Assembly: GCA_018654255.1 (NCBI GenBank)
Contig: JABILX010000002.1
Location: 1-64,000 of the forward strand
From: Candidatus Peregrinibacteria bacterium
GTDB taxonomy: Bacteria; Patescibacteriota; Gracilibacteria; UBA1369; LOWO2-01-FULL-3
Direction of reading: 5' to 3'
Length of the DNA stretch: 64,000 nucleotides
The notes under the pieces were generated by a model. The model had not been told where the DNA came from. It did no database searches and saw nothing but the letters and a program-made list of their open reading frames with translations. The translations under genes were made by a program, and so were the position numbers. Shown piece by piece: positions 1 through 64,000 of this stretch (position 1 is the stretch's first letter; the number at the start of each line of letters is the position of its first letter).

Positions 1-219
1 AAACGAGCAAAGCGAGTATTTGAGGCCTCGACCTCGGAGTTCCGCTTCAGCGGAACGAGAATGGAAGAGAATCCGACCCCGGGAGCCATTGAAAAACACA
101 CCCCTTTTTCACCTTACACAAGCCATTTTTTGGTTCGAACACCTTTTTTAAAGTGAAGCTCCATGCTAGTTTTCACCTACGAACTTTAATTTTAGCAGAC
201 TGCTGAGAATCAAGTATTT
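1..219. other. Unassigned leading stretch with hairpin
   Basis: I see no convincing gene here. The + strand reads open from base 1 to a TGA near 162, but that peptide resembles no family I know and may be chance. A perfect hairpin lies at 39-56 (GTTCCGC, loop TTCA, GCGGAAC). A GGTTCGAACACC string at 132-143 resembles a tRNA T-arm but has no matching tRNA arms around it. The first 100 bases look richer in G+C than the following gene. It could be the remains of an RNA gene or the end of a gene that starts outside the window. Confidence 0.3.
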
Positions 220-1155
220 TCAACATCTCACCATACTAAAAGTAATTACCTTATTAGCACCATTCAAATAAAGATATTTCTTCATTTCATCATACGTAGA
301 ACCACTACTCCAACCATCATCTAGAACAAGAATCGTTTTTCCTCTTATATCACTTTCGTTACCAGACAATGTCCCATCGATAAGACTCCTGCGACCAAAA
401 TATTTTTCATCTCCTTGAAATTGTTCAACACGCCCCCTTGATTCCGTTCTTTTCAAAAGTTCTGGTTCATATTTAACTTTAGTAGATTTTGACAACTTTT
501 TCCCAATATCATACATCTGGTATTGCTTAACCGGCTTATCAACCTTTGCTGACGGTGCGAGAATAATAGAATCTGGTTTTTCGTCTAAATCCCCCATCAA
601 CTCAGAAAACATTTTAACAATTTTTTTCCTTTCCCCTCTCTTCAATCCCATTCTCACTTTCTCAGTCATCTCACACCAAAACTTTTCATCATCACTAACA
701 TTTTTCTCCCTCCAACCATCAATATATTCACCTAAAGTAAAATCTGACTGACTATGAAGTCTAGGATCATCATATACATCACTCAAATTAGGATAATGAG
801 ACAACATATCATTACTCAATTCACCATTAACCTTACGATATTGATATAGAGCCTCTCTTGCTAGATCCACACCAGTTTTTTCATAAACTTGTTTAATTCT
901 TTCAAAAACATCGACACCTTCACCAACTCTAGAAATCCCCACAATCATTTTCGCATAATCATCATCACGAAGATAATCCTCCAAAAAGCTCTTCACTCTT
1001 TGTTCAGGAGTTCCCAAAACACCCTCAATTTCATCACCAGTCTCTCTAAGAATCCCACCTTCAGCTCCAGTAACTAAAACTCTACCATCTCCACCTGGAA
1101 GACTCTCTAGTAAATCATCCTGTTTTTCTGTAGGTTCATCAACCATAAATATCAT
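220..1155 (-). CDS. Phosphoribosyltransferase-like protein
   Basis: This 311-residue protein has a PRPP-binding loop of the type I phosphoribosyltransferase fold near its end: ILVLDDGWSSGST at residues 275-287, with the two acidic residues and the SGST turn that hold PRPP. The ComF family has a comparable C-terminal domain, but the N-terminal 200 residues here lack the usual ComF zinc finger and match nothing I recognise, so the substrate is unknown. The stop is TGA. A second in-frame ATG lies three codons in (MVDE). An extended -10 box 16 bases upstream gives a very short leader. The next genes on the same strand are small nucleases, but each seems to be its own unit. Confidence 0.6.
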   Translation of the reverse strand: MIFMVDEPTEKQDDLLESLPGGDGRVLVTGAEGGILRETGDEIEGVLGTPEQRVKSFLEDYLRDDDYAKMIVGISRVGEGVDVFERIKQVYEKTGVDLAREALYQYRKVNGELSNDMLSHYPNLSDVYDDPRLHSQSDFTLGEYIDGWREKNVSDDEKFWCEMTEKVRMGLKRGERKKIVKMFSELMGDLDEKPDSIILAPSAKVDKPVKQYQMYDIGKKLSKSTKVKYEPELLKRTESRGRVEQFQGDEKYFGRRSLIDGTLSGNESDIRGKTILVLDDGWSSGSTYDEMKKYLYLNGANKVITFSMVRC

Positions 1156-1170
1156 TAATTCAATCCACCA

Positions 1171-1179
1171 ATTATACCA
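1171..1179 (-). promoter_or_regulatory. Extended -10 promoter (TGGTATAAT)
   Basis: Read on the minus strand this is TGGTATAAT, a perfect -10 box with the TG extension. It lies about 16 bases upstream of the phosphoribosyltransferase-like start, so the leader would be only about 8-10 bases. No good -35 is visible. The same box recurs in front of several other genes in the window. Confidence 0.55.
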
Positions 1180-1235
1180 TAAAAAACACCTCGAAAACAG
1201 AGTCTCAACCCAGAAGTAGATTTAATCCTCCAGTT

Positions 1236-1502
1236 TTAACATCCTCCACAGTGAATCTTCCCACTCACCAACCCCTCCTTCTCTTTTTTAGACAAACACT
1301 TTATTTCATATTCACGCTTCATAGCTTCTGATTTCGTCTGAAATTCTTCACTATAAACAATCTTCACCGGCAAACGAACACGAGTATAACGAGCTCCCTT
1401 GCCCTCATTATGTTTCGCTTCACGTTCATTTAAATCAACGGTATAACCCGTGTACAAACTTCCATCATTGCATCGCGCTAAATAAGTATAAAATTTCGAC
1501 AT
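1236..1502 (-). CDS. GIY-YIG nuclease-like protein (YhbQ/UPF0213 type)
   Basis: This is an 88-residue protein made of a single GIY-YIG domain. The two signature strands are YTY (residues 5-7) and YTG (17-19), followed by the conserved Arg in [10 protein letters not shown] (27) and a Glu in KREYEIK that would bind the metal. Stand-alone proteins of this size form the YhbQ/UPF0213 group, whose members have weak or uncharacterised DNA-cleaving activity. I chose the ATG at 1502 because FYTYLARC follows directly, as in relatives; a start three codons upstream is also possible. The end is Cys-rich (HCGGC). It lies between two other minus-strand genes without overlap. Confidence 0.8.
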
Positions 1503-1570
1503 ATGCAACAATCCTAGATCAAAGTTCTAATTTCGTCCAACAGCCCGAGCCAGAAAAAAATCATTTCAAA

Positions 1571-2197
1571 TTAGTACACATCAGCACACGCATCTTCTGC
1601 CCACAAACCAGCTCCACTCTCTCTAGCCTGTCTTTCCAATTCGTTATACAACTCCAATCTTTCATGAGGATATTTCCTATAAGAAAAGGCATATCCTTCT
1701 CTGATCAGTTTAGCTCCAACATCTTCGCCATTAAATTCTACGTATCTCAAAAGACGTCCATATTTACCTCTATCACCTGAACCTTCACCTTTTTTAATAA
1801 TGACTTTCTGATCTCGCAGTAATCCTTTCATTTTATTAGACGCTTCTTTCCCAAAGCATTCTACCGGCTTTGATGGATGAACTGTTTCAGGTGTGTTTAT
1901 TCCAATGATTCTAATTCTTTCTTTTTTCCCCTCACAATCAACATCAATAGTATCCCCATCCACAACTTTTAAGACAGGAACTTCTTGTTTCCCGGTTTCA
2001 CAACCATTTGGAATTGGCTCCTTGTCATCAGAAGAACTATCAGGTTCTCCTACATTAAGTGCTTTTTGTAGAACAAGTCGTTGTTCTTCTACAGTTTCTT
2101 CTACAGTTTCCTTGGGATCTACTGCTTCTGCTACCGCAGGAGCCGCTAGTGCTAATGCAACCCCGAGAACTGCTTCTTTAAGACCTAAACTACTCAT
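1571..2197 (-). CDS. Secreted thermonuclease (SNase-like)
   Basis: This 208-residue protein has a hydrophobic N-terminus (AVLGVALALAAPAVAEA) that looks like a signal peptide, a Glu-rich spacer, then a staphylococcal-nuclease domain from about residue 75 to 205. VVDGDTIDVDC is the first strand, RIIGINTPET carries the catalytic Arg, an Asp-position Asn and the catalytic Glu, and YGRLLRYV carries the second Arg. It should cut DNA or RNA outside the membrane using calcium. In a small-genome organism, scavenging of nucleotides from outside DNA is a reasonable role, but this is inference. Confidence 0.85.
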   Translation of the reverse strand: MSSLGLKEAVLGVALALAAPAVAEAVDPKETVEETVEEQRLVLQKALNVGEPDSSSDDKEPIPNGCETGKQEVPVLKVVDGDTIDVDCEGKKERIRIIGINTPETVHPSKPVECFGKEASNKMKGLLRDQKVIIKKGEGSGDRGKYGRLLRYVEFNGEDVGAKLIREGYAFSYRKYPHERLELYNELERQARESGAGLWAEDACADVY

Positions 2198-2288
2198 GAT
2201 AAAATATGTTAATTTTTAGGAAGACATAATAAGGAAATTCCCTAACTTGTCAAATACGCGATTTTAAAAACGCCATTTTATCAACATA

Positions 2289-2297
2289 TGCTATAAT
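2289..2297 (+). promoter_or_regulatory. Extended -10 promoter (TGCTATAAT)
   Basis: TGCTATAAT is an extended -10 box 27 bases upstream of the ATG of the small membrane protein at 2324. A -35 is not clear. Confidence 0.55.
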
Positions 2298-2323
2298 CAG
2301 CACAATTATTTAACCCTCAAACT

Positions 2324-2521
2324 ATGAAAAAAGGAAAATGTTGTATGCCACAAGGTTGCCCTCAATCTTCATGCATGGCTTATATGTTAGGACTTATTGG
2401 TGCAGCTGTATTTTATATCGGAGCTGCTACATCTTTCGGAATGGGAGTCGTAGGATTCCTAAAAGCACTCGTTTGGCCAGCATTCTTGGTATATGAACTG
2501 CTTACATTTGTAGTTGCATAG
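2324..2521 (+). CDS. Small Cys-rich membrane protein
   Basis: This 65-residue protein has four cysteines in its first 17 residues (KKGKCCMPQGCPQSSC), then two hydrophobic stretches (about residues 19-38 and 43-64) that should cross the membrane. I do not recognise a family. The Cys cluster at the cytoplasmic or outer face could bind a metal. It has its own extended -10 promoter and is followed by a two-way terminator, so it is a single-gene unit. The length, clean start and promoter support a real gene. Confidence 0.6.
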   Translation: MKKGKCCMPQGCPQSSCMAYMLGLIGAAVFYIGAATSFGMGVVGFLKALVWPAFLVYELLTFVVA

Positions 2522-2608
2522 TCTTGCCACCACCACTCAAAACAAATCTCGTATAACCAATTAGAAAACCTATTGATTAGCTGTTTTTAAATTTTCTCGA
2601 AATAAAAG

Positions 2609-2641
2609 ACCAAGACCTCTTTCGAAGCCTTGGCCTTGTTT
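2609..2641. terminator. Two-way intrinsic terminator
   Basis: AAGACCAAGACC and GCCTTGGCCTT form a long stem (with G-U pairs) around a TTTCGA loop. A-runs and T-runs lie on the two sides. It sits between the converging ends of the small membrane protein (2521) and the SLH protein (2658), so it probably serves both. Confidence 0.65.
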
Positions 2642-2657
2642 ATAATCTATCAATAAT

Positions 2658-4490
2658 CTAGTCCATCGTCCTCCAAAGAGCCTCAGCTACCTCAGCTCGA
2701 GTCGTACCATTCGCAGGCAAGAATAAGTTGTCATAGGTGTCAAAAAGCTGCAAATCCTTTGCCTTACAAACATATCCTGTAAACCAAACCTCAGCAGGCA
2801 CATCAAGATAAGGAGAAACATAACAAGACTCCATGCTGAAAGCATTTTCACCAGTAAGCAAAGCTGCTTGCATTACAAATTTCAGGAATTCAACTCTATT
2901 CACTCCCTCAGAAGGCCGAACAGTATCAGCATCTCCATCCCCATGAATCAAATTGTGCATCTTTCCACTTCTCAAATACTTCATATACCATGATCCTGTA
3001 ATCACGTCACTCCATCCCAAATTAGTTCCATCATCATCATACAAATCAAGCTCAAAAGCCCTCATGACAACAGCCAAAACCTCAGCACGATTTATTACTT
3101 CACCAGGATTGAAATACCCATCATAATCCCCTTCAAAAATCCCTTCATCCTTAGACCAAAGAATCGAGTCACAATACGTGTGACTTGATGACACATCAGG
3201 AAACCCACACTCATAATCCACATCATCATCGTCGTCATCGTCATCATCATCATCATCATCATCATCATCTTGTCCCATAGGTTCACATCCACCTGTTTCT
3301 GAGACAATACATCCTGTCTCGGGCACAGTTGCTCCAACTGCATAGCAATTATCATCAAACATTATAAATCCATCACATTCGTCCTCATTAACCTCAACCA
3401 CAAAATCAAGCTCATCGGTATCAGTACCTGTTTCGCTAATATTCTCTACAGTAAGAGAGACAGTATATGTCCCAGCCAAAACAGCCACTCCGTCAGAATC
3501 AAGTCCATCCCAGTAAAGCTCCCAAATCCAATAATCTCCATCTTCTCCAACCATATTTCCACCCTCCAAATCCTTAACAGTCTCACCATCACTATCCAAA
3601 ATCAAATTCTCAAAAAACTCACCATTCTCAAAGTAATTACTATTATAAGTTACAGTCAGAGTTTCACCAGCTTCAAAGTTCACAGGATCCGGAGATACAG
3701 AAAGCTCAACAATCAAATCCTCAAGAGAACCAGAAACAACCTCGAAAGCAACCTCATCGGTATCAGTATCAGTCCCCTCCGCATTACTTATAGAAACACG
3801 AATAGAATAAATCCCATCCTCGACCAAAACGTCTTCTGAATCAAGTCCATCCCAAGTTGCCTCATAAAGAAAGTATTCGCCCATTTCGGTGATCTGGGTC
3901 ACAGTATTGATACTATCCACATCAGCGCCCAAGGCATCAACTACATCGATATCCAAACTATGATTATCAGATTCGGTATACCATTCTTTATACCTAATAA
4001 CCAAAGTTTCTCCACCTCCAAAATTAACCTCACCTTTATCCACAGCAAGATTCATAACAAGAGGCTCAGTATGGATCACAATAACTTCGATCATATCGTA
4101 ATCACTAAAACCTTCTATTACTGAATAAAGCTGAAGTTCATAAGTCCCCTCCATCACAGGCTCACCATCAGCATCATTCCCATCCCAAGAAACCTTATAA
4201 GGACAAGACCCAACCACACAGTCTCCAATAGAAACAAATTCCAAATCAACAACATCAGTAGGAACCGCAACAAAATTATTCACAATTTTAGCAGTATTAG
4301 TTCCAGAAACAGCAGTCTCCGCCAAATCAAAATTTGCAGTCACAACGGAGTCAGCATAAGGATCAACAGCAATCACATCCAATGCCAAATTCCTAATAAT
4401 AGTATCGTCATCCACCGCAAAAGCAGTAGCAGGCAAAATCATCGCCAAAAGCGACACAACACAGAACAAAGAAAGAATCTTCTTTTTCAT
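2658..4490 (-). CDS. SLH-anchored surface protein with FlgD-like Ig repeats and poly-Asp linker
   Basis: This is a 610-residue secreted protein. It has a signal peptide (KKKILSLFCVVSLLAMILPATAFA), then three repeats of about 110 residues that each end in the same core (WDGxDxDGxxVxxGTYxxxL, near residues 115, 215 and 335). That core is typical of FlgD-type Ig-like domains. A Cys-containing segment follows, then a run of about 16 aspartates and three S-layer homology repeats (from about residue 445), the first with YFNPGEVINRAEVLAVVMRAFEL. SLH repeats bind cell-wall polymers, so this is probably an S-layer or wall-bound protein. A terminator lies upstream, so it has its own transcript. Its closest companion in the window is the broken SLH protein at 36748. 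Confidence 0.85.
   Translation of the reverse strand: MKKKILSLFCVVSLLAMILPATAFAVDDDTIIRNLALDVIAVDPYADSVVTANFDLAETAVSGTNTAKIVNNFVAVPTDVVDLEFVSIGDCVVGSCPYKVSWDGNDADGEPVMEGTYELQLYSVIEGFSDYDMIEVIVIHTEPLVMNLAVDKGEVNFGGGETLVIRYKEWYTESDNHSLDIDVVDALGADVDSINTVTQITEMGEYFLYEATWDGLDSEDVLVEDGIYSIRVSISNAEGTDTDTDEVAFEVVSGSLEDLIVELSVSPDPVNFEAGETLTVTYNSNYFENGEFFENLILDSDGETVKDLEGGNMVGEDGDYWIWELYWDGLDSDGVAVLAGTYTVSLTVENISETGTDTDELDFVVEVNEDECDGFIMFDDNCYAVGATVPETGCIVSETGGCEPMGQDDDDDDDDDDDDDDDDVDYECGFPDVSSSHTYCDSILWSKDEGIFEGDYDGYFNPGEVINRAEVLAVVMRAFELDLYDDDGTNLGWSDVITGSWYMKYLRSGKMHNLIHGDGDADTVRPSEGVNRVEFLKFVMQAALLTGENAFSMESCYVSPYLDVPAEVWFTGYVCKAKDLQLFDTYDNLFLPANGTTRAEVAEALWRTMD
3221..3269 (-). repeat. GAT trinucleotide microsatellite (poly-Asp)
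   Basis: An almost pure (ATC)n tract on the + strand, with a few GTC variants, encodes the Asp run that separates the Ig-like part from the SLH anchor. Such tracts change length by slippage, in whole codons here, so the spacer can lengthen or shorten without a frameshift. Confidence 0.9.
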
Positions 4491-4609
4491 AATATTTGGG
4501 TTAAATTAAGTGGGTTTCTAATACGAAAAATGCCACCTAACGTTACCCTGTTACAGAAATTCATTCAAACAAAAAGCCTTTTCAAACCACAGTTTTATCC
4601 AGTTTCTAC

Positions 4610-4648
4610 AAAAAACCTGCCAAACACTTTCGCACCTGACAGGCTTTA
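4610..4648 (-). terminator. Intrinsic terminator
   Basis: On the minus strand AAGCCTGTCA pairs with TGGCAGGTT (one G-U pair) and is followed by T6. It lies just after the stop of the membrane protein gene at 4667 and before the SLH protein start at 4490, so it separates the two units. Confidence 0.7.
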
Positions 4649-4666
4649 AAAATTAAAACTAATCTC

Positions 4667-5047
4667 CTAGTACACAAAGAATCCAAAATACCCAAGCACC
4701 AATCCAAGAATCAATGCGAATACTGGCGCAAACCACATGTACTTAACAAAAACTTTAGCAAACTTCATAAAAGGACCAGGAATCAAAACCAACAAAGCAC
4801 CTTTTACCAAAGCAGCCCAACCAAGAATTGTAATGATCACAGTCCAATCTGCTACCCAGAAATTATGGTATGTAACAAGGAGGAAACCTATAGCAAGAGC
4901 GAACATTCCACCATAAAAAGCAACAGCAGAACTTTTCATAACATCCTTCATCATTTTTTGGTAATACTTCATGTTAAGAAGCATCCCAAGGCCAACAGCC
5001 ACGTACACTACCGCAATCAACTTTGCGATAAACAAAGATAGATCCAT
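4667..5047 (-). CDS. Four-helix membrane protein, paralogue of the one at 29770
   Basis: The product is about 126 residues from the ATG at 5047 (MDLSLFIAKLIAV). That start is preferred because the 12 codons upstream are polar and the helix begins here. Four hydrophobic segments are visible. The middle (FYGGMFALAIGFLLVTYHNFW, then IITILGWAALVKGALLVLIPG) matches the 29770 protein in order and motif (IIPIIGWISLAKGLALLWWP), so the two are paralogues. The function is unknown. The GWxxLxKGxxLLxxP pattern is the best family mark. Confidence 0.65.
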   Translation of the reverse strand: MDLSLFIAKLIAVVYVAVGLGMLLNMKYYQKMMKDVMKSSAVAFYGGMFALAIGFLLVTYHNFWVADWTVIITILGWAALVKGALLVLIPGPFMKFAKVFVKYMWFAPVFALILGLVLGYFGFFVY

Positions 5048-5240
5048 AGAAAGAGGGGTTAAAATATGTGAAAACCATACCATTTATTCAATATCATCTC
5101 AACAACCTACTCTTCAACATAAATTTCCTAGGGATACACCTAGGAAGAGACGAACAATCAAATATTATACAAATTCGGTTTCCATATCCCCGTTATACAA
5201 AATTTGTTAAAATACAAACAGTAAACTTAATCAAACCCCA

Positions 5241-5624
5241 ATGCCAAAAGCAGAAACCCCAGGAGGAGGATCTAAAACAGAGAGAATAGATCCAACTCAA
5301 GAAACCACAGAAAAAATCAAACTAAACAGTAAATCAAAATTAGCAGAGATGAGCGCAATAGTCCCACAGATAGAAGACACTCTCGAACAACCAGAAGACG
5401 ACATAGTTGGAGAACCAGAATTAGAAGACGAAGGAACTTACACCGAATGGATCGAAAACGAACTCCTCTCTGAAGACACTCCTCTCAACACAGAAAAAAG
5501 AAAGGTCCTAGGCAAAATCAAAACAGCAAAAGACATCACAGAAGAAGAAAAAAACAATCTACTAGACCAATTGGTTAAAGCAGAAAAAACAGAGGCCCTA
5601 GAAAAACTTAGCTCAAAACTCTAG
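5241..5624 (+). CDS. Small acidic hypothetical protein
   Basis: This 127-residue protein is rich in Glu, Asp and Lys with no hydrophobic segment. Its first 60 residues look disordered. The end (KRKVLGKIKTAKDITEEEKNNLLDQLVKA) looks like a short helical hairpin. I do not recognise it. The codon use agrees with the neighbours. Its stop lies 4 bases from the converging stop of the 5629 gene, so both ends are tightly packed. Confidence 0.5.
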   Translation: MPKAETPGGGSKTERIDPTQETTEKIKLNSKSKLAEMSAIVPQIEDTLEQPEDDIVGEPELEDEGTYTEWIENELLSEDTPLNTEKRKVLGKIKTAKDITEEEKNNLLDQLVKAEKTEALEKLSSKL

Positions 5625-5628
5625 TAAA

Positions 5629-8052
5629 TCAACTCATAATAGGTCCATCAACCCTATCAACCTCCGCAACCTGTACAGGGATACCATCTTCACCAGGAGA
5701 ATATATTGAAATATCTGATCCCTTATATTCCTTTTCAGCCGCAGCAACATCACCTAGAGTAACCCCCTTTTCTCCAACCTTCATAACCTTTCTATTGTCA
5801 GAAAGATTCCATCTCGGATTAGAAAAAGAAGATTGCCCAAACTCAGAAGCACCTATAAACACGGTATTCTTTTTGAAATTGGCATTATCTTCCACATTGG
5901 CCATAACCTTTCTAAAAAAGCTATGATTCATACACGACCCAATAATATAAATATCTTGAGTCAACTCCTCAGCCCTAGACACAAATTTCTCATTTCTCTT
6001 TCTAACAGCACTAGAAAATTCAGAAACAGATATACACTCATAGGACTCTAACGCTCCAACCTTGTCATCATGCAAAACCAAGGCCTTCTCAAAACCATGT
6101 CCATCAAAATAAAATGTAAAAGGTGGCGGTGTATTTTCAACTTGAGACAAAATTCTCTTCTTCATTAAAAGAAGATCTTCCTTTGAAGGATTTTCCTCAG
6201 CCATCAAGTGCTCAACATTGCCATCTTCTCCAACACTCTGGTTCAGACCTTTGACCATATCTTCGTGACCAAACCGAAGCTGCCCATCGTAAGCCCCACC
6301 TTTCCAATCCTGTCTCTGCGAAACAAAAACAACATTTCTTCCTTCATAAATAGGAATTTCGCTCAGATTGCCCAAACTCGATTCAGACAAATTTTCCGCA
6401 AATCTAACCTGATCAAGAGTCAAATTACCAGCATCAACCCCCCTCATATAGAGATTCCTACCAACTTTAATGGCCTTACCAACATCCTTTTTGTCACCCA
6501 TTTTTTTGTAGACCTCGAAACAAACAAGCATAGCCTCATCACCAAAAAACTTGTCCACAGATTCAGCATCAATTAATTGAGATCCAGAAACTAAATGATG
6601 CAAAAAGTCATTCTGAACTTTCCCATTTGGAGTCCCAAGATTCCTAAGATAGAAATAATTCACTTTTATCAAATTTTCAACATCTGCGGGATCGTTTACA
6701 CTCTTAACCAAATCCAAACCATGATTCATCTTAAGATTATACAAGTCTGTCAAAGGCTTCCTGTATTGCTCATCCTCCAATATCTCCTCAGGAACTTTAA
6801 GTTCGTACAAAGCATTCTTAATATTGTTATCATAGTTTATATCAAACATATCCACCTCTGACTCAAACTGAAGATTTGGATCCAAAATCCCTGCACCCTT
6901 AATATTATCCGACAAAAATCTATATGAATCAAAAACATTAAAACCCCTTTTCTTCAGAGTAGAAACCCATTTAATCAAATTCTCTGGATTTGGATCAATC
7001 CCAACCCACTCAACAGAATAAATCCCAGTAGCAGCTAGAGGAGAACCCTGAATAGCCTTATGAAAAGAAATAGCACGACTTATATCGCGAGTTTTCCTGA
7101 ACCACTCAACGGTTTCACGAAAAGTAACTCCTTCCGTCTTAAATTTAAGAAAATAATTACAAACATTAGCTATATCACGCTCATTATTAATTGTTTTCAA
7201 CTTAGGAACTAATCCCAACACCATCTCAAGATCGTTGGGAATGTATTTGGAAACAGTCTTCACCTGATCCAAAGCTTTGTTGGGATCTCCATACATTTTA
7301 ATGAGGGCTTCACGTACCTCCAAAGGAACTCCCAGCTTCCCCCACTCTCTCCTCATTTCAAAATTCTGCTGAAAATTATCAACACTATCCCTCACCCCAC
7401 TAACAAGCCCCTCTAACACCTCAGCAGTCTTGGCTTCCTCTGACTTCTCCTCATCCACATATCTAGTCTCCTCACCATACTTAACAGGATCAACCCCCAG
7501 ATCAAAAACTTCAGAAAATTTGTTTATAGTAGCAGGTCCAACCTTGCCATCAGGTTGCAAACCAAAAAGATCTTGCAACTTTTTAATACCATCCTCATCA
7601 ATCCCAATAGAAGACTTCAATTTGGAATTTATACCAAGCCAATAAGACCCCTTCTTTCTATAAGTCTCAAGGTTGAAAACTTCCTTAACCTCCTCCTTCT
7701 TAGAAATAAGCTTGTGCGCCTCCTCAATACCAGTCGATTTATCAAACTTATCAAGCTCATTCTCGATACTGCTAGTAAGTTGAGCAAGGCTTGCCTCAGT
7801 ATCAACCTGTAATTTTTTGACTTCAGAATTCCTTTTTCTCAGAAGTTTGTTTAATTTTTTGTGTATTTTGTCTTGGTATTTTTTAGCAACAGGACTTTCA
7901 TCAATTCTATTCCTCATTTTCACAACAAAACCCTTCACCCTCTCCGTATTAACAAGCGGAGCAGGCTCCTGCACTTGATCTTTTTCCTGAGATTCAACGT
8001 CAGGAGTTCTTACCTTCGTTTCTTTTTTTGAGAATGTTTCTACAAGATTCAT
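5629..8052 (-). CDS. Large protein with peptidoglycan-binding-like segment and caspase-like C-terminus
   Basis: This is an 807-residue protein without a signal peptide. A charged, helical N-terminus leads to a segment near residues 150-175 (IKKLQDLFGLQPDGKVGPAT) that fits the PG_binding_1 three-helix repeat. A long unassigned helical region follows. The last 250 residues carry FYFDGHGFEKA (about 660) and, some 65 residues later, DIYIIGSCMNH. The His-Gly and following Cys after a hydrophobic strand are the two-residue centre of clan CD (caspase/gingipain-like) peptidases. I infer a Cys peptidase or a relative of one. The stop is TGA. The neighbour 8055 ends 2 bases upstream and is probably co-transcribed. 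Confidence 0.6.
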   Translation of the reverse strand: MNLVETFSKKETKVRTPDVESQEKDQVQEPAPLVNTERVKGFVVKMRNRIDESPVAKKYQDKIHKKLNKLLRKRNSEVKKLQVDTEASLAQLTSSIENELDKFDKSTGIEEAHKLISKKEEVKEVFNLETYRKKGSYWLGINSKLKSSIGIDEDGIKKLQDLFGLQPDGKVGPATINKFSEVFDLGVDPVKYGEETRYVDEEKSEEAKTAEVLEGLVSGVRDSVDNFQQNFEMRREWGKLGVPLEVREALIKMYGDPNKALDQVKTVSKYIPNDLEMVLGLVPKLKTINNERDIANVCNYFLKFKTEGVTFRETVEWFRKTRDISRAISFHKAIQGSPLAATGIYSVEWVGIDPNPENLIKWVSTLKKRGFNVFDSYRFLSDNIKGAGILDPNLQFESEVDMFDINYDNNIKNALYELKVPEEILEDEQYRKPLTDLYNLKMNHGLDLVKSVNDPADVENLIKVNYFYLRNLGTPNGKVQNDFLHHLVSGSQLIDAESVDKFFGDEAMLVCFEVYKKMGDKKDVGKAIKVGRNLYMRGVDAGNLTLDQVRFAENLSESSLGNLSEIPIYEGRNVVFVSQRQDWKGGAYDGQLRFGHEDMVKGLNQSVGEDGNVEHLMAEENPSKEDLLLMKKRILSQVENTPPPFTFYFDGHGFEKALVLHDDKVGALESYECISVSEFSSAVRKRNEKFVSRAEELTQDIYIIGSCMNHSFFRKVMANVEDNANFKKNTVFIGASEFGQSSFSNPRWNLSDNRKVMKVGEKGVTLGDVAAAEKEYKGSDISIYSPGEDGIPVQVAEVDRVDGPIMS

Positions 8053-8054
8053 AT

Positions 8055-8369
8055 TTAAACGTGTTCAAGTTCATCTAATATTGAATTGGCTCGGATTTTT
8101 TCCTTTCGCTCTTCTTTTCGGAAAGCTTTTTTCTCTTCTTTGCAAACCAGTTGATCCGCCTTATCTATATATTTTTGATTAATATCCGATTGTTTTTTCT
8201 CGGCATCAGTCATGACTTGCTCCCTACCTTTTTGTTCCTTTTTTAAAACATCAAGCAACGAAGTAAGCTTGTCCTCAGGCAAGAAATCCAAAAACTTCAA
8301 ATACACATCTTTTTTGTCAGATGAGATCACTTCACTTTTTTCAATAAGTGCAATAATTTCCTCTTTCAT
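8055..8369 (-). CDS. Small helical charged protein
   Basis: This 104-residue protein is very rich in Lys and Glu, with a likely coiled coil from about residue 40 on. I do not recognise a family. It is the first gene of a probable two-gene unit with the caspase-like protein, which starts 2 bases after its stop. An extended -10 box lies about 31 bases upstream. A partner or regulator role for the large protein is possible from position only. Confidence 0.5.
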   Translation of the reverse strand: MKEEIIALIEKSEVISSDKKDVYLKFLDFLPEDKLTSLLDVLKKEQKGREQVMTDAEKKQSDINQKYIDKADQLVCKEEKKAFRKEERKEKIRANSILDELEHV

Positions 8370-8399
8370 TTTTATTTTTTATTTCTATTTAATCCATAT

Positions 8400-8408
8400 A
8401 TTATACCA
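8400..8408 (-). promoter_or_regulatory. Extended -10 promoter (TGGTATAAT)
   Basis: Minus-strand TGGTATAAT about 31 bases upstream of the 8369 start. It would drive the 8055 and 5629 genes. Confidence 0.55.
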
Positions 8409-8459
8409 CGAAAAAGCCCTTCAGTTAAGCCTCTTAGCTTCACGAGAACACCTTGAATC

Positions 8460-9920
8460 CTACAACCCCATCTCCTCCAAAACCCCTTCAATAGCCTCAA
8501 CCAAATTAGCCTCAACCCCACAAGAAATCCTAACCATTCCAGGAGTAACTCCCATTTCAAGTTGTTTTTCAGATGGGATTTCAGAATGAGTCGTCTCAGC
8601 AGGAATACTGTAATAAGACTGAGTAGCCCCAAGACTTACAGCCCCAACCCCAACACCAGTATTGATCATCTTATCAACAAACTCTTGAGCTCTTTCTTGA
8701 GACCCAAAATCGATAGTAACCATTCCGTTAGAAACAGTCTCAGGCACAAGAGGATTTCTAATTCGATCAAAAACTTCTTTATGCTTAGGACCTTCTTTTT
8801 CAATAAAATTGAAATCAAGCTCATAATCACAAGCAATCCTACACAATTTCTTTGCATTATAATTGCATTTATAAAGTCGCTCAGGAAGATCTTTTATACT
8901 CTCCAAGAAAATCTCAGCAACTCTAGCAGCCATATTCCCCCCACCAGTCATCCTCTGTCCAATATTCATATCACTCAACATAGCAATCTTATCAGCATCC
9001 CCAGATACAGAACCACCCATATCTTTACTCTCACCACCAATATATTTCGTCATTGAATAAACAACAAAATCAACCCCCAACTCCGCAGGCTTAACACTAA
9101 TAGGAGTAAACGTGTTATCACAAACCGTAACAGCTCCAGCCTCTTTCGCCGCAGCAACTATCAAATCAATAGGCATAACATCCAAAGTCGGATTATTACT
9201 CGATTCAAAATAAACCATCTTTGTTCCCACAGGCAAACCACCTGACATAAATTCATCCAAAGAAATGAACTCAACCTCTCTGTCGGTTTGATCCCAAGTA
9301 TCTAGGAGCTGAGCATAAGTCCCACCATATATACTTCCAATAACAGTTATTTTTTCCGCAGGTTCTTCCCCCACTACTTCATACCCATCTTTCTGCCACT
9401 CCGCCACCTTGGATCTCTTCACCAGCTCCTCCTCCCCTCCTTTTGCCATCTTCATCATCTCAGGATTTGTATATTGATGAGTCACGGCCTTGATAGCCGC
9501 AAGCCCAGTCGCAAAAACAGCAGTTTTCTCCGTTCCTTCCATTTCAGAAATCACATCCTCAAGAAATTCGATTTTTGGATTAGAAAATCTTGCATAAACC
9601 CAAACCTTTTTCAAAACTCTAGCCAATGCTTCATCAGGAATATCATAATCAGCAACTACCTCACTCATTTGTTCACGAACGCTCAAAACCAACTTATTCA
9701 CATATTCATCATATTCGGGTGGCAACTCACTAAGTTCCAAGTGAAAAGCCCTAGCAAGAGTTTTCGCATCAGGAAAAGCCTGCGTCACAAGCTGCTCCCC
9801 CAAAGCTCTGGAAATAACAACCGCATCATCAGCCATCTCTATCATCTCAGAATTAAGAGGAGCATTAACATACTCTCCAAAACCAGGATCTTGTGTCAAA
9901 TCTAAGGAAGCTTGATGCAT
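8460..9920 (-). CDS. Cys/Met-metabolism PLP-dependent enzyme
   Basis: This 486-residue protein belongs to the cystathionine gamma-synthase / methionine gamma-lyase fold. The PLP signs are the phosphate-binding ATGLAAIKA, the ring-holding Asp in CDNTFTP, and the Schiff-base Lys in YSMTKYIGG followed by GGSVSG. The C-terminal part ends in MVRISCGVEANLVEAIEGV, the usual family ending. It is about 90 residues longer than typical members (near 400), with an N-terminal extension that I cannot assign. Which reaction it does (lyase or synthase) cannot be told from sequence alone. No other sulfur-amino-acid genes lie near, so a scavenging or lyase role seems more likely than a full pathway. Confidence 0.85.
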   Translation of the reverse strand: MHQASLDLTQDPGFGEYVNAPLNSEMIEMADDAVVISRALGEQLVTQAFPDAKTLARAFHLELSELPPEYDEYVNKLVLSVREQMSEVVADYDIPDEALARVLKKVWVYARFSNPKIEFLEDVISEMEGTEKTAVFATGLAAIKAVTHQYTNPEMMKMAKGGEEELVKRSKVAEWQKDGYEVVGEEPAEKITVIGSIYGGTYAQLLDTWDQTDREVEFISLDEFMSGGLPVGTKMVYFESSNNPTLDVMPIDLIVAAAKEAGAVTVCDNTFTPISVKPAELGVDFVVYSMTKYIGGESKDMGGSVSGDADKIAMLSDMNIGQRMTGGGNMAARVAEIFLESIKDLPERLYKCNYNAKKLCRIACDYELDFNFIEKEGPKHKEVFDRIRNPLVPETVSNGMVTIDFGSQERAQEFVDKMINTGVGVGAVSLGATQSYYSIPAETTHSEIPSEKQLEMGVTPGMVRISCGVEANLVEAIEGVLEEMGL

Positions 9921-9996
9921 TTGTTAAATTGTTTAAAGGCGAAAAATATATCGTCTGATACTATATCTGTCAAACATTTAAGAAAATTAAGGAAAT

Positions 9997-10012
9997 TCGC
10001 TCTCTGTGAAAA
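9997..10012 (+). repeat. Left inverted repeat of the cassette
   Basis: TCGCTCTCTGTGAAAA; exact reverse complement of 11426-11441. Confidence 0.85.
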
Positions 10013-10056
10013 CATTTTTTATAATACGAGATCATATAGATCCCCATTGCCTCAAA

Positions 10057-10096
10057 GGCGACCCGGGAATCCATGTGTATAGGACCCCGAGCCGCC
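10057..10096 (-). terminator. Strong G+C-rich stem-loop after the MFS gene
   Basis: On the minus strand GGCGGCTCGGGGTCC pairs over 15 positions (three G-U pairs, one bulge) with GGATTCCCGGGTCGCC around the loop TATACACAT. It lies just after the transporter stop. The T-run after it is short, so it is a terminator-like or protective 3-prime hairpin that came with the foreign gene. Confidence 0.6.
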
Positions 10097-10110
10097 ACGA
10101 CGTGTGTGGG

Positions 10111-11355
10111 TCAGTAGACGGACTTCGTCCCTCCCAGCTTGATCGCAACCGGAAGTGTCAGGAAGGCCGGAACCATCCCAGCAACCATCCAGATGACCTT
10201 GTAACTGATGTAGTCGCTGTACGCGGTAAACACCAGCCCCGTCAGGATCGCAAAGATCGCAGCCGACAGATTCGTCGACGCAATCAGGATAGCAAACTTG
10301 GTCGCAGGCCCGTTGGGTCCTGCCCTCTGGGATGCCCTAGTAAAGAACATCCCAATAGCCCCGATGAAGAAGCCATCAGCAAACCCAGTCAGCGCGATGA
10401 TAGGGACAAGCACCCACCGACTAGTCCAGGCATTCACGTATCCAGAAAGCCCAAGGATCAGGTATGCCACAGCCAGTAGCAATACCGCAAAGCCCGGAGC
10501 CCCCGCCTCATCCTCAGCCTTCCCAGCCGAATACGCCCCCACAGCCGCGAAGACGAAGTTCCCGATCAGGAAGTACGCGATCTGGGTAGGCCCATAGCCG
10601 AGACTCAGTAGCCACGGCAGCCCTAGTACCTTGCCGATCGCGAACGTCAGGGACGACACGAACCCGAAGACAAAGAGCCACTTGGCAGCCTTGATCCACT
10701 GCCAGAGATAGGGCCAGTCGATCTGGGTACGCCCCTTTTCCTCCTCGTAGACCCGAAACCTATCCTTGAAGACAACCAGAGGAGCTAACCCGATCATCAC
10801 CACGAAGAGGGCAGCGAGCCCAAGCACCAGAGGCCAATTCGTCACAGGATCATCCCCCAGGATCAGGATCACGAGAGGGAATCCGAAAATTCCCCCGAGG
10901 AAACCAGCTGCCTCCATCCAGGTCCGCAGCTTGCCTCCCCCATCATCCCTGGTCAGATGGACAGCCCATCCGTCAATAGCCACGTCAGTCGACACACGTC
11001 CAAGGCTGCAGAGCGCAACCATGATGACAAGTGTGGAAAGCGAGAGCCCACCCCAATCGAACATTAGGGACAAGGCTCCAACGGCAATCGCCACCAAACC
11101 AATACTAACAAACACCCAGTTGTGGTACTTCCAGTACCAGTCCTGGATATATGCATTGATCGGCTTGATTGCCCAAGGCAAGTATGCCAGAGCAATCAAA
11201 AGACCCCCCTCGAGAGGAGTCCCCCCCGAAACGTACAAGTAGTACAACGTCGCATCCATGGTCAGAGCTCCCACAAACCCCAGAATGAAGTAAGTCAGCG
11301 GGAAGTAAGCCATAACCACCTTGTCATTGAGCACAGACTTCGTCATGAAACTCAT
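10111..11355 (-). CDS. MFS transporter (AmpG/PAT-like), laterally acquired
   Basis: This 414-residue protein is almost wholly hydrophobic, with about 12 predicted membrane helices. The first loop segment LAYLPWAIKPINAYIQDWYW resembles the AmpG/PAT branch of the major facilitator superfamily (lead Pro-W, K-P, D-W positions). AmpG relatives carry muropeptides or acetyl-CoA; the substrate here cannot be told. The gene is clearly foreign in base use (G/C-rich third positions), has a strong Shine-Dalgarno (AGAGGTGAT, 5-6 bases before ATG) unlike its neighbours, and ends in TGA. It lies alone inside the inverted-repeat cassette, reading away from the 11709 gene. Confidence 0.8.
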   Translation of the reverse strand: MSFMTKSVLNDKVVMAYFPLTYFILGFVGALTMDATLYYLYVSGGTPLEGGLLIALAYLPWAIKPINAYIQDWYWKYHNWVFVSIGLVAIAVGALSLMFDWGGLSLSTLVIMVALCSLGRVSTDVAIDGWAVHLTRDDGGGKLRTWMEAAGFLGGIFGFPLVILILGDDPVTNWPLVLGLAALFVVMIGLAPLVVFKDRFRVYEEEKGRTQIDWPYLWQWIKAAKWLFVFGFVSSLTFAIGKVLGLPWLLSLGYGPTQIAYFLIGNFVFAAVGAYSAGKAEDEAGAPGFAVLLLAVAYLILGLSGYVNAWTSRWVLVPIIALTGFADGFFIGAIGMFFTRASQRAGPNGPATKFAILIASTNLSAAIFAILTGLVFTAYSDYISYKVIWMVAGMVPAFLTLPVAIKLGGTKSVY

Positions 11356-11708
11356 CTCATCACCTCTTTTTTCATTGGGCCAAAATCGGCCGTTTTTTGT
11401 ATAGTTCTCTGAACCATTTTATATTTTTTCACAGAGAGCGACCCATCCATTTAACTTGGATAGGAAACCGCTCAACTGAATGATCTGTTTTAGCTCACCC
11501 AGGAGCATTTCCTTATCACAAATGGACAAGTTTCTCTCTGCGAATTTCCAAACTATTATTAGACTATATTTCAAGGAGCAAGACAAATCGGAATTTAGGA
11601 GTATAATTCTGAATCACCCTCCAGTAAAAAGCAACTTCTTTTGTTTGATAAAAGCCCCCTATCATAGTACGATCGCACCCAATCCAAAATTTCCTAAACC
11701 CTTCAAAT
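11356..11708. other. 353-base intergenic stretch
   Basis: The first part holds the transporter leader, a GGCC-AAAATC-GGCC motif at about 11381-11394 and the right inverted repeat. From 11442 on I see only A+T-rich sequence leading to the large ATPase gene. One short open frame (11480-11719) has a composition unlike the real genes and overlaps the next start, so I do not call it. Confidence 0.4.
11426..11441 (-). repeat. Right inverted repeat of the cassette
   Basis: TTTTCACAGAGAGCGA; exact reverse complement of 9997-10012. Confidence 0.85.
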
Positions 11709-14700
11709 ATGAGCGATAAAAAAGGCCCTCAATATCCCTCGATAGGAGATGTAGAAGAAACTTTAGATATAAAAGATTTAGACAAATTTGTTGGACTAGA
11801 TGAACAAGCGGCCCCAGACCTTTCAAAGACACCACGCAAGATTACACATCAACGCGCAATAGATTCTACTCGCCCACCAAACGAAATTTACCAAGGACTA
11901 AGCCCACATCAAAAATTGGCCTTCAGCTTAGATCACCTAGAACCAACTTCATTCTCAGAAACTCTAACCGGTCAACAAAAAGTTGTAATAATCAAATTCA
12001 GAAAAGAAGACCAAGACAAAGCGTTCGAGCTAATTAAAAGAGCTTCAGCCTCAATAGCCCCAGAAGCACAAACTACAAGATTCTTGGGAAATGGAAATGA
12101 AGACACAATTTCAATACCAGTAGTCCTAAACAATCCAGCCTTTCTAGGAAGAATTGTAAAAACCGCAAAAGCAGCAGGTTTAGACTTGAGAATTACACAG
12201 GTTGAAACAAACAAAGTCCCAAGTTTGAAATTAGGATCAAACCTGCTACTAATACACGAAGCCCTTCGTTCACCCGGAGAAGTCACAAAAGAAAAAGTCG
12301 ACTGCAGAAGAATTCCATCACCAGAAGAAGTAATAGAAGAACCACTCCCCTTCCCAACAAAAGAAGAACTATTGAAAGCAGAAGCTCTTAAACTAAGCAA
12401 AATTCCTCGAAAAGGACCAAGTAACTACCTAGTAGTAGATATTAGATCAATCTCATCCCCAGAAATTTTCAACCAAATAACAGATATCATTGGTGCATTT
12501 GGATCAGACAACACCCAAATCTTCCAATTCAACGGATCCCTAGTTGCAACCAACATCTCAGAACGTGCAGGAACTTCAATCAAAGAACTCCTAAGAACAC
12601 TTTCAGAAGCAACCGACAGTAAAGCAGTCCAATACTACGACCGAGGCGACATCAAAGGATCAAAGAACGGACTTTATATCGAAGGATTCCCAAGCCAAAA
12701 AAAATTAAACGAAATATATCAACATTCCATCAATTCTCACCGAGTCGGTATGAACGCATTCCTCTCAGATGAATTAGCTAAAAAAGTAAATATAGGAAGA
12801 GACGCCAGTAGAATAACAATGGAAACCACTCAAACCAGTATGGAAGGCCTATCCGAAATCACAGAAGTAAACGATAAAATTGGCCTAAACGATGAAGGAG
12901 GCCCAGACAGAGTAATAGGAAAAGTAAAAGAACGACAAGAATTAAAAGAAGCCACAAATCCAACTAAACAAACTCCACGCCTTGTAATAGTCGAAGGAGA
13001 AAAAGGTGACGGAAAATCATGCTTGATTGAAGAAATAAGAAAAATGAGAAAATCAATTTCAGTTCAATTCAATCCTGAAAAAGCAAACTCTTCATATTCA
13101 CAACTACAAGAATTCGCTATTCAAGCAGCAAGAGGCATCAAAGAATATAAAAATAAATTAGAAAACATTCAAAAAAAACCAGAAATTGATGACGACCTGT
13201 CAGCCATCCAATGGGAACTAGATCAAATCACTCCTTTAACAGATTTCGCAGCAGCCCCTACCCTACCAACCAACGATGACGAAGCTCAAGAACTAGTAGA
13301 AACAATCCTCTCAGCACTATTGACACAAGAGTCAGCACTGCTAATCATAGATGACTACCACCACATAGACCCAGACTCAGAGAAATGTATTGTAAGCTTA
13401 CTAGAAAGATTTTTGGGATCCTCAAACAACAAAGTTTTGATCTCAACCAGATCAGAACCACAAGAAACAACCCCAGCTCAAAGAGCATACCTGGAAAGCA
13501 TCGCTGCAAAGAAATTTGGACTCAAAAAAGTAGAGGTCCTCCCAACTCACTTCTTGAAAGAGTTAGAAGCCTTATTAGAAGATGGTGGTGACATAACCCT
13601 TTCTACAGCCTACCAATACATTTTTTACTCAATGCCAGTAGAAAAAAGAATGATATCAGGGACAGATACTCCAAAGACTCTAGGACACGGAGTCAGAGAA
13701 CTAGCAGAAGGATCAGGATCTCCACTGGAAATGGTTACAAACATAATTGCTCTGAAATACGACTTTGATAAAAATTTCATAGTTACAGCAGATACGATAG
13801 ATATCAGACAAGAAGCAATCGACAACCTAAAAGACGAAGGTGGTGGATGGGACATGAGAACGTTAAATGCAAAAGAAGTTGCAGAAAAACTAACACCACA
13901 ACAAAGACAGTTCTTAGCTTGTATCTCAATGATCGGATCAGAAGCAAGCGCCGAAAATCTAGAAACAATAGCAAGAGAAGTCTTGGGAATGGACACAGCA
14001 GGCCTAATCGCAGAATTAAGAGAAAAGAAATTCCTCAAACCAACTAGACTAAATGACGAAGGAAGGATATCTCATTTCAAAATAAGACACGACACTCTAA
14101 GACAAGCAATTCTAGAAGGATTCACAGATGAATCAAAAATAGACATGGGACCAAAGCTATTTAACAAATTTAAAGATCGAACAGACATCCCCGACGAAAT
14201 AAAATTCTCCCTACTTCAATACGGAATAACGGGGGCTAAAGTAACAAAAGACAAAGAGTTATGGGAACAGTATATTGAATATGCAAATCTAACACTAGAT
14301 GAAGCAACAGAAAATCATCAAAACAGTAAAACCTTCCACTTATCAGGAGAAGTCCTCGGAGACATAGACTATCCAAAAGGTGAACTTGCAACAGTCCTCC
14401 CTTTACTCCAAGGAAACATTCCAATTCCAAGACTATACATTCCGTTAGCAAAACTGATCGTAAAAGCGCTAATTGCTTCAGCAAAATCAGGTCTACAAGT
14501 CGGAAAATTCAACAATGTATACAACGTGGTAGCAACACTAGAAACAATCCATCATTTTCACTCAGATAACGTTAATTTCAAGATAGATCTAAATGAAATC
14601 CAAAGAATAGCATTCGAAGCAGCATACGCAGAAGGAAACCCTGAAATGCTAGAAAGATTTAAATCAGCAAAACCATCTGAAGAACAAGCTCTAATGCAAG

Positions 14701-15848
14701 AACTCAAACTAAGATACAGAACTTCAGAAAGAGCAGGAGGAGAAGAAAAGCTTACAAAAATAAAAGAGCTACTAGCCTACTATGACGAACAAGAATTCGA
14801 TGCTCTATTAGACGCAACCCCAGAAGAAACCAAAAGAATAGAAAGGCTACACGAAAGAATACAAATCCAAGCCACAATACTGGAAAGAAAATCCAGACTA
14901 ACATTCGATGACGATGTCGAACTTCAAATCCACGGATTTTCACCAAAAGAAATTTCAGAGTTGGAAAGAATCAAAAGAAACACTGAATATTTAAGAGCAG
15001 AACTAGAAAGAAATCCAAAATTGCTAGAAGATATCGACAAATTAAATCTATCTATTCAAGAAGGAGATCTTGCAGCTCTAACAGGAGACACAGACCAAGC
15101 CCTTTTGTCACTTACGGAAGGACTCAGAACCGCAAGAAAAATGGAAAATTACCATGTTGCCTTCACACTAGTGAAAAAAATTGGTGACCTACAAGTAATA
15201 AAAGGTCTTTCAAAACAAGACGAAGATGACATAAAAAGATTTCAAAGAAGCGATGCCCCAGATCCTCAATGGTTCGACAAAGCAATCGACACATATTCAC
15301 AAGGACTTACTCTACTAAAAGTACTAGGAAACGAAACATCTGAACACAACTTATTTCTCAGAATCCAATACCTAAGAGCAATTGCAAAAAAATGCCAAGT
15401 CTACACAAAAAGACTAACAACACTCAAAAAAACACAGGAAGACCAGGGGATCCTTGCAAAAATGGAACAAGAAATGACCACCCTTATGGAAAGTGCATTT
15501 GAAGAACTGAAATTCCTCGAGGATTCACCAGCTTTCGGACCCGCACTAGATGACCCAGAAGACGGCCCAGAAATAGCCTACTACATGACCTCATCAATAG
15601 GATACGTTCTCAACTTCAAAAAAACACTGGATAACATCAAATTGAGAGTCGAAGAAAATCCAACAATTGATCCAGATGAAACAATAATTCCAGATAATCT
15701 AAAAGAATTTAGATCAATGAGAGAGGACACTATCGAATCAGGAATCCAATTCGGATCCGTTCTAGAGGACGACAATTTAGAGGAAAACACGGACAAACAA
15801 ACCGGCCTCAATCACGCACAATCAATCCATCATTCAGAAGCAGCCTAA
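11709..15848 (+). CDS. Giant STAND/AAA_16-type ATPase with helical repeat C-terminus
   Basis: This 1379-residue protein has an N-terminal part of about 400 residues, then VIGKVKERQELKEA, which is like the Gly-Arg-x-x-E-L lead seen before AAA_16 domains. The P-loop GEKGDGKSCL is near residue 432, Walker B ALLIIDDYHHID near 543, and sensor-like KVLISTRSEP soon after. From about 800 to the end it is helical and TPR-like. This is the layout of STAND NTPases, used as large signal switches. The segment at about residues 240-360 could be a degenerate nucleotide-cyclase-like domain, as found before AAA_16 in other proteins, but I see no catalytic residues. It is a single-gene unit; the partner or trigger is unknown. 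Confidence 0.75.
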   Translation: MSDKKGPQYPSIGDVEETLDIKDLDKFVGLDEQAAPDLSKTPRKITHQRAIDSTRPPNEIYQGLSPHQKLAFSLDHLEPTSFSETLTGQQKVVIIKFRKEDQDKAFELIKRASASIAPEAQTTRFLGNGNEDTISIPVVLNNPAFLGRIVKTAKAAGLDLRITQVETNKVPSLKLGSNLLLIHEALRSPGEVTKEKVDCRRIPSPEEVIEEPLPFPTKEELLKAEALKLSKIPRKGPSNYLVVDIRSISSPEIFNQITDIIGAFGSDNTQIFQFNGSLVATNISERAGTSIKELLRTLSEATDSKAVQYYDRGDIKGSKNGLYIEGFPSQKKLNEIYQHSINSHRVGMNAFLSDELAKKVNIGRDASRITMETTQTSMEGLSEITEVNDKIGLNDEGGPDRVIGKVKERQELKEATNPTKQTPRLVIVEGEKGDGKSCLIEEIRKMRKSISVQFNPEKANSSYSQLQEFAIQAARGIKEYKNKLENIQKKPEIDDDLSAIQWELDQITPLTDFAAAPTLPTNDDEAQELVETILSALLTQESALLIIDDYHHIDPDSEKCIVSLLERFLGSSNNKVLISTRSEPQETTPAQRAYLESIAAKKFGLKKVEVLPTHFLKELEALLEDGGDITLSTAYQYIFYSMPVEKRMISGTDTPKTLGHGVRELAEGSGSPLEMVTNIIALKYDFDKNFIVTADTIDIRQEAIDNLKDEGGGWDMRTLNAKEVAEKLTPQQRQFLACISMIGSEASAENLETIAREVLGMDTAGLIAELREKKFLKPTRLNDEGRISHFKIRHDTLRQAILEGFTDESKIDMGPKLFNKFKDRTDIPDEIKFSLLQYGITGAKVTKDKELWEQYIEYANLTLDEATENHQNSKTFHLSGEVLGDIDYPKGELATVLPLLQGNIPIPRLYIPLAKLIVKALIASAKSGLQVGKFNNVYNVVATLETIHHFHSDNVNFKIDLNEIQRIAFEAAYAEGNPEMLERFKSAKPSEEQALMQELKLRYRTSERAGGEEKLTKIKELLAYYDEQEFDALLDATPEETKRIERLHERIQIQATILERKSRLTFDDDVELQIHGFSPKEISELERIKRNTEYLRAELERNPKLLEDIDKLNLSIQEGDLAALTGDTDQALLSLTEGLRTARKMENYHVAFTLVKKIGDLQVIKGLSKQDEDDIKRFQRSDAPDPQWFDKAIDTYSQGLTLLKVLGNETSEHNLFLRIQYLRAIAKKCQVYTKRLTTLKKTQEDQGILAKMEQEMTTLMESAFEELKFLEDSPAFGPALDDPEDGPEIAYYMTSSIGYVLNFKKTLDNIKLRVEENPTIDPDETIIPDNLKEFRSMREDTIESGIQFGSVLEDDNLEENTDKQTGLNHAQSIHHSEAA

Positions 15849-15858
15849 GTTCTCAACT

Positions 15859-16173
15859 CTATCTAGTTAGTCCACCCCAACTACCACCGATAGCTTGAGT
15901 TGCTGGATCTTCATATCCACCCCAACTACCACCGATTGATTCTAGACTAGTATCCAAAACTGGCGCTGTGTTTCGTAACTCTAACGTAGGAGCAGAATAA
16001 TCACGAAGAGTTGACGTTTCCATATGAGAAGGCGTGAAAACCTCGTAGAAGAACAGAAGTCCTACAGCAATACCTCCGAGAATCGCTCCAAGAAGGAAAA
16101 CCATAAGCACACGTGCTGAATGATGAGAACACTCACCAGAACAACACTCAGAAGATTTCTTTGTTTTTGCCAT
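15859..16173 (-). CDS. Small membrane protein with IGGSWGG repeats
   Basis: This 104-residue protein starts with a Cys/His-rich cytoplasmic piece (SECCSGECSHH), has one membrane helix (about residues 20-44, VLMVFLLGAILGGIAVGLLFF), and then an outer tail with two copies of IGGSWGG. The tail repeat is exact at DNA level over 21 bases. I do not recognise a family. The CCxxxC-HH head may bind a metal. It has its own extended -10 promoter and its stop faces that of the large ATPase 10 bases away. Confidence 0.55.
   Translation of the reverse strand: MAKTKKSSECCSGECSHHSARVLMVFLLGAILGGIAVGLLFFYEVFTPSHMETSTLRDYSAPTLELRNTAPVLDTSLESIGGSWGGYEDPATQAIGGSWGGLTR
15871..15936 (-). repeat. Two 21-bp exact direct repeats
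   Basis: The same 21 bases occur at 15871-15891 and 15916-15936, encoding the two IGGSWGG copies in the tail of the small membrane protein. This is a recent in-frame duplication. Confidence 0.85.
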
Positions 16174-16207
16174 TTTTGTTTTGTTTTAAATGATATTAAC
16201 CAGGTAA

Positions 16208-16216
16208 ATTATACCA
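16208..16216 (-). promoter_or_regulatory. Extended -10 promoter (TGGTATAAT)
   Basis: Minus-strand TGGTATAAT, about 35 bases before the start at 16173. A -35 is not clear. Confidence 0.55.
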
Positions 16217-16255
16217 TAAAGAGCCCTCCTGGTCAACCACCCCGCACCATCTCAA

Positions 16256-17200
16256 CTACATAACCAAGTTAAAAAGCCAACCAATCAAAACTATTCCAAC
16301 AGTGACAATTCCAAAGAAAATCCCCAAAAGCTTCAGACTCATTACCCTCTTCAAAATCATAGCTTCAGGAAGAGAAAGACCTGCAACCGACATCATGAAA
16401 GCAAGTGAAGTCCCAAGAGGAACTCCTCCAGCAGTAATAGAGAAAATAACAGGTGCAATAGTCGAACATCCCGCATATACAGGCACCCCAAGAAAAACAG
16501 CCATAGGCACAGCAAAATACTCGAATCGCCCCACATAATCCATGAAGAACTCTTCAGGAACAAATCCATGTATCACAGCCCCAAGTCCAATCCCTCCAAT
16601 AACATAAGGCACAAGCTTCTTGAAAGTCTTAAATCCTTCCTTGAAAGACCATCTCAACCTGAACTCAAACTTTCTAAACCTCCTAGACTCAGCAACTCTT
16701 CCTTTAGCCTTATCCAAAATAATTTCCTTCTCTAAACCGAGAGATCCTATAATCATACCAGCAATAACCCCCAACAAAATCCCAGAAACAGCATAGATCG
16801 CAGCCAACTTCCAACCAAAAAGACCACCCATAATCACAAAAGCCACTTCATTCACCAAAGGAGATGTAATCAAAAAAGAAAACGCCACTCCAAGAGGAAC
16901 CCTAGCCTTCAAAAACCCTATAAAAAGTGGAATGGACGAACAAGAACAAAAAGGAGTCATTGCTCCAAAAGAAGCAGCCAACAGATGCCCCAAACCAAAT
17001 CTCGCTCCCTCGACTCTCTTCCGGAATTTATCCGGATCAACATAAGTCCCAACAAAAGCAATCAAACTAACAACAAAAAATATAAGAACCAATATCTTGA
17101 GAACATCATAAACAAAAAAGTGAGCAGCTATCGTCAACTGCTCTCCAGCAATCATACCTAGCCAATCATAGACAACAACATCCGCTATATATTCAAACAT
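16256..17200 (-). CDS. DUF318 family permease (YraQ/ArsP-like)
   Basis: This 314-residue protein has about eight membrane helices and the family mark TPFCSCSSIPLFIGFL (about residues 80-95) followed by PLGVAFSFLITSPLVNEVA. The Cys-x-Cys-Ser-Ser segment is the DUF318 permease signature. Some relatives (ArsP) carry organic arsenicals; others have no known substrate. A second mark, VYAGCSTIAPV, is in the C-terminal half. A highly basic loop lies near residues 170-190. Its start lies 3 bases past the end of the dCTP deaminase gene, so the two are probably one transcript, although their functions have no evident link. Confidence 0.8.
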   Translation of the reverse strand: MFEYIADVVVYDWLGMIAGEQLTIAAHFFVYDVLKILVLIFFVVSLIAFVGTYVDPDKFRKRVEGARFGLGHLLAASFGAMTPFCSCSSIPLFIGFLKARVPLGVAFSFLITSPLVNEVAFVIMGGLFGWKLAAIYAVSGILLGVIAGMIIGSLGLEKEIILDKAKGRVAESRRFRKFEFRLRWSFKEGFKTFKKLVPYVIGGIGLGAVIHGFVPEEFFMDYVGRFEYFAVPMAVFLGVPVYAGCSTIAPVIFSITAGGVPLGTSLAFMMSVAGLSLPEAMILKRVMSLKLLGIFFGIVTVGIVLIGWLFNLVM

Positions 17201-17203
17201 GAT

Positions 17204-17749
17204 TTATTTGGTTAATTTAGCCTCCCCATCCTGATAAACTCTACTCCCCACCGACTTAGCTTGTCTTTGATATTTCCCAGCATATGGCTTATCCGCCGAC
17301 CGATCCATCTTACAAAAAACAAGCTGACAAACACGTCTTCCCGCTTTCAATTTAATAGGCAAAGAATTCGCATTATATAATTCAAGAGTAATTCGTCCCT
17401 CAAACCCGGGATCCACCCAACCAGCATTCTGAATAAAAAGCCCCATCCTCCCTATAGAACTCCTCCCTTCAACAAAACCAGTCAAATTATCTGGCAATTT
17501 CACGTACTCCATAGTCGTCGCAAGCAAAAAAGAATGTGGCGGAATCGTAATTTCATCGCCCTCAATCTCTCTATACTTTGGCTCAGAATCAAGTGTCAAA
17601 ATATCCGACGTATTATCATCCACAATCAAGTAATGAGTACCCAACCTACAATCAATCGACGCAGGTTGAATCGAGTGATCTGCAAGCGGCTCAACCACAA
17701 GTTCCCCTGAGGCAATCATCTCCTTCAAAGTACTATCTGACAAAATCAT
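17204..17749 (-). CDS. dcd: dCTP deaminase
   Basis: This 181-residue protein matches the dCTP deaminase/dUTPase fold. SIDCRLG is the early strand, GRSSIGRMGLFIQNAGWVDP holds the nucleotide and the catalytic region (Ser-Ser pair, then Gly-W-x-Asp-P), and GFEGRITLEL carries the catalytic Glu region. It converts dCTP to dUTP (or, in bifunctional members, to dUMP) in thymidylate supply. Length and motif order are normal. It lies upstream of the permease, and diverges from the Fur gene 75 bases away, so the same spacer may hold both promoters. Confidence 0.9.
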   Translation of the reverse strand: MILSDSTLKEMIASGELVVEPLADHSIQPASIDCRLGTHYLIVDDNTSDILTLDSEPKYREIEGDEITIPPHSFLLATTMEYVKLPDNLTGFVEGRSSIGRMGLFIQNAGWVDPGFEGRITLELYNANSLPIKLKAGRRVCQLVFCKMDRSADKPYAGKYQRQAKSVGSRVYQDGEAKLTK

Positions 17750-17795
17750 AAAATATTATTAAAAAGTATTGCGGAGAGAATATATCACTGCTATA

Positions 17796-17821
17796 TTATT
17801 AATGCAAATGATTCTTAATAA
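17796..17821 (+). promoter_or_regulatory. Candidate Fur/PerR operator
   Basis: TTATTAA and TTAATAA (inverted, 12 bases apart) enclose TGCAAATGATTC, which resembles half of a Fur box. It ends 4 bases before the Fur-family start, as expected for autoregulation. The match is partial. Confidence 0.4.
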
Positions 17822-17824
17822 GCC

Positions 17825-18262
17825 ATGCCGGCAAATAAAATGCCAATTTGTATTTGTACAACCTGCAAACCACGCCAAACCAAGCAGAGAACCATCATCC
17901 TTGAGGAAATACGAACTGTAAAAACTCACCCAACAGCAGATGAAATCTTCAGCATGGTCAAAAAAAGACTTCCAGGAATAAGCTTGGCAACTGTTTATAG
18001 AAATTTAGATTTCTTAGAAAAAGAAGGTGAAATTTTGAAACTAAAGCACAAAAACAACGAACAAAAAGCACATTACGACGGCTTCCCCACCCTGCACTAC
18101 CACCTAATATGCAAAGAATGTGGACAAATCCAGGATATCGACGATTGCGGATGCGTACTTCTAGACAACAAAAAAATGTCAAAAAAATATAGCTTTGAAA
18201 TAGATCCAAACACGATTGAAATAATGGGTCTATGTAAAAAATGTAAAAACTCTAACCAATAA
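17825..18262 (+). CDS. fur: Fur-family metal/peroxide regulator
   Basis: This 145-residue protein has the Fur layout. A winged helix carries HPTADEIFSMVKKRLPGISLATVYRNL (recognition helix ISLATVYRNL). The dimer domain has HYHLICKECG and a C-terminal CKKC, the Cys pairs for the structural zinc. The N-terminus adds a Cys motif (ICICTTCKP) that is not usual. It is not clear from sequence whether it senses iron, zinc or peroxide. Its position ahead of the superoxide reductase (5-base gap) and the Cys-rich peptide supports a PerR/Fur stress role. An imperfect palindrome upstream may be its own site. Confidence 0.85.
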   Translation: MPANKMPICICTTCKPRQTKQRTIILEEIRTVKTHPTADEIFSMVKKRLPGISLATVYRNLDFLEKEGEILKLKHKNNEQKAHYDGFPTLHYHLICKECGQIQDIDDCGCVLLDNKKMSKKYSFEIDPNTIEIMGLCKKCKNSNQ

Positions 18263-18266
18263 AATA

Positions 18267-18659
18267 ATGAAAAGCCACAGATGCAAAGTATGCGCATACA
18301 TTTGTGTAAACGACCTTCCAGATGATTATATCTGTCCCGTTTGCGGAGTAGGCAAAGATCAATTCGAAGAACTTCACCAACTAGGAGAAGAACAAACCGG
18401 TGGAGAAGCTCAAGAAAAACACGTTCCCGTAATATCTGGAGACGAAACATCAACTACAGTAACAGTAGGATCTGTAGAGCACCCAATGACAAACGAACAT
18501 CACATAGTATGGGCAGAACTCCATGAAGGAGACAAAGTCCTCAAAAAAATTGAACTACAAACAGACACCCCACCAGTAGCAAAATTTGAAGGAATCCCTT
18601 TCAAAGAAGGATACAAAGCAATCGCTTTCTGTAACCTCCATGGACTTTGGGAATCATAA
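18267..18659 (+). CDS. Rubredoxin-superoxide reductase fusion
   Basis: This 130-residue protein joins a rubredoxin-like zinc/iron knuckle (Cys at 6, 9, 23 and 26; CKVC then CPVCG) to a superoxide reductase domain. The SOR centre is visible as EKHVPVI, EHPMTNEHHIVWAEL and CNLHGLW, giving the four His and one Cys that hold the catalytic iron. SOR reduces superoxide to peroxide without making oxygen, typical of anaerobes and microaerophiles. The N-terminal domain may pass electrons to the SOR centre. It is second in the operon with Fur. The length suggests a class II-like neelaredoxin with an added rubredoxin finger. Confidence 0.85.
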   Translation: MKSHRCKVCAYICVNDLPDDYICPVCGVGKDQFEELHQLGEEQTGGEAQEKHVPVISGDETSTTVTVGSVEHPMTNEHHIVWAELHEGDKVLKKIELQTDTPPVAKFEGIPFKEGYKAIAFCNLHGLWES

Positions 18660-18692
18660 AATCTAAACATAAAATCAACTAACCAAATCAAA

Positions 18693-18824
18693 ATGGGATG
18701 CAAATCAGGATCATGCAAAGCTTGCAAAGACTGTAGTTGTGAATGCGAAATATCATGCAAAGAATGCGGTTGCGACTGTAACTGCGGAGATCAAGGATGC
18801 GGATGTGGATGCGGATGCGACTAA
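18693..18824 (+). CDS. 43-residue metallothionein-like Cys-rich protein
   Basis: An ATG at 18693 opens a frame of 43 residues with 15 cysteines (35%), at positions 3, 8, 11, 14, 16, 18, 22, 25, 27, 29, 31, 36, 38, 40 and 42. They are mostly in CxC or CxxC form, with Gly, Lys and acidic residues between and no aromatic residue. That is the profile of metallothioneins, though I match it to no known family by sequence. It is 33 bases downstream of the superoxide reductase in the same direction, so it is probably in the Fur operon. It stops 4 bases before the converging cysteine desulfurase. It could hold iron, zinc or copper, or buffer metal for the SOR. Confidence 0.7.
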   Translation: MGCKSGSCKACKDCSCECEISCKECGCDCNCGDQGCGCGCGCD

Positions 18825-18827
18825 GAT

Positions 18828-19997
18828 TTAAGCAAACCTCGAATTAGCAACTTTTTGAATACTTTTGATAAGTATCTGGGTTGCTTTTTCAATTTCTTTC
18901 TTCGTTGAGAATCTACTTAAAGAAAATCGAATAGTATTTTTAGCTTCATCGTCAGTAAGACCAATTGCCTTCAACACATGACTGACATGTCCTTTCTCCT
19001 GGGAACTACACGCAGACCCTTTTGAAGAACAAATACCAGAAACATTCAGATAATCACCCAACATTCCACCATTAACAGGAAACATTAGATTCATATTATT
19101 ACAAAGCCTCTTGCTCCCAGATCCTTCATCACGAGGACCATTTAACTTCACACCAAGTTCAGCTACCAAGACCTGATCAATAAAATAATCGCGAAGCTTA
19201 ATCATGTCTTTTACGTGCCCACTTTTGGAAGCCAACTTCACCGCCTCAGCAAATCCAACGATACCAGAGACATTTTCCGTCCCAGCACGTCTACCTGCTT
19301 CATGATTTCCTCCATGCGAAACTGGAGTCAACGAAATCCCATCTCGAACATACAAAGCCCCAACTCCTTTTGGTCCATGGATTTTGTGAGAATTCAGCGT
19401 AACCAAGTCCAGCCCCATTTTGCCAACATTCACATCAACCTTTGTAAAACTTTGACACGCATCGGTATGTAAATGAACTCCCTTATCATGACAAATCTCA
19501 CTTATAGCCTTCAAATCCTGAACAGTCCCAATCTCATTATTTCCGTGAATAATCGTTACCAAAAAAGTCTCATCCCTCAAAGCGCCACGAAGTTGATCCA
19601 AATCAACAAAACCTTCAGAATCAACATCCAACCAAGTCACCTCAAACCCCTGAGTCTTTAGCCACTCACAGGTAGTCTTCACACAACTATGCTCAATCTT
19701 AGTAGTAATAATATGGTTTTTCCCTGTACCAGATTCCTTTTGATAAAAAGCCAAACCTTTAATCGCAAGATTATTAGACTCGGTTCCGCCAGAAGTAAAA
19801 ATAATTTCCTCATCTTTTGCCCCAATAGATTTAGCAATCACATGCCTAGCATCCTCGAGGGCACGATGAGCGTCAGACCCCATCTGATGTGCCGAACTAG
19901 GGTTTGCACAAACCTCACTAAAAAAAGGCGTCATCTTTCGGATCACCTTCGGATCAACTTCAGTGCTAGCCCCATTGTCCAAATAAATCATTTTCAT
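18828..19997 (-). CDS. Cysteine desulfurase (NifS/IscS family)
   Basis: This 389-residue protein has all key residues: the PLP-stacking His in IEHSCVK, HTDACQSF with the Asp that holds the pyridine nitrogen, the Schiff-base Lys in SHKIHGPKG, and the active Cys in the mobile loop SSKGSACSSQ. It takes sulfur from cysteine for Fe-S clusters and tRNA thiolation. The loop fits the IscS-like group rather than SufS. No scaffold gene (iscU, sufU) is near. It converges on the Fur operon, ends 4 bases past the Cys-rich gene, and reads from its own promoter. Confidence 0.9.
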   Translation of the reverse strand: MKMIYLDNGASTEVDPKVIRKMTPFFSEVCANPSSAHQMGSDAHRALEDARHVIAKSIGAKDEEIIFTSGGTESNNLAIKGLAFYQKESGTGKNHIITTKIEHSCVKTTCEWLKTQGFEVTWLDVDSEGFVDLDQLRGALRDETFLVTIIHGNNEIGTVQDLKAISEICHDKGVHLHTDACQSFTKVDVNVGKMGLDLVTLNSHKIHGPKGVGALYVRDGISLTPVSHGGNHEAGRRAGTENVSGIVGFAEAVKLASKSGHVKDMIKLRDYFIDQVLVAELGVKLNGPRDEGSGSKRLCNNMNLMFPVNGGMLGDYLNVSGICSSKGSACSSQEKGHVSHVLKAIGLTDDEAKNTIRFSLSRFSTKKEIEKATQILIKSIQKVANSRFA

Positions 19998-20068
19998 ACG
20001 AAGAGAATTATACTTGTTTCTTCCTGAAAGCCAAATAATTCAACTCAATTTGTTTATAATTTCATCAA

Positions 20069-20563
20069 TCATGCTCCACCAAAATAACTATTTACAAAAG
20101 TTCCAACCAAATAAGTCAGTAAAATTACCAAACAAGTAATCGCCAAATGCTCAAACACAACATGCCAAGCACTAACCTTCTGCTTCACAGCAAACAAATA
20201 ACTAAACACACTAATTAGAAAAACACCAAACGCAATACTAACAAAAATTGCAGTATCAAGAGGCAAAGTCAAAACAGGTATCACAAAAATTGACGCAAAT
20301 ATAACTTTGAATATCAAAGTAGAAAAAGTAGCCACCCACACATCCTTCAAACCATCATTTTTCCCACGAATAGACTCTTCAGAAACATGAACAGCCATAG
20401 CATCAGCCAGAGAATCCCCTATCGCTATCAACAAAATTCCACCGATAACAGCAACTTTTGAATGAGTCCCCGCATTCAGCCCAACCATCATACCCAAAGT
20501 AGTAATAATTCCAGACGTCAGTCCAAACCCAAAACCTTTCATCCAAGCTTTTTTAACAGCCAT
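20069..20563 (-). CDS. VIT/CCC1-like metal transporter
   Basis: This 164-residue protein is nearly all membrane helices (about five). The start GFGFGLTSGIITTLGMMVGLNAG and the following GDSLADAMAVHVSEES match the vacuolar iron transporter (VIT1/CCC1) family, whose members move iron or manganese out of the cytoplasm. The family has a ferritin-like insertion in some members; here it is absent. It starts 4 bases after the stop of the Ser-rich gene (20567), so they share a transcript. Placement near Fur and SOR fits iron handling, though it is in another operon. The stop is TGA. Confidence 0.75.
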   Translation of the reverse strand: MAVKKAWMKGFGFGLTSGIITTLGMMVGLNAGTHSKVAVIGGILLIAIGDSLADAMAVHVSEESIRGKNDGLKDVWVATFSTLIFKVIFASIFVIPVLTLPLDTAIFVSIAFGVFLISVFSYLFAVKQKVSAWHVVFEHLAITCLVILLTYLVGTFVNSYFGGA

Positions 20564-20566
20564 CTT

Positions 20567-21286
20567 TTATGAGATTAATTTATATACTTTCCCTCCTTTT
20601 AAAGGACGAGCAAAAGTCTTTATCCCAACGTCGTCGCCACTATAAGCAGTCATAACATCCTCTTGATCGATTTGCATTGAAGAAAGCTCCTGTTCAAACA
20701 AACCAGTAACCGATTCAAATATCAATTTATCCCCCACCCGAATACTTTTCGTCAACTGCACAGCCGCAACATCAACACTATCGAAAAAACCATCAACAAC
20801 CCCACACTCCTGCATTTCACGCACATCGGCAGAGCTGTCAACCATCGGAGCAGAAAATCCTCCAGAATCAGCTATCCTACTTTCCGCAGCACTCAAAGAA
20901 GCAAATCCACCACCAGAACTAGAAGAAGACATCCCGCCTGCTGCCCGCCTCTCAGCAAGCTTCGCCTTCAACCTCTCTCGCCTTTCATAAACACTCTCAG
21001 TAGAAGCCCCAGACGACAACGAACTAGAACCAATAGAAGAAGTTCCACTGGTAGAAGCTCCTCCCCAAGAAAAACCAGAGCCAGAAGAGCTCGAAGAAGT
21101 CCTTGAGCTAGACAAGCTAGAAGTCCTCCTAATCCTCTTCCTCTTTGGCTTCACAACAGGAACCCCAGCCTCTTTCCTCTGCAGAGCAGTTGCAAGAGCA
21201 GGTCTCTTCCTAGCTTTCGCAGACAAGCTCCTCTTTCTCTTGAAAGCAGGCACGTTTGGTGACTTTTCTGTTTTGGCACGAGGCAT
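20567..21286 (-). CDS. Basic Ser-rich protein ending in an EF-Tu domain-2-like barrel
   Basis: This 239-residue protein has a Lys/Arg-rich N-terminus (residues 1-55), a Ser/Gly-rich low-complexity middle (55-150), and a folded end. The end (VDVAAVQLTKSIRVGDKLIF, then FEQELSSMQIDQ and DDVGIKTFARPLKGGKVYKL) matches the translation-protein beta-barrel known from EF-Tu domain 2 and small EF-like proteins. The barrel could bind RNA or a ribosomal partner, and the basic tail would fit RNA binding. I do not know a protein with this exact layout. It is followed by the VIT-like gene. Confidence 0.6.
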   Translation of the reverse strand: MPRAKTEKSPNVPAFKRKRSLSAKARKRPALATALQRKEAGVPVVKPKRKRIRRTSSLSSSRTSSSSSGSGFSWGGASTSGTSSIGSSSLSSGASTESVYERRERLKAKLAERRAAGGMSSSSSGGGFASLSAAESRIADSGGFSAPMVDSSADVREMQECGVVDGFFDSVDVAAVQLTKSIRVGDKLIFESVTGLFEQELSSMQIDQEDVMTAYSGDDVGIKTFARPLKGGKVYKLIS

Positions 21287-21314
21287 TAAATGAGGTTAAA
21301 CCTCCACAATTCTA

Positions 21315-22628
21315 CTACAATTTTTCAATCTCACCAATAAGAGCGTCCAATCCCAAATTTCCAACCCCACCTTTATGCTGAGATTCCTTCAACATCTCAA
21401 CAATTTCATCCTTATTAACAGTCAAATCATCCAGATGGTTTCCAACCTCAAAATAAGCATCACGGAAAGGCATACCTCCCTTAACAAGAGCAAAAGCCTT
21501 GTGAGTTGCAAAAAGCTCAGGAGTCATAGCATCATAGAGTCGATCCTCGTTTGGCGTTATATTTTGCGCAATGATAGAAGCTACATTCAAAGAGTCCTGA
21601 GTGAATTGAAGCCCAAGGAAATAAGGCCTCTTCAACTCCTGTCCATCACGATGATAGCCAGACATCTTATTCATATAATTCATCAAAATCTCAGCACGAG
21701 CAGCAATCACAGTCGCCCCACGCGCACGTAACAATTCAGCAACATCAAGATTCTTCTTCTGAGGCATGATAGAAGATCCAGTCGCAATATTATCTCCAAA
21801 TTCAAAGAATCTATATTGTCCAGACGAGAACAAAATCGCATCAGTCGCAAATTTATTCAGCGTCATCATCAAATGAACACACGCATCCAACACCATCGCA
21901 TGATTTTTCGCACGCGAATTGTGACAATAAATCGAATTACTCTGAGTCTTCTCAAAACCAAGCAATTCAGTCAAATAATCTCTATCAAACCCAAACGGTG
22001 TCCCATACCCAGCCCCAGTTCCAAGAGGATTTTGATTGTTTATCTTCGCAACAGTATCCAAAAATTGGATATCATCAACCAATCCTTCTGCAAAACTTCC
22101 CAACCACATTCCAACAGTAGTCGGCATCGCCTTCTGCATGTGAGTATAGCCTGGCATTGGCATGAATTCATACTTCTTAGCAGATTTAGCAAATCCAAGA
22201 GCCGCCTTCACAGCAAACTCACGAATCTCAACCAATCTTGACCGAATATAAAGTCTCTCTGTCACTATCACCTGATCATTTCGCGAACGAGCAGTATGAA
22301 TCTTCTTCCCAACATCCCCATAATTCCCAACCAAATAAGACTCAATAGCAGTATGACAATCCTCATCCTCCAACTTCACCTCAAAATCCCCCTTCTCCCA
22401 TAGCTCACGAATCTCCGCTAATCCTTTTTCCAAATCAGCCAATTCAGCATCATCCAAAATTCCATCTTTATGCAGCATTTTCGCATAAGCAATCGACCCA
22501 TCCACATCAAAAGGAACCAATTGCTGATCATAACCGATATCTTTTCCGGCATTGTATTCCTCGACAGTGTGATCCATCTCAACCACATCTTCTTTGTGCC
22601 AAAGTTTTCTTTTTACAGTTTTAGTCAT
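21315..22628 (-). CDS. argH: Argininosuccinate lyase
   Basis: This 437-residue protein of the fumarase/aspartase superfamily has HTARSRNDQV, GYTHMQKAMP (the catalytic His region) and the flexible loop GSSIMPQKKNLDVAEL with the catalytic Ser. The KKNLD form is specific to ArgH, which splits argininosuccinate to arginine and fumarate. The N-terminus LWHKEDVVEMDHTVEEYNAG is also normal. No argG or other arginine gene is near, so it stands alone or works with genes elsewhere. It starts 1 base from the stop of the amidohydrolase gene upstream, so the two probably form one unit. Confidence 0.9.
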   Translation of the reverse strand: MTKTVKRKLWHKEDVVEMDHTVEEYNAGKDIGYDQQLVPFDVDGSIAYAKMLHKDGILDDAELADLEKGLAEIRELWEKGDFEVKLEDEDCHTAIESYLVGNYGDVGKKIHTARSRNDQVIVTERLYIRSRLVEIREFAVKAALGFAKSAKKYEFMPMPGYTHMQKAMPTTVGMWLGSFAEGLVDDIQFLDTVAKINNQNPLGTGAGYGTPFGFDRDYLTELLGFEKTQSNSIYCHNSRAKNHAMVLDACVHLMMTLNKFATDAILFSSGQYRFFEFGDNIATGSSIMPQKKNLDVAELLRARGATVIAARAEILMNYMNKMSGYHRDGQELKRPYFLGLQFTQDSLNVASIIAQNITPNEDRLYDAMTPELFATHKAFALVKGGMPFRDAYFEVGNHLDDLTVNKDEIVEMLKESQHKGGVGNLGLDALIGEIEKL

Positions 22629-22629
22629 A

Positions 22630-23682
22630 TTAAATTAGTTTAAAAGTTTTATATGCATTAATTGTGACAATTTCAGCTAACTCACGAGGTTTGTAATACC
22701 TACAAGCACTAGCCATCATACGAACTTCATCCCAAATATCTCCAGAAATATCCGGCTCATACACATCACTAACATTATCAAGCCCCATACACACATTCAC
22801 CCCAGCCTCAATCATCTCCGGAACAGGAGCTATAGAATTGTGCAAAGGCGCCATTTTGTCATCGTGTTGCTTCATAGCAATAGCGGCAGTCGGACAAACA
22901 ATCACATTCGCCCCAACATCCTTCAACCCTTTGATAATCTCAGTCCGCACTTCTTTCGGCTGTGCTGCAACAGATATACAATGTAAGAAATTAACTCTTC
23001 CTTCCCACCCATGCTCACCCACCTTCGCAATCAACTTCTCAGTGTCCCTCTCTAGAGGATTATTCTCCTGATCAATATGCACCTCCAAGTCTTTATCCAA
23101 ATTTTTCGCGATCCCAAAAATCACATCCATATGCTTCAAATCACCCTCCCCAGCCGCCAATCGACGATCAGCAGACGGTAAACCACCAACTCCATCGCTC
23201 AAAGCACAAGCCTCTTCAAAAATCTTAATCTTCTCAGGATCATACCCACTCCCATCCTCATTCAAAAACCCCTGTGTAGGATGCGCCGACCATCGTAACA
23301 AAAGCCGCCCAGCATATTCTTCTTTCAATTCAGCAAAAGCCTTCACGACAGCCAAACCAGTATTTTTGTCAGCATCAGCATGAGTATGAAAAACAGAAAC
23401 CCCCTGTTCAACCATCATATCCAAAACTCCTCGCACACGAACCTTCATTTTCTCAGGATTTTGACCATTCTCTTTGCGAACAGCGTCAACAAGACGCCAT
23501 TTCTCCTCCATAAGAGCCATAGATTGCTCCCAAGATTCCCTATCAACAGTATAAGCACGATCAAGATGCGCGTGACCTGAAACCATACCCATTATCTTTC
23601 CATCAGATTCATTCTTGATCCTTTCCACTTCTTCAAAAAACATTTTTTTCAAAAGAAACACAGGTTTGGTAACTTCGTTCAT
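22630..23682 (-). CDS. Amidohydrolase family protein (cytosine-deaminase-like)
   Basis: From the ATG at 23682 the product is 350 residues. A further in-frame ATG at 23709 is possible but the extra codons look like leader. Metal ligands of the amidohydrolase TIM barrel are visible: SGHAHLDRA and FHTHAD early, EVHIDQENN and FLHCISVA in the middle, and the Asp in MGLDNVSDVYEP. This is close to the cytosine deaminase/atrazine hydrolase branch. The N-terminal beta-sandwich that most members have is short and the C-terminal strand piece after NAYKTFKLI is missing. The substrate is unknown. It precedes argH directly, and the pair may be functionally linked (nitrogen salvage). Confidence 0.75.
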   Translation of the reverse strand: MNEVTKPVFLLKKMFFEEVERIKNESDGKIMGMVSGHAHLDRAYTVDRESWEQSMALMEEKWRLVDAVRKENGQNPEKMKVRVRGVLDMMVEQGVSVFHTHADADKNTGLAVVKAFAELKEEYAGRLLLRWSAHPTQGFLNEDGSGYDPEKIKIFEEACALSDGVGGLPSADRRLAAGEGDLKHMDVIFGIAKNLDKDLEVHIDQENNPLERDTEKLIAKVGEHGWEGRVNFLHCISVAAQPKEVRTEIIKGLKDVGANVIVCPTAAIAMKQHDDKMAPLHNSIAPVPEMIEAGVNVCMGLDNVSDVYEPDISGDIWDEVRMMASACRYYKPRELAEIVTINAYKTFKLI

Positions 23683-23750
23683 AATTTTTAAATTAAATGC
23701 CCTTTGCAAAGAAAAATACCATCCAAAAATCTAAAAAACAACAAAACTTA

Positions 23751-25358
23751 CTATCCAGAAATCCCTCTAAATGCTCTAGATATTAGACCACGAATACCTT
23801 TCTTCTTCCTCTCAAGCTCATAAACAATCTGGAATCTATTTAAAGTATCGTTCTCCTCAGAATCAAACAACATTCCCATGGAGTCTATTTTAACTTTAAT
23901 TCCATAAACATTCTCCATATAACGCGGAACCAACAAGAATTTCTCAACCGGAATAATAGCATGTGGATTAGAAGTAGAATCCTGAAAAAGTTGACTTAAC
24001 CAAACAGCATTATCAGCCTTCGTCCGTCCATCCACACTCCTATCCCCGAGAGGAACTGAAGACCAAGCTGGACTCACCACAACACACTTCCCCCCTTCCT
24101 TAAGCTTACTAGCCAAAACATCATCAACCAAAAGACGAATATCACCCCTCAACTTATGAAGCAAACTAGCAAAAACAGCAGTATCTATAGAACCAGGCTC
24201 AGAGATTCCATCAGGCAAAGCGCCATCCCCCAAGTCTAGATCAGCCCCAACATAAGAAACATTCCCTGAAGTACCAAACAACTGATCACCAAGACCATAC
24301 TCAGAGAGATCTATTCCTCTACCCTCTCTTTTTTTAAAAATTTTATCTATAGCATAAAATACAGCTTGTTGATGCTTGAAAGAAGCTTCCGCCTCAACAA
24401 AAGGTGGCACACCAGATCCATAGCTAACATTCACCCCATTAGAAGAGTGATAATTCACCAAAGGTTGAGTAGTATCTCCTCTATAAACCCTCGCATTAAT
24501 TTGACTCTGATACATAGAAGCCCCCATACGATACGCCTTTACTTTTGAAACTAAATCCATGATCTCAATTCCAGCAGGAGTATGCATCAAATATTTTTCA
24601 GTTAATCCAAGAACCTCCCTCAGAATAACAGATTCCTGCAAAGGCATTTTATCCTGATCATTGTCTCCAATAACAAATCTCAAAAGCTTCAAACAATGCT
24701 TATAAACATCTTCAGAATGAGGATTAGGATGTGCTACTTCAAACGGATAAAATTTATCATCATTAGGAGAACGCTTTTGAGCAACAAGCCATCTGCACAA
24801 ACCAGGAATTACAGAAAGAAAAACTTGACTCCTATAACGATTCAAAACTATCCTCCCCTCAGTCCTAGCAACACTACCATAATTATCAAGATCCTTTTTT
24901 GTAGACCTAGGTAAATATTTTCTTAAATTCAACAAACACCTGTAATACAAACCAACCAACTCTTTAACCTCCATCCCCATCAATTTTCTAACCAAACTAG
25001 AAGAAAGTCTCTCGGAAACCCCACCTACCAATCTTGAAACAAGCAACAAATACTCATCAAAAGCCCTAACCCCAAAATCACCTCCCTCAAGCTCACCTCT
25101 AAAACGATCTGTAAAATCTCTATCAAAATCCACATGTTGAGTCGACCACTCACTAGCACGCAAAGAGTAATTTTGATCAGTATAATTAAGCAATTCCTCA
25201 ACCTGTAAATCCTTCAAAACATCGAAATCACCACTCCTCAAATCACCCCCATTATATCCACCAAACTCGCCTAAATCACAAAGATGGTGCAAAGAATCGC
25301 TATAACTACGATTCTCTAAACCCGATAAATCTACATATTTGTCTAAATCAAGAGGCAT
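23751..25358 (-). CDS. Large hypothetical protein
   Basis: This 535-residue soluble protein has no motif I can name with confidence. The stretch NVSYVGADLDLGDG, then SIDTAVFASLLHKLRGD and KLKEGGKCVVVSPAW (about residues 355-435) has the spacing of a Rossmann methyltransferase (a strand with acidic end, a middle strand and an EGG turn), so a diverged SAM-binding domain is possible. The N-terminal 300 residues are helical. A minus-strand TGGTATAGT lies 31 bases upstream and may be the -10. No partner genes are evident. Confidence 0.45.
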   Translation of the reverse strand: MPLDLDKYVDLSGLENRSYSDSLHHLCDLGEFGGYNGGDLRSGDFDVLKDLQVEELLNYTDQNYSLRASEWSTQHVDFDRDFTDRFRGELEGGDFGVRAFDEYLLLVSRLVGGVSERLSSSLVRKLMGMEVKELVGLYYRCLLNLRKYLPRSTKKDLDNYGSVARTEGRIVLNRYRSQVFLSVIPGLCRWLVAQKRSPNDDKFYPFEVAHPNPHSEDVYKHCLKLLRFVIGDNDQDKMPLQESVILREVLGLTEKYLMHTPAGIEIMDLVSKVKAYRMGASMYQSQINARVYRGDTTQPLVNYHSSNGVNVSYGSGVPPFVEAEASFKHQQAVFYAIDKIFKKREGRGIDLSEYGLGDQLFGTSGNVSYVGADLDLGDGALPDGISEPGSIDTAVFASLLHKLRGDIRLLVDDVLASKLKEGGKCVVVSPAWSSVPLGDRSVDGRTKADNAVWLSQLFQDSTSNPHAIIPVEKFLLVPRYMENVYGIKVKIDSMGMLFDSEENDTLNRFQIVYELERKKKGIRGLISRAFRGISG

Positions 25359-25432
25359 GCCTCAATTTTTTACACATTAGGAAATGAACTATACCACTTC
25401 TTCGAAAAATGACAACGCCAAGACAGTTCTTG

Positions 25433-25460
25433 TTGACTTTTGAATCAATAGTTGTACTAT
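25433..25460 (+). promoter_or_regulatory. Promoter of the signalling cluster
   Basis: TTGACT, a 16-base spacer and TACTAT lie upstream of the ATG at 25484. The implied start point near 25467 rules out a longer reading frame from 25409. Confidence 0.55.
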
Positions 25461-25483
25461 TTAGCCCAACATATACCAGAAAC

Positions 25484-25960
25484 ATGCATTCACAAATTAA
25501 AAACCCCACGGAAGAACCAACTTTTGACACACCTGATCAAATAAAAAAGGATCAGGCAATATCAATTTTGGTAGTAGGAAACTTATGTGATCACGTCAGA
25601 GCCGCTATAACAGAGAATCTAGGAATAGAAGGTATGATAGTCCTATCACATGAAGACTTTCAATCACTGTCAGAACCTATAAAAACAAACACAATTTTAG
25701 TCAAAGACGAAGAAGAAATCCAATCAAGACCAGTTGAAGATAGAGCTAGAACATTAGAAACACTAAGAAAAATACAATCAAAACACTTGGACTCTCTACC
25801 TGACGATCATCTGATAATAATCGTATCAAATACAAGAGATTCCGTAGGATTCTTCACAAACATCCCAGAATTAAGAAATCAAACAACAATTCCAGATGAA
25901 AACCCAGAAATAGTAATAAGAGAAATATTTCTAAGAAAAGAAGAACTTCTCAAACAATAA
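25484..25960 (+). CDS. Degenerate receiver-like protein
   Basis: From the ATG at 25484 the product is 158 residues (the promoter lies inside the longer frame). After a polar leader, ISILVVGNLCDHVRAAITENLG looks like strand one and helix one of a receiver domain. Later HLIIIVSNTRDSV resembles strand four, but the phospho-acceptor Asp cannot be placed with confidence. It is the first of three genes in a row with another such protein and a PAS/GAF sensor. A scaffold or dedicated partner of that sensor is possible. Confidence 0.45.
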   Translation: MHSQIKNPTEEPTFDTPDQIKKDQAISILVVGNLCDHVRAAITENLGIEGMIVLSHEDFQSLSEPIKTNTILVKDEEEIQSRPVEDRARTLETLRKIQSKHLDSLPDDHLIIIVSNTRDSVGFFTNIPELRNQTTIPDENPEIVIREIFLRKEELLKQ

Positions 25961-26020
25961 AGGTTGACAAAACTCCTGTAAAATGGCACACTTCCTCTCC
26001 TGGGAATTTTAAACAATCCT

Positions 26021-26611
26021 ATGGAGGAAAAAACCGATTTATTATCTCAAATATTATACGCAGACGGAGACATTGCACAACATGATGCTAGATCAGATGC
26101 AATGGAAAGACTCATGTCACCAGAAATAAAAGTTGTAACTGTAGAAACAGCAGATGACGCAATTAGCTTACTAAGAGAAGACACTAACAACAGAATAATT
26201 GCTGTCGTTCTAAGCCAAGGCCTAGGAAAAGATGAAGTAAGGAAAGCTTTGAAGTATTTGGAACATATCGGGACAAAAAACATAGCAAGATTTTTAATAG
26301 TCACACAAAGCCAGGAAAAATACCAAGATTTTATCACAGACCTTTTAAGATCAAACCAACACCCCGGAACAGTCATTCCTGGTATACGAGCTCCATTCGA
26401 CATAGCAAAAACAATCAGAGACAGATTGATATCAAAAAGCTTAATATTAAACATATCAATATCTGCTGCAGAAGACTTCGATCCATCAATAACAAGAGAT
26501 ATGTTTAGACCAGATTTCACAAACTCTCTTCCAGAAGACTCACTTACACCCTCATCTCCCACAGCAACTGAAGAAGAAACAACCCAAGAAATTGATAATC
26601 CAGAAAATTAG
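26021..26611 (+). CDS. Pseudo-receiver domain protein
   Basis: This 196-residue protein keeps the receiver fold order. ILYADGD is strand one with the acidic pair. NRIIAVVLSQG sits where the phospho-Asp strand should be, but with Ser instead of Asp. ARFLIVTQSQ is strand four, and GTVIPGIRAPFD is strand five with Ala-Pro in place of the usual Lys-Pro. This is a receiver that probably cannot be phosphorylated in the normal way. A 60-residue tail ends in a Glu/Thr-rich stretch. It lies between 25484 and the PAS/GAF sensor, in the same direction and 18 bases from the latter. Confidence 0.55.
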   Translation: MEEKTDLLSQILYADGDIAQHDARSDAMERLMSPEIKVVTVETADDAISLLREDTNNRIIAVVLSQGLGKDEVRKALKYLEHIGTKNIARFLIVTQSQEKYQDFITDLLRSNQHPGTVIPGIRAPFDIAKTIRDRLISKSLILNISISAAEDFDPSITRDMFRPDFTNSLPEDSLTPSSPTATEEETTQEIDNPEN

Positions 26612-26629
26612 TAATATACTAAAAACAGG

Positions 26630-28435
26630 ATGAATCCAAAAGGGCTGAAATCAGAGAAGAAAACACAATTAGAACTGCTCAACCATGTTTACAAAACCCT
26701 ATCTGAGCAGGAGACGTTTCATGACATCCTAATAGCTTTCAGCAAAATAATAAAAGATCAGCTCAAATGTCAGTATCTTGATTTTGTGTTCATAAACAAA
26801 GACAAGAATAGCCCAAGTGTTAGTCAGTACAGAATGGAAGACGGAAAAACCATCACAGAAAAGACCTCCGAACCAAAAGGATTGACCGGCAAATCCATAG
26901 CCACAAAAAAAACCATAAAGATCGAAGACGTATCAAAATCAACTGAATACCACCGCTGCAGAAAAGACATAATTTCCGAACTCTGCATACCAATATTCTT
27001 CAAAAAAGCAGCAATCGGATGTATCAACCTCGAATTTATAAAAAAACAAGAATTTGATACAGACACAATCACAATCTTAGAAATTATAGGTAAAGCTATA
27101 GGTCCATTCCTAAGAAACGCAAAACTCCACGAAGAAGTAGAAAAATCAGAATACAGATTCCGCCAACTAGTCGAAAACATGAACGAAGGTCTTTGGGTTG
27201 GAGATGAAAATCACAACACAACCTACGTAAATCCAAAATTTGCAGAAATGGCAGGACTAACACAAGAAGAATGCACTGAAATTGACTGTTTTGGATTCTA
27301 CGACGAAGAAAGCGCCCAAAACATTCACGAACAACATAAAGCCCGAAAAGAGTGGAAAAGTTCCCAATACGAACTCACAATGATAAGCAAAGATGGCAAA
27401 AGAATCCCATTACTTTGTTCAGGAACTCCAATTCCAGGAGGAACGGTTGGAATCTTCACAGACCTAAGCCAACTAAAAGAAACTGAAAAACAAATCAAAG
27501 AACTTTCAAAATCCGAGAAACTACTAGCACACATCTCAAACACATCAATCGATGGAATAGTCAGCTTGGACAGAAACCTAATAATCCAAACCTGGAATCT
27601 GGGAGCAGAAAAAATGTTTGGATACGACAAAGAAGAATCAATCAATCAAAACGTGAAAATCTTGATGCCACCAGATAAGCTTAAAAAAGGAGAACTAGAA
27701 CATCTCGTTAAAATGATATTAGAAAAAGGGTTTTTGAAAAACTTTGAAACAACAAGAATAAAAAAAGACGGAAAAGAAATATCAGTAGCAATATCAGCCA
27801 CAAAACTAACCGATGAAAAAAATCGATTCATGGGATTTGGAATAATGTACAGAGATATCACCTATCAAAAGAAAGCAGAAAAAGAACTTCAAGCAAGATT
27901 TGAATCAATGCAAAACGCATACCTAGAACTCGGCACACAGCGACGTCAACTAGACTACCTACTTGAGACACTAAATATAACCGTCGGCGACGAACAATTT
28001 CCAAACATAGAGAACTACATCATCAACGCAGCAATGATGCTAACCAAAGCAAATGGAGCAACCCTGAGACTGTACGATGAAGAAGATAATCACCTCCACC
28101 TAAAAACAGTAAGCGGCGTAAGTCCAGAATGGTGGGGAAAATCAAAAATCCCTTACAATGGATCAGTAGCAGAAAGAGCTTATCAACAAAGACAACCCCT
28201 ATTCATTGACGACATACAAAACAACCCAAGCTACACAAGCCCAAGACTAGCATCAGAACACAACTTCAAGTCATGCCTGTTATTACCGCTATATGTTAAA
28301 TCAAAATACATAGGAAACATGTCCCTATACTCAAGTAGCAGAAATTCACTCCATCTACTCGACAATTCCTTCATATCAAACTTCGGCAAACAAGCTTCCC
28401 TAGCCTTACTAACAAGAAAAATAAAGACTAAATAA
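26630..28435 (+). CDS. GAF-PAS-PAS-GAF sensor without an output domain
   Basis: This 601-residue soluble protein has a first GAF-like domain (about residues 20-170, SVSQYRMEDGKTI and LCIPIFFKKAAIGCINLEF), two PAS domains (about 175-290 with VENMNEGLWVGDENHNTTYVN; about 300-415 with ISNTSIDGIVSLDRNLIIQTWN and FGIMYRDITYQKKAE), then a helix and a second GAF (450-600, ENYIINAAMMLTKANGATLRL and SCLLLPLYVKSKYIGNMSLYS). It ends there: no histidine kinase, GGDEF or HTH domain. It may sense a small molecule or redox state and pass it by contact to the two receiver-like neighbours. Its end overlaps the converging 28428 gene by 8 bases. Confidence 0.75.
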   Translation: MNPKGLKSEKKTQLELLNHVYKTLSEQETFHDILIAFSKIIKDQLKCQYLDFVFINKDKNSPSVSQYRMEDGKTITEKTSEPKGLTGKSIATKKTIKIEDVSKSTEYHRCRKDIISELCIPIFFKKAAIGCINLEFIKKQEFDTDTITILEIIGKAIGPFLRNAKLHEEVEKSEYRFRQLVENMNEGLWVGDENHNTTYVNPKFAEMAGLTQEECTEIDCFGFYDEESAQNIHEQHKARKEWKSSQYELTMISKDGKRIPLLCSGTPIPGGTVGIFTDLSQLKETEKQIKELSKSEKLLAHISNTSIDGIVSLDRNLIIQTWNLGAEKMFGYDKEESINQNVKILMPPDKLKKGELEHLVKMILEKGFLKNFETTRIKKDGKEISVAISATKLTDEKNRFMGFGIMYRDITYQKKAEKELQARFESMQNAYLELGTQRRQLDYLLETLNITVGDEQFPNIENYIINAAMMLTKANGATLRLYDEEDNHLHLKTVSGVSPEWWGKSKIPYNGSVAERAYQQRQPLFIDDIQNNPSYTSPRLASEHNFKSCLLLPLYVKSKYIGNMSLYSSSRNSLHLLDNSFISNFGKQASLALLTRKIKTK

Positions 28436-29684
28436 GAAGAAGGCTAGCCAAACCAGCCAAGATCATTAGTCCAAACACAGAAAGAACTCTAAAGGCCGTT
28501 TTCCTCGAACCAAAAATCAAAAACAAACTTCCCTTAAACAAAGTATTTGCTATTGCGGCAATTGTTATCGACTTGACCGCAACCTCATGCCCCAGGCCAT
28601 TTTGCCCCAACTTCGCCATAGAAACTGTGATCGCATCCATATCAACAAACCCTGAAACAAAACTGACCAGATAAGTTCCCTTATCCCCCAGATACTCATG
28701 TCCAACCTTGGAAATAAACAATATAACAGCAAAAAACAAACCAAATTGAAGAGCAGGCATCAATCTAAAAGGACTCTTGATAGAATAATCTTTCTTCGAA
28801 AGCCTTTTACAACTACCCTTATCCTTCCAACACCAAAGCCAAACACTAGCAACAACACCTATAAAAGCCATCGAACCCATAGGGATCATCGCCTTGAAAA
28901 CCATATCTCTGTTCAAAACAAAAATTTCAAGAAGCACCCTGAAATACGTAGCAGTACTCGCCACAATAATCGCAAAAACATAAGGGTTCACGATACTTTT
29001 GTTCACCTTACTCTCTTTCGAATAACTCATAGCAAGAGCCGTACTCGATATCAAACCTGCCAAAAACCCAGTCAAACCAATACCCTTTCTAGCACCAAGC
29101 CACTTGATAGCAATATAACTTGCAAAAGAAATCCCAGATATAAAAACAACCATCAACCATATCACATAAGGATTGAAGACCTCGTAGGGCCCATATCCTT
29201 GATTCGGCAATAAAGGCAAAATTATAAAAGCAATAATCACAAATTTTATCGTAGACAAAATCTCATCAGCATTAATTCCATGAGCCCATTTATGAATAGG
29301 CTCCTTGAAATAAAGAACACTCAACGTAATCAGTGAAACCACAACCGCCAACATATAATCTCCACTCACACAAAGACCTCCCACCAAAAAAGTAACAATA
29401 GCAGCAAGCTCAGTCGTAATTCCAATTCTTAATTTTTTCATTCCAACAATCAAGTAAGAGGAAACTATCAGCACAAAAAATACACTCGAAATAAGAATGA
29501 AAGCTGCCAAAGAAATATTCAACAAATAGAAAGCCAACGCCCCCAAAAGGCCAATCAACGCAAACGATCTTACTCCTGCAAAAGACAAATCTTTCTTAGA
29601 TTTTTTCTCTTGCTCCCTCTCGAGTCCAATCAACGTCGAAAGCGCTAGGGCAGCTCCAAACTGTTGTATTAATTCAAAATCCAT
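28428..29684 (-). CDS. MgtC/DUF4010 family membrane protein
   Basis: The product is 418 residues from the ATG at 29684 (MDFELIQQFGAAL). This start is preferred because the extended -10 box is directly upstream and the longer frame is non-hydrophobic. STLIGLEREQEKK is the MgtC/SapB N-terminal mark, and the rest has about 12 helices as in DUF4010 proteins. The family is linked to magnesium or membrane-potential control, but no transport role is proven. The spacing from -10 to ATG suggests a leaderless or nearly leaderless message. Confidence 0.75.
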   Translation of the reverse strand: MDFELIQQFGAALALSTLIGLEREQEKKSKKDLSFAGVRSFALIGLLGALAFYLLNISLAAFILISSVFFVLIVSSYLIVGMKKLRIGITTELAAIVTFLVGGLCVSGDYMLAVVVSLITLSVLYFKEPIHKWAHGINADEILSTIKFVIIAFIILPLLPNQGYGPYEVFNPYVIWLMVVFISGISFASYIAIKWLGARKGIGLTGFLAGLISSTALAMSYSKESKVNKSIVNPYVFAIIVASTATYFRVLLEIFVLNRDMVFKAMIPMGSMAFIGVVASVWLWCWKDKGSCKRLSKKDYSIKSPFRLMPALQFGLFFAVILFISKVGHEYLGDKGTYLVSFVSGFVDMDAITVSMAKLGQNGLGHEVAVKSITIAAIANTLFKGSLFLIFGSRKTAFRVLSVFGLMILAGLASLLLI

Positions 29685-29690
29685 TAACTT

Positions 29691-29699
29691 ATTATACCA
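29691..29699 (-). promoter_or_regulatory. Extended -10 promoter (TGGTATAAT)
   Basis: Minus-strand TGGTATAAT only 6 bases from the ATG at 29684, so the transcript would begin at or near the start codon. Confidence 0.5.
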
Positions 29700-29769
29700 T
29701 AAAACTTGCAAATTTTCCCCCCAGAAAGTAGAATCAACAAAGACAAACCCCTCAAATAACCCACTTCCT

Positions 29770-30165
29770 ATGTTCATCACCCCATCGATGCTGCTGATCG
29801 GACTTGCAATCTTCATGGCAGCACTCCTGATCCCAGCCATTCTAAACACAAAAAAATGGCAAAAAGCCATGAAAAAAAGCTTCTCCAACGAATCGCAAGT
29901 GCGAATGATGGCTATGTTTAGCTTCATATTCGCATTCCTATTCCTAAGCGTTCACTGGAAACTAACAGGTGGATGGTTCATAATCATCCCAATAATAGGT
30001 TGGATAAGCCTTGCTAAAGGTCTTGCCCTGTTATGGTGGCCTGAATTTGCTTACAAAATGGCAAAAAAGACTTACCTAGAATCAGAGACTCTAACAGCAT
30101 TGATCGGATTCTTAGGATTAGTAATAGCAATAGGTCTAACATACGTAGCTCTATACCTGTACTAA
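29770..30165 (+). CDS. Membrane protein, paralogue of the one at 4667
   Basis: This 131-residue protein has four hydrophobic segments. FIIIPIIGWISLAKGLALLWWP and the following ETLTALIGFLGLVIAIGLTYV line up with the 4667 protein (ITILGWAALVKGALLVLIPG). The common mark is an Ile-Gly-Trp strand, a Lys-Gly turn and a Leu-rich helix ending in Pro. The N-terminal Met-rich loop differs. No known family is recognised. The stop touches the converging bL28 stop (no spacer). Confidence 0.6.
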   Translation: MFITPSMLLIGLAIFMAALLIPAILNTKKWQKAMKKSFSNESQVRMMAMFSFIFAFLFLSVHWKLTGGWFIIIPIIGWISLAKGLALLWWPEFAYKMAKKTYLESETLTALIGFLGLVIAIGLTYVALYLY

Positions 30166-30360
30166 TTAAGACATTTTCTTCTTAAGAATACGCAAACCCT
30201 TTGCTGAAATAACCATCTTTTCAACCTTGCCAGTTTCAGGGTTGTAGACTTTTTTCTTCATCAAATTAGGTAGAAATCGGCGTTTAGTCTTCCTGTTAGA
30301 ATGACTAACGTTGTTTCCAGATGAAGGTTTCTTTCCTGTTAATTTACAAACTCGAGACAT
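30166..30360 (-). CDS. rpmB: Ribosomal protein bL28
   Basis: This is a 64-residue basic protein. [20 protein letters not shown] and [12 protein letters not shown] are the usual bL28 motifs (the CxxTGKxP lead and the KR-F-PNL core). The end [11 protein letters not shown] is also typical. It binds 23S rRNA in the large subunit. The length is normal. It is transcribed alone, without bL33 or a ribosomal neighbour. Confidence 0.95.
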
Positions 30361-30440
30361 AGTTTTTCTTTAAATTGCCCGCACATTCTAACAACTTCCA
30401 TCAAGAAAGCAAGAAAATTTCACTATTTCCCAACTATTTC

Positions 30441-30884
30441 CTAAACAAAGCAATCTTTGGACAACAATCTAACAGGAATTGTACAGATAATTGTCTCTAT
30501 AAACCCATCCAAAGTCAGCAAAATAACCAGCCCTTCGTTAGATCTCATAAGAATAAAATCACCAATGGAAAAAAACAAAAAGGCAGAAACACTGTAGAGA
30601 ATAAAAAAGAATATCCCCCATCCCATATGAGCATTTATGTTGCGACAAGCAGACCTAAACAAAAAAGCCAGCAAAAACCCAACAAAAAAATCCTTAACAA
30701 AAATCAGGAAGACTGGATTGCTCAGATCAAAAAACCGACCTTCCCCAGTAAAAAGCTCCAAAAAATCAGGGTAAAACCCGAAAACCCGAAAAATCAAAAT
30801 ATTGTATCCAACAGCAACCAAACCCGTCACAAATCCAGCGACAAGGAAAGTCTTAAACCTACTAGTTTTATTATTCACAACCAT
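30441..30884 (-). CDS. Hypothetical membrane protein
   Basis: From the ATG at 30884 the product is 147 residues with four membrane helices (FLVAGFVTGLVAVGYNILIF, FLIFVKDFFVGFLLAFLF, WGIFFFILYSVSAFLFF and EGLVILLTLDGFIETII). An alternative start at 30956 adds 24 residues. The first helix and the Arg/Lys-rich lead suggest an in-to-out insertion. I recognise no family. It lies between bL28 and aspA, each in its own unit. Confidence 0.5.
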   Translation of the reverse strand: MVVNNKTSRFKTFLVAGFVTGLVAVGYNILIFRVFGFYPDFLELFTGEGRFFDLSNPVFLIFVKDFFVGFLLAFLFRSACRNINAHMGWGIFFFILYSVSAFLFFSIGDFILMRSNEGLVILLTLDGFIETIICTIPVRLLSKDCFV

Positions 30885-30996
30885 AATAATTCCTTGAATT
30901 TTTAGAACAAAAACAATATAGTTTAGATCCCTCAAAAAAACAAAGCCCTGACTCAAAGAAAAGGGCTCGTTCTTATTTTTTCATTTTTACAAAAAC

Positions 30997-32292
30997 ATGG
31001 CTAAACAAACATTTAGAACAGAGAAAGATTCAATCGGACAAATTCAAATTCCATCAAACGCATATTATGGAGCCTTCACAACCAGAGCATTAAATAATTT
31101 TCAAATATCAGATCTGAAAGTCCCAAGAATATTCAGAAAATGCCTAGGACTGGTAAAACTAGCAGCAGCAGAAACAAACCTTTCGCTAGGAGAACTAGAC
31201 AATAGGTCAGGAAAAGCAATCATTCAAGCAGCAAAGGAGTTCTCAGAGGGCAAATTCGACACAGACTTCCGTCTAGACGTCATTCAAGCAGGAGCAGGCA
31301 CTCCATACAACATGAATGCAAATGAAATCATCTCAAACCGTGCAAACGTCATATTGAAAGGCAAAATTGGAGCCAACAAACCCGTACATCCAAACAACCA
31401 CACAAACAAAGGCCAATCTTCAAACGACGTCATTCCTTCAACAACAAAAATCGCAACACTTTTAAGCATCCCAAAACTCGAAGAAGAAACGAAAAAACTA
31501 GCAAAATCTCTAACAAAAAAATCGGTCAAATATAAATCACTCAAAAAAGCCGGTCGAACACACCTTCAAGACGCAGTCCCAATCAGTTACGGCCAAATCT
31601 TCGACTCACACTCAAAAGCCATCGAAAGATCACTCAAAAACGTTATCAAAGCATCCGAAGACCTATATGAACTCTCACTTGGAGGAACTGCCGTCGGAAC
31701 AGGGATCACAGCAAATCCAAAATTCAAAACCACAACTATCAAAAACTTAAGCAACCTAACAGGCCTTAAATTAAAAAGCTGTCCAAATCTAACAGAAGGA
31801 GCAACAAACTTCGCTCCATTCGCTGACTTCAGCAATGCATTAACATCACTAGCAAGTAATCTGTATCGCCTAGCAATGGATCTAAAAATCCTCGGCTCAG
31901 GCCCACACACAGGACTCTCAGAAATAAAACTTCCAGCAGTCCAACCAGGTTCATCAATAATGCCAGGCAAAGTAAACCCATCAATCCCAGAAGCAGTTGA
32001 AATGGCCTTCTATCAAATTTCAGGAAACAACGAAACAATCAGACTCGCTTCAAGCAACGGACAACTCGAACTCAACACAAACTGTCCAATCATAATGTAC
32101 AACCTCCTTCAATCATTAGAAATCCTCACAAACTTAAGCGAAACCTTCCGAACACGATGCATCGACGGCCTCACAGTAAACAAAAAACGCGTCAAAGAAC
32201 TCTACGATGGAAGCTTATGCAAAGCCACCGAACTCGTACCACGCCTAGGATACGACAAAGTCGCTGAGATGGTAAAGAAAGGGAAGTTGTAG
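30997..32292 (+). CDS. aspA: Aspartate ammonia-lyase (aspartase)
   Basis: This 431-residue protein is in the fumarase/aspartase superfamily. QAGAGTPYNMNANEIISNRA and GRTHLQDAVPISYGQ match aspartase (LQDAVP; fumarase has LMDATP). The loop GSSIMPGKVNP with the catalytic Ser is present. It makes fumarate and ammonia from aspartate, or the reverse. The last 40 or so residues of usual aspartases are missing: it ends at KVAEMVKKGKL, where relatives continue. This may be a natural short form. No TCA-cycle gene is near. argH, which also gives fumarate, is 9 kb away. Confidence 0.85.
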   Translation: MAKQTFRTEKDSIGQIQIPSNAYYGAFTTRALNNFQISDLKVPRIFRKCLGLVKLAAAETNLSLGELDNRSGKAIIQAAKEFSEGKFDTDFRLDVIQAGAGTPYNMNANEIISNRANVILKGKIGANKPVHPNNHTNKGQSSNDVIPSTTKIATLLSIPKLEEETKKLAKSLTKKSVKYKSLKKAGRTHLQDAVPISYGQIFDSHSKAIERSLKNVIKASEDLYELSLGGTAVGTGITANPKFKTTTIKNLSNLTGLKLKSCPNLTEGATNFAPFADFSNALTSLASNLYRLAMDLKILGSGPHTGLSEIKLPAVQPGSSIMPGKVNPSIPEAVEMAFYQISGNNETIRLASSNGQLELNTNCPIIMYNLLQSLEILTNLSETFRTRCIDGLTVNKKRVKELYDGSLCKATELVPRLGYDKVAEMVKKGKL

Positions 32293-32299
32293 AACTACT

Positions 32300-32728
32300 T
32301 CATTTCACCTTCTCAAAAACACCAGCTTCCAGAAGCATATTATGTGCCTTCCTAACTTTTTTACGAAAAGTCTTTGAAACACGTCTTATCACAGGACAAG
32401 GAGATTCAGAGTCATCAATATCATCTTCTTCTTCCCCAAATATATTCATCCCTCCATCCCTACAAGGGAGCATAACTGGAGTAGTTTTACAAACAAGAGG
32501 CCTATCGTCAGTATCAAACCTACAAACACCACCTAAAGAACAATTCAAAACCCTCCGACCTTCAACCACAACCCCAGCAGGAATAGAGTCTAGAGTTTCA
32601 CCAGGAATCAACATCGATCCATCATTGCAACAAACATCACATCCCTCCCCCTTACGACGATCATTACATGCACCAACACTTCCTTCCCCCATTATCCTAT
32701 GACAATTTTTAACAACATCAGTACTCAT
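32300..32728 (-). CDS. Cys-rich protein (CxxCxxCC-like metal-binding)
   Basis: From the ATG at 32728 the product is 142 residues, with a start at 32776 also possible. Cysteines are in GCDVCCNDGS, a Cys before SLGGVC, VCKTTPVMLPC and a final PCPVI. This resembles the YkgJ-type CxxCxxCC proteins that bind zinc or iron-sulfur clusters, though the exact spacing differs. A strong acidic stretch (EEEDDIDDSES) lies near residue 105. The role is unknown. The stop is TGA, and it lies 8 bases from the converging aspA stop. It is in the region of the other Cys-rich proteins but not their relative. Confidence 0.55.
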   Translation of the reverse strand: MSTDVVKNCHRIMGEGSVGACNDRRKGEGCDVCCNDGSMLIPGETLDSIPAGVVVEGRRVLNCSLGGVCRFDTDDRPLVCKTTPVMLPCRDGGMNIFGEEEDDIDDSESPCPVIRRVSKTFRKKVRKAHNMLLEAGVFEKVK

Positions 32729-32809
32729 AAAAAAATTATTAGACAACAGAGTACAATAAAACCCACATACAGTCAACCCTACTCACGACTAAAAACTCCT
32801 ACTTATCTC

Positions 32810-32905
32810 TAGAAGAAAAAGGTGTTTTTTTTGCTAGCGAATTTGAGCAGTGCTCATCAAAGATGAGCGCGCGATATGAGCTACTAAAAACACCTTTTTC
32901 TTCTA
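32810..32905. repeat. 20-bp inverted repeat with nested hairpins
   Basis: The 19-base arm AGAAGAAAAAGGTGTTTTT at 32811-32829, plus one flanking base, is exactly inverted at 32886-32905. Inside are a perfect hairpin GCTCATC-AAA-GATGAGC (32852-32868) and GAGCA-G-TGCTC. The right arm overlaps the stop of the VirD4-like gene. It may be a large terminator or an element that can fold into a cruciform. Confidence 0.75.
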
Positions 32906-35191
32906 AACTAGGGGCGCACTAAACTTTTCCTCCCCAAGACTGTTTGCTCCACCAGTATCCTCCTCCATATGCTCTTCCCCACCCTTATCCATAGCTTCAA
33001 TCATACTCTCAACTTCAGCACGAGGTTTACCATAAGTTTCTCTAGAATGCTGAATGATTTCAGCACTCAAGTCATGAGTAACTTTTGGCACAGTCAAAGT
33101 ATATCCTGAGAACGGATCACGAAGTTTACCATCAATAGTCATCTTCACATAAAACTCACGCACACCAAGGTTGATAATATCATTTGCCTTAAATACAGGA
33201 GTAAATTCACGTTCCAAATTGAACGCATCTTCCGCTCCCACACGGAAAGAAATCATCGAACCAATGTTTCCGAATACCATCGATTTCGTATAATCATCCA
33301 ATTGTCCAAGATGCTGATGTGACACACACAAATTCAAACGATACTTACGCGCTTCAGATAAGATTTCACCAAAAGTATGAGTTGCAAAATTCTGGAACTC
33401 GTCCACGTAGAAGTAGAAATCTTTACGATCCTCCTCTGGCATAGCAGCACGCTTCATCGCACTACGATAAAGCGAAGTAATAACCATAGATCCAATAATT
33501 CCACTAATCTCCTCTGACAACGTTCCTTTCGATACATTCATCAAAAGAATTTTCTGATTATTCATAATATCATCCATATCCATTCTATTTTGTGGCTGTC
33601 CCACAATATTTCTAACTACAGCAGTTGAAACAAACTGACCAATCTTATTCAAAACCGGCACAATCGCCTCATTATCAAATTTTTCACTCCAAGCTGCAAA
33701 CTCATTTACCCAGAAGTTCTTCACCACCGTATCAGTTACATGAGATACAACTCTTTGACGATAATTCTTATCAGTCAACATTTTCAAAATTCCAAAGACA
33801 GTAGAGTTTGGATAATCAAACAACGCCAAAACCGTATATCGAAGTACATGTTCAAGTCTGTACGTCCAGTTATCCCCAAACATCTTCTTGAAAATCTCAA
33901 TAAATCCCATCGCCACATGTTGCCTGTATTCCTCCTCAACAGATTCAATCGGATTAAACCCAATCGGATAAGCCATATCAGCAGGATTGAAAACAACCAC
34001 ATCTTTCTTACGATGTTCTGGCACATATTTGAGAACGTTTTCAACCAAATCCCCATGTGGATCGAGCACTCCAACACCCTCACCATTCAAAATATCCGAA
34101 ATTATAAGCAACTCAAGAAGTTTACTTTTTCCCGTTCCACTCTTTCCAACAACATATAGATGCCTTCGTCTATCCTCTCTAGGAATTCCAAATTTAAGAT
34201 ACTGATTATGAAAATTAGTTGTCCCAAAAAAACTAACCGTCTTCGGATCAACATTCCCTTCTTTTGGAAGATCCATAGGTGGTTCTGCTTTCTTAGATAC
34301 AGTACAAACTAGATTCGGCACAGCATTTTTCGCTCCCTCTGGAAGGTGAAAAATAGAAGCCAATTCCTTAACATTCAAAATATATTTTTTCGAACCAAAC
34401 TTACGAGCCTGATAATTTTTTAACATCAAAGCACTAGAACCAATTCTCGAAACTTTAAACGCATTCAAATCCTGCTCATCAAAAATCGAAAAAGTATTCG
34501 CAAGCGCTTTTAATTTACTAGCGGCCACTCTCTGGTCAGGTGAGAAATAAGCAATTCTAATAGAAGTTTTGAACGTATCCTTACCAAACTTCTTGGAAGC
34601 CGACTCTTTCTCCTTCTTCATAACATCACTACGAGACTTTGTTTTGAAAAGTTTTCGAATATCGAACTTATTAAGAAAAGACTTAAATGACAATCTAATT
34701 TTCTTTCCAATACTAAACTGTCCTTCACCAGAAGAAGGTTGTACAACAATTTGCACCCAACTCTGTTCGTTTTCTTGGGTTTTCGTCAAAAATGAGAAAA
34801 TCGCCGACATACTAGATCCCTCAAATTCCTCATACGTCTTGATAGGATACAAATCAGTCCTTGTAAGTCCAAGCTCAGCAACTGCAAACTTCATTCCAGT
34901 AGTTTTCAAATCAACCTCTGAATAATCCTTCAAGAACTCAATCTCAGCATGTGGATAAGAAGCATATAATTGCCCCTGAAGAGTAGGAAGCTGATTCCTT
35001 TTACACCAAACAAACAAATAAATATGCTGATGCAAAGATACTATCTCCATAGAGAACTTTTGCCCACCTACCACTCCATGCAATATATCCAAAAGCTGCT
35101 CGAAAATAAGCTCATCCTTTGAGTTGTCGTGAGCAACCTTAATGAGCATTAGAACTCCATCTCCCAAACCTTTAGATACAGGTGTAGCCAT
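32903..35191 (-). CDS. VirD4/TraG-like secretion or conjugation ATPase
   Basis: This 762-residue protein has an N-terminal part without clear membrane helices (about residues 1-330), then a P-loop GKSGTGKSKL (about 348-357) with LDPHGDLVENVL soon after, and Walker B FYFYVDEFQNF (about 592). SHQHLGQLDDYTKSMVFGNIGS follows, as in VirD4/TraD-type coupling proteins and their DUF87/HerA-like relatives. These ATPases push DNA or proteins through the membrane. No nicking relaxase or VirB4 gene is visible here, so a full transfer system cannot be claimed. It may work with the pilin cluster at 59-62 kb, but that is inference. The end overlaps the large inverted repeat. Confidence 0.8.
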   Translation of the reverse strand: MATPVSKGLGDGVLMLIKVAHDNSKDELIFEQLLDILHGVVGGQKFSMEIVSLHQHIYLFVWCKRNQLPTLQGQLYASYPHAEIEFLKDYSEVDLKTTGMKFAVAELGLTRTDLYPIKTYEEFEGSSMSAIFSFLTKTQENEQSWVQIVVQPSSGEGQFSIGKKIRLSFKSFLNKFDIRKLFKTKSRSDVMKKEKESASKKFGKDTFKTSIRIAYFSPDQRVAASKLKALANTFSIFDEQDLNAFKVSRIGSSALMLKNYQARKFGSKKYILNVKELASIFHLPEGAKNAVPNLVCTVSKKAEPPMDLPKEGNVDPKTVSFFGTTNFHNQYLKFGIPREDRRRHLYVVGKSGTGKSKLLELLIISDILNGEGVGVLDPHGDLVENVLKYVPEHRKKDVVVFNPADMAYPIGFNPIESVEEEYRQHVAMGFIEIFKKMFGDNWTYRLEHVLRYTVLALFDYPNSTVFGILKMLTDKNYRQRVVSHVTDTVVKNFWVNEFAAWSEKFDNEAIVPVLNKIGQFVSTAVVRNIVGQPQNRMDMDDIMNNQKILLMNVSKGTLSEEISGIIGSMVITSLYRSAMKRAAMPEEDRKDFYFYVDEFQNFATHTFGEILSEARKYRLNLCVSHQHLGQLDDYTKSMVFGNIGSMISFRVGAEDAFNLEREFTPVFKANDIINLGVREFYVKMTIDGKLRDPFSGYTLTVPKVTHDLSAEIIQHSRETYGKPRAEVESMIEAMDKGGEEHMEEDTGGANSLGEEKFSAPLV

Positions 35192-35282
35192 ACATATATT
35201 TTACAGGAAAAACGCTAATTAATCAATGTGTCAATAGGCGAAAACAGACCAGTTAATGGAAAATTACATAAAACACGTTTTT

Positions 35283-35549
35283 CTACCCAATATGCTTCCA
35301 GAAACACTCCTGACAATAGACGATATACTTACTATCAGCAGGATAAGTACTAATAATCTCACTCTTACACTGATCACAAGTTCTCTTATAAAGCTTTCGT
35401 TCATTTCTGAGACTCAATCTGCGTTTTTGCCGACATTCAGGACAGTTCTCAGGCCATGGAAGATCTTTTTTCTTATAGAACTTTTGTTCCTGGTCAATAA
35501 TAAGAAAATCTTTAGTACATTTCTTACATGTTTTTTTCTCGTCTGGCAT
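35283..35549 (-). CDS. Stand-alone double zinc ribbon of the Cys-rich family
   Basis: This 88-residue protein has eight cysteines as four CxxC pairs (CKKC, CPEC, CDQC, CQEC), enough for two zinc ions. It lines up along its whole length with the C-terminal ribbon of the 542-residue protein at 47538: KFYKKKDLPWPENCPECRQKRR here and KFYKQRVLPVPRKCPDCRHL there. The ribbon is thus a separate gene here, placed 41 bases downstream of the 330-residue Cys-rich protein that lacks one. I infer a split form of one architecture. It is likely nucleic-acid or protein binding, but no function is known. Confidence 0.7.
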   Translation of the reverse strand: MPDEKKTCKKCTKDFLIIDQEQKFYKKKDLPWPENCPECRQKRRLSLRNERKLYKRTCDQCKSEIISTYPADSKYIVYCQECFWKHIG

Positions 35550-35590
35550 AATTTTTAAGATTTATAAAATACGTTAAGATTATATCAAAT

Positions 35591-36583
35591 TTAATTGTAC
35601 CGCGCCAATTCCTTCTCATCAAAATAAGGCTCCGTCCAATGCATCGACGCATTACTATCCTCAAAAGAATAAGTTCCAGGCAGATGCTCACCCCATTCTC
35701 CGCTATCAATCATCGCACGCTTAATCTCCGCAACTCGCTTCTCCCATTCCTCAAGAGACCCAACTTTTTCATTAAAAATACAATACTCAGCATGATTCAT
35801 CGCAAAACACCCGAAACAGTGATGTGAATTATGCACATTCTCACAATAAAACAGATCATTCGAATAAAAACACGTCACACAATAGTCACAGTTATAAAGC
35901 TCCATTTCACTCATAACATCATAACAAAGCTCAGATTTATAATAGGAATTACTCATGTCAAAACAATCTTTCAACTCTTCAGAATTATTACAATACATAG
36001 AATCCTCAAGCTTGATTGTATCAAAACACAAAAACGAATTTTTCGAGTCATAAACATAATCACCAGTACAATTCTGGTTGTGAAGCTGATGAACATACAT
36101 CCGAGGAGTTTCACATTTCAACTCCTCCACACGAGCCTCAATCTCTTCAGAGGTCATTGACCTCTTTATTCGATCAACCTCATCCTTATAATTTGCAACT
36201 TTTTTATTAAAAACCATATTTTTTGACCTCCTCTCTCCAACACATCCGAAACAATCGTTACAACCAACACAATCATATAAATACTCACAGTCTGTGCAAT
36301 TCTGACAATCCTGAGAACGATTAGTGTTATAGCATCCCCTACAATCCACACAGTCATAACAAAGCGTACAATCCCTACAATAATCACAACCCACAGAATC
36401 CTTTGAGTTATAGATGAAAAAAGAATAATAACAGTCTTCACTAAACTCACTTCCATAACACAAATAACAATTCTTCATATTCCCCGAATAACTAACATAA
36501 GGACTGTTTTCACACCTTATAATCATTGCCCCCATCCGAGGCTGTTTGAACCTAACGTCGTACATTTGTTTGAGATATGACAT
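35591..36583 (-). CDS. Two-array Cys-rich family protein (330 aa)
   Basis: This soluble 330-residue protein has no signal peptide. Its first array (residues about 25-120) has Cys every 3-6 residues, for example CRDCTLCYDCVDCRGC and CVGCNDCFGCVG, closed by MVFNKKVANYKDE. A second array (about 170-270) ends with YCIFNEKVGSLEEWEK. The tail has the SGEWGE motif. The same layout is seen in the four other large members. Aromatic residues (Tyr, Phe) follow many cysteines. I do not recognise a family; zinc or Fe-S binding is only a guess. It lies upstream of the small ribbon gene and diverges from the broken SLH gene. Confidence 0.65.
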   Translation of the reverse strand: MSYLKQMYDVRFKQPRMGAMIIRCENSPYVSYSGNMKNCYLCYGSEFSEDCYYSFFIYNSKDSVGCDYCRDCTLCYDCVDCRGCYNTNRSQDCQNCTDCEYLYDCVGCNDCFGCVGERRSKNMVFNKKVANYKDEVDRIKRSMTSEEIEARVEELKCETPRMYVHQLHNQNCTGDYVYDSKNSFLCFDTIKLEDSMYCNNSEELKDCFDMSNSYYKSELCYDVMSEMELYNCDYCVTCFYSNDLFYCENVHNSHHCFGCFAMNHAEYCIFNEKVGSLEEWEKRVAEIKRAMIDSGEWGEHLPGTYSFEDSNASMHWTEPYFDEKELARYN

Positions 36584-36747
36584 TTTATTCTGGGTTACTT
36601 AGATCATTAATTTGTATACCATACTTTTTAGACAAACCGAAAAATAAAATTTGCCCAAAAACCTCAACTTAAGGTAAAATCCATAGTTGGACTGAGCATT
36701 CAACTGCTCATCACGTATTTAATCATTAGGTTATAACCCTCACACCT

Positions 36748-39558
36748 ATGAATATCAGAAAAAAACTGCACCGAGCTTTGGCTGTGCTCGGAATTTTAAC
36801 AATCACAACCACAGCCACAATCACCCCGGTCCTAGCAGATAGCTACGATGAGACTACAACCGCAGATTTCAACAAAGGAGCCCACTCAAACACACAGGTA
36901 ACAAACGTAGACAACGGTGAATTAGCTCTAGACGAAAACACCACAACATCCGAAGTCTCAATCCCCTCTCCAGGGCTAGTAACAGATGGAGATTGGGGAA
37001 CAGCATACATGCGACCAAAAATCGTAAATGACACCGGGTACTACGCAACCGATGGATTCCTATATGCAACTTGGCACGAAGATGAAGGCATCGGAAACTC
37101 AGACGACATATGGTTCTCAAAATCAGAAGACGGTGGAGAAACCTGGATTGATCCAGTAAGAGTCGACGATGGTGATGAAGGAATGTGTGAAGGCGCATCA
37201 ACCACATCTATCCTCCCAGACATCGCAGTAAACACAGCTCTAAATCCACCCCAGATATACATCGTCTGGGTTGACGATCGTCCAACGAACGGAATATGTG
37301 AAGAAGGAGGACCAGATCAATACCTCAACGTATGGTTTTCAGGATCTATAGACGGAGGCGACAACTGATCACCGGACGTAAAGGTAAACAATTGGGGATC
37401 CATGAGCCTGCTTGGGCCAATGCTTCCACAACAAGAATTCATTGATGGATATTGGAGAAACTATCAAACTGGAGGACCAAAAGTATCGATGGGACCAGAC
37501 CACCAAGACATTTTAGTAACATGGATGAATGACGAAATAATGCCAGGAGACTACGACATATATTATTCAAAATCACTACAGACCTACCCAACTTACGTAT
37601 TCGACGCAGATTGGTCTACACCATGCCCATACGTTGGAGGATACGTGTTCGGAGACCCAAACTGTGAAGACGCAAAAATCGACGACAACACTTCGGGGGA
37701 AGAGTCCTCGTACTCAGGAGTCCCAGCCATCACAGCAGATCTAGAAGACAGCAACGGACTAATAACAATCGCATATGAAGACCAGAGAGCCTACCAACCA
37801 TGGATGGGAGAAATAGCTCTAGACATTCTATATGTTCAATTCGAAGAATACGGATCAGACCCCTGCCCATTCCCAAAAGTCACCACAGCAAATCTCAGTC
37901 CACTAGACATCACTCCAGGATTTGCACCACCATACCCAACATCGATAGCAAGCTACGAAGTCTCAGACAACAGAGGAAAGCAACCATTCTTCAATTACGA
38001 ACCAGATATTGCTGACGAAGAAGATACGGACTTCGTATATTTCTCATGGACTCAAGAAAGAAACCCAGACGGAGCCGCAAACCCTCTAATATCAAGCTTG
38101 AATGGACTTGTAGCCTTCGATCCAATAACAAGCGATAACAACATAATGTACGATTTCTTTAGTGGACTAGACACCTACCTCGACGTCCAAGTGAATGACG
38201 AAGCTCCCGGAAAATCCCTAGTGTCAGACATCGAAGCGAACATGGACGACGAAAATGAAGCATGGATCGCCTGGACATACTACGGTGAATATACATCTTC
38301 AGAAGTCAGATTCGACCGCTCACAAAACGCAATCAACGCCGGTGGCTCAACATGGGACACAGACGAAACAGTCACAGGAGGAGTAGCTGGTTGGTACACA
38401 ATATCTCCAGATTTAACACAAACAAGATATGGGTGGAACATGGAAGCCCTTCACATGATCTGGAACGACGTCGATCAAACAGACATGCGCGGAGACGGAT
38501 CGATCGGACAAGACCCATACACATCTAGATCTTTGGACTGGGGCAATCACTGGGGACAATATTATCTCACAGGAACAGGAACATATATGTCACAAAACAT
38601 CGACCTGACCGCAACTTCAAGTATTGAATATGGGACATTAAGCTGGTCTGAAACACTCCCAGAAGGCTCAGACGCACAAATCCAACTCAGAACTGCTGAG
38701 ACAGAAGCAGGCTTAGCAGGAGAATCATTTACAGGCCCAGGAGGAAACCCAGGTGCATATTACTCAACATCTTGGAATCAAGATATATACAGTGATCACG
38801 ACGGAGACGGATGGATACAATATCTAGTCCGCCTCACAGGAGCAGACAATTGGGCCCTAACCCCTTTCATGGAAGAGATCGTAATCACATACTCTGAAGG
38901 AGCCGCCGCAGAAGGTGAAGGAGAAGGTGAAGGAGAAGGTGAAGGTGAAGGAGAAGGTGAAGGAGAAGGTGAAGGTGAAGGCGAGGGCGAAGGAGAGGGA
39001 GAAGGCGAATATAACGGCTTTACAGATGTTGACCCAGGTGACCCATACTACGACGCAATAGATTTCGTCGGAAGCAATGATATCTTCGGAGGATATCCAG
39101 ACGGAACTTTCAAACCAAATCAAGTAATTAACAGAGCAGAAACAGCAAAAGTAATCCTCGAAGCACTCAACTACACAATCTACGAAAACCCTGGACACAA
39201 TTTCGGATACTCAGATCTAAACACTTCAGGCTGGTACATGAAGTACATCTTCACATCTTTCGCAAAACAGATAATGAAAGGATACCCAGACATGAGTATG
39301 AAAGCAGAGCAAACCGTTAATAGAGCAGAAATGCTAAAGATGTTCCTAAAAGCGACAGGCTCATCTCTCTCATCTTGCGACGCAACCCCATATCCAGACG
39401 TAACCGCAGACGCTTGGTACTGCACCTACGCAAAATTCGCACAGTTAAACAACCTGGTAGACACAGATTCAAGCGGAAACCTAAACCCGATAAAAGGAAT
39501 GACCCGTGGCGACGTAGCAGAACTTTTTTACAGATACAACACTGCTTTTGGACTGTAA
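36748..39558 (+). pseudogene. SLH-anchored Asp-box surface protein broken by in-frame TGA
   Basis: One frame of 937 codons is cut by TGA at codon 207 (37366-37368) and stays in frame to 39558. The N-terminal part has a signal peptide (ALAVLGILTITTTATI) and a first Asp box (SKSEDGGETW). The TGA lies exactly at the Trp of the second box (SGSIDGGDN, then SPDVKV). The rest continues the beta-propeller-like part, a Gly-Glu linker of about 20 GE pairs, and three SLH repeats (FTDVDPGDPYYDAIDFV and YPDGTFKPNQVINRAETAKVI, for example). It should be a wall-bound sugar- or protein-binding surface protein. Without readthrough only a 206-residue secreted stub forms, or a second start such as ATG 37402 (no signal peptide) is used. 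Confidence 0.7.
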
Positions 39559-39578
39559 CAGATAAGACAAAACCAAGA

Positions 39579-39611
39579 AAAGCCGCTTCCCCAAAAAGGA
39601 GGCGGTTTTTA
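39579..39611 (+). terminator. Intrinsic terminator
   Basis: AAGCCGCTTCC pairs with GGAGGCGGTTT (one G-U pair) around CCAAAAA, with a T-run after it. It lies 20 bases past the stop of the SLH/Asp-box gene. This suggests that the downstream half is still transcribed as one unit with the upstream half. Confidence 0.8.
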
Positions 39612-39705
39612 ACAAATCCTTTACGCTATCCACCCTCCCCCGCCCCATTGCCAAAAAGGCCATTTTGTGATAAAATTCTAGGATAATATTGAAAATAAAA
39701 ACAAA

Positions 39706-40104
39706 ATGGCAAAGCCAATAGATCTAATAGCAGGAGGTCCAGTAGCCTCAACAAATGTCCTTACACAGGATACTGCTTTGACAGACAGAATGGACAGAAA
39801 CGCCGAGAAACTCCAATGCGAACCTATTTTAGACGCAATACGAAGCACTAGAGATCTAGTAAAACATGCTGTTGTAGACGTCCCCCTTCAAACCTGGGAA
39901 AAAGTAAAAAACCTCACAGTAAACCTACTCACAGCGCCATTCCTAAAAGTAGCCCAAATCGTCACAAACGTAAAAAATTCAGTCCAGGCAGTCCTAGGCG
40001 GAGGAATGTTGGCGATAGAAGGCTTAGTATCAACACCGGTATCAAGTGTCGGAGGAAAAATAAGAAGCTTCAAACCAGACCAATCAGAACCTCTCCCCGC
40101 ATAG
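39706..40104 (+). CDS. Hypothetical protein
   Basis: This 132-residue protein has a helical middle with a short, moderately hydrophobic stretch (LTVNLLTAPFLKVAQIV, residues 65-80) and a later one (VQAVLGGGMLAIEGLVSTPV). It looks amphipathic rather than membrane-spanning. The family is unknown. It lies between the terminator and the converging Cys-rich gene at 40108 (3-base gap). Codon use agrees with the neighbours. Confidence 0.45.
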   Translation: MAKPIDLIAGGPVASTNVLTQDTALTDRMDRNAEKLQCEPILDAIRSTRDLVKHAVVDVPLQTWEKVKNLTVNLLTAPFLKVAQIVTNVKNSVQAVLGGGMLAIEGLVSTPVSSVGGKIRSFKPDQSEPLPA

Positions 40105-40107
40105 TTT

Positions 40108-41040
40108 TTAGTGCTCAATCCCCTCAAATTCCTCATCTTCAAAAACTGACATCAAATTCCCAGCCTCCGAAGATTCCAGGAGCTCTTTCCATATCTCAGC
40201 AACTCGAGTTTCATACTCCTCCTTCGATGTGCAAGGCTCATTCAAAACATGATACTTCTTGTGATGCAGACCATCACACATGAAACAACTTTTGCAGTCC
40301 TGGCACTGAAAACAGAACTGACAATCCGAACAATTCGCCAAAAAACACGAATAATTACAATTAAAATTCCATCCTCCACCAATACACTCATAACCCAACT
40401 CAACCTTGGTAAAAGAACAATCAACAGAATCAATTATCTCATAAGCATTAAAACAATACGCATCATCTCGCGATCGAACCATATCAAAACTCCAATAACA
40501 CCTCTGAGAATTCTCGATATGATTTCCAACACAATCCTCTGACTTCAAAATAAAATCTCTGTGAGGAACTTTCAGTTTCAATTCCTGAACCTGTTTCACA
40601 TCGTGTTCTGAAAACCGAACATTCTCAATATAACTCTCATACTCCTCCTGAGAAACTTTCTCATTAAACAAATGATATTTCTTACGAACCAATCCAACAC
40701 ACCCATAACATTCATCACAACCAGTACAATCATAACAACCCACACAATCCCGACAATCCTTGCAGTCCTGACAAAACGAGCATCCATAACACCGCGCACA
40801 ATCCATACATTCATAACAAAGCTCACATTTCTCACAATATGAACAGTCCACCACATCCTCCCCGTGATAAACCCAATAATTATAGTAACAATCCCTCTGC
40901 CAACCACTTCCCCTCGTAAAAAAACAATCCTTGCTATGATTCGTGTGTGAAGTAAAAGCCGAGTTTTCACAATTCCACTGGGTCAGCGCCAGCTTCGGTG
41001 TCTCAAGAAGCAACTTTTTATAATCTTCAAGGAAACTCAT
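40108..41040 (-). CDS. Two-array Cys-rich family protein (310 aa)
   Basis: This 310-residue protein has 35 cysteines by my count (11%). The first array (about residues 45-120) is the densest in the family, a row such as CYECMDCARCYGCSFCQDC, closed by HLFNEKVSQEEYES. The second array (about 165-260) ends with YHVLNEPCTSKEEYE. The C-terminal SGEWG motif of its relatives is changed here (SSEAGNL). There is no ribbon and no signal peptide. The gene lies 9 bases after the lipoprotein at 41050 in the same direction, so the two could share a transcript. Confidence 0.65.
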   Translation of the reverse strand: MSFLEDYKKLLLETPKLALTQWNCENSAFTSHTNHSKDCFFTRGSGWQRDCYYNYWVYHGEDVVDCSYCEKCELCYECMDCARCYGCSFCQDCKDCRDCVGCYDCTGCDECYGCVGLVRKKYHLFNEKVSQEEYESYIENVRFSEHDVKQVQELKLKVPHRDFILKSEDCVGNHIENSQRCYWSFDMVRSRDDAYCFNAYEIIDSVDCSFTKVELGYECIGGGWNFNCNYSCFLANCSDCQFCFQCQDCKSCFMCDGLHHKKYHVLNEPCTSKEEYETRVAEIWKELLESSEAGNLMSVFEDEEFEGIEH

Positions 41041-41049
41041 ACAAGAAAA

Positions 41050-41769
41050 TTAATATCCTCCAATTCCAACTCCCCAATCACCCTCATAATTTAACCAACA
41101 ATTGTCCGCATCCTCCCGAAAATCAGGATCACTATTCATACAATCAATCATCTCCCCAAGAAAAATATTATCAAACTCCACATCAAACGGCCCCCAAGTC
41201 GCATCACAATAATCATAATGATGAACATGTTTCTTGTTAACACCATCCAAACACCTCATATACGAATCAAAAGCAGGATCACTCGAAAGATCAATATACA
41301 TAGTCCCAATCAACCCATAAGTCCCACTCTCAAAAACAGCTGGTTCCCATTCCTCTTCCTCTTCAAGCATCTCCCCATAAAATTCAGCTAACTCACTATC
41401 CCCCTCCTCATAAGAAGTTACAGCAAAATTCGCGATATCAACCTCTTCCTCTTCAGCTTGTGCAGCCGCCTCCTCGGCCTCTTGCGCAGCTGTTATAGCA
41501 TCCATAGCCTCATCGAAGTCGGTCAGATTTCCCGACCAACTCTCATTAGGATCATCATCCTCAGGATCCCAATTCAAACCCTCCGCATCGGGAGGCAAGA
41601 TAAGATTACCATCCTCATCAAAATTCATTTCATCTCCATCAGTCTCATCCCCACTCGCCAGCTCCTTTAACGCAACACCCCAATCTTTAACAATCTCAAA
41701 AGGATCACAAGCAGTCAGCCCAAACAAAACAACTCCCGCCAAAACAATAATGAAAATTTTTCTAGACAT
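41050..41769 (-). CDS. Acidic lipoprotein
   Basis: From the ATG at 41769 (MSRKIFIIVLAGVVLFGLTAC) the product is 239 residues with a clear signal and lipobox (LTAC), so it should be lipid-anchored at Cys 20 or so. The mature part is very acidic (Glu/Asp-rich, with an Ala/Glu helix at about 95-115). The end has cysteines (NSDPDFREDADNCW and YMRCLDG). No family is recognised. An extended -10 box lies upstream. The next gene in the same direction is the 310-residue Cys-rich protein. Confidence 0.65.
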   Translation of the reverse strand: MSRKIFIIVLAGVVLFGLTACDPFEIVKDWGVALKELASGDETDGDEMNFDEDGNLILPPDAEGLNWDPEDDDPNESWSGNLTDFDEAMDAITAAQEAEEAAAQAEEEEVDIANFAVTSYEEGDSELAEFYGEMLEEEEEWEPAVFESGTYGLIGTMYIDLSSDPAFDSYMRCLDGVNKKHVHHYDYCDATWGPFDVEFDNIFLGEMIDCMNSDPDFREDADNCWLNYEGDWGVGIGGY

Positions 41770-41793
41770 AGAAAAAAGGTTAAGTACTAAGCA

Positions 41794-41802
41794 ATTATAG
41801 CA
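41794..41802 (-). promoter_or_regulatory. Extended -10 promoter (TGCTATAAT)
   Basis: Minus-strand TGCTATAAT, 25 bases upstream of the lipoprotein start at 41769. Confidence 0.5.
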
Positions 41803-41895
41803 TAGTAAAAAGAACTCAAGCAATTACAAGTAAACCATTGACAGACCAGACTTTCTAAGTCAGAATACACCCCATTTCAAATCCCAAACATAATA

Positions 41896-42384
41896 ATGAA
41901 AATCGAAATAATAGACCCAGAAACCAGAGAACCAACAGAAGACATCACTCAGAGAGTAATGATTGTCGACCCAAATCTTCAACTTGCAGCAACAGAAACA
42001 AGAGCTCTGATATTAATCAAGACGGGTAGAGAAGAAGAAGCTCTACCTTTACTTAGAGAAGGGATGGAAAGTGGCCTTCACGTCTCTAGATTTATGTACG
42101 CCAGCATAATGCTCGAAAAAGACAGAAGCCAATATAAATACTGGATCGGAGAGATGTTTTTAGGAGTAAGAGATCAATACATGCTAATGAAAATGGCTAG
42201 CACAATATTAGATGTAATAACCCTGGGACTAGGAACCACCCCTCAAACACAGTACAGAACACCAGACACAACAACCATATTAGCAACAATGCATGAATTC
42301 CCATCAAAACCAGACACAGAAAAAGACGAAATACTAAGAGAAATCCAAGGAAGCCTAGCAATCTTTACAACGACTCCAAACTAA
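41896..42384 (+). CDS. Short TPR-like hypothetical protein
   Basis: This 162-residue protein has one recognisable helix pair (LAATETRALILIKTGREEEALPLLREGM) with the spacing of a single TPR repeat, then helical and unordered stretches. The N-terminus (MKIEIIDPETREP) is a strand. The stop overlaps the converging 42365 gene by 20 bases. The function is unknown, perhaps protein binding. Confidence 0.5.
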   Translation: MKIEIIDPETREPTEDITQRVMIVDPNLQLAATETRALILIKTGREEEALPLLREGMESGLHVSRFMYASIMLEKDRSQYKYWIGEMFLGVRDQYMLMKMASTILDVITLGLGTTPQTQYRTPDTTTILATMHEFPSKPDTEKDEILREIQGSLAIFTTTPN

Positions 42385-43240
42385 AACCACTAATCAAATC
42401 ACGATCTTTAGTTCCAGCCCCTTCTCCAAGAGCAGTCGTTATTCGACTAGCAAAAGAATGCCTCATCTCCCCAGTAGTAACAGCATTATTCAAATCAGCA
42501 TTAACATGTAAAAGCAAAGATCCTTTCCTGAAAATAGGACTATCCATAGATTGCAAAAACTGCCTACTTCCTTGCACCTTAGGTAAATGCCGAGTCAAAT
42601 CAATGTAAAGCAATCTAGGCCTATCCTCATTGAAGACACTCCCATCAACCACAAAAAACCCATCGGCCCCATAAAGATTATCCAGGGGAGTACCTAAAGC
42701 ACTGTACCACTTCACAAGAGATTTATCCTCAACACCCAAATGACTACACACCTCAGAATGCAATTTTTTCATAAAACCATCATCAACCAAACCAGGATCA
42801 ACAGGGTTAACACCCTCCGCCTGTGCGCGAACAACATATCTAGTCAAAGCCTGTTTCAACAGATTATACAACCTATCCTCACCTTTGTTATAAGTATGAG
42901 TAAATTTATTTAAGACATGAACCATTTCCCCTTGAACACAACCCTTTTGAGAAAGAGGCACTTCCTTAAATTGCCTTGCAAGCTCAATCAATTTTTTCAC
43001 AGTTCTAGGCAAAGATTTAACAGCTCTTTTATACATTTTCTCCTGTTTCATCAACTTCCGATCAGGAGTACACAAAGCATCCTCATCAATAAGTCTATCT
43101 ACAATACTTTCTTCAAGTAGAGGCTCAGTCATTTCCCCCCCAAGCAAAGCTTCAGCAGCTTCACCACGACTGTACTGCAACTGAGTTATTTCATCATCAT
43201 CACTCACATATGAACCTAAGTGGGTATATTGTCCATTCAT
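42365..43240 (-). CDS. Hypothetical protein
   Basis: This 291-residue soluble protein is helical in its first half (KQEKMYKRAVKSLPRTVKKL). A mixed end has strands around RLLYIDLTRHLPKVQGSRQ and GSLLLHVNADLNNAV. I recognise no motif. It lies on the minus strand between the TPR-like gene and the 315-residue Cys-rich gene, in the direction of the latter, 76 bases apart. No start signal decides between possible starts, so I keep the longest. Confidence 0.45.
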   Translation of the reverse strand: MNGQYTHLGSYVSDDDEITQLQYSRGEAAEALLGGEMTEPLLEESIVDRLIDEDALCTPDRKLMKQEKMYKRAVKSLPRTVKKLIELARQFKEVPLSQKGCVQGEMVHVLNKFTHTYNKGEDRLYNLLKQALTRYVVRAQAEGVNPVDPGLVDDGFMKKLHSEVCSHLGVEDKSLVKWYSALGTPLDNLYGADGFFVVDGSVFNEDRPRLLYIDLTRHLPKVQGSRQFLQSMDSPIFRKGSLLLHVNADLNNAVTTGEMRHSFASRITTALGEGAGTKDRDLISGFSLESL

Positions 43241-43316
43241 TTTTTATTTTTTGATTGTAATAAGTAATTATACGTCAAAAAACCCTTTCTGTCAAAGACC
43301 TGGGGCCCACAAAAAA

Positions 43317-44264
43317 TCACCCAGCATCAAACCTCTCCCCCTCCAAAATAGGCCACTTCCCCCACTCGCCCGAAGCTTTCATCTCCTCAATAATCTCCGC
43401 CTTCTTTTTTTCATAATCTTCAGGCGAATACTTCTCATTCAAAATCATATATTCACCATGATTAACACTCACGCAACCAAAACAATTTTTCGAATTAAAA
43501 ACCTGAAAACAATAATCACAATCACGCGTAACCTCACAATAGTAACAAAACGAGCAATTGTAGCCTTTACCAACCTGAATGCACTGATAACACTGATTGA
43601 GATCCACATTCGACGTAACATCCCACGTATCCACGGTCCTTTCCCCATAAACATTGTAATGAAAATAAACATACCCACAATCCTGAACACCATCAGCATC
43701 AAAACACTCAACACAGCGCTGAGCATTCTGCAAATGATCTCCAGTACTATCTTCAATCCTGTAATTCATCATATGTTGATGAGGAACAGACTCTTTGATT
43801 TTTTCAAACTCAGCAAAAATCGCATCCATACCTTTAGCCTTCCATTCAACAACACCTTTCTCATACTCCTCTTCCGAAAGCTTTTTATTAAACAAAGTAT
43901 GTTGCTGCTGCCGAAGTCCAGCACACCCAAAACAATTGCTGCATCCAATACAATCATAACAAAACATCGAGTCACTCACCCTCCTGCAATCCTGCAACCA
44001 CACACCGTTATAGCACTCATGACAATTCACACATTCATAACAAAGTTCACACAAATCACACACACTACAATCCCCACAATATTTGCACTTTTTCCCCTGA
44101 ATACAGTACATACAATGCTCAAAATAATCCCCATGCACACACATATAACAGTTCTTCGAAAAATAGAGGTAATCGTTATATTCACACCCTGTGTTCTTGA
44201 ACCCGCGCAATCCTAGGTGCGCAGATTTCTGCTTCAATTTTTGGAAATCTTCAAAAAATGTCAT
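43317..44264 (-). CDS. Two-array Cys-rich family protein (315 aa)
   Basis: This 315-residue protein has a first array at about residues 25-120 (CSVCDLCELCYECVNCHEC and CIGCSNCFGCAG), closed by HTLFNKKLSEEEYEK. The second is at about 165-255 (CYQCIQVGKGYNCSFCYYC), closed by MILNEKYSPEDYEKKK. The ending ASGEWGKW is the family tail. The stop is TGA. The TrmB-like regulator gene ends 19 bases upstream of its start, making it the one member with a clear regulator in the same unit. Confidence 0.65.
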   Translation of the reverse strand: MTFFEDFQKLKQKSAHLGLRGFKNTGCEYNDYLYFSKNCYMCVHGDYFEHCMYCIQGKKCKYCGDCSVCDLCELCYECVNCHECYNGVWLQDCRRVSDSMFCYDCIGCSNCFGCAGLRQQQHTLFNKKLSEEEYEKGVVEWKAKGMDAIFAEFEKIKESVPHQHMMNYRIEDSTGDHLQNAQRCVECFDADGVQDCGYVYFHYNVYGERTVDTWDVTSNVDLNQCYQCIQVGKGYNCSFCYYCEVTRDCDYCFQVFNSKNCFGCVSVNHGEYMILNEKYSPEDYEKKKAEIIEEMKASGEWGKWPILEGERFDAG

Positions 44265-44283
44265 CAGGTGGAATTATAACAAC

Positions 44284-45021
44284 CTAACTCCTCCCCCACA
44301 ACTCCTCAAACATCGATCTCTGAGTCTGAGCTAAAACTTTGTTCCAAATCTCAACCGCAGCCACTTCTCTTTCATCATAAGAAAACATATAAACTTTTTC
44401 ATCTGTAATGATCGTGTCAGAGTCAAACTTAACCCTCTTTGGAAGAACTTTTATCTTGTGATTAGAAGTGTTCGCATCCCTGAAATATTCACGCCCCCTT
44501 TTACAATCAATCACAAACTCTTTCACCTTAAGTTTTTTAGCATGAATAGCATCTTCAATTTTATCAAAATAAATCTGCATCACCTTATTATTAACCCCAG
44601 GATTAACAAACGCACAAAAACCCTTTTCCTTGATTACTTCTTCATAAACTTTCATCACAGCCTCTTCCCCTTCATAAAACTTCACCTTGGGAGTCACAGA
44701 GAGTTTATTTTCCAAAGCTTCTAAATCAGATAAATTTGCATCAAAAAGTTGCCTCGTCCTCTTGAGATCCGCCTCCTTTGCTCCAAGTAGATCCTCGAGT
44801 TCTTGAACAGGAATACACTTAAAATATTTCATCTTATTCCTATCAAATTGCTCAACTAAACCAAGCTTCTGAAGCTCCTCAAGAATCAAATACATCGTCG
44901 GTCGCGGCACACTCATATACCGAGCGATCACACTCACCGGCTGAGCACCAAGCTCAAGCATTTTCAAAAACGTACTAGCTCCCCTCTCATCCGTCCCAAG
45001 ATTTATTATTAATTCACGCAT
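44284..45021 (-). CDS. TrmB-like transcriptional regulator
   Basis: This 245-residue protein has a winged-helix start (MLELGAQPVSVIARYMSVPRPTMYLILEELQKLGLVE, about residues 22-60), a long coiled helix (about 75-105), and a C-terminal domain (VKFYEGEEAVMKVYEEVI, about 115 on) that fits TrmB regulators of archaea and bacteria. TrmB proteins sense sugars or other small molecules; the ligand here is unknown. It lies directly ahead of the 315-residue Cys-rich gene in the same direction. It may control that gene and possibly the other family members. Confidence 0.75.
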   Translation of the reverse strand: MRELIINLGTDERGASTFLKMLELGAQPVSVIARYMSVPRPTMYLILEELQKLGLVEQFDRNKMKYFKCIPVQELEDLLGAKEADLKRTRQLFDANLSDLEALENKLSVTPKVKFYEGEEAVMKVYEEVIKEKGFCAFVNPGVNNKVMQIYFDKIEDAIHAKKLKVKEFVIDCKRGREYFRDANTSNHKIKVLPKRVKFDSDTIITDEKVYMFSYDEREVAAVEIWNKVLAQTQRSMFEELWGRS

Positions 45022-45091
45022 ATTTTACGCCCACACAAGGCTTGTTGTCAGAAATTATCGACAGCTTTAGTATAGCAATTTAACAGGTTAT

Positions 45092-45580
45092 ATGTCAAGA
45101 TCCAAAACCTCACCCAGTCAGCCAGCCTTGACAATCAAACGATCCGATGCTATAGTTCGCCCTAAACTTAACCACCATAAAATGTTTAGAACAGCAAAGG
45201 ATTTGATTCAAGAATTCGAAGAAATAAAAGCATCAAAACTTGAAGAAGCAAAAAACGATGTAAAAGACAGGGAAAAAGCAATTCTAGACAGAGTTGACCT
45301 CAAAAAAACACGAGAAGAAATTGAGGAAATAATAAAGACCGCAAGTCAAGAAGCCGACTCAGCTCTCCATGAAAAATTAGAACCACTGAGAAAAGAGGTG
45401 AGAAACATGATAAAAGACTTAGAAATAATGATAGATAGTCGCAGTCAGGACCCATTCGTTCAAAAGCTACTAAAAGAAAAGGCTGAGGCACATCACATGG
45501 CATGTGAATTAGACGAAGACGATGATGATGACTTAGGCCTCGACCTTGAAGACGACCCAGACGATGACATTGACGACTAA
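45092..45580 (+). CDS. Coiled-coil protein with acidic tail
   Basis: This 162-residue protein is mostly one long charged helix (about residues 30-130, KDREKAILDRVDLKKTREEI and so on) and ends in an acidic tail (DEDDDDDLGLDLEDDPDDD). No family is recognised. It leads a three-gene row (45092, 45591, 46182) with very small gaps. A protein-binding or chaperone-type role is possible from the acidic tail and coiled coil only. Confidence 0.5.
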   Translation: MSRSKTSPSQPALTIKRSDAIVRPKLNHHKMFRTAKDLIQEFEEIKASKLEEAKNDVKDREKAILDRVDLKKTREEIEEIIKTASQEADSALHEKLEPLRKEVRNMIKDLEIMIDSRSQDPFVQKLLKEKAEAHHMACELDEDDDDDLGLDLEDDPDDDIDD

Positions 45581-45590
45581 CACAACCACA

Positions 45591-46169
45591 ATGACCAACC
45601 ACATCACACAATTAGCACAAGAATACGTCGACACTCACTTTGAAGAGGTCCCATACGGGCATGGTTTGCAGAAACAAACAGCAATTACCGAGAAAGAACC
45701 ATCTCAAGAAGCCAATGAAATAGCAGAGAAAATCTTCGACCTCATACGCAATGATGACGAACCCTCAAGCATTACCTCACAATTCAAAGATGCAATCCTA
45801 AAAGCTTTGCATGAGAAGTTCGAGGGGACTCATCCATCAGAATTCGTCGCACAAACCAGTTTATTCATGGCTGAAATGCAAACATCAGCTAAAGAAAAAG
45901 CACCTGTAACACTCGAAGAATACAAAAGTAAAATCAAAGACATTACTGACAGAATGTATATGCAATCAAGACAAGAAGCAAAAGAAGAGATCTTTTTTCA
46001 AGAAGCCATGCCTCTAACACTCAAAGCATTCGATGACGGGCTAGACCTAGAAACATTGTTAGAAAAAGCACGAAGAATATTTTTCATTAGATTGGGTTCA
46101 ACACTCCCAACAGTCGAACTCCCAAAACATACTGCCCTCGCCCTAGCAGAAAGAATTAAAAATACTTAA
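45591..46169 (+). CDS. Hypothetical helical protein
   Basis: The product is 192 residues from the ATG at 45591. An upstream in-frame ATG inside the previous gene is rejected because those codons are a Thr-rich read of its acidic tail. It is highly helical (EEAKEEIFFQEAMPLTLKAFDDGL), with no motif I know. It starts 10 bases after the previous stop and is followed 12 bases on by the third gene of the row. Confidence 0.5.
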   Translation: MTNHITQLAQEYVDTHFEEVPYGHGLQKQTAITEKEPSQEANEIAEKIFDLIRNDDEPSSITSQFKDAILKALHEKFEGTHPSEFVAQTSLFMAEMQTSAKEKAPVTLEEYKSKIKDITDRMYMQSRQEAKEEIFFQEAMPLTLKAFDDGLDLETLLEKARRIFFIRLGSTLPTVELPKHTALALAERIKNT

Positions 46170-46181
46170 ACAAAACACAAT

Positions 46182-46940
46182 ATGAAAAAATCAGAAACAC
46201 ACACACCAATCTCACCAGAAGAAAAAGCTGGAATAGCCAAAAGTTTCTACGAAGACTTCAAACGCACATTTCAAAACTTCAAAGAAGAAGAAGACCCTGA
46301 AAGAAAACGATGGGCCTACCGATTTCTATTCCTAGAAGAAGCCCGCGACCAAGGCTCATTCGACATGACAAGCCAGGTCGGATTCAGACACACAGACCAC
46401 ATTGAAGATTCAATTTCAATCGTATCAGAAGCAATAAAATTAGCAGAAGCAGATCCAGAATTAGAAGAAGGACACTTTAGAGACTCATTGATTAGTAGAT
46501 TAGAAAGACACGGAAGACATATTCAATTAGACAAACAAATAAGAGAAAAAGAAAACACACCCCCAACCGCCGAATCAAAATCAGAGGAGCAAGAAATCAA
46601 AGACGCAACAGAATCAGTTTTTCTAGAAATCAAAGCAAATATTGAAAAACACGGCACGGCAGGATACGCAACCGAAAAAGACATATACAACCCAACCATT
46701 ACAACAAACCGCCGAACAGATTACCTCCCAGAAAACATCTTAAAACTCAGCAAAATACTCATAGGAGTATCAGCAAAAATAGGTGAGTTGACCAGCCAAG
46801 ACTCCGAAACCAGAGAAATATATCAGAAAGTAATAACAGAGATCCACCAAACACTACTCGCAAGCCTAATCGGAATCACAGAAAGAAACCAACAAACACC
46901 ACAGAAAAAGCCAGGTCTATTCAAAAGATTGCTCGACTAA
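46182..46940 (+). CDS. Hypothetical charged protein
   Basis: This 252-residue protein is rich in Glu, Lys and Arg with helical segments (LSKILIGVSAKIGEL; SETREIYQKVITEIHQTLLA). It is cytoplasmic by composition. No known family is recognised. The ending KKPGLFKRLLD looks like an amphipathic membrane-touching helix. It is the last gene of the three-gene row. Its TAA shares bases with the converging lipoprotein stop (46937). Confidence 0.5.
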   Translation: MKKSETHTPISPEEKAGIAKSFYEDFKRTFQNFKEEEDPERKRWAYRFLFLEEARDQGSFDMTSQVGFRHTDHIEDSISIVSEAIKLAEADPELEEGHFRDSLISRLERHGRHIQLDKQIREKENTPPTAESKSEEQEIKDATESVFLEIKANIEKHGTAGYATEKDIYNPTITTNRRTDYLPENILKLSKILIGVSAKIGELTSQDSETREIYQKVITEIHQTLLASLIGITERNQQTPQKKPGLFKRLLD

Positions 46941-47527
46941 TCAACCTTGTGGGTCTCGCTCATAACAACCTTGGTTCCAACAGCCTTATATTCAACATCT
47001 TCCCCAAAAATATTCATATTTGTAGTACCAGTCCATTCAGACTCAACATCTTTCAAATAAAACATAAGCGACTCCCCATGAGGAGAATTATTATCAATTT
47101 CAAGCTCAAGATGAAAGTTGTATGTCTCCCCTTTCAAAATAACAAACTCATCAAACTTAAAATCATATAAACCTCCATCGAGATCATAGCCAGAAAACTG
47201 ATCCACAACCATCCCAGTGCTTGATTCAACCAACTTCATTGAATCAATAACATCCCCAGCATCATCACCAGAATATTTAATCCCAATCAAAACCTCCTCC
47301 AACTCAACATCATAAAAAGACCTAGCATACAAATCAAAACTCATAACAACGACATCATCATCTCCAGAATGCAACACAAAAGGCTGAGGCATATCATCAG
47401 CAACAAGCCCATGCAAATAACCCTGAAAAAAACCGGAAAAAGCACCTCCTTTCGAACCAACACCAGAACATGCAGACAAAACAAAAACCGTTAAAACAGC
47501 AAACGAAATCGATAGTATTTTTTTCAT
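46937..47527 (-). CDS. Lipoprotein
   Basis: The product is 196 residues from the ATG at 47527 (MKKILSISFAVLTVFVLSAC), a clean signal with lipobox LSAC. The 14 codons upstream of that ATG lie in a longer frame but read as leader. The mature part looks beta-rich (VVVMSFDLYARSFYDVEL, ETYNFHLELEI), as in Ig-like surface proteins. It starts 10 bases after the stop of the 542-residue Cys-rich gene, so it is in the same operon. This is the second lipoprotein adjacent to a Cys-rich gene. Confidence 0.65.
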   Translation of the reverse strand: MKKILSISFAVLTVFVLSACSGVGSKGGAFSGFFQGYLHGLVADDMPQPFVLHSGDDDVVVMSFDLYARSFYDVELEEVLIGIKYSGDDAGDVIDSMKLVESSTGMVVDQFSGYDLDGGLYDFKFDEFVILKGETYNFHLELEIDNNSPHGESLMFYLKDVESEWTGTTNMNIFGEDVEYKAVGTKVVMSETHKVD

Positions 47528-47537
47528 AATATTAAAA

Positions 47538-49166
47538 TTAATAAATTGTTTCTTCATAACACTTCTCACAATACACTTTCTCCCTCTTCTCAGTCGAATA
47601 AGTCGTCCAATCTTCTTCCCCGCACTTAGAACACGCCCTCTTCCAAAGACGACGCGGCGTCCTCAAAGCAATCCTATCCAAGTGCCTACAATCAGGACAT
47701 TTGCGTGGAACAGGCAAAACCCGCTGCTTATAAAACTTCAATTCTTGTGGAATTAATTTGAAACTCTTGCCGCACCCGCCTTCGCAACCTTCCCCACATC
47801 CCACAACATCATCAGCCGCCTTCCCACCTCCAGAGCCAGAAGCCCCCGAAGACTGAGCCTCCTTCCATCCATATCCCTTTTCTGAAGCCTCCTCACGCGA
47901 AATAGGCATATACTCCTGCGCAACCGTCTCGTTGTACGCCCAAGGCGCAATTTGCGCCGGAAAAAACTCACCCCACTCACCAGTCTTCTTCATATGCTCA
48001 ATCAACTTCTCTTTCAACTCCTCATACTCTTTTTTCGAATATTGCTTATTCAAAATACAATACTTGTACCGATTCAAAGCAATACACCCAAAACAATCCG
48101 ATGAATTGTTCAACTGATCACAATAAAAAACATTATTACAGTAGTGAGTCGCCATATTGTAAGCGCTATACTTCAGCGCAAGCGTCGAAATCAACTCACA
48201 CGAAACCTCCGGCTCATACAACGAATAACTCAAATCATAACAATCACGAGCATCCAAAACATCAAACAAATACTTACAATCCCAAGAATTCACAATATTA
48301 AAACAAACCTTACAATTCTTCGAATTTTTGATGTTATTCCCGGTACAATCCTCCGAACCAGCTCCCCAAGTTGACTTGTGAATCGCATCTTCCTCCATCA
48401 TTTTCTTCCATTTCGCTTGCGCTTCCTGCATCGCTTCGTAATCACCCAGCTTCAACTCTTCAACAAACTTTTCATATTCCTCCTCTGAAACTTTTTTATT
48501 AAAAATATGATGCTTCTTATGCCTCAAATTCCAACAAAACACACAATCCGAACACCCTTTCAAATCAAAACAAAAAGCACAATCATTACACCCCTCCAAA
48601 TACATCGACCACCTGCAATTCCAAGATTTATGACAACTAATCACCTCATAACAAAGCTCGCTGTGGTACGCAAAAGTACAATCCGCACAATTCTTCGAAT
48701 ACTTCGTAAACAAGTTGAAATAACAATCCTCATTTGCCTCCCCCGCTATATCGAGATAACAACTCTTATCATCCCCACAGTAGTTGCAATAATTACTATT
48801 CTCACAATGCACAATATCAATTCCCAACCGCGGCACCTTGTTCATCAACTCCTCCCACTGCTCAAAAAATGGCCTCTCAAAATCAATCTCCTGACCATAC
48901 GACAACGGATCCCAATCATCCTTCCACCATTCATCCGGATCATAGACCGGGAAAGGAGTGTCTGAAGGATAAATTGCGACAAATTCTTTTCCGCTCTTGT
49001 CACATTTGCGCGAATAAAAACTCCGATCATTCCTCCAAGCCATTCTTCTCTGCACACGACAAACCGGACAGAACGTCGGCTCAGGAATATGAGCCTTAAC
49101 GTAAAACTTTTTGTCCATCTCATCTAATTCAAATTTTGTTGAGCAGTTTTTGCAAGTTTTCATCAA
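47538..49166 (-). CDS. Two-array Cys-rich protein with zinc ribbons at both ends (542 aa)
   Basis: This 542-residue protein has an N-terminal ribbon (CKNC, CPVC, then CDKSG without the fourth pair), then the Cys arrays with FNKKVSEEEYEK (about residue 240) and LNKQYSKKEYEE (about 395). A tail has GEWGEFFPA and YNETVAQEYMPISREEA, then a Gly/Ser linker and a complete C-terminal ribbon (a Cys-Gly-x lead, CPDC, CSKC, CEKC). The N-terminal ribbon lacks the cysteines for its second zinc; the C-terminal one has them. The lipoprotein follows 10 bases downstream. No function is known. Confidence 0.7.
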   Translation of the reverse strand: MMKTCKNCSTKFELDEMDKKFYVKAHIPEPTFCPVCRVQRRMAWRNDRSFYSRKCDKSGKEFVAIYPSDTPFPVYDPDEWWKDDWDPLSYGQEIDFERPFFEQWEELMNKVPRLGIDIVHCENSNYCNYCGDDKSCYLDIAGEANEDCYFNLFTKYSKNCADCTFAYHSELCYEVISCHKSWNCRWSMYLEGCNDCAFCFDLKGCSDCVFCWNLRHKKHHIFNKKVSEEEYEKFVEELKLGDYEAMQEAQAKWKKMMEEDAIHKSTWGAGSEDCTGNNIKNSKNCKVCFNIVNSWDCKYLFDVLDARDCYDLSYSLYEPEVSCELISTLALKYSAYNMATHYCNNVFYCDQLNNSSDCFGCIALNRYKYCILNKQYSKKEYEELKEKLIEHMKKTGEWGEFFPAQIAPWAYNETVAQEYMPISREEASEKGYGWKEAQSSGASGSGGGKAADDVVGCGEGCEGGCGKSFKLIPQELKFYKQRVLPVPRKCPDCRHLDRIALRTPRRLWKRACSKCGEEDWTTYSTEKREKVYCEKCYEETIY

Positions 49167-49180
49167 TCAAAACTATATCA

Positions 49181-50341
49181 CTACTCCTCTCCAAGATCTA
49201 GCCGACCAACATATGCAGGAATATTCCCAGGCTGACACCTAAAAACCTCTCTCATAACACTCTCAAAATGACTCAAATTGGACAAACACCCTAGAACTTC
49301 AATCTTCTGGTCAACCGTACCAGGAACATCTCTTAAAAGCTCCAAAGAAGAGGTGATATTAATCAAATCCTCACTAGAAAAAGACATTATAGCATCCATA
49401 ACTCGAAGAAAATCGTCTGACAGATCAATATCGGCAAACTGCCTATAATAAGGCACCATATTCTCTGACCCACTAAGATGATTCATCAAGAATCTCCTTA
49501 TAATATGTGACTTTCCATCTTCCATCAGAGCAGAATCTACCTCCTCTCCAGCAATAATAGACGCAACTGAAACCAAAAATAGCTCATATCTGAAAATCTT
49601 TGACCGATTTGCTTCTATAAATTCACGATTAGTATCAGCATCCTCAGGTATAAGCTCAAGTCTACGATCACCAAGTTTTCTAAGCTCTTTTAGAGCTAAT
49701 TCACACTCAGCACGAACAGCCTCATTTCGAAGATCTTCATCTTCAGGATCTCTAACAGTACTCAAAGCAGCACCTGCCACCTTAGAAACTTCAGAATCCT
49801 TATATTTTGAAGGTCCACTCGTACGCATATGCGCAACATTTGACAAGACCGTCTCGCATTGAGGATCTCCCCTTTGACCCTTCTCCTTTAGACTACGAAT
49901 AGCTTTAACTCTAGCAAGCTTATCCACCCCCCAAGAAGCAATAGCTTCAAAAGCAACACCAGTATGGATTTTACCATCAGGACCGCTCATCGTAAGAGGT
50001 ATATCAAAAACTTGACCATCCAAAACATCCCTAGCATTAGCTCTAGCTTCAGAACCACCTTCCATACGAATTTCAGCAAGCGTTTCTGGATCAGTACTAG
50101 CCAATTCCATCAGCCGTCCAAGCAGATCACTTCTCATGGTAAAAGTTTCTGTAACTACAGCACTCCCAGCATACTCCCTTGGCAACCCAAGCTCCGACGC
50201 AGTTTTACGAACAGAAATGCTAATATCAGCAATAGGCTCATCAGGAGAAGCAACTTCAACACTTCCTCCACCCCCACCGTCTCGATCCTCATCACCCAAG
50301 TCAGTATCTAAACCATTATTATCACCATCATCATTTTCCAT
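49181..50341 (-). CDS. Hypothetical protein
   Basis: From the ATG at 50341 (MENDDGDNNGLDTDLGDEDRD) the product is 386 residues. A start 23 codons upstream is possible but gives a hydrophobic lead that looks accidental. An acidic, disordered N-terminus is followed by a helical body with no motif that I can name. It lies between the two double-ribbon Cys-rich genes, in the same direction, 14 bases from 47538. A link to them is possible from position only. Confidence 0.5.
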   Translation of the reverse strand: MENDDGDNNGLDTDLGDEDRDGGGGGSVEVASPDEPIADISISVRKTASELGLPREYAGSAVVTETFTMRSDLLGRLMELASTDPETLAEIRMEGGSEARANARDVLDGQVFDIPLTMSGPDGKIHTGVAFEAIASWGVDKLARVKAIRSLKEKGQRGDPQCETVLSNVAHMRTSGPSKYKDSEVSKVAGAALSTVRDPEDEDLRNEAVRAECELALKELRKLGDRRLELIPEDADTNREFIEANRSKIFRYELFLVSVASIIAGEEVDSALMEDGKSHIIRRFLMNHLSGSENMVPYYRQFADIDLSDDFLRVMDAIMSFSSEDLINITSSLELLRDVPGTVDQKIEVLGCLSNLSHFESVMREVFRCQPGNIPAYVGRLDLGEE

Positions 50342-50406
50342 AATTAAGTTGATTAAAATATTGGTAAATAATACTACCCCAAATAAACCTAGTCTGTCAA
50401 TCAGTG

Positions 50407-52095
50407 TCAAAAAAACTCCTTCACATACTCCTCAGGACTCCACACATCCTCCATCCTATCCGGAGAATAAGAAGTCCAAACAGGAACCCTGCTCCGAGCA
50501 CACTTCCTCTGCCACAATCGCCTAGGATTCTTCGACCTACGCCTCACATAATGTCGACAGTTATAGCACAACCTAGGAATAGGAACTCCAAACCTCCTAT
50601 AATACTTCAATTCTTGAGGCGTAACTTTATAATTCCGCCCACATTCAGAGCACCCCAAAATTTCATCGACAATAGAATCAGGAACATCAGATATAGCATT
50701 CGGGATTTCATACTTTTGCTTAGCAAACTCACGCGCCGGAATATCCATCCAATTCCACCCCCGCTCCTTAACCGCATCACGATCCAAAGGATAAAATTCA
50801 TGAGCAACAGTTTCGTTATAACCAAACCAAGAAGTCTCAGCTGGCATAAACTGCCCCCACTCACCAGTCTCTCTCATATGAGCCACAATCCTCTCCAACA
50901 ATTCATGATATTCATCTTCAGAATATTTCTTATTTAAAATACAAAAATTCTTATGCCTCAATCCAACACACCCAAACAAATCAAACGAACTATCCCAACA
51001 AAAAGCAGAATAATAAACATTCCCTACGTTTCGCCCAGCATAATAATTACACATTAATTCCTGAGCACCAGCACCAACACATTCACAATTATAAGCCAAA
51101 TTCATATTTTCTCCCCAGATATCAACATCCATACAATCATTCGCCCCAACCACAACGTTCGTACAATACCTACAATCCCGGAGGCCAGCACAATCAAAGC
51201 AATAATAACAATCCTTACAATTATCGATATGATCACCTATCACCTCCTCATTTTTCACCCCACGATAAGCCCTTTTCGGTTGCTTCACCACAAATTCAGC
51301 AAATTCCTTTTTGAACTTCTCCAGCCCCTCATAAGAGTCAATTTTATACTCCTCCAACTTTTCCTTATAATCCTTCTCCGAATATTGTTCATTAAAGATA
51401 CAAAATTTAGCCTGACTCAAATTACAACAAGCAAAACAATCTTTACACCCAACACAGTCATACAAAAAAGCCGATTCGCTACACGTCTTACAAAACTTAC
51501 AAAATTTAGAATTATAACAATTCGAACAATTCACGACCTCATAACAAAGCTCACACTGACTCGCAACCAAGAAATCCATACAATCCTTCAATTTATAAAA
51601 AGTCTCCCCATACATACAATCCCAAGATTGCTCTCCATCAAAGGTCAAAAAACAATTTTTCAAACGATAAGCATCATGCGCATAATCACTATTTTCCTGC
51701 TCACCCAAAACAATCAGACTCATCCTCGGAACCTCATGATAAAGCTCCTTCCACTGATCAAAAAACGGCCGCCCAAAATCAAACTCACGACCATAATCAA
51801 GTGGATCATCCTCCCCTCCCCACCAACACTTCGGACAATAAACCGTGGCCTCTTTGTCTGGTGAAAAAATCGACAACATGTTTTTTCCACACTTATCACA
51901 TTCATCAGGATACAAATTTCGCTCATTTCTCTGAGCCTGACGTCGCTGCTGCCTACAATCCCAACATTCAATTGGATCTGGAATGTCATACTTGTCATAC
52001 ACCTTCATCTTGTCCAAAAGCTCTCTATCTTCCTCAAACACAGAAAAATCAGCCCCACAAGTAACACATTTCTTTTGATCAACAACTTGGCTCAT
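50407..52095 (-). CDS. Two-array Cys-rich protein with zinc ribbons at both ends (562 aa)
   Basis: This is the longest member, at 562 residues. The N-terminal ribbon is complete (CVTC, CWDC, CDKC, CPKC). Array one is closed by FCIFNEQYSEKDYKE and array two by FCILNKKYSEDEYHE. The shared tail GEWGQFMPAE and YNETVAHEFYPLDRDAV follows. The C-terminal ribbon keeps CSEC and CYNC but lost the last two pairs (single Cys in KCARSR, Trp in place of Cys after). So it mirrors the 47538 protein, where the N-terminal ribbon is the reduced one. The stop is TGA. It is not clear whether it shares a transcript with 49181 and 47538. Confidence 0.7.
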   Translation of the reverse strand: MSQVVDQKKCVTCGADFSVFEEDRELLDKMKVYDKYDIPDPIECWDCRQQRRQAQRNERNLYPDECDKCGKNMLSIFSPDKEATVYCPKCWWGGEDDPLDYGREFDFGRPFFDQWKELYHEVPRMSLIVLGEQENSDYAHDAYRLKNCFLTFDGEQSWDCMYGETFYKLKDCMDFLVASQCELCYEVVNCSNCYNSKFCKFCKTCSESAFLYDCVGCKDCFACCNLSQAKFCIFNEQYSEKDYKEKLEEYKIDSYEGLEKFKKEFAEFVVKQPKRAYRGVKNEEVIGDHIDNCKDCYYCFDCAGLRDCRYCTNVVVGANDCMDVDIWGENMNLAYNCECVGAGAQELMCNYYAGRNVGNVYYSAFCWDSSFDLFGCVGLRHKNFCILNKKYSEDEYHELLERIVAHMRETGEWGQFMPAETSWFGYNETVAHEFYPLDRDAVKERGWNWMDIPAREFAKQKYEIPNAISDVPDSIVDEILGCSECGRNYKVTPQELKYYRRFGVPIPRLCYNCRHYVRRRSKNPRRLWQRKCARSRVPVWTSYSPDRMEDVWSPEEYVKEFF

Positions 52096-52161
52096 AGAAC
52101 CAATTGTACCAATCCAAACAGGATTTTAAAACTTTTATCCCAATTTTATCCTTGTTGCAAC

Positions 52162-52190
52162 TTGACAATCACCTGCCAAACCAGTAATTT
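52162..52190 (+). promoter_or_regulatory. Promoter TTGACA-17-TAATTT
   Basis: A consensus -35, a 17-base spacer and TAATTT lie upstream of the ATG at 52220, with an implied start near 52197. It is the clearest two-box promoter in this region. Confidence 0.6.
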
Positions 52191-52219
52191 ACAACCCGCT
52201 TTTACTAACAAACCATAAA

Positions 52220-52423
52220 ATGACAAATAAACACGCAAGCAAACAGCATGGAGCTGCAATGCACAACGAACAACGACCTAAATCAAAACTTAGAAAAAGA
52301 AACAACAAACACAAATCAGTTGCAAAAAAAGCAGAAATAATTGCTCAAAGAAGAGCAGGAACAAAACCTGCAAAAGCTGAGAAAACTCCAGCCGCTAAAA
52401 AAGCTGCACCTAAGGATCAATAA
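52220..52423 (+). CDS. Small Lys-rich basic protein
   Basis: This 67-residue protein is about one-third Lys and Arg, with an Ala/Pro/Lys tail (TPAAKKAAPKD) like histone-H1-type bacterial tails. No hydrophobic core is seen, so it is likely disordered and nucleic-acid binding. It has a good promoter. Its last 7 bases overlap the end of folC on the other strand. Confidence 0.55.
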   Translation: MTNKHASKQHGAAMHNEQRPKSKLRKRNNKHKSVAKKAEIIAQRRAGTKPAKAEKTPAAKKAAPKDQ

Positions 52424-53679
52424 GTCCTCCTTTTAACAGCTCGCAAAACTTCCCCAACCAAAAAATGAGACCCGGTCACAACCAAGACCTGGTCTTTTTT
52501 TAACCCAGCCAAAAGTCCACGAAAAGCCTCAATCGGATCCACCACAACAGAAGCCTCCTTGCAAAATCGCTTCTTTAGATCACTAGCATCATGCCCTCTA
52601 ACAGTATGAGAATTCGTAAAAGTTACCTCATGTTTTTTAGATCGGAAACGCCCCATCAGATCCTTCCCAACAAGCACATCCAAAAACCCATCCACATCCT
52701 TATCCTTCATCATCGAAATCAAAAATCGAAAATCAGCATCCGGAAATTCTTTTTCAAGACGAGCCCGCAAATACCGCCCACTATCAACAGTATGAGCAAT
52801 ATCAAAAATCGCAGTCCGCGAAGCTCCACCCACTCGGAACTTCTCCACCTCAAACCTCCCAACAATCGACAAATTATGATAAATCTTCAAAAACAATCTT
52901 TCATCAAACTCATCTATAATTCCCCTACCAACCAAATCAAACAAACAAGCTTTTGCCCCTTCATAATTCGGATCACCTTCACGAGCCCAAATCACAGGAA
53001 CCTTCAAACGCCTCTTTTTTATATCAGCCTTCACGATACCCTTCTGCGGAGACACGATCAAAGGCACACCCTTCTTAACAATCCCCAGCTTTTCATTCAA
53101 AATCTCACGATAAGTATCACCAAGCAATTCCTCGTGCTCCTTCTCAACCGAAGTCAAAACCGTCGAAATAGGCTTACAAACATTCGTACTATCAAGCCGT
53201 CCTCCCAACCCAACTTCCAAAACTGCCGCATCCACTCCTTCATCAAGAAAATACTGAAACATAATAGTTGTAAGAAGCTCAAAATAAGTCACCATCTTTC
53301 CTTTTTCAACGATCTTCTCTTTATCAATAAATTTCTGCAACTTCCGGACATATTTCAAAAACTTTTCTTCAGAAATCGGCACCCCGTCAATCTCAATCGA
53401 ATCCGTAATACTCAAAACATACGGCGAAATAAAAAGCCCAACCTTCTTGCCTTGTTTTTGCAAATACCCCGCCAAAAGCGAAGCAGTCGTCCCCTTCCCC
53501 TTCGACCCTGCAAGATGAATCGCCCGCACTCGATTGTACCGAACTCCATACTTCCGCAAAAATCGCCGAAAGCGACTCAGATCAAAAGCCTTCTCATCAT
53601 AATTACCAATAATAATATCCTCATACGAAGTAAAGGATTTTAAATATTTAACCGCCGACTCCAAATCAGAAATCTTCAT
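52417..53679 (-). CDS. folC: Folylpolyglutamate synthase / dihydrofolate synthase
   Basis: This 420-residue Mur-ligase-type enzyme has the P-loop AGSKGKGTTAS (about residues 58-68), EVGLGGRLDSTNV, EHEELLGDTYREILNEKLG, and IFDIAHTVDSGRYL near the C-terminal domain. It adds glutamates to folates, and in many bacteria also makes dihydrofolate. The usual residue set is present (Lys in GKGT, Glu in the second motif, Asp in DIAH), although that last motif is normally DGAHNP, so it is diverged here. The stop is TGA. No other folate gene is near. Confidence 0.85.
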   Translation of the reverse strand: MKISDLESAVKYLKSFTSYEDIIIGNYDEKAFDLSRFRRFLRKYGVRYNRVRAIHLAGSKGKGTTASLLAGYLQKQGKKVGLFISPYVLSITDSIEIDGVPISEEKFLKYVRKLQKFIDKEKIVEKGKMVTYFELLTTIMFQYFLDEGVDAAVLEVGLGGRLDSTNVCKPISTVLTSVEKEHEELLGDTYREILNEKLGIVKKGVPLIVSPQKGIVKADIKKRRLKVPVIWAREGDPNYEGAKACLFDLVGRGIIDEFDERLFLKIYHNLSIVGRFEVEKFRVGGASRTAIFDIAHTVDSGRYLRARLEKEFPDADFRFLISMMKDKDVDGFLDVLVGKDLMGRFRSKKHEVTFTNSHTVRGHDASDLKKRFCKEASVVVDPIEAFRGLLAGLKKDQVLVVTGSHFLVGEVLRAVKRRTY

Positions 53680-53693
53680 AATTAGCCTTGAGG

Positions 53694-54695
53694 TTAAGCC
53701 TGATCCGCAGATCCAACTACGTTTTTATTTTTATGAATAATCAATTCCTTCAACTCATCTCTAGCAGGCCCAAGATATTTCCTAGGATCAAAAGCCTCCG
53801 GATTTTCCTTCAAAACTTTTCTAACAACCGCAGTAATGGCCAACCTCCCATCACTATCAATATTGATCTTACAAACAGCAGACTTGGCAGCTTTCCTGAG
53901 CTGATCTTCTGGGATACCTATAGCCGAATCCAACTGACCTCCATATTCATTAATCATATCAATATATTTTGGGACTACAGACGAAGATCCATGCAAAACA
54001 ATCGGAAATCCAGGCAATTGCTTCTCAATTTCCTCCAAGATATCAAATCGAAGCGGAGGTGGAACAAAAACACCTTCCTCATTCTTGGTACATTGTTCTG
54101 GCTTGAATTTGAATGCACCATGAGAAGTACCAATTGAAATCGCCAACGAATCAACACCAGTCCTTCCAACAAAATCCACAACCTCCTCAGGCTTCGTATA
54201 AGTCGACTTCTCAGCAACCACATCATCCTCAATACCCGCCAACACACCCAACTCACCTTCAACCGTCACATCAAACTGATGAGCATAATCAACAACCTGC
54301 TTAGTCAAAGCAATATTGTCCTCATAAGAATGATGGGAACCATCTATCATCACCGACGAAAACCCAGAATCAATACAACTCTTACAAAGCTCAAAAGTAT
54401 CTCCATGATCCAAATGCAAAACTATAGGAATCTCCGAACCAAGCTCACGAGCCATCTCAACAGCTCCTTTTGCCATATGCCTTAGCATCGTCTGATTAGC
54501 ATATTTCCTAGCCCCCTGCGAAACTTGAATAATCACTGGCGAATTTGACTCTATGCAGGCCAATATAACAGCCTGCAATTGCTCCAAATTATTGAAATTA
54601 TAAGCCGGAACAGCATAACCCCCTGCCATAGCCTTTTCGAAAATCTCCTTGGAATTCACAAGGCCCAAATCTTTGTAATTGATGTTTGTAACCAT
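53694..54695 (-). CDS. fba: Class II fructose-bisphosphate aldolase
   Basis: This 333-residue TIM barrel has the zinc site of class II aldolases: HLDHGDTFELC with the metal His, VEGELG, SIGTSHGAFKF and LHGSSSV with further His ligands. YAVPAYNFNNLEQLQA at the start is typical. It splits fructose-1,6-bisphosphate to dihydroxyacetone phosphate and glyceraldehyde-3-phosphate (tagatose relatives exist). Length is normal. It lies 14 bases upstream of folC in the same direction. Confidence 0.9.
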   Translation of the reverse strand: MVTNINYKDLGLVNSKEIFEKAMAGGYAVPAYNFNNLEQLQAVILACIESNSPVIIQVSQGARKYANQTMLRHMAKGAVEMARELGSEIPIVLHLDHGDTFELCKSCIDSGFSSVMIDGSHHSYEDNIALTKQVVDYAHQFDVTVEGELGVLAGIEDDVVAEKSTYTKPEEVVDFVGRTGVDSLAISIGTSHGAFKFKPEQCTKNEEGVFVPPPLRFDILEEIEKQLPGFPIVLHGSSSVVPKYIDMINEYGGQLDSAIGIPEDQLRKAAKSAVCKINIDSDGRLAITAVVRKVLKENPEAFDPRKYLGPARDELKELIIHKNKNVVGSADQA

Positions 54696-54781
54696 AATTT
54701 GATTTTTAAAATACGAAAGATTTTCACGCCCCCATTCTACTGAATTTTATTGATTCTGCAAATTTATGGTATAAATAAAAC

Positions 54782-55504
54782 ATGACAGAAGCCCTGCTGG
54801 AACAATACAAATTGTTACTAGAAAAATTAGATCAAGCTTGCGAAAAAACGATGCAAGACTGCAAAGACATTCCGTGCCGCAAAGGCTGCTGCGACTGTTG
54901 CAAACAGATGTTCCCTCTTTCTTTGATTGAAGCCTTTTATATAAGCGAAGGAATTAAATCCCTCGACCGAAAAACTCGAAGAGAACTCCAACGCCAAGCT
55001 GAAAAAGTCCTACCAATCTTGGCCAAACTCGACCTCAAACAATTCGAAATTTCATCAAGCTCACTAGAAGACATAGCACAAGCCCGCAACTCAATAACCA
55101 CCTCTCTTCAATCAACAAATCTCGACTGCCCACTACTCGACGCAGACATATGCAAAATCTACGATCACAGAAACCACGACTGCAGAATCCACGGAGTATC
55201 TTTCGATCCACAAACAAACGAAATCATTGGATGTCACCGTCACCCAAAAATATTCTCAACAGCTCCAAAAAAGGGTCAATTCATAGGAAAAGCAGTCACA
55301 TCAGGATTCCTATACAAAGAAAAATCAAAACTCGACTCCCTCCTAACAGAGTCCCTGAGCCAAGACCCCAATCAAAAATACACTTACTACTTCACGCATC
55401 CATTAAAACCAATTCTAGAAGATTTCCAAACCTTCAATTGGCAAGAATTTTTTGCATCAAAGCCAAAATCAGAAAGCAAATACTCACTAATCGTCCACAT
55501 CTAA
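54782..55504 (+). CDS. YkgJ-type CxxCxxCC metal-binding protein
   Basis: This 240-residue protein has the mark CRKGCCDCCKQMFPLSLIEA (about residues 35-54) and a second Cys region CPLLDADICKIYDHRNHDC (about 118-136). That is the CxxCxxCC family thought to bind zinc or an iron-sulfur cluster. The role is unknown; relatives occur in many bacteria. A TATAAA six bases ahead of the ATG suggests a transcript with almost no leader. It lies 6 bases upstream of the FtsQ-like gene, so both are probably one unit. Confidence 0.7.
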   Translation: MTEALLEQYKLLLEKLDQACEKTMQDCKDIPCRKGCCDCCKQMFPLSLIEAFYISEGIKSLDRKTRRELQRQAEKVLPILAKLDLKQFEISSSSLEDIAQARNSITTSLQSTNLDCPLLDADICKIYDHRNHDCRIHGVSFDPQTNEIIGCHRHPKIFSTAPKKGQFIGKAVTSGFLYKEKSKLDSLLTESLSQDPNQKYTYYFTHPLKPILEDFQTFNWQEFFASKPKSESKYSLIVHI

Positions 55505-55510
55505 AACAAG

Positions 55511-56437
55511 ATGTTCAACAAACGCAAACTCGCAACAAAAAAAGGATTCAAATATCAATACGGCAAAAGCCCCGTCCTTCACCGAACAATAAAAAACTCC
55601 AAGAAAACACTCAGGACAAACGGCCCAACCAGCTTTCACACAAGAAAAAGAAAACGCATCTCACTCTCATCATTAGTCCCAAAAATCCCAAACAAATTAA
55701 AACGTCTATCAATCATACTCGGGATTCTGATCATCATCTTCAGCACAATTTATCTAATCGGTTTCTCAAACGTTTTCAATATTGAAAATATCGAAGTCTC
55801 AACCGATCAAATCACAACAGAAAGCTTGAGCGGCAACATCGTAGACGACCTCAGGATATACAAAGGCAAAAACTTACTTTTCATAAACAAAACCGAGATA
55901 ATCGAACGAATCCAATCCTCTTACCCAGAAATAGAAAACATAGAAGTTAGCAAAGATTTGTTCAGCACCCTGGTTATTTCATTCAGCGAATATCCACCAA
56001 TCGCAAACATAACTAACGTCTCAAACGAAACAAACAAAAAATTCATCGTCAACTCAATCGGATATGTAGTAAAAGAAGACATCGATGACCCAGAACTCCC
56101 TTACATAAAAGTAGTCTCTGACGCCCCTCTAAACACAGACTCAACAGTAATAGACCAAGAGAAAATCGAATACATACTAGGGTCAAAATATTACTTCGAA
56201 GAAAAGTTCGGAATGCAAGTGATTGAAGTCGAATACAAGATGATCTCCCGCGAAGTTCATCTCCGAACAGAAAAATATTTCTACATCTGGCTAGACATTC
56301 AAAAACCATATGAACAACAACTCAAAAAACTCAAAAAAGCCCTCGTCAAACTCGACATCTACAACGAGGAACTTTCATACATAGACCTTCGAATAACAGG
56401 AGAAAGCGGTGAGAAAATTATTTACAAGAGAAGGTAA
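55511..56437 (+). CDS. ftsQ: FtsQ/DivIB-like cell division protein
   Basis: This 308-residue protein has a long basic cytoplasmic head (about residues 1-65), one membrane helix (LSIILGILIIIFSTIYLIGF, about 67-86), then a POTRA-like domain (FNIENIEVSTDQITTESLSG and FINKTEIIERIQSSYPEIENIEVS) and the FtsQ-type beta domain. FtsQ links divisome proteins outside the membrane. The basic head is longer than usual. No dcw cluster gene is seen nearby (no murC or ftsA), so it is away from its normal site. Confidence 0.75.
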   Translation: MFNKRKLATKKGFKYQYGKSPVLHRTIKNSKKTLRTNGPTSFHTRKRKRISLSSLVPKIPNKLKRLSIILGILIIIFSTIYLIGFSNVFNIENIEVSTDQITTESLSGNIVDDLRIYKGKNLLFINKTEIIERIQSSYPEIENIEVSKDLFSTLVISFSEYPPIANITNVSNETNKKFIVNSIGYVVKEDIDDPELPYIKVVSDAPLNTDSTVIDQEKIEYILGSKYYFEEKFGMQVIEVEYKMISREVHLRTEKYFYIWLDIQKPYEQQLKKLKKALVKLDIYNEELSYIDLRITGESGEKIIYKRR

Positions 56438-56513
56438 GAAAATACACCAGTTACGCCCCGCAACACCCGCGTCTTTTTGTCAATCTCACTCGGTTCAATC
56501 AATCCCCTTTTTC

Positions 56514-56522
56514 TGGTATAAT
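56514..56522 (+). promoter_or_regulatory. Extended -10 promoter (TGGTATAAT)
   Basis: TGGTATAAT, 31 bases before the ATG at 56554. Confidence 0.55.
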
Positions 56523-56553
56523 TTATGTACAAAATAAAAATAAACAATACCCT

Positions 56554-57132
56554 ATGTCACAAGCTTCAAAACTGGCTCTTATCAAAGAAATGATCGATTC
56601 TGCTGAATCAAGTATTCGAAGTGCGAAACAAATGGTAAACGAACTTGTCGGATCAAACGGAAAAAACTCATTCGCAAAAAAAGCAGAACTTTTGACAGAC
56701 TACACTTCAGATAGCTCTGAAGAATCTGAAGGAGACAAAATAATAGAGGGCGTTTTTGACGGAGACAAAATGACAGACTCAACCGAAAAAGAATACCCAG
56801 TACCAGCAAACTACGCTTCAAAATCAAAATTAGTTCCAGGCGACGTCCTAAAACTCACCGTAAAAGAAGACGGATCGTTCTTATTCAAACAAATAGGACC
56901 TGTCGACAGAAAAAAAGTGATAGGAACTCTTACCTACGAAGACGGAAAATACAAAGTAATCGCAAGCGGAAAAGCATATCAAACTCTCTTGGCATCAGTC
57001 ACGTATCACAAGGCTGAAATAGGAGATAAAATAACTCTCGTAGTACCTGAAAATGAGGAATCTGAATGGGGAGCAATTGAAAATGTTCTCCCAGCAAATG
57101 CAAGCGACATTGACCTCGAAGGAGAATTCTAA
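56554..57132 (+). CDS. Hypothetical protein with helical start and small barrel
   Basis: This 192-residue protein has a helical N-terminus (KLALIKEMIDSAESSIRSAKQ), a flexible middle, then a beta-rich end (KLVPGDVLKLTVKEDGSFLF, KVIGTLTYEDGKYKVIASG, IGDKITLVVPENEES). I do not know its function. The Gly-Asp turns are like small RNA- or ligand-binding barrels. It has its own extended -10 box. It lies 18 bases ahead of the Pro-rich membrane protein and may share its transcript. Confidence 0.55.
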   Translation: MSQASKLALIKEMIDSAESSIRSAKQMVNELVGSNGKNSFAKKAELLTDYTSDSSEESEGDKIIEGVFDGDKMTDSTEKEYPVPANYASKSKLVPGDVLKLTVKEDGSFLFKQIGPVDRKKVIGTLTYEDGKYKVIASGKAYQTLLASVTYHKAEIGDKITLVVPENEESEWGAIENVLPANASDIDLEGEF

Positions 57133-57150
57133 AACTAACAATTAAAAATC

Positions 57151-57828
57151 ATGGATAACAATCAAGACCCACAACAACCAGCTCAACCAGGGACAACGCC
57201 ACCACCTGCAGCAATGCCAGGACAAGAATTACCTACTCAGCCTGCAGCGATGCCAGGACAAGAATTGCCTACTCAGCCTGCAGCAGTCCCAGAGCCAGCA
57301 GTAATACCAACTCCAGAAGCACCAGCAGTGCCAGAAGTCCCACCAACTACAGATATCCCACAACCAGAAGTTGCTCCACCAGAAGGAGAAATGAAAAGCT
57401 TGGAAGAAATTTCAGGAATAAAAGCTCAAATCGAATACACTGCGTCTCCACTCAAAACTCCAACACAAGCTCCAGATGCAGAAGCTCCAGAAGGAAAAAG
57501 CAAAGCAGACACCTATTCAAAACTCACAAGAATAGTCTTACCAGTAGTAGTATCTCTCGCAATCATAGCTGTTGGATACGTAGCATACTCATTGTTTCTA
57601 AGAGGAGCTCCAGACACAACAGTCGAAACAGAATCAGACACACCACCTGCCTTGAACCTAGCACCACCAGAAGAAGATATTTTGGAGGAAGACATTCCAG
57701 TCAACTTGGATGAAGACAAATTAGAAGATGCCATAAAGGAAGGACTTGAACCTGAAGAACCTGAAGCACTTGAAGAACCTACCACACCATCTACTCCAAA
57801 AGCTCCAAGTATAAAGCCAAAACAATAA
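57151..57828 (+). CDS. Pro-rich single-pass membrane protein
   Basis: This 225-residue protein has a Pro/Ala/Gln-rich cytoplasmic part with two nearly identical copies of PAAMPGQELPTQ (residues 20-45). One membrane helix follows (IVLPVVVSLAIIAVGYVAYSLFL, about 128-150), then an acidic, Pro-rich outer tail (EEPTTPSTPKAPSIKPKQ). There is no domain that I know. Similar proteins in reduced genomes may tether envelope parts. It lies in a row with 56554 and the dus gene (38 bases downstream). Confidence 0.55.
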   Translation: MDNNQDPQQPAQPGTTPPPAAMPGQELPTQPAAMPGQELPTQPAAVPEPAVIPTPEAPAVPEVPPTTDIPQPEVAPPEGEMKSLEEISGIKAQIEYTASPLKTPTQAPDAEAPEGKSKADTYSKLTRIVLPVVVSLAIIAVGYVAYSLFLRGAPDTTVETESDTPPALNLAPPEEDILEEDIPVNLDEDKLEDAIKEGLEPEEPEALEEPTTPSTPKAPSIKPKQ

Positions 57829-57866
57829 AAAGCTGATACAATCAGCCCGTTACTGTTTTTTGTCAT

Positions 57867-58847
57867 ATGCCAAACAAATTCTCCTGGAAAAAACTCGAAA
57901 AACCGTTTGTATGTCTCGCCCCAATGGCAGGTTATACAGATTCAGCATATAGACAGATCGTGAAAGGCATCGCCCCAAAGACAATCTGTTATTCTGAATT
58001 AACAAGTATAAACGCCCTCGAACACGGATCGAAAAAAACAGAGAAAATGCTCGAAATCCAACCTGTAGAACATCCAATCATAATGCAACTTTTCGGCAAC
58101 GATCCTGACTACTTCGTACAGGCTAGCAAAAAATTAGAAAAAGCTGGCGCAGACGGAATAGATATAAACATGGGATGTCCCGCTCCAAAAATCACAAAAA
58201 GCTGCTACGGATCCGCAATACTAAAAGACCCCGCTCTCGCAGGTCGAATAGTAGAAGCCCTCTCAAAATCAACCTCCCTCCCCATATCTGTAAAAATGAG
58301 AATTGGCTACTCAAAATATGAAGAAAAACACTTTGTAAAAATAATCGAAACAATACAAAAAGCAGGAGCATCAGCAATAACAATCCACGGACGCACAACC
58401 TCCCAAGCATATTCAGGTGAAGCAGACTTCGAGCCAATATATCTAGCAAAATCAATCCTGAAGATACCTGTAATAGGAAATGGAGACATTGATTCTCCAG
58501 AAAAAGCAGTCCAACGCCTAACAAGCCCAGATGGCAAAATAACCCTCGACGGCCTAATGATCGGCCGAGCATCTATAGGAAACCCTTGGTTACTTCAAGA
58601 AATCTTCTCTTCAAAACCTCAACCTGAAAAAACCTTCAAACAAAAACTCCCAACCATAAAACGCCACTTATCTCTCGCAATAAAATTATATGGAGAAAGA
58701 GGTGGATTACTCGAAATGAGAAAACACCTGGCAGGATATATTCATGGGATCCCAAACGCCTCTAAATATAGGCAAAAAATCATGCAATCAGAAAGCCAAA
58801 AAGACGTATTAAAAACCCTCAGCGAAATCGCCAAAGAAATCGCCTAA
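57867..58847 (+). CDS. dus: tRNA-dihydrouridine synthase
   Basis: This 326-residue flavoprotein has LAPMAGYTDSAYRQ at the start, INMGCPAPKITKSCYGSAIL (the active Cys is the one in the KSCYGS turn), VKMRIGY, ITIHGRT, VIGNGDID and GLMIGRASIGNPW. These are the FMN- and tRNA-binding marks of the Dus family. It reduces uridine in the D-loop. The order and length are normal. Which Dus subgroup it is cannot be decided by eye. Confidence 0.92.
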   Translation: MPNKFSWKKLEKPFVCLAPMAGYTDSAYRQIVKGIAPKTICYSELTSINALEHGSKKTEKMLEIQPVEHPIIMQLFGNDPDYFVQASKKLEKAGADGIDINMGCPAPKITKSCYGSAILKDPALAGRIVEALSKSTSLPISVKMRIGYSKYEEKHFVKIIETIQKAGASAITIHGRTTSQAYSGEADFEPIYLAKSILKIPVIGNGDIDSPEKAVQRLTSPDGKITLDGLMIGRASIGNPWLLQEIFSSKPQPEKTFKQKLPTIKRHLSLAIKLYGERGGLLEMRKHLAGYIHGIPNASKYRQKIMQSESQKDVLKTLSEIAKEIA

Positions 58848-58875
58848 AAACCATCCAAAATCACCTTCCAACCCC

Positions 58876-58904
58876 TTGTTCACAGACCTGTTTTATGATA
58901 TAAT
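58876..58904 (+). promoter_or_regulatory. Promoter TTGTTC-17-TATAAT
   Basis: A -35-like TTGTTC at 58876-58881, a 17-base spacer and a perfect TATAAT at 58899-58904 lie before the pilT start at 58931. The transcript would start near 58911 and probably runs through the pilin genes. Confidence 0.65.
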
Positions 58905-58930
58905 AACAGGATAAAAATACAAAAATAAAT

Positions 58931-59974
58931 ATGTATAAATTAGACAAGATATTCAGGACGGCATTGAAATATAAAGCTTCAGATATTTTCATATCTACAG
59001 GAGCTAGACCTGCCATCAGAATAAATGGAGACTTGATTATGGTCGAGGATCATCCAGTCTTGTCGAAGAAAATGGCAGAAGACTATCTTCTTGAGATCTT
59101 GAATGAAAACCAGAAGAAAACTTTTGAACAAACCTTGGACTTGGACTTTTCTATAGATATAGAAGAAATCGCACGTTTCAGGGTAAACATGTTCGTCCAA
59201 AGAAAAGGTATATCTGCCGTTTTTAGGTTGATACCAGACAAAGTGATGACATTAGACGAACTTGGAATGCCAGCGCAGTTAAAGCGCCTTGCAAAGCTCA
59301 AAAAAGGCCTCGTGATCGTAACAGGCCCGACCGGTTCAGGTAAATCAACTACCCTAGCTGCGATATTAAACGAGGTTAACCAAAACGATAGAAAACATAT
59401 CATCACAATCGAAGATCCAATCGAGTTCGTACACAAAAACGCAAAATCAATAGTTCAACAAAGAGAAGTTGGTGTTCACACCACAAGCTTCCAAAAAGCT
59501 TTGAAATCATCTCTTCGTGAAAACCCAGACGTAATCCTACTCGGAGAAATGCGAGACTTGGAAACAATCCAACTTGCAATTACAGCCGCAGAAACAGGTC
59601 AACTGGTGCTAGCAACACTCCACACATCTGGAGCAGCTAACTCAGTAAACAGAATTATCGACGCATTCCCATATGAACAACAAAACCAGATCAGAGCCCA
59701 ACTTTCTGAAAGTTTGGAAGCTGTAATCTGGCAATCATTGATGAGAACAAAAGACAAGAAAGGACGTGTTGCCGGACTAGAAATCATGTTCAACAACAAC
59801 GCGGTTGCGAACATGATCAGAAAACAGGCTACTCACCAATTAGGTTCAGTAATAGAAACGTCAGCCAAAGAAGGAATGCAAACCATGAAAAAAGCTGTCA
59901 CAGACCTTTTCCACGCAGGACTAATTACAGAAGAAACAGCCTTAGAAAATATCCCTAAAGACTTTGAAAAATAA
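58931..59974 (+). CDS. pilT: Pilus retraction ATPase PilT
   Basis: This 347-residue protein has the PilT set: N-terminal domain ASDIFISTGARPAIRI, P-loop GPTGSGKST (132-140), Asp box ITIEDPIEF, Walker B NPDVILLGEMRD and His box LATLHTSGA. The tail MIRKQATHQLGSVIETS aligns with the AIRNLIRE motif that tells PilT from PilB. It powers pulling of type IV pili or of related filaments. The TAA overlaps the ATG of the next gene (TAATG), so the pilin-like row is coupled to it. No pilB or pilC is seen here. Confidence 0.92.
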   Translation: MYKLDKIFRTALKYKASDIFISTGARPAIRINGDLIMVEDHPVLSKKMAEDYLLEILNENQKKTFEQTLDLDFSIDIEEIARFRVNMFVQRKGISAVFRLIPDKVMTLDELGMPAQLKRLAKLKKGLVIVTGPTGSGKSTTLAAILNEVNQNDRKHIITIEDPIEFVHKNAKSIVQQREVGVHTTSFQKALKSSLRENPDVILLGEMRDLETIQLAITAAETGQLVLATLHTSGAANSVNRIIDAFPYEQQNQIRAQLSESLEAVIWQSLMRTKDKKGRVAGLEIMFNNNAVANMIRKQATHQLGSVIETSAKEGMQTMKKAVTDLFHAGLITEETALENIPKDFEK

Positions 59975-60492
59975 TGAGAAACATAATTAAAAAATTAGTA
60001 GCATCGATTATAGTAGCAGGTCTCCTTCTAGGAGCTTCAAGTATAGCATTTGCTGCAGACACAGCTACAGAAAGCATCAACGCTCTTAAAAACCTAGAAT
60101 TCAACGTCAACCAACATCTGAACTTGGGACAATCATGTGAAGACAGCGACGACTGCCCCATCAAATCAGACGGAGAGCACTATGCCTGTACAAACAACCT
60201 CTGCGACGTACAACAACAATCATACTTCGGAGATGACGCTACAGATGACAGAAGAACAGCTTTCCCAATATTTCGCTTCATACTAGACGTAATTGAAACA
60301 TTAACAAAAATATCAGGAACAATCGCAGTGATCATGCTGATCCTCACGGGATTTGTAATGATCTTCTCTCAAGGAAACCAAAACATGTTGGAAAAAGCAA
60401 AACAAATGTTCCTATACTCAGTCTTGGGAATAATTATAATCCTGCTTTCATACGTAATGGTAACCTTGGTACAAAGCATATTCACCCTATAA
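59974..60492 (+). CDS. Pilin-like protein 1 (TrbC/VirB2 type)
   Basis: This 172-residue protein has a signal peptide (KKLVASIIVAGLLLGASSIAFA) and a Cys-containing outer piece with CEDSDDCPIKSDGEHYACTNNLC (four Cys, likely two disulfides). Two membrane helices follow (about 105-130 and 145-170) around the loop FSQGNQNMLEKAKQMF. The two-helix pair with a polar loop and lysines is like VirB2/TrbC pilins. It starts in the PilT stop (TAATG). It is probably one subunit of a conjugative or secretion pilus; such rows are known from Patescibacteria genomes, as I recall. Confidence 0.7.
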   Translation: MRNIIKKLVASIIVAGLLLGASSIAFAADTATESINALKNLEFNVNQHLNLGQSCEDSDDCPIKSDGEHYACTNNLCDVQQQSYFGDDATDDRRTAFPIFRFILDVIETLTKISGTIAVIMLILTGFVMIFSQGNQNMLEKAKQMFLYSVLGIIIILLSYVMVTLVQSIFTL

Positions 60493-60500
60493 ATTTAAAA

Positions 60501-61397
60501 ATGATCGCAAAAATCAAACAAAAAGTTGGAATAATCCTATCAGCAACAATACTAGCTGTGATGCTCAGTGCATTTTCAACTCCATTTGTCGCAAGCGCAG
60601 CAGATTGTCCCATCGACAACTTTGACACCCCAGTAGACGTCGAAAATCAAACATCAGCTTTGAGCGATGCAGCGTTGATTCAGTGTATTAGTGATGCACA
60701 AATTGACGCTGATCTATGCGATGGCACTACGACCAGCGACGAATGCCAAAATAAAATAAAATCACTAATCAGCCTCCAAAATGAAGAAAATGCAAGACTA
60801 GTTACAGACAAGATAACTACATACATGAAAGAAACTCTCGAAATCACAGATATGTTCGAATTAAGTAACAGATGTATCGTAGATACCGATTCAGGCGTAA
60901 TCACCGTGATAGTAGAAGAAGTTATCGAAAGCGATCTCGTCGGCACAGATGACACAGAAGTCAAAAACTGTGTGCGAAATACATTTTGCACACTTGACGA
61001 CACAGAAGGGTCAAAGGAAGGCATCGAATGTGTAACAGTCCTATTAAACGACGCAACAAAATGCTCACCAAACGCAAGAGCCTCAATAGAAGCCAACACC
61101 AATGAAAAAAGCTCACTCCACTGCCAACCTGTTCAAGTATTCATTTCAAAAAATGGAACAGACTTACTCTTCCTATACATCGGCACAATATACAGATGGG
61201 CAGCAAGTATAGTTGGGATCATAGCAGTTCTAGTGATTGTAATTTCGGGAATACAAATCTCAGCAGCCGCAGGCGAACAACAAGCAGTAACAAACGCAAA
61301 AACAAGAATAATGCAATCAATCGGAGGATTAGCACTTTTATTCCTATCGGGAATCATACTTTACACAATTAACCCAACATTCTTTACAGCAACATAA
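60501..61397 (+). CDS. Pilin-like protein 2, with a Cys-rich outer domain
   Basis: This 298-residue protein has a signal peptide (ILSATILAVMLSAFSTPFVASAA), then an outer domain of about 170 residues with many cysteines (CPIDNF, CDGTTTSDEC, CVRNTFC, CVTVLL). The same two-helix pilin ending (IVGIIAVLVIVISGIQISAAAG, IGGLALLFLSGIILYTI) with loop GEQQAVTNAKTRIMQ follows. It is longer than the other pilins by this domain. It could be the tip or adhesive subunit. The cysteines are likely to be in disulfides outside the cell. Confidence 0.65.
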   Translation: MIAKIKQKVGIILSATILAVMLSAFSTPFVASAADCPIDNFDTPVDVENQTSALSDAALIQCISDAQIDADLCDGTTTSDECQNKIKSLISLQNEENARLVTDKITTYMKETLEITDMFELSNRCIVDTDSGVITVIVEEVIESDLVGTDDTEVKNCVRNTFCTLDDTEGSKEGIECVTVLLNDATKCSPNARASIEANTNEKSSLHCQPVQVFISKNGTDLLFLYIGTIYRWAASIVGIIAVLVIVISGIQISAAAGEQQAVTNAKTRIMQSIGGLALLFLSGIILYTINPTFFTAT

Positions 61398-61843
61398 TGA
61401 TTAAACGCATAACAACAATTCTACTAACTCTAATATTAGCAACCCAGCTACTAGCTTTGCCAGTTCACGCAGTCCACACGACAAACACAACAGACACCCA
61501 CACAGACACATTGATAGCTGATGCTAACAGCAACAAACTCATTATCCCAAAACCAGACCCACTCCCAGGAGTAAGCACAGATCAACAAGGAACCCCAGGA
61601 GGAGTCAAAAAATGGTTCACAGAAGTAATACTTCCAAATTGGACAAAGGGAATAGTTGGATTCGTAGCAATGCTATCACTACTAATGCTTGTAATAAGCG
61701 GATTTAGATACCTAACATCATACGGAAACGAAGAAACAGCTGGAGCCGCAAAAAAGATGGCAATTTATTCTCTCGTAGCGCTATTGCTTACCCTATTCTC
61801 ATACACAATCGTATCAATAATCGTAAACATCGAATTTGCATAA
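61397..61843 (+). CDS. Pilin-like protein 3
   Basis: This 148-residue protein has a signal peptide (TTILLTLILATQLLALPVHAV), a Thr/Asp-rich outer part and two helices: GIVGFVAMLSLLMLVISGF and AIYSLVALLLTLFSYTIVSI. The loop TSYGNEETAGAAKKM is shared with pilin 4. The start is coupled to the previous stop by TAATG. It is the shape of a VirB2/TrbC pilin. Its row position next to PilT supports a pilus role. Confidence 0.7.
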   Translation: MIKRITTILLTLILATQLLALPVHAVHTTNTTDTHTDTLIADANSNKLIIPKPDPLPGVSTDQQGTPGGVKKWFTEVILPNWTKGIVGFVAMLSLLMLVISGFRYLTSYGNEETAGAAKKMAIYSLVALLLTLFSYTIVSIIVNIEFA

Positions 61844-62267
61844 ACAAATCAAAAAATTAGCAGCATTACTACTCCTTGGGATAACACTCTCAATAACAGT
61901 AGTAAACACAGCATTAGCTATAAACGTAGATGAATGGTTACCATCGTATGATTTAGAAAATAATGATGGATCAACCACCCCAGAATTATCATCACTCACA
62001 GAAAAATTAGCTCAATACGAAAACCTACCAAAACCAGAATTAAATGACCTATTTATAACAGCAATAAGAACAATCCTATTCCTAGCGGGAGCAATGGTTA
62101 CAGTAGGAATAATTGTATCAGGAATATTCTTCCTAACATCAGCAGGAAACGAAGAAGGCCAAACAAAAGCAAAAAAAATCCTAGGTTATCTAGGAATCGG
62201 AATCATAATTATTTCAGTTTCATACGCAATAGTGTCAGGCATACTAGAAATCAACCTGTTTAACTAA
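61836..62267 (+). CDS. Pilin-like protein 4 (TTG start)
   Basis: This 143-residue protein starts with TTG at 61836 (HKQIKKLAALLLLG follows). That overlaps the previous gene by 8 bases and gives a normal signal peptide; no ATG serves as well. It has two helices (ILFLAGAMVTVGIIVSGIFFL; YLGIGIIIISVSYAIVSGI) and the loop TSAGNEEGQTKAKK, which matches pilin 3 (GNEE). So it is a duplicate of that type. It is followed by TAATG coupling. Confidence 0.7.
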   Translation: MHKQIKKLAALLLLGITLSITVVNTALAINVDEWLPSYDLENNDGSTTPELSSLTEKLAQYENLPKPELNDLFITAIRTILFLAGAMVTVGIIVSGIFFLTSAGNEEGQTKAKKILGYLGIGIIIISVSYAIVSGILEINLFN

Positions 62268-62689
62268 TGAAAAAACAAATCAAAAAATTCGGATCAATCA
62301 TATTACTAGCTTTAATAGCAAGTTTGATGTTCTCAGGAGTAGCAGACGCAGTTTATCAAATCCCACAAGAGTTCATGCCTGAAAACAATCCTTTGAATAT
62401 CATCGGAGACAGCAACGACAAAGACGCAGGAACATACGTATTCCTTGTAGTACTTCAAATAATTGCAGGCTCACTTCTCTACTTTGCAGCACCACTCGCA
62501 GTCTTATCAATCGCTTTGATAGGATTTGACCTAGCTCTAAACAGCGGAAACCCAGAAAAAGTAGAAACACAGAAAAAACGTCTAACCTGGGTAATACTAG
62601 GATTACTAACAATAATCCTTTCATACGGACTCGTAAGAATCGCTATAGGATTCCTGGGAGAATTATTCGGTGCAGGGACCGGAGCTTAA
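62267..62689 (+). CDS. Pilin-like protein 5
   Basis: This 140-residue protein has a signal peptide (KKFGSIILLALIASLMFSGVADA) and two helices (LLYFAAPLAVLSIALIGFDL; LTWVILGLLTIILSYGLVRIAI) around the loop NSGNPEKVETQKKR. It lacks the longer outer parts of pilins 1-3. It is coupled to pilin 4 by TAATG. It ends the row, 8 bases from the converging metG. Confidence 0.7.
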   Translation: MKKQIKKFGSIILLALIASLMFSGVADAVYQIPQEFMPENNPLNIIGDSNDKDAGTYVFLVVLQIIAGSLLYFAAPLAVLSIALIGFDLALNSGNPEKVETQKKRLTWVILGLLTIILSYGLVRIAIGFLGELFGAGTGA

Positions 62690-62697
62690 ACAACGAC

Positions 62698-64000
62698 CTA
62701 ATCCTCCACTTCCAATTTCGGAAACAACGGATCCCCTTTCAAAACCTTGGATCCCTCTTTCAAATACCCAAAATGCTCTCCGTACCCACAATCTTTACCA
62801 ACATCACTTAAACAACAAGGCTTCAACCCAATCCTCTCCAAAACCTCAGTAGCTTTGCCAGGAATAATAGGCCACAGCATCAGAGAAACATTACGAACAA
62901 CCTCAAGAAGGTTATAAAGAACAGCTGCCAAAGAATCCATATCTACCTTCGCCAATTCCCACGGCTTCTGATCTTCAACATATTTATTTCCATAATCAAG
63001 AAGCTTCAAAACAGCTTCACAAGAAACTTTGATATTAAAATTATTCATTCCATCCTCGTACTTTTCCCAAAATTTCTCAATCACCTCACGAAGATCATCA
63101 TTTTTCTCCTTACCCTTGATCTCCCCATCCAAATACCGATCAACCATCATACAAACACGATTAACCAAATTCCCATAACTATTCGCCAACTCAGAGTTAT
63201 AAAGATCCTCAAAACGACCCTGACTAAAATCCCCATCATCACCAGTCGGAACCTCCCTCATCAGATAATAACGCAATGGATCAACCCCATATTTATCAAC
63301 ATATTCAAGAGGATCAACAACATTCCCAGTACTCTTACTCATCTTCTTACCTTCAGAGGTAACAAACCCATGAACATAGATAGCTTTTGGTATTGGCAAA
63401 TCAGCAGACATCAACATTCCAATCCAAATTCCAGCATGAAACCTCAAAATATCCTTTCCAATAACATGAACATCACAAGGCCAAAACAAATTATAAAGAT
63501 CACCTCCCTTATCCACAGCCTCATCTTCACCATAACCAATTCCAGTAATATAATTTGACAACGCATCTCCCCAGACATACATCACCTGAGAGTCGTCACC
63601 AGGCACATCAATTCCCCAAGGCAAAATATCTTTTGGCCTAGAAAAACTAACATCATGAAGCCCATCGCTAACAATATTCAACATCTCATTCTTTCTACTT
63701 TCAGGAAGAATCTTGAGTTCATCTTTTAAAATAGCTTCTTTTATTTGATCTGAATATTTCGATAATTTGAAGAAATAATTTTCCTCTTTAAGCCTCTTTA
63801 GCGGCTTATCATGGTTTGGACACTTCCCATCAATCAAATCCTTTTCAGAGACATAAGCTTCACAACCAGCACAATATAGCCCTTCATAAGATCCCTTATA
63901 GATATCCCCCTTGTCAGCCAAAACCTTCCACAATTTCTGAGCACCTTTTTTGTGATAATCACTAGTCGTCCTGATAAAACCTTCGTTAGTTAAGTCGAGC
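62698..64000 (-). CDS. metG: Methionyl-tRNA synthetase (5-prime end outside window)
   Basis: Seen are 434 codons of the gene; the frame stays open to the window edge (EGFIRTTSDYHKKGAQKLW lies beyond the first internal TTG), so the true start and the HIGH motif lie outside. KKMSKSTGN (the KMSKS loop) is present, as are YCAGCEAYVSEKDLIDGKC with its Cys pairs, DALSNYITGIGY, and the anticodon-binding domain (WELAKVDMDSLAAVL). It charges tRNA-Met. There is no C-terminal dimerisation domain; the protein ends at PLFPKLEVED, which is the short form. Confidence 0.92.
   Translation of the reverse strand, partial: LDLTNEGFIRTTSDYHKKGAQKLWKVLADKGDIYKGSYEGLYCAGCEAYVSEKDLIDGKCPNHDKPLKRLKEENYFFKLSKYSDQIKEAILKDELKILPESRKNEMLNIVSDGLHDVSFSRPKDILPWGIDVPGDDSQVMYVWGDALSNYITGIGYGEDEAVDKGGDLYNLFWPCDVHVIGKDILRFHAGIWIGMLMSADLPIPKAIYVHGFVTSEGKKMSKSTGNVVDPLEYVDKYGVDPLRYYLMREVPTGDDGDFSQGRFEDLYNSELANSYGNLVNRVCMMVDRYLDGEIKGKEKNDDLREVIEKFWEKYEDGMNNFNIKVSCEAVLKLLDYGNKYVEDQKPWELAKVDMDSLAAVLYNLLEVVRNVSLMLWPIIPGKATEVLERIGLKPCCLSDVGKDCGYGEHFGYLKEGSKVLKGDPLFPKLEVED

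Follow-up and report, generated by a model that had tools for sequence, protein, structure and literature searches.

A single G+C-rich transporter gene enclosed by perfect inverted repeats in the genome of a Candidatus Peregrinibacteria bacterium raises the question whether it travels as the passenger of a mobile element or owes its enclosure to something else. CPR bacteria rely on partners and imported functions, and units such as this one bear on the expression of foreign high-GC genes in a minimal cell of low GC content. An earlier note, made from the letters of this DNA alone (64,000 nucleotides of contig JABILX010000002.1, here called the window), had read the locus as a non-autonomous mobile unit. 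Our analysis upholds the foreign gene; the two repeat copies, in turn, make better sense as pairing arms in the RNA of a boxA leader/trailer unit than as the ends of a transposon.

A foreign transporter gene in a compact unit

The transporter ORF has a GC content of 0.557 and a GC3 of 0.687, compared with a mean GC3 of 0.349 (sd 0.070) for the 62 ORFs of the window, among which it is the single strong GC3 outlier. GC content, GC3, the strong Shine-Dalgarno sequence and the G+C-rich hairpin behind the stop codon (-39 kcal/mol, z -3.6, without a clean U-tract), by which the gene had been set apart from its surroundings, were all reproduced. The protein matches Pfam BT1 above the gathering score as a distant MFS/BT1 member, and a profile built from five unit-borne relatives retrieved AmpG muropeptide permeases (E 5e-26) and the SLC33 acetyl-CoA transporter; judged by these family profiles, it most probably belongs to the AmpG/BT1 branch of the MFS. 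Relatives of the transporter were found at 21–29% identity only, in the same order and class, and none outside the class. Genome contigs, viral contigs and plasmids contained no close relative, and thus no donor candidate. The view that a foreign gene resides here in a compact unit is supported by composition, compactness and patchy occurrence in relatives, and the unit probably arrived by horizontal transfer.

The inverted repeat belongs to a larger conserved unit

The repeat TCGCTCTCTGTGAAAA is a perfect 16-bp inverted repeat (9997–10012 on the plus strand, 11426–11441 on the minus strand), and 18 of 19 positions match when it is extended. The MFS gene is the sole ORF between the copies and, as previously noted, no transposase is present in this part. 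A search of the 1.24-Mb genome, allowing up to two mismatches, gave no further copy, which speaks against an ordinary terminator shared with native genes. Our sample of the own genome covers 37% (about 464–468 kb: the window plus 20-kb stretches). In about 468 kb, with an integron array excluded, there are just two perfect inverted repeats of at least 16 bp at a spacing of 250–3500 bp, both of which flank GC3-outlier genes.

The repeat pair itself was thus confirmed, but not its role as the exact boundary of the unit, since the conserved part extends past 11441 to about 11630 and thereby gains the 5′ strand of a hairpin, a boxA-like motif and a promoter (Table 1). Strand A and the repeat at the 5′ side of the gene (B) fold as one hairpin, so that the right-hand repeat provides one of the two halves of a hairpin in the leader. 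If the unit is read as a leader/trailer RNA, the 16-bp terminal inverted repeats of the former description become arms B and C.

Table 1. Features of the transporter unit in the window and positions of related transporter units in other genomes.
Feature	Genome, locus	Position	Strand	Evidence
Trailer arm C (left-hand repeat; complementary to B)	window	9997..10012	-	sequence, repeat search, pairing
G+C-rich hairpin 3′ of the stop codon	window	10043..10110 (about)	-	folding
MFS transporter, BT1/AmpG/SLC33-like, 414 aa	window	10111..11355	-	Pfam BT1, AmpG profile match, composition
Shine-Dalgarno GAGGTGAT, near-consensus	window	11359..11366	-	read from sequence
Arm B (right-hand repeat; 3′ strand of hairpin outer stem)	window	11426..11441	-	sequence, repeat search, pairing
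Leader hairpin A-B, 119 nt	window	11426..11544	-	folding, covariation, covariance model
Strand A (hairpin 5′ strand), beyond the cassette drawn earlier	window	11519..11544	-	conservation, pairing
boxA-like motif TGCTCCTTGAAATAT	window	11566..11580	-	motif comparison across units
Putative sigma-70 promoter: -35 TTTACT (11623–11628), 17-nt spacer, -10 TATACT (11600–11605)	window	11600..11628	-	consensus match only
Transporter unit	G033, L037	1472-2778		
Transporter unit	G018, L038	6765-8247		
Transporter unit	G012, L026	4142-5621		
Transporter unit	G022, L027	5257-6763		
Transporter unit	G008, L034	3792-5212		
Transporter units	G017, G073	cut by contig ends		

The leader combines a boxA-like motif with a conserved hairpin

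In every transporter unit the right repeat is preceded on its 5′ side by strand A, then by a TCTTTGAAAATT-like motif and then by a -10-like hexamer. The A-B hairpin consists of two stems, the outer one of about 11 bp and the inner one of about 11–13 bp, with a small symmetric internal loop between them, and ends in a variable branched tip. In the window it folds with -55.2 kcal/mol (z -7.6) and lies mostly outside the cassette as first claimed; the leaders of five other units reach folding z values of -4.5 to -6.0. When eight sequences are aligned, 84.9% of the cells are paired and 10 of 22 pairs are changed on both sides, compared with 2–5 in slid controls. The covariance model scores the window leader with 81.7 bits, a value to be read with the window sequence itself included in the model. 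Since G-U pairs are common in the hairpin, A-B fits RNA better than a DNA cruciform. No Rfam family was found at the leader.

Among 11 units that had been collected without regard to the motif, 10 carry a boxA with at most one mismatch, 8–33 nt from the hairpin or arm, compared with 1.1% of control windows, the pattern having been partly tuned on these units. -10-like hexamers of variable quality lie 12–45 nt 5′ of boxA in all units, so that boxA is located between a putative promoter and the leader helix, as in an rRNA-type unit. The pattern resembles the published consensus of gamma-proteobacteria, GYTCTTTAANA (PMC5725501). The same motif occurs in the own-genome 16S leader (TCTTTTACAAAA, 86 nt 5′ of the 16S start), and the genome encodes NusB according to a profile match over the cut-off. 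The 16S rRNA gene (G000:C6 186380–187123, L095) is cut by the contig end and matches in three pieces, with possible short insertions.

A trailer offers a second partner for strand B

Trailer arm C lies 40–125 nt 3′ of the stop codon and is the second partner of strand B. Leader-trailer complementarity amounts to 16 bp in the window and to 12–24 nt in other units, with a significance per unit that ranges from strong to weak. We scored B-C as ungapped helices in place of whole-length leader-trailer duplex energies, which were uninformative because they sum many short helices. Several single units reached B-C scores of 27–40, against a control mean of 23.2 (sd 4.3) and one unrelated control gene with 44.5. 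In a cross table of four own-genome leaders, each pairs best with its own trailer, and complementarity is retained while the arm sequences vary between cargo families. The window and G022/G012 give hints of an additional outer helix beyond C, GGAAATTCGC/GCGAATTTCC, which as a general feature does not reach significance (p 0.06 overall).

Related transporter units occur at several loci in the same order

The layout of promoter, boxA, hairpin, gene and complementary trailer recurs in seven further genomes with diverged transporters, whose identity, where measured, is 21–28%. All of these units are single genes with a GC content of 0.52–0.61 in genomes near 0.40–0.47. The units of G012 and G022 occupy one common locus adjoining ilvB; a sample of about 1.17 Mb from the congener G027 did not contain this locus. 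The remaining units are located elsewhere. Arms near YCGCTCTCTGTGAAAA are common to units at different loci in several genera. Among the class matches listed, there was no repeat pair beyond the order.

One unit can be compared with empty sites. In G008 it sits between a gene for an 856-aa protein and a giant AAA_16-type gene, and the orthologous pair stands without the unit, about 85–150 bp apart, in G022, G012, G029, G027 and G011 (the 703–856-aa proteins share 38–43% identity). The empty-site comparison that the earlier note had proposed was thus made in five relatives for the G008 unit, at family-level distance, rather than for the window's own unit.

Giant AAA_16-type proteins (1300–1440 aa) adjoin the transporter unit on either side in five of eight genomes (window 11709–15848; also L034, L036, L037 and L038). 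They are 20–29% identical, and their genes may be a partner gene or an insertion hot spot. In G033, a CitMHS-type citrate transporter gene (L037 31–1314, GC about 0.6) lies at the end of the contig, oriented towards the transporter unit in convergent fashion, and may be a second import.

The same design carries other cargo

The hairpin covariance model, R1, was searched across the order and recovered three leaders absent from its building set. That of G068 precedes an OPT-family transporter (Pfam OPT, E 4.5e-59) in a high-GC region and comes with boxA, hairpin and the trailer TTCAATAGAGAGTGG; that of G082 belongs to a lipoprotein/membrane gene (ORF GC 0.595) with the trailer AAGAGCAGAGAG; the third, in G011, lies at a contig end. 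Matches in G083 (E 0.008) and G074 (E 0.08) were judged false because they lie inside native genes. The class-wide search gave no leader outside the order. Scanning 84,980 species genomes for the pattern returned four Peregrinibacteria/Peribacteria/Patescibacteria records and three chance-like hits. The latter, non-CPR hits in Anaerolineales, Shimwellia and Aurantimicrobium were discarded, their number being close to chance expectation and no boxA-led unit being recognised in the sequence shown.

Further units of the own genome emerged from a motif search and from the own-genome sample. On C2, a Cys-rich membrane protein (GC3 0.79) is encoded with boxA, hairpin and the arms TCTGTTTGTAGCG/CGCTACAAGCAGA; its leader belongs to the same family as those of G068 and G082. 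C1 harbours a gene for a secreted 431-aa protein (GC3 0.86) with the boxA TGATCTTTTACAAAT, the arms AAATAGGCATTACGGT/ACCGTAATGCCTATTT immediately next to it, and a hairpin; here a promoter-like sequence, itself with a long spacer, is found between the boxA leader and the gene, near the gene start. A second C1 gene codes for a lipoprotein and has boxA and arms of at least 24 nt. The strong GC3 outliers of the 37% sample are three in number: the transporter gene of the window and the genes for the Cys-rich protein on C2 and the secreted protein on C1. All three have boxA plus complementary leader and trailer arms, in three different sequences. With the integron array excluded, only two of these three combine arms scoring at least 38 with a boxA that deviates at no more than one position, and such a combination occurs nowhere else in the sample. 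As the arms are complementary within a unit but bear no relation to those of other cargo families, it is unlikely that one transposase recognises them all.

In G027, two high-GC3 putative lipoprotein genes have leaders of unusual stability, and a boxA-like motif precedes one of these leaders. The first (L176 14606–15262) is a GC3 outlier preceded by GATCCTTGAGTTAT, which is boxA-like, and by a long leader hairpin of unrelated sequence. The other (L186 15641–17803, GC 0.61) has a hairpin of about 45 bp on its 5′ side, where boxA is doubtful.

Mobile-element and integron explanations

Could the unit nevertheless be a non-autonomous transposon or mobile insertion cassette, with B and C as terminal inverted repeats that a transposase from another locus would cut in trans, and with the upstream hairpin and boxA as an accessory end or an insertion preference? 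The perfect repeat, its nearly fixed sequence in transporter units at unrelated loci of several genera, the empty site of the G008 unit and the adjacency of five of eight units to the AAA_16-type gene would fit such an element. Nonetheless, we regard it as unlikely. The repeats do not form the very ends: in all units strand A, boxA and the promoter are located outside the right copy and are conserved together with it. Target-site duplications are absent at the repeats in those units that have both ends, although age could have erased them. The repeat pair has no further copy in its genome, and the same ends were not found on any transposase-bearing element among the class matches listed. Other foreign genes of the same genome have unrelated arms in the same layout. 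To our knowledge, no matching IS has been described for these units. The view of the repeats as terminal inverted repeats of a mobile unit is therefore not supported.

An integron-type cassette, in which the A-B hairpin would be a folded recombination site and the gene would have been inserted outside an array by an integron integrase, appears very improbable. It is true that half-site C, the gene and a two-stem B-A hairpin with spacer resemble an integrated cassette with attC, and that the own genome has an integron (L134; G000, C3, 60000–79999; positions 2891–8000), made up of an integrase-like gene (2891–3772, minus strand; best match TIGR02249, below the cut-off) and, following it, an array of attC-like cassettes. 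One member of this array (about 6874–6560, minus strand) even consists of a boxA-hairpin leader, a Shine-Dalgarno sequence, a decayed ORF and a complementary trailer. On the other hand, the hairpin stands upstream of the gene behind the promoter rather than downstream, it contains many G-U pairs, the arms vary between units, and the GTT/AAC core is missing from A and B; inspection by eye of these strands in the units read gave no attC core GTTRRRY or RYYYAAC. The decayed unit in the array is a lead, rather than a demonstration, as to how such DNA moves.

A probable transcription unit built like an rRNA operon

We favour, with a probability of roughly 0.6, the reading that the window contains a one-gene transcription unit for an imported, G+C-rich AmpG-like transporter whose RNA-level build is that of an rRNA operon. 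Transcription would start from the putative sigma-70 promoter about 25 nt upstream of the boxA-like motif. NusB/S10, bound to this motif, would load an antitermination complex and thereby let RNA polymerase through the strong leader hairpin and then the reading frame, which is G+C-rich and prone to termination. During its synthesis the leader is predicted to fold as the A-B hairpin. Once the trailer emerges, C may pair with B over 16 bp across the whole mRNA, and the ends joined in this way, like the leader-trailer helix of pre-16S RNA, might protect or process the mRNA. From the layout of the unit we infer transcription, Nus binding, antitermination, pairing in the cell and an effect on expression.

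An rRNA-type unit is supported by the folding and covariation of A-B, the recurrence of boxA and its occurrence in the own 16S leader, the NusB gene, the same leader family on other cargo, and the boxA plus complementary arms at all three strong GC3 outliers of the sample, each leader pairing best with its own trailer. Counting against it are the competition of A and C for strand B, a boxA pattern partly tuned on these units, a B-C helix that in several single units is only modest compared with controls, an outer helix short of significance, and the internal promoter-like sequence of the C1 unit; the recurrence at unrelated loci and the fixed arms of the transporter units would suit a mobile element as well. 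We know of no direct rRNA parallel for two partners competing for one strand. This very competition in the transporter units would suit a translation-control RNA like type I toxin mRNAs, in which A-B is the form taken by the nascent RNA, and translation or decay is set by B-C, the form of the full-length RNA, with no role for antitermination; moreover, boxA and Nus factors can also reduce expression (PMC5725501). Yet the Shine-Dalgarno sequence lies outside the paired arms, the cargo consists of transporters and surface proteins rather than small toxins, and boxA is found in nearly all units, which makes translation control a quite unlikely explanation.

Implications for gene import

Beyond the rRNA-like unit of the window, we tentatively consider, as a possibility that we would not yet call probable, a gene-import platform of the Peregrinibacteria. 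Foreign genes that encode transporters or surface proteins would be interchangeable inserts between two constant flanks, a promoter-boxA-hairpin leader of standard form and a trailer complementary to it, the G+C-rich imports being expressed via borrowed rRNA antitermination machinery and the module moving with, or being added to, each gene. If the rRNA-like reading is right, and foreign high-GC genes are run under antitermination leaders of the rRNA type, foreign host-interaction genes could be found by the leader alone, boxA/Nus function would be linked to horizontal gene uptake, and the transposon-like single-gene cassettes with inverted repeats and no transposase in such genomes would be explained. 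Cargo of the kinds seen, namely AmpG-like and OPT transporters, lipoproteins and a secreted protein, might serve an epibiont in scavenging from a partner or in making contact with it.

Comparison with known systems

With AmpG muropeptide permeases and the SLC33 acetyl-CoA transporter the protein shares a profile match across nearly the full length, but it is distant in sequence. The mobile insertion cassettes MIC231 and mic-qnrD (PMC3913671) likewise consist of one passenger gene with its own promoter and inverted repeats and no transposase inside; in contrast, the units described here are without target duplication, their repeat is not terminal and their arms differ within one genome. A further comparison is with boxA-regulated mRNAs such as suhB and that of a Citrobacter koseri toxin gene. 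These protein-coding transcripts, too, carry boxA in their 5′ UTR, and suhB is repressed by Nus factors; the part of the source consulted does not report enclosing leader-trailer arms or a long hairpin for them (PMC5725501).

In E. coli rRNA operons, boxC lies 18–19 nt after boxA in the leader strand of a helix that is closed by the trailer; according to a published proposal, it stays close to the polymerase up to the appearance of the trailer (PMC10250234). Such operons and our units have in common a promoter, boxA, complementarity between a leader strand and a trailer on the far side of the product, a helix, predicted in our units, that forms despite varying arm sequences, and the presence of NusB. 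Unlike the rRNA operon, the units enclose a single foreign protein-coding gene, without rRNA or tRNA, and have an extra hairpin A-B on the same strand. By analogy of layout, the E. coli rRNA leader is the closest known anatomy to these units.

Follow-up and report, generated by a model that had tools for sequence, protein, structure and literature searches.

The window, a stretch of 64,000 nucleotides that forms part of contig C9 in the 1.24-Mb genome of an uncultured Peregrinibacteria bacterium, carries an array of three genes on the plus strand at 17796-18824. The open reading frames and the profile searches agree with the preliminary description that these encode a FUR-family regulator, a fusion of rubredoxin and superoxide reductase (SOR) and a cysteine-rich protein of 43 residues. 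The regulator gene and the SOR gene are separated by 4 nt, the SOR gene and the small frame by 33 nt, and no terminator-like site was found within the array region. The spacing suggests that perR, the rubredoxin-SOR gene and the cysteine-rich frame are co-transcribed. The features of the locus are as follows.

16256..17200, minus strand: divergent ArsP_1/SaoE-like metal(loid) permease gene (PF03773, E 2e-56; relative at L009 2992-3945), context only
17204..17749, minus strand: divergent dCTP deaminase-like gene (homologous frame at L009 2452-2988), context only
17798..17822, plus strand: probable operator palindrome, shared with the promoters of L009, L004 and L011
17825..18262, plus strand: FUR-family regulator (PF01475, E 6e-26)
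18267..18659, plus strand: rubredoxin-SOR fusion (PF01880, Desulfoferrodox, E 4e-19, over the cut-off; RUBY_RBDX, E 5e-8)
18675..18692, plus strand: start signal CTAACCAAATCAAA before the small frame, with TAACC at -13
18693..18824, plus strand: small cysteine-rich frame (orthologue of 45 residues in L009/G018; codon test)
18828..19997, minus strand: convergent cysteine desulfurase gene (class-V aminotransferase, PF00266, E 4e-74; relative at L009 6259-7404), not part of the operon

The ArsP_1 permease, the dCTP deaminase and the cysteine desulfurase are neighbours of the array in both the window genome and the relative L009, with the order of permease and deaminase swapped between the two. 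The name dCTP deaminase is our own recognition of the sequence. The permease matched NF040736 with E 1e-29, below the cut-off of that model, and its matches to the SaoE and SO_0444 models likewise stayed under the thresholds. Immediately downstream of the permease gene lies a 104-residue membrane protein (15859-16173, minus strand) with the N-terminal motif CCSGECSHH, a possible metal-binding partner. On the other side of the array, a short membrane protein at 20069-20563 (minus strand) resembles the VIT1 iron transporter family weakly (E 2e-4, below the cut-off) and is syntenic in the relative (L009 8034-8531).

Conservation of the small cysteine-rich frame

The translation of the small frame is MGCKSGSCKACKDCSCECEISCKECGCDCNCGDQGCGCGCGCD. 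It contains 15 cysteines in 43 residues (35%), arranged in 8 CxC and 3 CxxC pairs, and the count on the sequence bears out what had been described, including the distance of 33 nt from the SOR gene. The protein has no histidine and no aromatic residue, hydrophobic residues are nearly absent, and the spacers between the cysteines are Gly, Asp, Glu and Lys. The earlier remark that the gene is too short for usual gene calling was overstated, since its 132 nt exceed the 90-nt minimum length of common gene callers.

In the window and 400 kb more of the genome (464 kb in all), no second ATG-started frame of 20-90 residues with at least 17% and at least 7 cysteines was found. The cysteine density is not unique, because long proteins of the window also reach 15 per 43 residues (40717-40845). 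Density alone is therefore not decisive for the small frame, and conservation decides. The long proteins, encoded on the minus strand, have dense CxxC repeats with 9-15 cysteines per 43 residues, for example CSYCEKCELCYECMDCARCYGC, in these stretches:

36260-36388, 40717-40845, 44022-44150, 48534-48662 and 51427-51555, minus strand: CxxC-dense stretches

The one CxxC-repeat protein that was searched against Pfam had no match, and a similar protein (MTNPYSCKSCRSQF...) adjoins the SOR locus L004.

The search for orthologues beside SOR genes that the preliminary description had suggested gave one, in the same operon position of L009. This locus belongs to G018 (SI054_bin37), a genome of another genus in the same family. 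The frame at L009 5462-5599 begins 11 nt past the stop codon of the SOR gene (5001-5450) and encodes 45 residues with 15 cysteines and a single, terminal histidine. The two proteins align over their full length with 60% identity (BLASTP E 3e-9), and 14 of the 15 cysteines of the window protein are kept. When the same number of changes was simulated under neutrality, a mean of 4.9 cysteines was kept, with a maximum of 12 in 100,000 trials. The two frames differ at 49 nucleotides, which fall on codon positions 1, 2 and 3 in the ratio 12/12/25. This corresponds to a dN of 0.40 and a dS of 2.4, giving a dN/dS of about 0.17, a rough ratio as dS is near saturation. An unconserved frame without purifying selection had been named beforehand as the result that would speak against the gene; the cysteines and the codon test gave the opposite picture.

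The start of the frame was examined against 285 frames of at least 150 codons from 464 kb of the genome (the window and L110-L129), taking the 25 nt before each ATG. TAACC was present in 42 of the 285 (3.8 expected), at -12 to -18 in 40 cases, and TTAACC in 25 (1.1 expected). The Shine-Dalgarno motifs GGAGG and AGGAG were not enriched before these 285 starts. The genome thus appears to use TTAACC before its start codons instead of Shine-Dalgarno motifs, which is unusual. TAACC lies 13-14 nt before the ATG of the small frame in both genomes, the orthologue having TTAACCCAA. Other operon genes of L009 also carry the TAACC signal. The 16S rRNA gene of the window genome (G000:C6:186380-187123) is cut by a contig end, and the bacterial model matched only to position 800. 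As a practical matter, the TTAACC signal may help in finding more small genes in such genomes.

A spurious frame arising from a TGC/GGA-rich repeat has one point in its favour, as a GGATGC repeat is present at the 3' end and slippage could produce it. The frame-specific conservation in the orthologue, the near-saturated synonymous sites and the start signal speak against it. We regard this reading as highly improbable, and it is refuted so far as two genomes permit; the orthologue, together with the codon test and the presence of the start signal, likewise ruled out a chance or low-complexity frame. Judged by the comparison of the two sequences, the small frame is a genuine conserved gene under purifying selection.

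Regulator, probable operator and superoxide reductase

PerR proteins are distinguished by H37, D85, H91, H93 and D104 (Bacillus subtilis numbering), with Asp and not Glu at position 104 (PMC8638851). The regulator of the window has the full sensing set at H35, D85, H91, H93 and D104 and two CxxC pairs that make up the structural zinc site. Its best solved relative is B. subtilis PerR (2fe3/3f8n). The regulatory ligands, including Asp104, on which the peroxide sensitivity of FUR proteins depends, and the CxxC pairs are invariant in the four operon regulators (window, L009, L004 and L011). At the DNA-reading position 61, PerR has Asn and Fur has Arg (PMC8638851), and here the window protein has the Fur-type residue, Arg59 in ATVYRNL, as do the regulators of the other three operons. 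On the sensing residues, PerR-type is the better description of the regulator; because of the Fur-type Arg it would be a hybrid rather than a canonical PerR.

A palindrome of the form CTTATTG-N11-CAATAAG precedes the PerR genes, scoring 14/14 at L009 and L004 and 13/14 at L011. The window copy, ATTAATG-N11-TAATAAG, scores 11/14 (P 0.008 in shuffles). In all four loci it directly follows a -10-like hexamer, which is TATATT in the window, and the palindrome at 17798..17822 is a probable operator overlapping the promoter. When the regulator promoter was compared with the PerR box TTATAATnATTATAA, 9-10 of 14 positions agreed, no better than in shuffles; the middle of the palindrome is closer to the Fur box (10-11 of 14). 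Further operator copies were sought in the window genome, and only weak, chance-like matches with three mismatches were found.

Most probably the regulator is an autorepressor that senses peroxide and recognises a Fur-like box. The inducing signal could instead be iron limitation, because the operator is Fur-like and the DNA-reading residue is the Fur-type Arg. The preliminary description had placed the operon under Fur. The operon does have a regulator of the FUR family and, in front of it, a conserved palindrome that resembles an operator; the PerR-type sensing residues make control by peroxide probable rather than control by iron status, in spite of the Fur-type Arg.

The sensing residues also bear on whether the peptide serves the detoxification of Cu, Zn, Cd, Hg or As, as a metallothionein for external metal with the ArsP_1/SaoE-like permease as exporter. 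Oxidant control would then be secondary, since such metals provoke oxidative stress. The divergent permease gene adjoins the operon in both genomes, and the all-cysteine, CxC-rich composition of the peptide would suit this role. The regulator ligands, however, are those of an iron/manganese peroxide sensor and not of a soft-metal sensor, the permease stays below the SaoE and SO_0444 cut-offs and its order with the deaminase gene differs between the genomes. We consider soft-metal detoxification unlikely.

In the SOR protein all five ligands of the Fe(His)4Cys site and the EKH motif are kept. The residues C6, C9, C23, C26, H52, H72, H78, C122 and H125 are invariant in six homologues (the window protein and five orthologues). 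The N-terminus is a rubredoxin-type domain of the form CxxC...CxxC; it is shortened, with 13 residues separating the CxxC pairs compared with 29 in L009. SORGOdb distinguishes the classes SOR, Dx-SOR, HTH-Dx-SOR and atypical (PMC3116461). The protein resembles Dx-SOR (desulfoferrodoxin, 2Fe-SOR; PMC3116461) in that its catalytic domain has the full set of ligands and is preceded by a domain of the FeCys4 type, but the desulforedoxin N-terminus of Dx-SOR is CxxC...CC, whereas that of the window protein is of the rubredoxin type. In our own reading, the fusion would belong in the atypical class.

Distribution of the peptide among SOR loci

A profile built from the two peptides found family members in 2 of 353 genomes of the class, both from one taxonomic family; a two-member profile of a cysteine-rich peptide is a weak probe and does not prove absence elsewhere. 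With the same profile, no convincing relative was found in 379 genomes of the phylum, in 398 genomes from the phylum of a Clostridia locus or in viral contigs, plasmids and phages. Sub-threshold matches in the class, such as L019, lay in unrelated contexts and were rejected. SOR itself is present in 72 of the 353 genomes. Among 70 SOR stretches read with codes 11 and 25, a small cysteine-rich frame of this kind was found near SOR only in the window genome and L009. Near L031 there is a 39-residue frame with 8 cysteines, but it is dissimilar and is encoded on the other strand some 550 nt away.

In L009 the gene order is perR, a cupin-like frame, rubredoxin-SOR, the cysteine-rich gene and an AhpC-type peroxiredoxin, followed by the convergent cysteine desulfurase and, further on, the weakly VIT1-like membrane protein. 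The label cupin-like is our own recognition, as the frame had no Pfam match. The window locus corresponds to this neighbourhood minus the cupin-like frame and the peroxiredoxin. No counterpart of the L009 AhpC was found in the window genome, which has a rubrerythrin outside the operon. Other rubredoxin-SOR loci have perR, SOR and AhpC (L011), perR and SOR (L004) or SOR without perR (L010 and L012), in each case without the peptide. On this distribution the peptide is a rare, optional addition to a perR-SOR unit that is itself more widespread.

The preliminary description had suggested a metal buffer or an iron donor for the SOR. If dedicated to the rubredoxin-SOR, the peptide would hold Fe(II) and load the Fe(Cys)4 centre and the Fe(His)4Cys centre of the enzyme. 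Its gene directly follows SOR in both genomes, the array includes a FUR-family regulator, and the weakly VIT1-like protein is encoded nearby in both. Yet the peptide is absent from L004, L010, L011, L012 and every further SOR locus of the class that was examined, so SOR maturation should be independent of it. Moreover, cysteine-only ligands prefer Zn and Cu(I) to Fe(II). A dedicated iron donor is therefore improbable, and the peptide is better seen as optional, since other PerR-SOR loci manage without it.

The peroxiredoxin gene next to that of the peptide in L009, the 15 thiols and the convergent cysteine desulfurase common to both loci would fit a thiol or persulfide carrier or a sacrificial thiol reductant with no metal role, perhaps working with the desulfurase. 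The desulfurase gene is on the other strand, however, and so is not co-transcribed, and tight CxC runs typify metal thiolates and not sulfur carriers. We give this explanation little credence.

Proposed function and comparison with known systems

We lean slightly towards a peroxide-responsive, autoregulated operon of perR, rubredoxin-SOR and the cysteine-rich peptide, in which the peptide acts like a metallothionein. While the cell is reduced, the iron-bound regulator would occupy the palindrome and block the promoter. Peroxide would oxidise the regulator site, and the operon would be transcribed. The SOR would then clear superoxide with electrons passed through its rubredoxin domain. The peptide may fold round thiophilic metal ions through its 15 thiolates, binding Zn, Cu(I) or Fe(II) released by oxidised thiolate and Fe-S sites, and the capture of these metals would prevent Fenton chemistry and mismetallation. 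Its thiols could also consume oxidants sacrificially and then be reduced again.

What the DNA itself shows is the set of closely spaced genes, the promoter palindrome, the selection on the small frame and the conserved catalytic and sensory residues. From them we infer derepression under peroxide or superoxide, superoxide removal, and metal buffering with a thiol sink. The function proposed for the peptide is drawn from its composition and position in two members, both of one taxonomic family. In L009 the peptide gene lies between those of two oxidant-defence enzymes, SOR and the AhpC-type peroxiredoxin, and the divergent metal(loid) permease is a neighbour in both genomes. The composition, with 35% Cys, 8 CxC pairs and no His, matches that of cysteine-only metal-thiolate proteins and agrees with the earlier label metallothionein-like. 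The peptide also has the features of metallothioneins in the broad sense, which are a very small size, about 20-35% Cys in CxC and CxxC pairs and few aromatic residues. Thiophilic ions are favoured as the bound metal by the absence of His and the many CxC pairs. Taken together, the small frame is, on sequence grounds, a true gene for a metallothionein-like peptide, restricted to one lineage and set in a superoxide-defence operon with a PerR-type regulator.

Few bacterial lineages are known to have metallothioneins, and most of these proteins are under the control of metal sensors. If the proposal is true, a cysteine-only protein encoded together with SOR under a peroxide-type sensor would couple the buffering of metals directly to the defence against oxidants, and would do so in a Patescibacteria lineage whose genomes are very small. 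The peptide is short enough for synthesis, which makes its metal binding directly testable. Searches of the literature for metallothioneins of candidate phyla, or for any linked to superoxide reductase, gave nothing relevant.

The peptide probably works like a metallothionein, and by the searches made it is outside the described families, including the prokaryotic metallothioneins of Pfam. Neither the window peptide nor its orthologue matched PF02069 (SmtA/BmtA) up to E 10 (cut-off 33 bits). SmtA, used as a positive control, matched at E 3.9e-21. No sequence relatives of the peptide were found in Pfam, NCBIfam or the PDB. Like SmtA and BmtA, the peptide is small, cysteine-rich and probably a metal-thiolate protein. 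It differs from them in its roughly twofold cysteine density, arranged in CxC runs, and in having neither His ligands nor any aromatic residue from which a zinc-finger core could be built. Bacterial metallothioneins typically contain His and hydrophobic residues (PMC10612145).

In make-up the peptide would resemble the CxC-rich metallothioneins of eukaryotes. These consist of about one-third Cys, with many CxC pairs and neither His nor aromatic residues. The peptide differs from them in being shorter and bacterial and in its Gly/Asp/Glu/Lys spacers, and searches of Pfam and of PDB sequences gave no detectable homology. Tentatively, the peptide could represent a bacterial metallothionein family that is new and eukaryote-like in composition, induced with SOR by a peroxide-sensing FUR repressor as an oxidant-induced metal buffer; we give this reading somewhat less than an even chance.

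For the operon as a whole, the nearest established case is the PerR-controlled rbr-perR-sor-CD0828 operon of Clostridioides difficile (PMC11980386). There the accessory genes are those for rubrerythrin and CD0828, and no cysteine-rich peptide is reported, whereas in the window the SOR is a rubredoxin fusion and the regulator has the Fur-type DNA-reading Arg. Both operons unite a PerR-type, H2O2-sensing repressor, an SOR and an accessory gene.

Follow-up and report, generated by a model that had tools for sequence, protein, structure and literature searches.

A family of proteins built from two predicted β-solenoids, present in many copies in some CPR genomes, is tied to one transmembrane-less VirD4/HerA-type ATPase. 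This genomic partnership is well supported and very likely genuine, and the family members are most likely working partners of the motor, not metal stores. The genomes concerned are about 1 Mb in size, yet some of them devote 10–26 genes to this one unnamed family. Thousands of Patescibacteria VirD4-type ATPases lie away from secretion systems, and the locus described here offers a specific, testable partner for one group of these orphan motors.

Genes encoded at the locus

The window, which is the whole stretch of 64,000 nucleotides that was analysed, encodes five large Cys-rich proteins and one ribbon gene on the minus strand between positions 35283 and 52095. All six ORFs were found where the original prediction had placed them. 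The longest family member in the ORF list (562 aa; 50407..52095; 42 Cys) consists, in order, of an N-terminal treble-clef ribbon, a first solenoid (residues ~124–246), a helical linker, a second solenoid (residues ~270–400), a conserved FFP...YNET region and a C-terminal ribbon. The 542-aa member (47538..49166; 41 Cys) has the same architecture, with Cys residues lost from the second half of its N-terminal ribbon. The treble-clef ribbons at both ends of these two proteins were absent from the original prediction. The 315-aa member (43317..44264; 32 Cys) and the 310-aa member (40108..41040; 35 Cys) contain two solenoids without ribbons, and in the latter 17 successive Cys residues occupy every third position between residues 66 and 114. 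The 330-aa member (35591..36583; 31 Cys) also contains two solenoids, and its ribbon is encoded by a separate adjoining gene.

This adjoining gene (35283..35549) encodes a free-standing treble-clef ribbon of 88 aa with 8 Cys, in which both four-Cys sites are intact. It matches zf_Tbcl (PF13451; E 1.3e-8), so that the product of the predicted ribbon gene is a named Pfam ribbon. It is also similar to the C-terminal ribbon of the full-length proteins (E 9.5e-28 to positions 474–557 of the family profile). Ribbons are either fused to the solenoids or encoded separately beside a solenoid gene that lacks them; the second arrangement is seen in the window and at two other loci (L130 and L131). Among full-length members, the first four-Cys site of the N-terminal ribbon is retained and the second mostly lost; the C-terminal ribbon shows the opposite pattern, with its second site retained and its first often lost.

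A VirD4/HerA-type ATPase gene (762 aa; 32903..35191) lies 91 bp downstream of the 88-aa ribbon gene on the same strand, just outside the 35283–52095 region. Its product has an intact Walker A motif and no N-terminal membrane anchor. A TrmB-type HTH regulator (44284..45021, minus strand; PF01978, E 4.6e-9) is encoded 20 bp upstream of the 315-aa member, also on the same strand. Both genes had been overlooked in the original prediction. Among the other genes in the window, the plus-strand ORFs at 36748–37368 and 37402–39558 appear to be two parts of a single secreted SLH-domain surface protein, interrupted by a frameshift, and in the second of them a long (GE)n repeat precedes the SLH domains. 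The minus-strand gene at 28428–29927 encodes an MgtC/DUF4010 membrane protein (PF13194; E 2.6e-64).

Duplicated modules and predicted fold

Two Cys arrays had been predicted in each large protein. Both are present, although in the 542- and 562-aa proteins the Cys content of array 2 is only moderate. Across 123 homologues, array 1 has 1806 gaps between consecutive Cys, of which 1729 (96%) are multiples of three, compared with 29% (maximum 32%) in composition-preserving shuffles; for array 2 the corresponding figures are 879 of 1283 (69%) and 30%. The profiles of the two arrays align with an hhalign probability of 99.9 (E 2.8e-35, 117 columns), and this significant similarity indicates that the two halves of the core arose by true duplication, as had been proposed. 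The predicted array-closing motif is likewise present in both halves of the large proteins, and is looser in the 330-aa protein (CIFNEKVGSLEEWE). Each module is closed by a C-cap motif, FGC-x2-L-x2-K-x-Y-x-I-x-N followed by S-x-EEY, which is also found in the single-module relatives.

Sequence searches of Pfam, NCBIfam and PDB gave no match to the solenoid core, in line with the original view that the design belongs to no recognised family. No name for the family was found in the literature searched, the coverage of which was incomplete. The Cys-rich proteins described in a 2016 Peribacteria paper are not evidently this family, because they are large and mostly carry signal peptides (PMC4736985). 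A hydrophobic segment was detected in just 3 of 312 family members, agreeing with the predicted lack of a signal peptide. Also as predicted, no catalytic motif was seen in the large proteins; in the absence of such a motif and of any family match, the idea of an enzyme was rejected.

AlphaFold2 was run on home-made alignments for the 310-aa and 562-aa proteins. In the 310-aa protein, pLDDT is 86–95 over residues 21–120, with a strand bridge at each third residue. The model of the 562-aa protein has a mean pLDDT of 89 and a pTM of 0.91, with values of only 60–70 in residues 150–220, which make up most of array 1. Each array is predicted to form a narrow β-solenoid with 12-residue coils (12–13 in module 2). 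The coil length was derived from sequence alone, by autocorrelation and coevolution. For module 1, both the autocorrelation of the profile and the direct-coupling scores peak at 12, the latter with a mean z of 2.1 at that lag and 31 of the 60 top pairs; for module 2, the autocorrelation peaks lie at 13, 26 and 39 and the coupling peaks at lags 12–13. With 12 residues per coil and every third residue pointing inward, a coil has four faces of three residues, each contributing a single inward residue. The inward positions are occupied mainly by Cys (51%), Ser (15%) and Leu (9%), and the residue preceding them is Asp or Asn in 36%. A Foldseek search against PDB returned mainly β-helices, none of them significant (best E 0.02). 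Since these helices had opposite handedness for the two models, we claim a β-solenoid without assigning its handedness. The Mimiviridae protein matched in BFVD (E 1.3e-6) probably represents a further Cys-rich repeat. The name of one phage fold match, 'Caib/baif family protein', led to no informative paper.

Copy number, distribution and selection

The source genome (1.24 Mb) encodes 15 family members and the ribbon; the original count of six Cys-rich family genes therefore stands for the locus but not for the genome. Relatives have 10–26 matches, only ribbon-type matches, or none. By our own count, full-length members occur in 29 of 380 genomes of the phylum, and named records with the family are mostly from Peregrinibacteria, Peribacteria and Gracilibacteria. 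The largest set seen, with approximately 26 matches, is in a 0.9-Mb genome at 81% completeness (G014). Two short contigs labelled Bdellovibrionales and Pseudomonadota (L009 and L029) carry CPR-like members and are probably misbinned.

Of 138 adjacent pairs of family members, 137 are co-oriented, and the median gap is 6 bp. In nine close pairs, dN/dS ranges from 0.05 to 0.14, which supports the earlier suggestion of a system in use and gives no support to a diversifying repertoire. Between these close orthologs, the solenoids have lower values (0.05–0.06) than the ribbons (0.11–0.12). Paralogs within a locus share 30–37% identity in the solenoids, compared with 46–51% in the ribbons and YNET region, and their most diverged parts are the solenoids and the helical linker. 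Among members with a local paralog, 93% match another locus better. The low dN/dS and the best matches in other loci together point to specialised old paralogs rather than a fast-changing repertoire.

No confirmed relative of the family was found in viral contigs, and the 562-aa query retrieved no relative from phages and plasmids. A viral origin was rejected, the weak phage matches to a Cys-dense query being low-complexity C-x2 repeats. A role in phage or stress defence, one of the functions suggested originally, was not borne out, as no PADLOC model matches any of the five proteins; the 762-aa ATPase has a generic mad8/HerA match.

The linked ATPase and TrmB-type regulators

The 762-aa ATPase scores 30.3 bits against PF02534 (cut-off 20.1) and 24.7 bits against PF10412 (cut-off 20.5). 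A profile of linked ATPases was run on the same 380 genomes as the family profile. ATPase matches of at least 843 bits occur in 26 genomes, and all 26 contain full-length family members; seen from the other side, the high-scoring ATPase is present in 26 of the 29 genomes with full-length members. The best-scoring genome without a full-length member reaches 819 bits (G162), with a 1058-aa protein that has an N-terminal hydrophobic segment. ATPase and family are jointly missing in three genomes from the same family as carriers (G078, G317 and G352), and within one genus one genome has both (G277) and another has neither (G326). The high-scoring ATPase was not found in three genomes that have the solenoid family (G163, G358 and G366). 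A 500-aa ATPase near the family in G163 was not counted, being non-adjacent in G358 and G366.

A family gene is co-oriented with the ATPase gene and no more than 200 bp from it in 15 of the 26 genomes, is no more than 1.5 kb away in 18, and lies on the retrieved stretch in 22. Fourteen of 15 linked ATPases have no N-terminal hydrophobic segment, and paralogs from their own genomes have one (L135 and L136). Support for the deep nodes of the ATPase tree is too low (0.33) to resolve them; the linked ATPases are therefore defined by score and are not a proven clade.

Neighbouring genes were surveyed at 124 loci, some of which overlap on the same contig, so that not every locus counts as independent. 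TrmB-type regulators are the most frequent neighbours, found at 44 loci and mostly divergent at ~40–230 bp upstream. A VirD4/HerA-type ATPase is a neighbour at 25 loci, mostly downstream on the same strand. By hand count in six genomes, ~10 of the 23 TrmB genes above cut-off adjoin a family gene (binomial P 6e-8 under an assumed 5% background). The ATPase neighbour in G194 was set aside as possibly coincidental; its region resembles an fts/mur cluster, as does that of G162. One CPR family has a conserved VirD4-type ATPase of ~495 aa that lacks the N-terminal part (L148:12622-14109, L149:4717-6210 and L138:5713-7194) and is not consistently adjacent to the solenoid family.

Single-module relatives and a motor–solenoid fusion

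Single-module relatives of ~232 aa, poor in Cys, were identified in four genomes (L124–L127). They are encoded directly downstream of a divergent ATPase without transmembrane segments, with an overlap or a gap of at most ~20 bp, and this ATPase matches the TrwB and HerA models. In a further genome (G287), a HerA/VirD4-type ATPase and a single-module solenoid form one in-frame ORF of 629 aa (L128:2196-4085, minus strand). Module 1 aligns with the single module at an hhalign E of 2.4e-13, and the reverse search with the single-module profile matched only the two-module genomes and these five. The ATPase beside the single-module relatives is an independent second pairing, in distant lineages. The fusion, observed in one assembled genome, favours a working partner over exported cargo.

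Proposed role of the family

We tentatively propose that the family members are cytosolic, non-enzymatic adaptors or target-recognition partners of a VirD4/HerA-type motor. The motor would be a single soluble ATPase, putatively hexameric, and each partner would carry two capped β-solenoids with coils of 12–13 residues and a core mainly of Cys, Ser and Leu. The constant parts, namely the zinc ribbons and the FF and YNET regions, probably dock onto the motor or onto one another. The two solenoids are the variable part and probably recognise a separate target in each paralog, either protein or nucleic acid, which the motor would then move, unfold or remodel. TrmB-type regulators probably switch the gene clusters. 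A bolder and less secure proposal is that this may be a new kind of CPR molecular machine, in which a soluble VirD4/HerA-type motor works with 10–26 interchangeable, TrmB-controlled, target-specific solenoid adaptors, and which may derive from a single motor–solenoid pair that survives elsewhere in CPR. Counted against an adaptor role are the three genomes with the family and no high-scoring ATPase, and the fact that some ATPases of the VirD4 type act in secretion as coupling proteins, which would also fit cargo.

The main rival, which we consider unlikely, is that the proteins are substrates or effectors fed by the VirD4-type ATPase into a T4SS and delivered to the cell that hosts the CPR bacterium. 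VirD4-type ATPases are T4SS coupling proteins, and the family members are multi-copy and lack signal peptides, and their conserved C-terminal ribbon is basic (+8 per 100 residues). Patescibacteria also contain many such ATPases: 5,713 VirD4-type homologues have been reported from 2,918 genomes, only 148 of them near virB4, and their exaptation was left open (PMC12102498). However, the N-terminal membrane anchor of several unlinked paralogs is missing from the linked ATPases, and this, together with the fusion, favours a working adaptor over exported cargo. The solenoids of close orthologs are under strong purifying selection, whereas many effectors would be expected to diversify. The window cluster has no recognised T4SS genes next to it, and a T4SS pilin is a recurrent neighbour at few loci.

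It is improbable that the family serves as a cytosolic scaffold or nucleic-acid mimic, similar to the MfpA/Qnr type of pentapeptide-repeat protein, with an acidic surface that regulates the ATPase or another DNA enzyme. The solenoids have a net charge of about −6 to −7 per 100 residues, their weak Foldseek matches include pentapeptide-repeat proteins, and the partner falls within the HerA/VirD4 class, some members of which are DNA translocases. Such a charge is moderate, however, the fold matches are non-significant, and the paralogs differ far beyond the needs of one shared mimic.

Genomic hitch-hiking, in which the family, the ATPase and TrmB would share a mobile or often-lost island without acting together, appears more doubtful still. 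The patchy distribution and the SLH-domain genes that also recur near family loci would fit it. The tight same-strand spacing of family and ATPase, the second ATPase–solenoid pairing in distant lineages with its fusion, and best matches in other genomes, as in old orthologous groups, argue against it.

Role of the array cysteines

The inward Cys residues swap with Ser, Leu, Val and Ala, and near-invariance is limited to a few of them close to the module end. Their co-presence is not all-or-none but near zero or negative. Across the coil, at lag 6, it has a mean phi of −0.12 (shuffled columns: 0.000, sd 0.013), with an observed/expected Cys–Cys ratio of 0.90 and a phi down to −0.57 for the lowest pair. 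Co-presence is clearly positive only in the ladder direction, at lag 12, and the volumes of neighbouring inward residues compensate. The Cys quartets of the ribbons, which provide an internal positive control in the same alignment, are largely all-or-none (phi ~0.5–1.0); as kinship of the sequences inflates co-presence counts, the sign and the contrast weigh more than these exact values. The exchange with Ser, Leu and Val and the depleted cross-core pairs, set against the ribbon sets, make the array Cys look like core packing and not like metal sites. Antifreeze-type disulfides were rejected as a reading because Cys pairs at lag 6 are depleted. Coevolution can thus tell packing Cys from metal-binding Cys in one protein.

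Metal storage and sulfur handling, both raised in the original prediction, fare poorly against these results. Storage of Cu(I), Zn or Fe-S within the Cys-lined core, or its use as a sulfur buffer, is highly improbable: up to 35 Cys in a protein without a ribbon, and Cys runs at every third residue along the predicted tubular core, would suit it, but the residues at inward positions are freely interchangeable, the conserved or co-varying sets of ligand Cys that mark a metallothionein or metal store were not found in the arrays, and the single-module relatives have few Cys.

Comparison with known systems

The solenoid family resembles the beetle antifreeze proteins TmAFP and DhbAFP (TCTxSxNCxxAx) in having a 12-residue β-helix coil with every third residue, including Cys and Ser, pointing inward (PMC8038014). 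In TmAFP, disulfides join inward positions six residues apart, and the protein also carries a signal peptide and a TxT ice face, whereas the solenoid family has depleted Cys–Cys pairs at lag 6, no signal peptide, and paired, capped solenoids. By sequence statistics, the family thus shares the coil length of insect antifreeze proteins but not their Cys pairing six apart. Pentapeptide repeat proteins (PF00805) are also four-sided β-solenoids with small inward residues and a function based on shape and surface (PMC8145042). Their 20-residue coil is made of five-residue faces, whereas coevolution gives 12–13 residues per coil in the solenoid family, which has no Pfam match to PF00805, periods of 3 and 12, and a negative value at lag 5.

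Runs of C-x2-C-x2 are shared with Campylobacter phage CP21_166, Vibrio phage 1.238 and phrog_15341. The last matches three window proteins with E values of 3e-8 to 4e-12, but the phage Cys-triplet proteins examined consist almost entirely of triplet repeats and have neither cap motif nor ribbons. The phrog_15341 match may be due to composition alone, and we do not take it as evidence of common descent. The almost pure C-x2 triplet proteins are encoded in Campylobacter phage CP21 (L134:1396-2250) and Vibrio phage 1.238 (L132:1366-1740), the latter annotated as 'insect antifreeze protein'. In Flavobacterium phage FL-1 (L133:2541-2885), the annotated frame consists of PVAPIAP repeats; the Cys array is matched by tblastn (E 2e-7), necessarily in a different frame of this stretch, and the annotation may be wrong-frame.

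The ribbons resemble zf_Tbcl and zf_Tbcl_2 (PF13451 and PF23477), the former matched by the 88-aa gene and the latter weakly by the long proteins; they differ in that fused ribbons tend to lose one site (mostly site 2 at the N-terminus, often site 1 at the C-terminus). The linked ATPase matches VirD4/TraD/TrwB and HerA models (PF02534, PF10412 and PF01935) above cut-off. Unlike VirD4-type coupling proteins, it has no membrane anchor in 14 of 15 cases and no adjoining virB4 was recognised; it co-occurs with the solenoid family instead. This link between a solenoid family and one transmembrane-less VirD4/HerA-type ATPase is the new finding.
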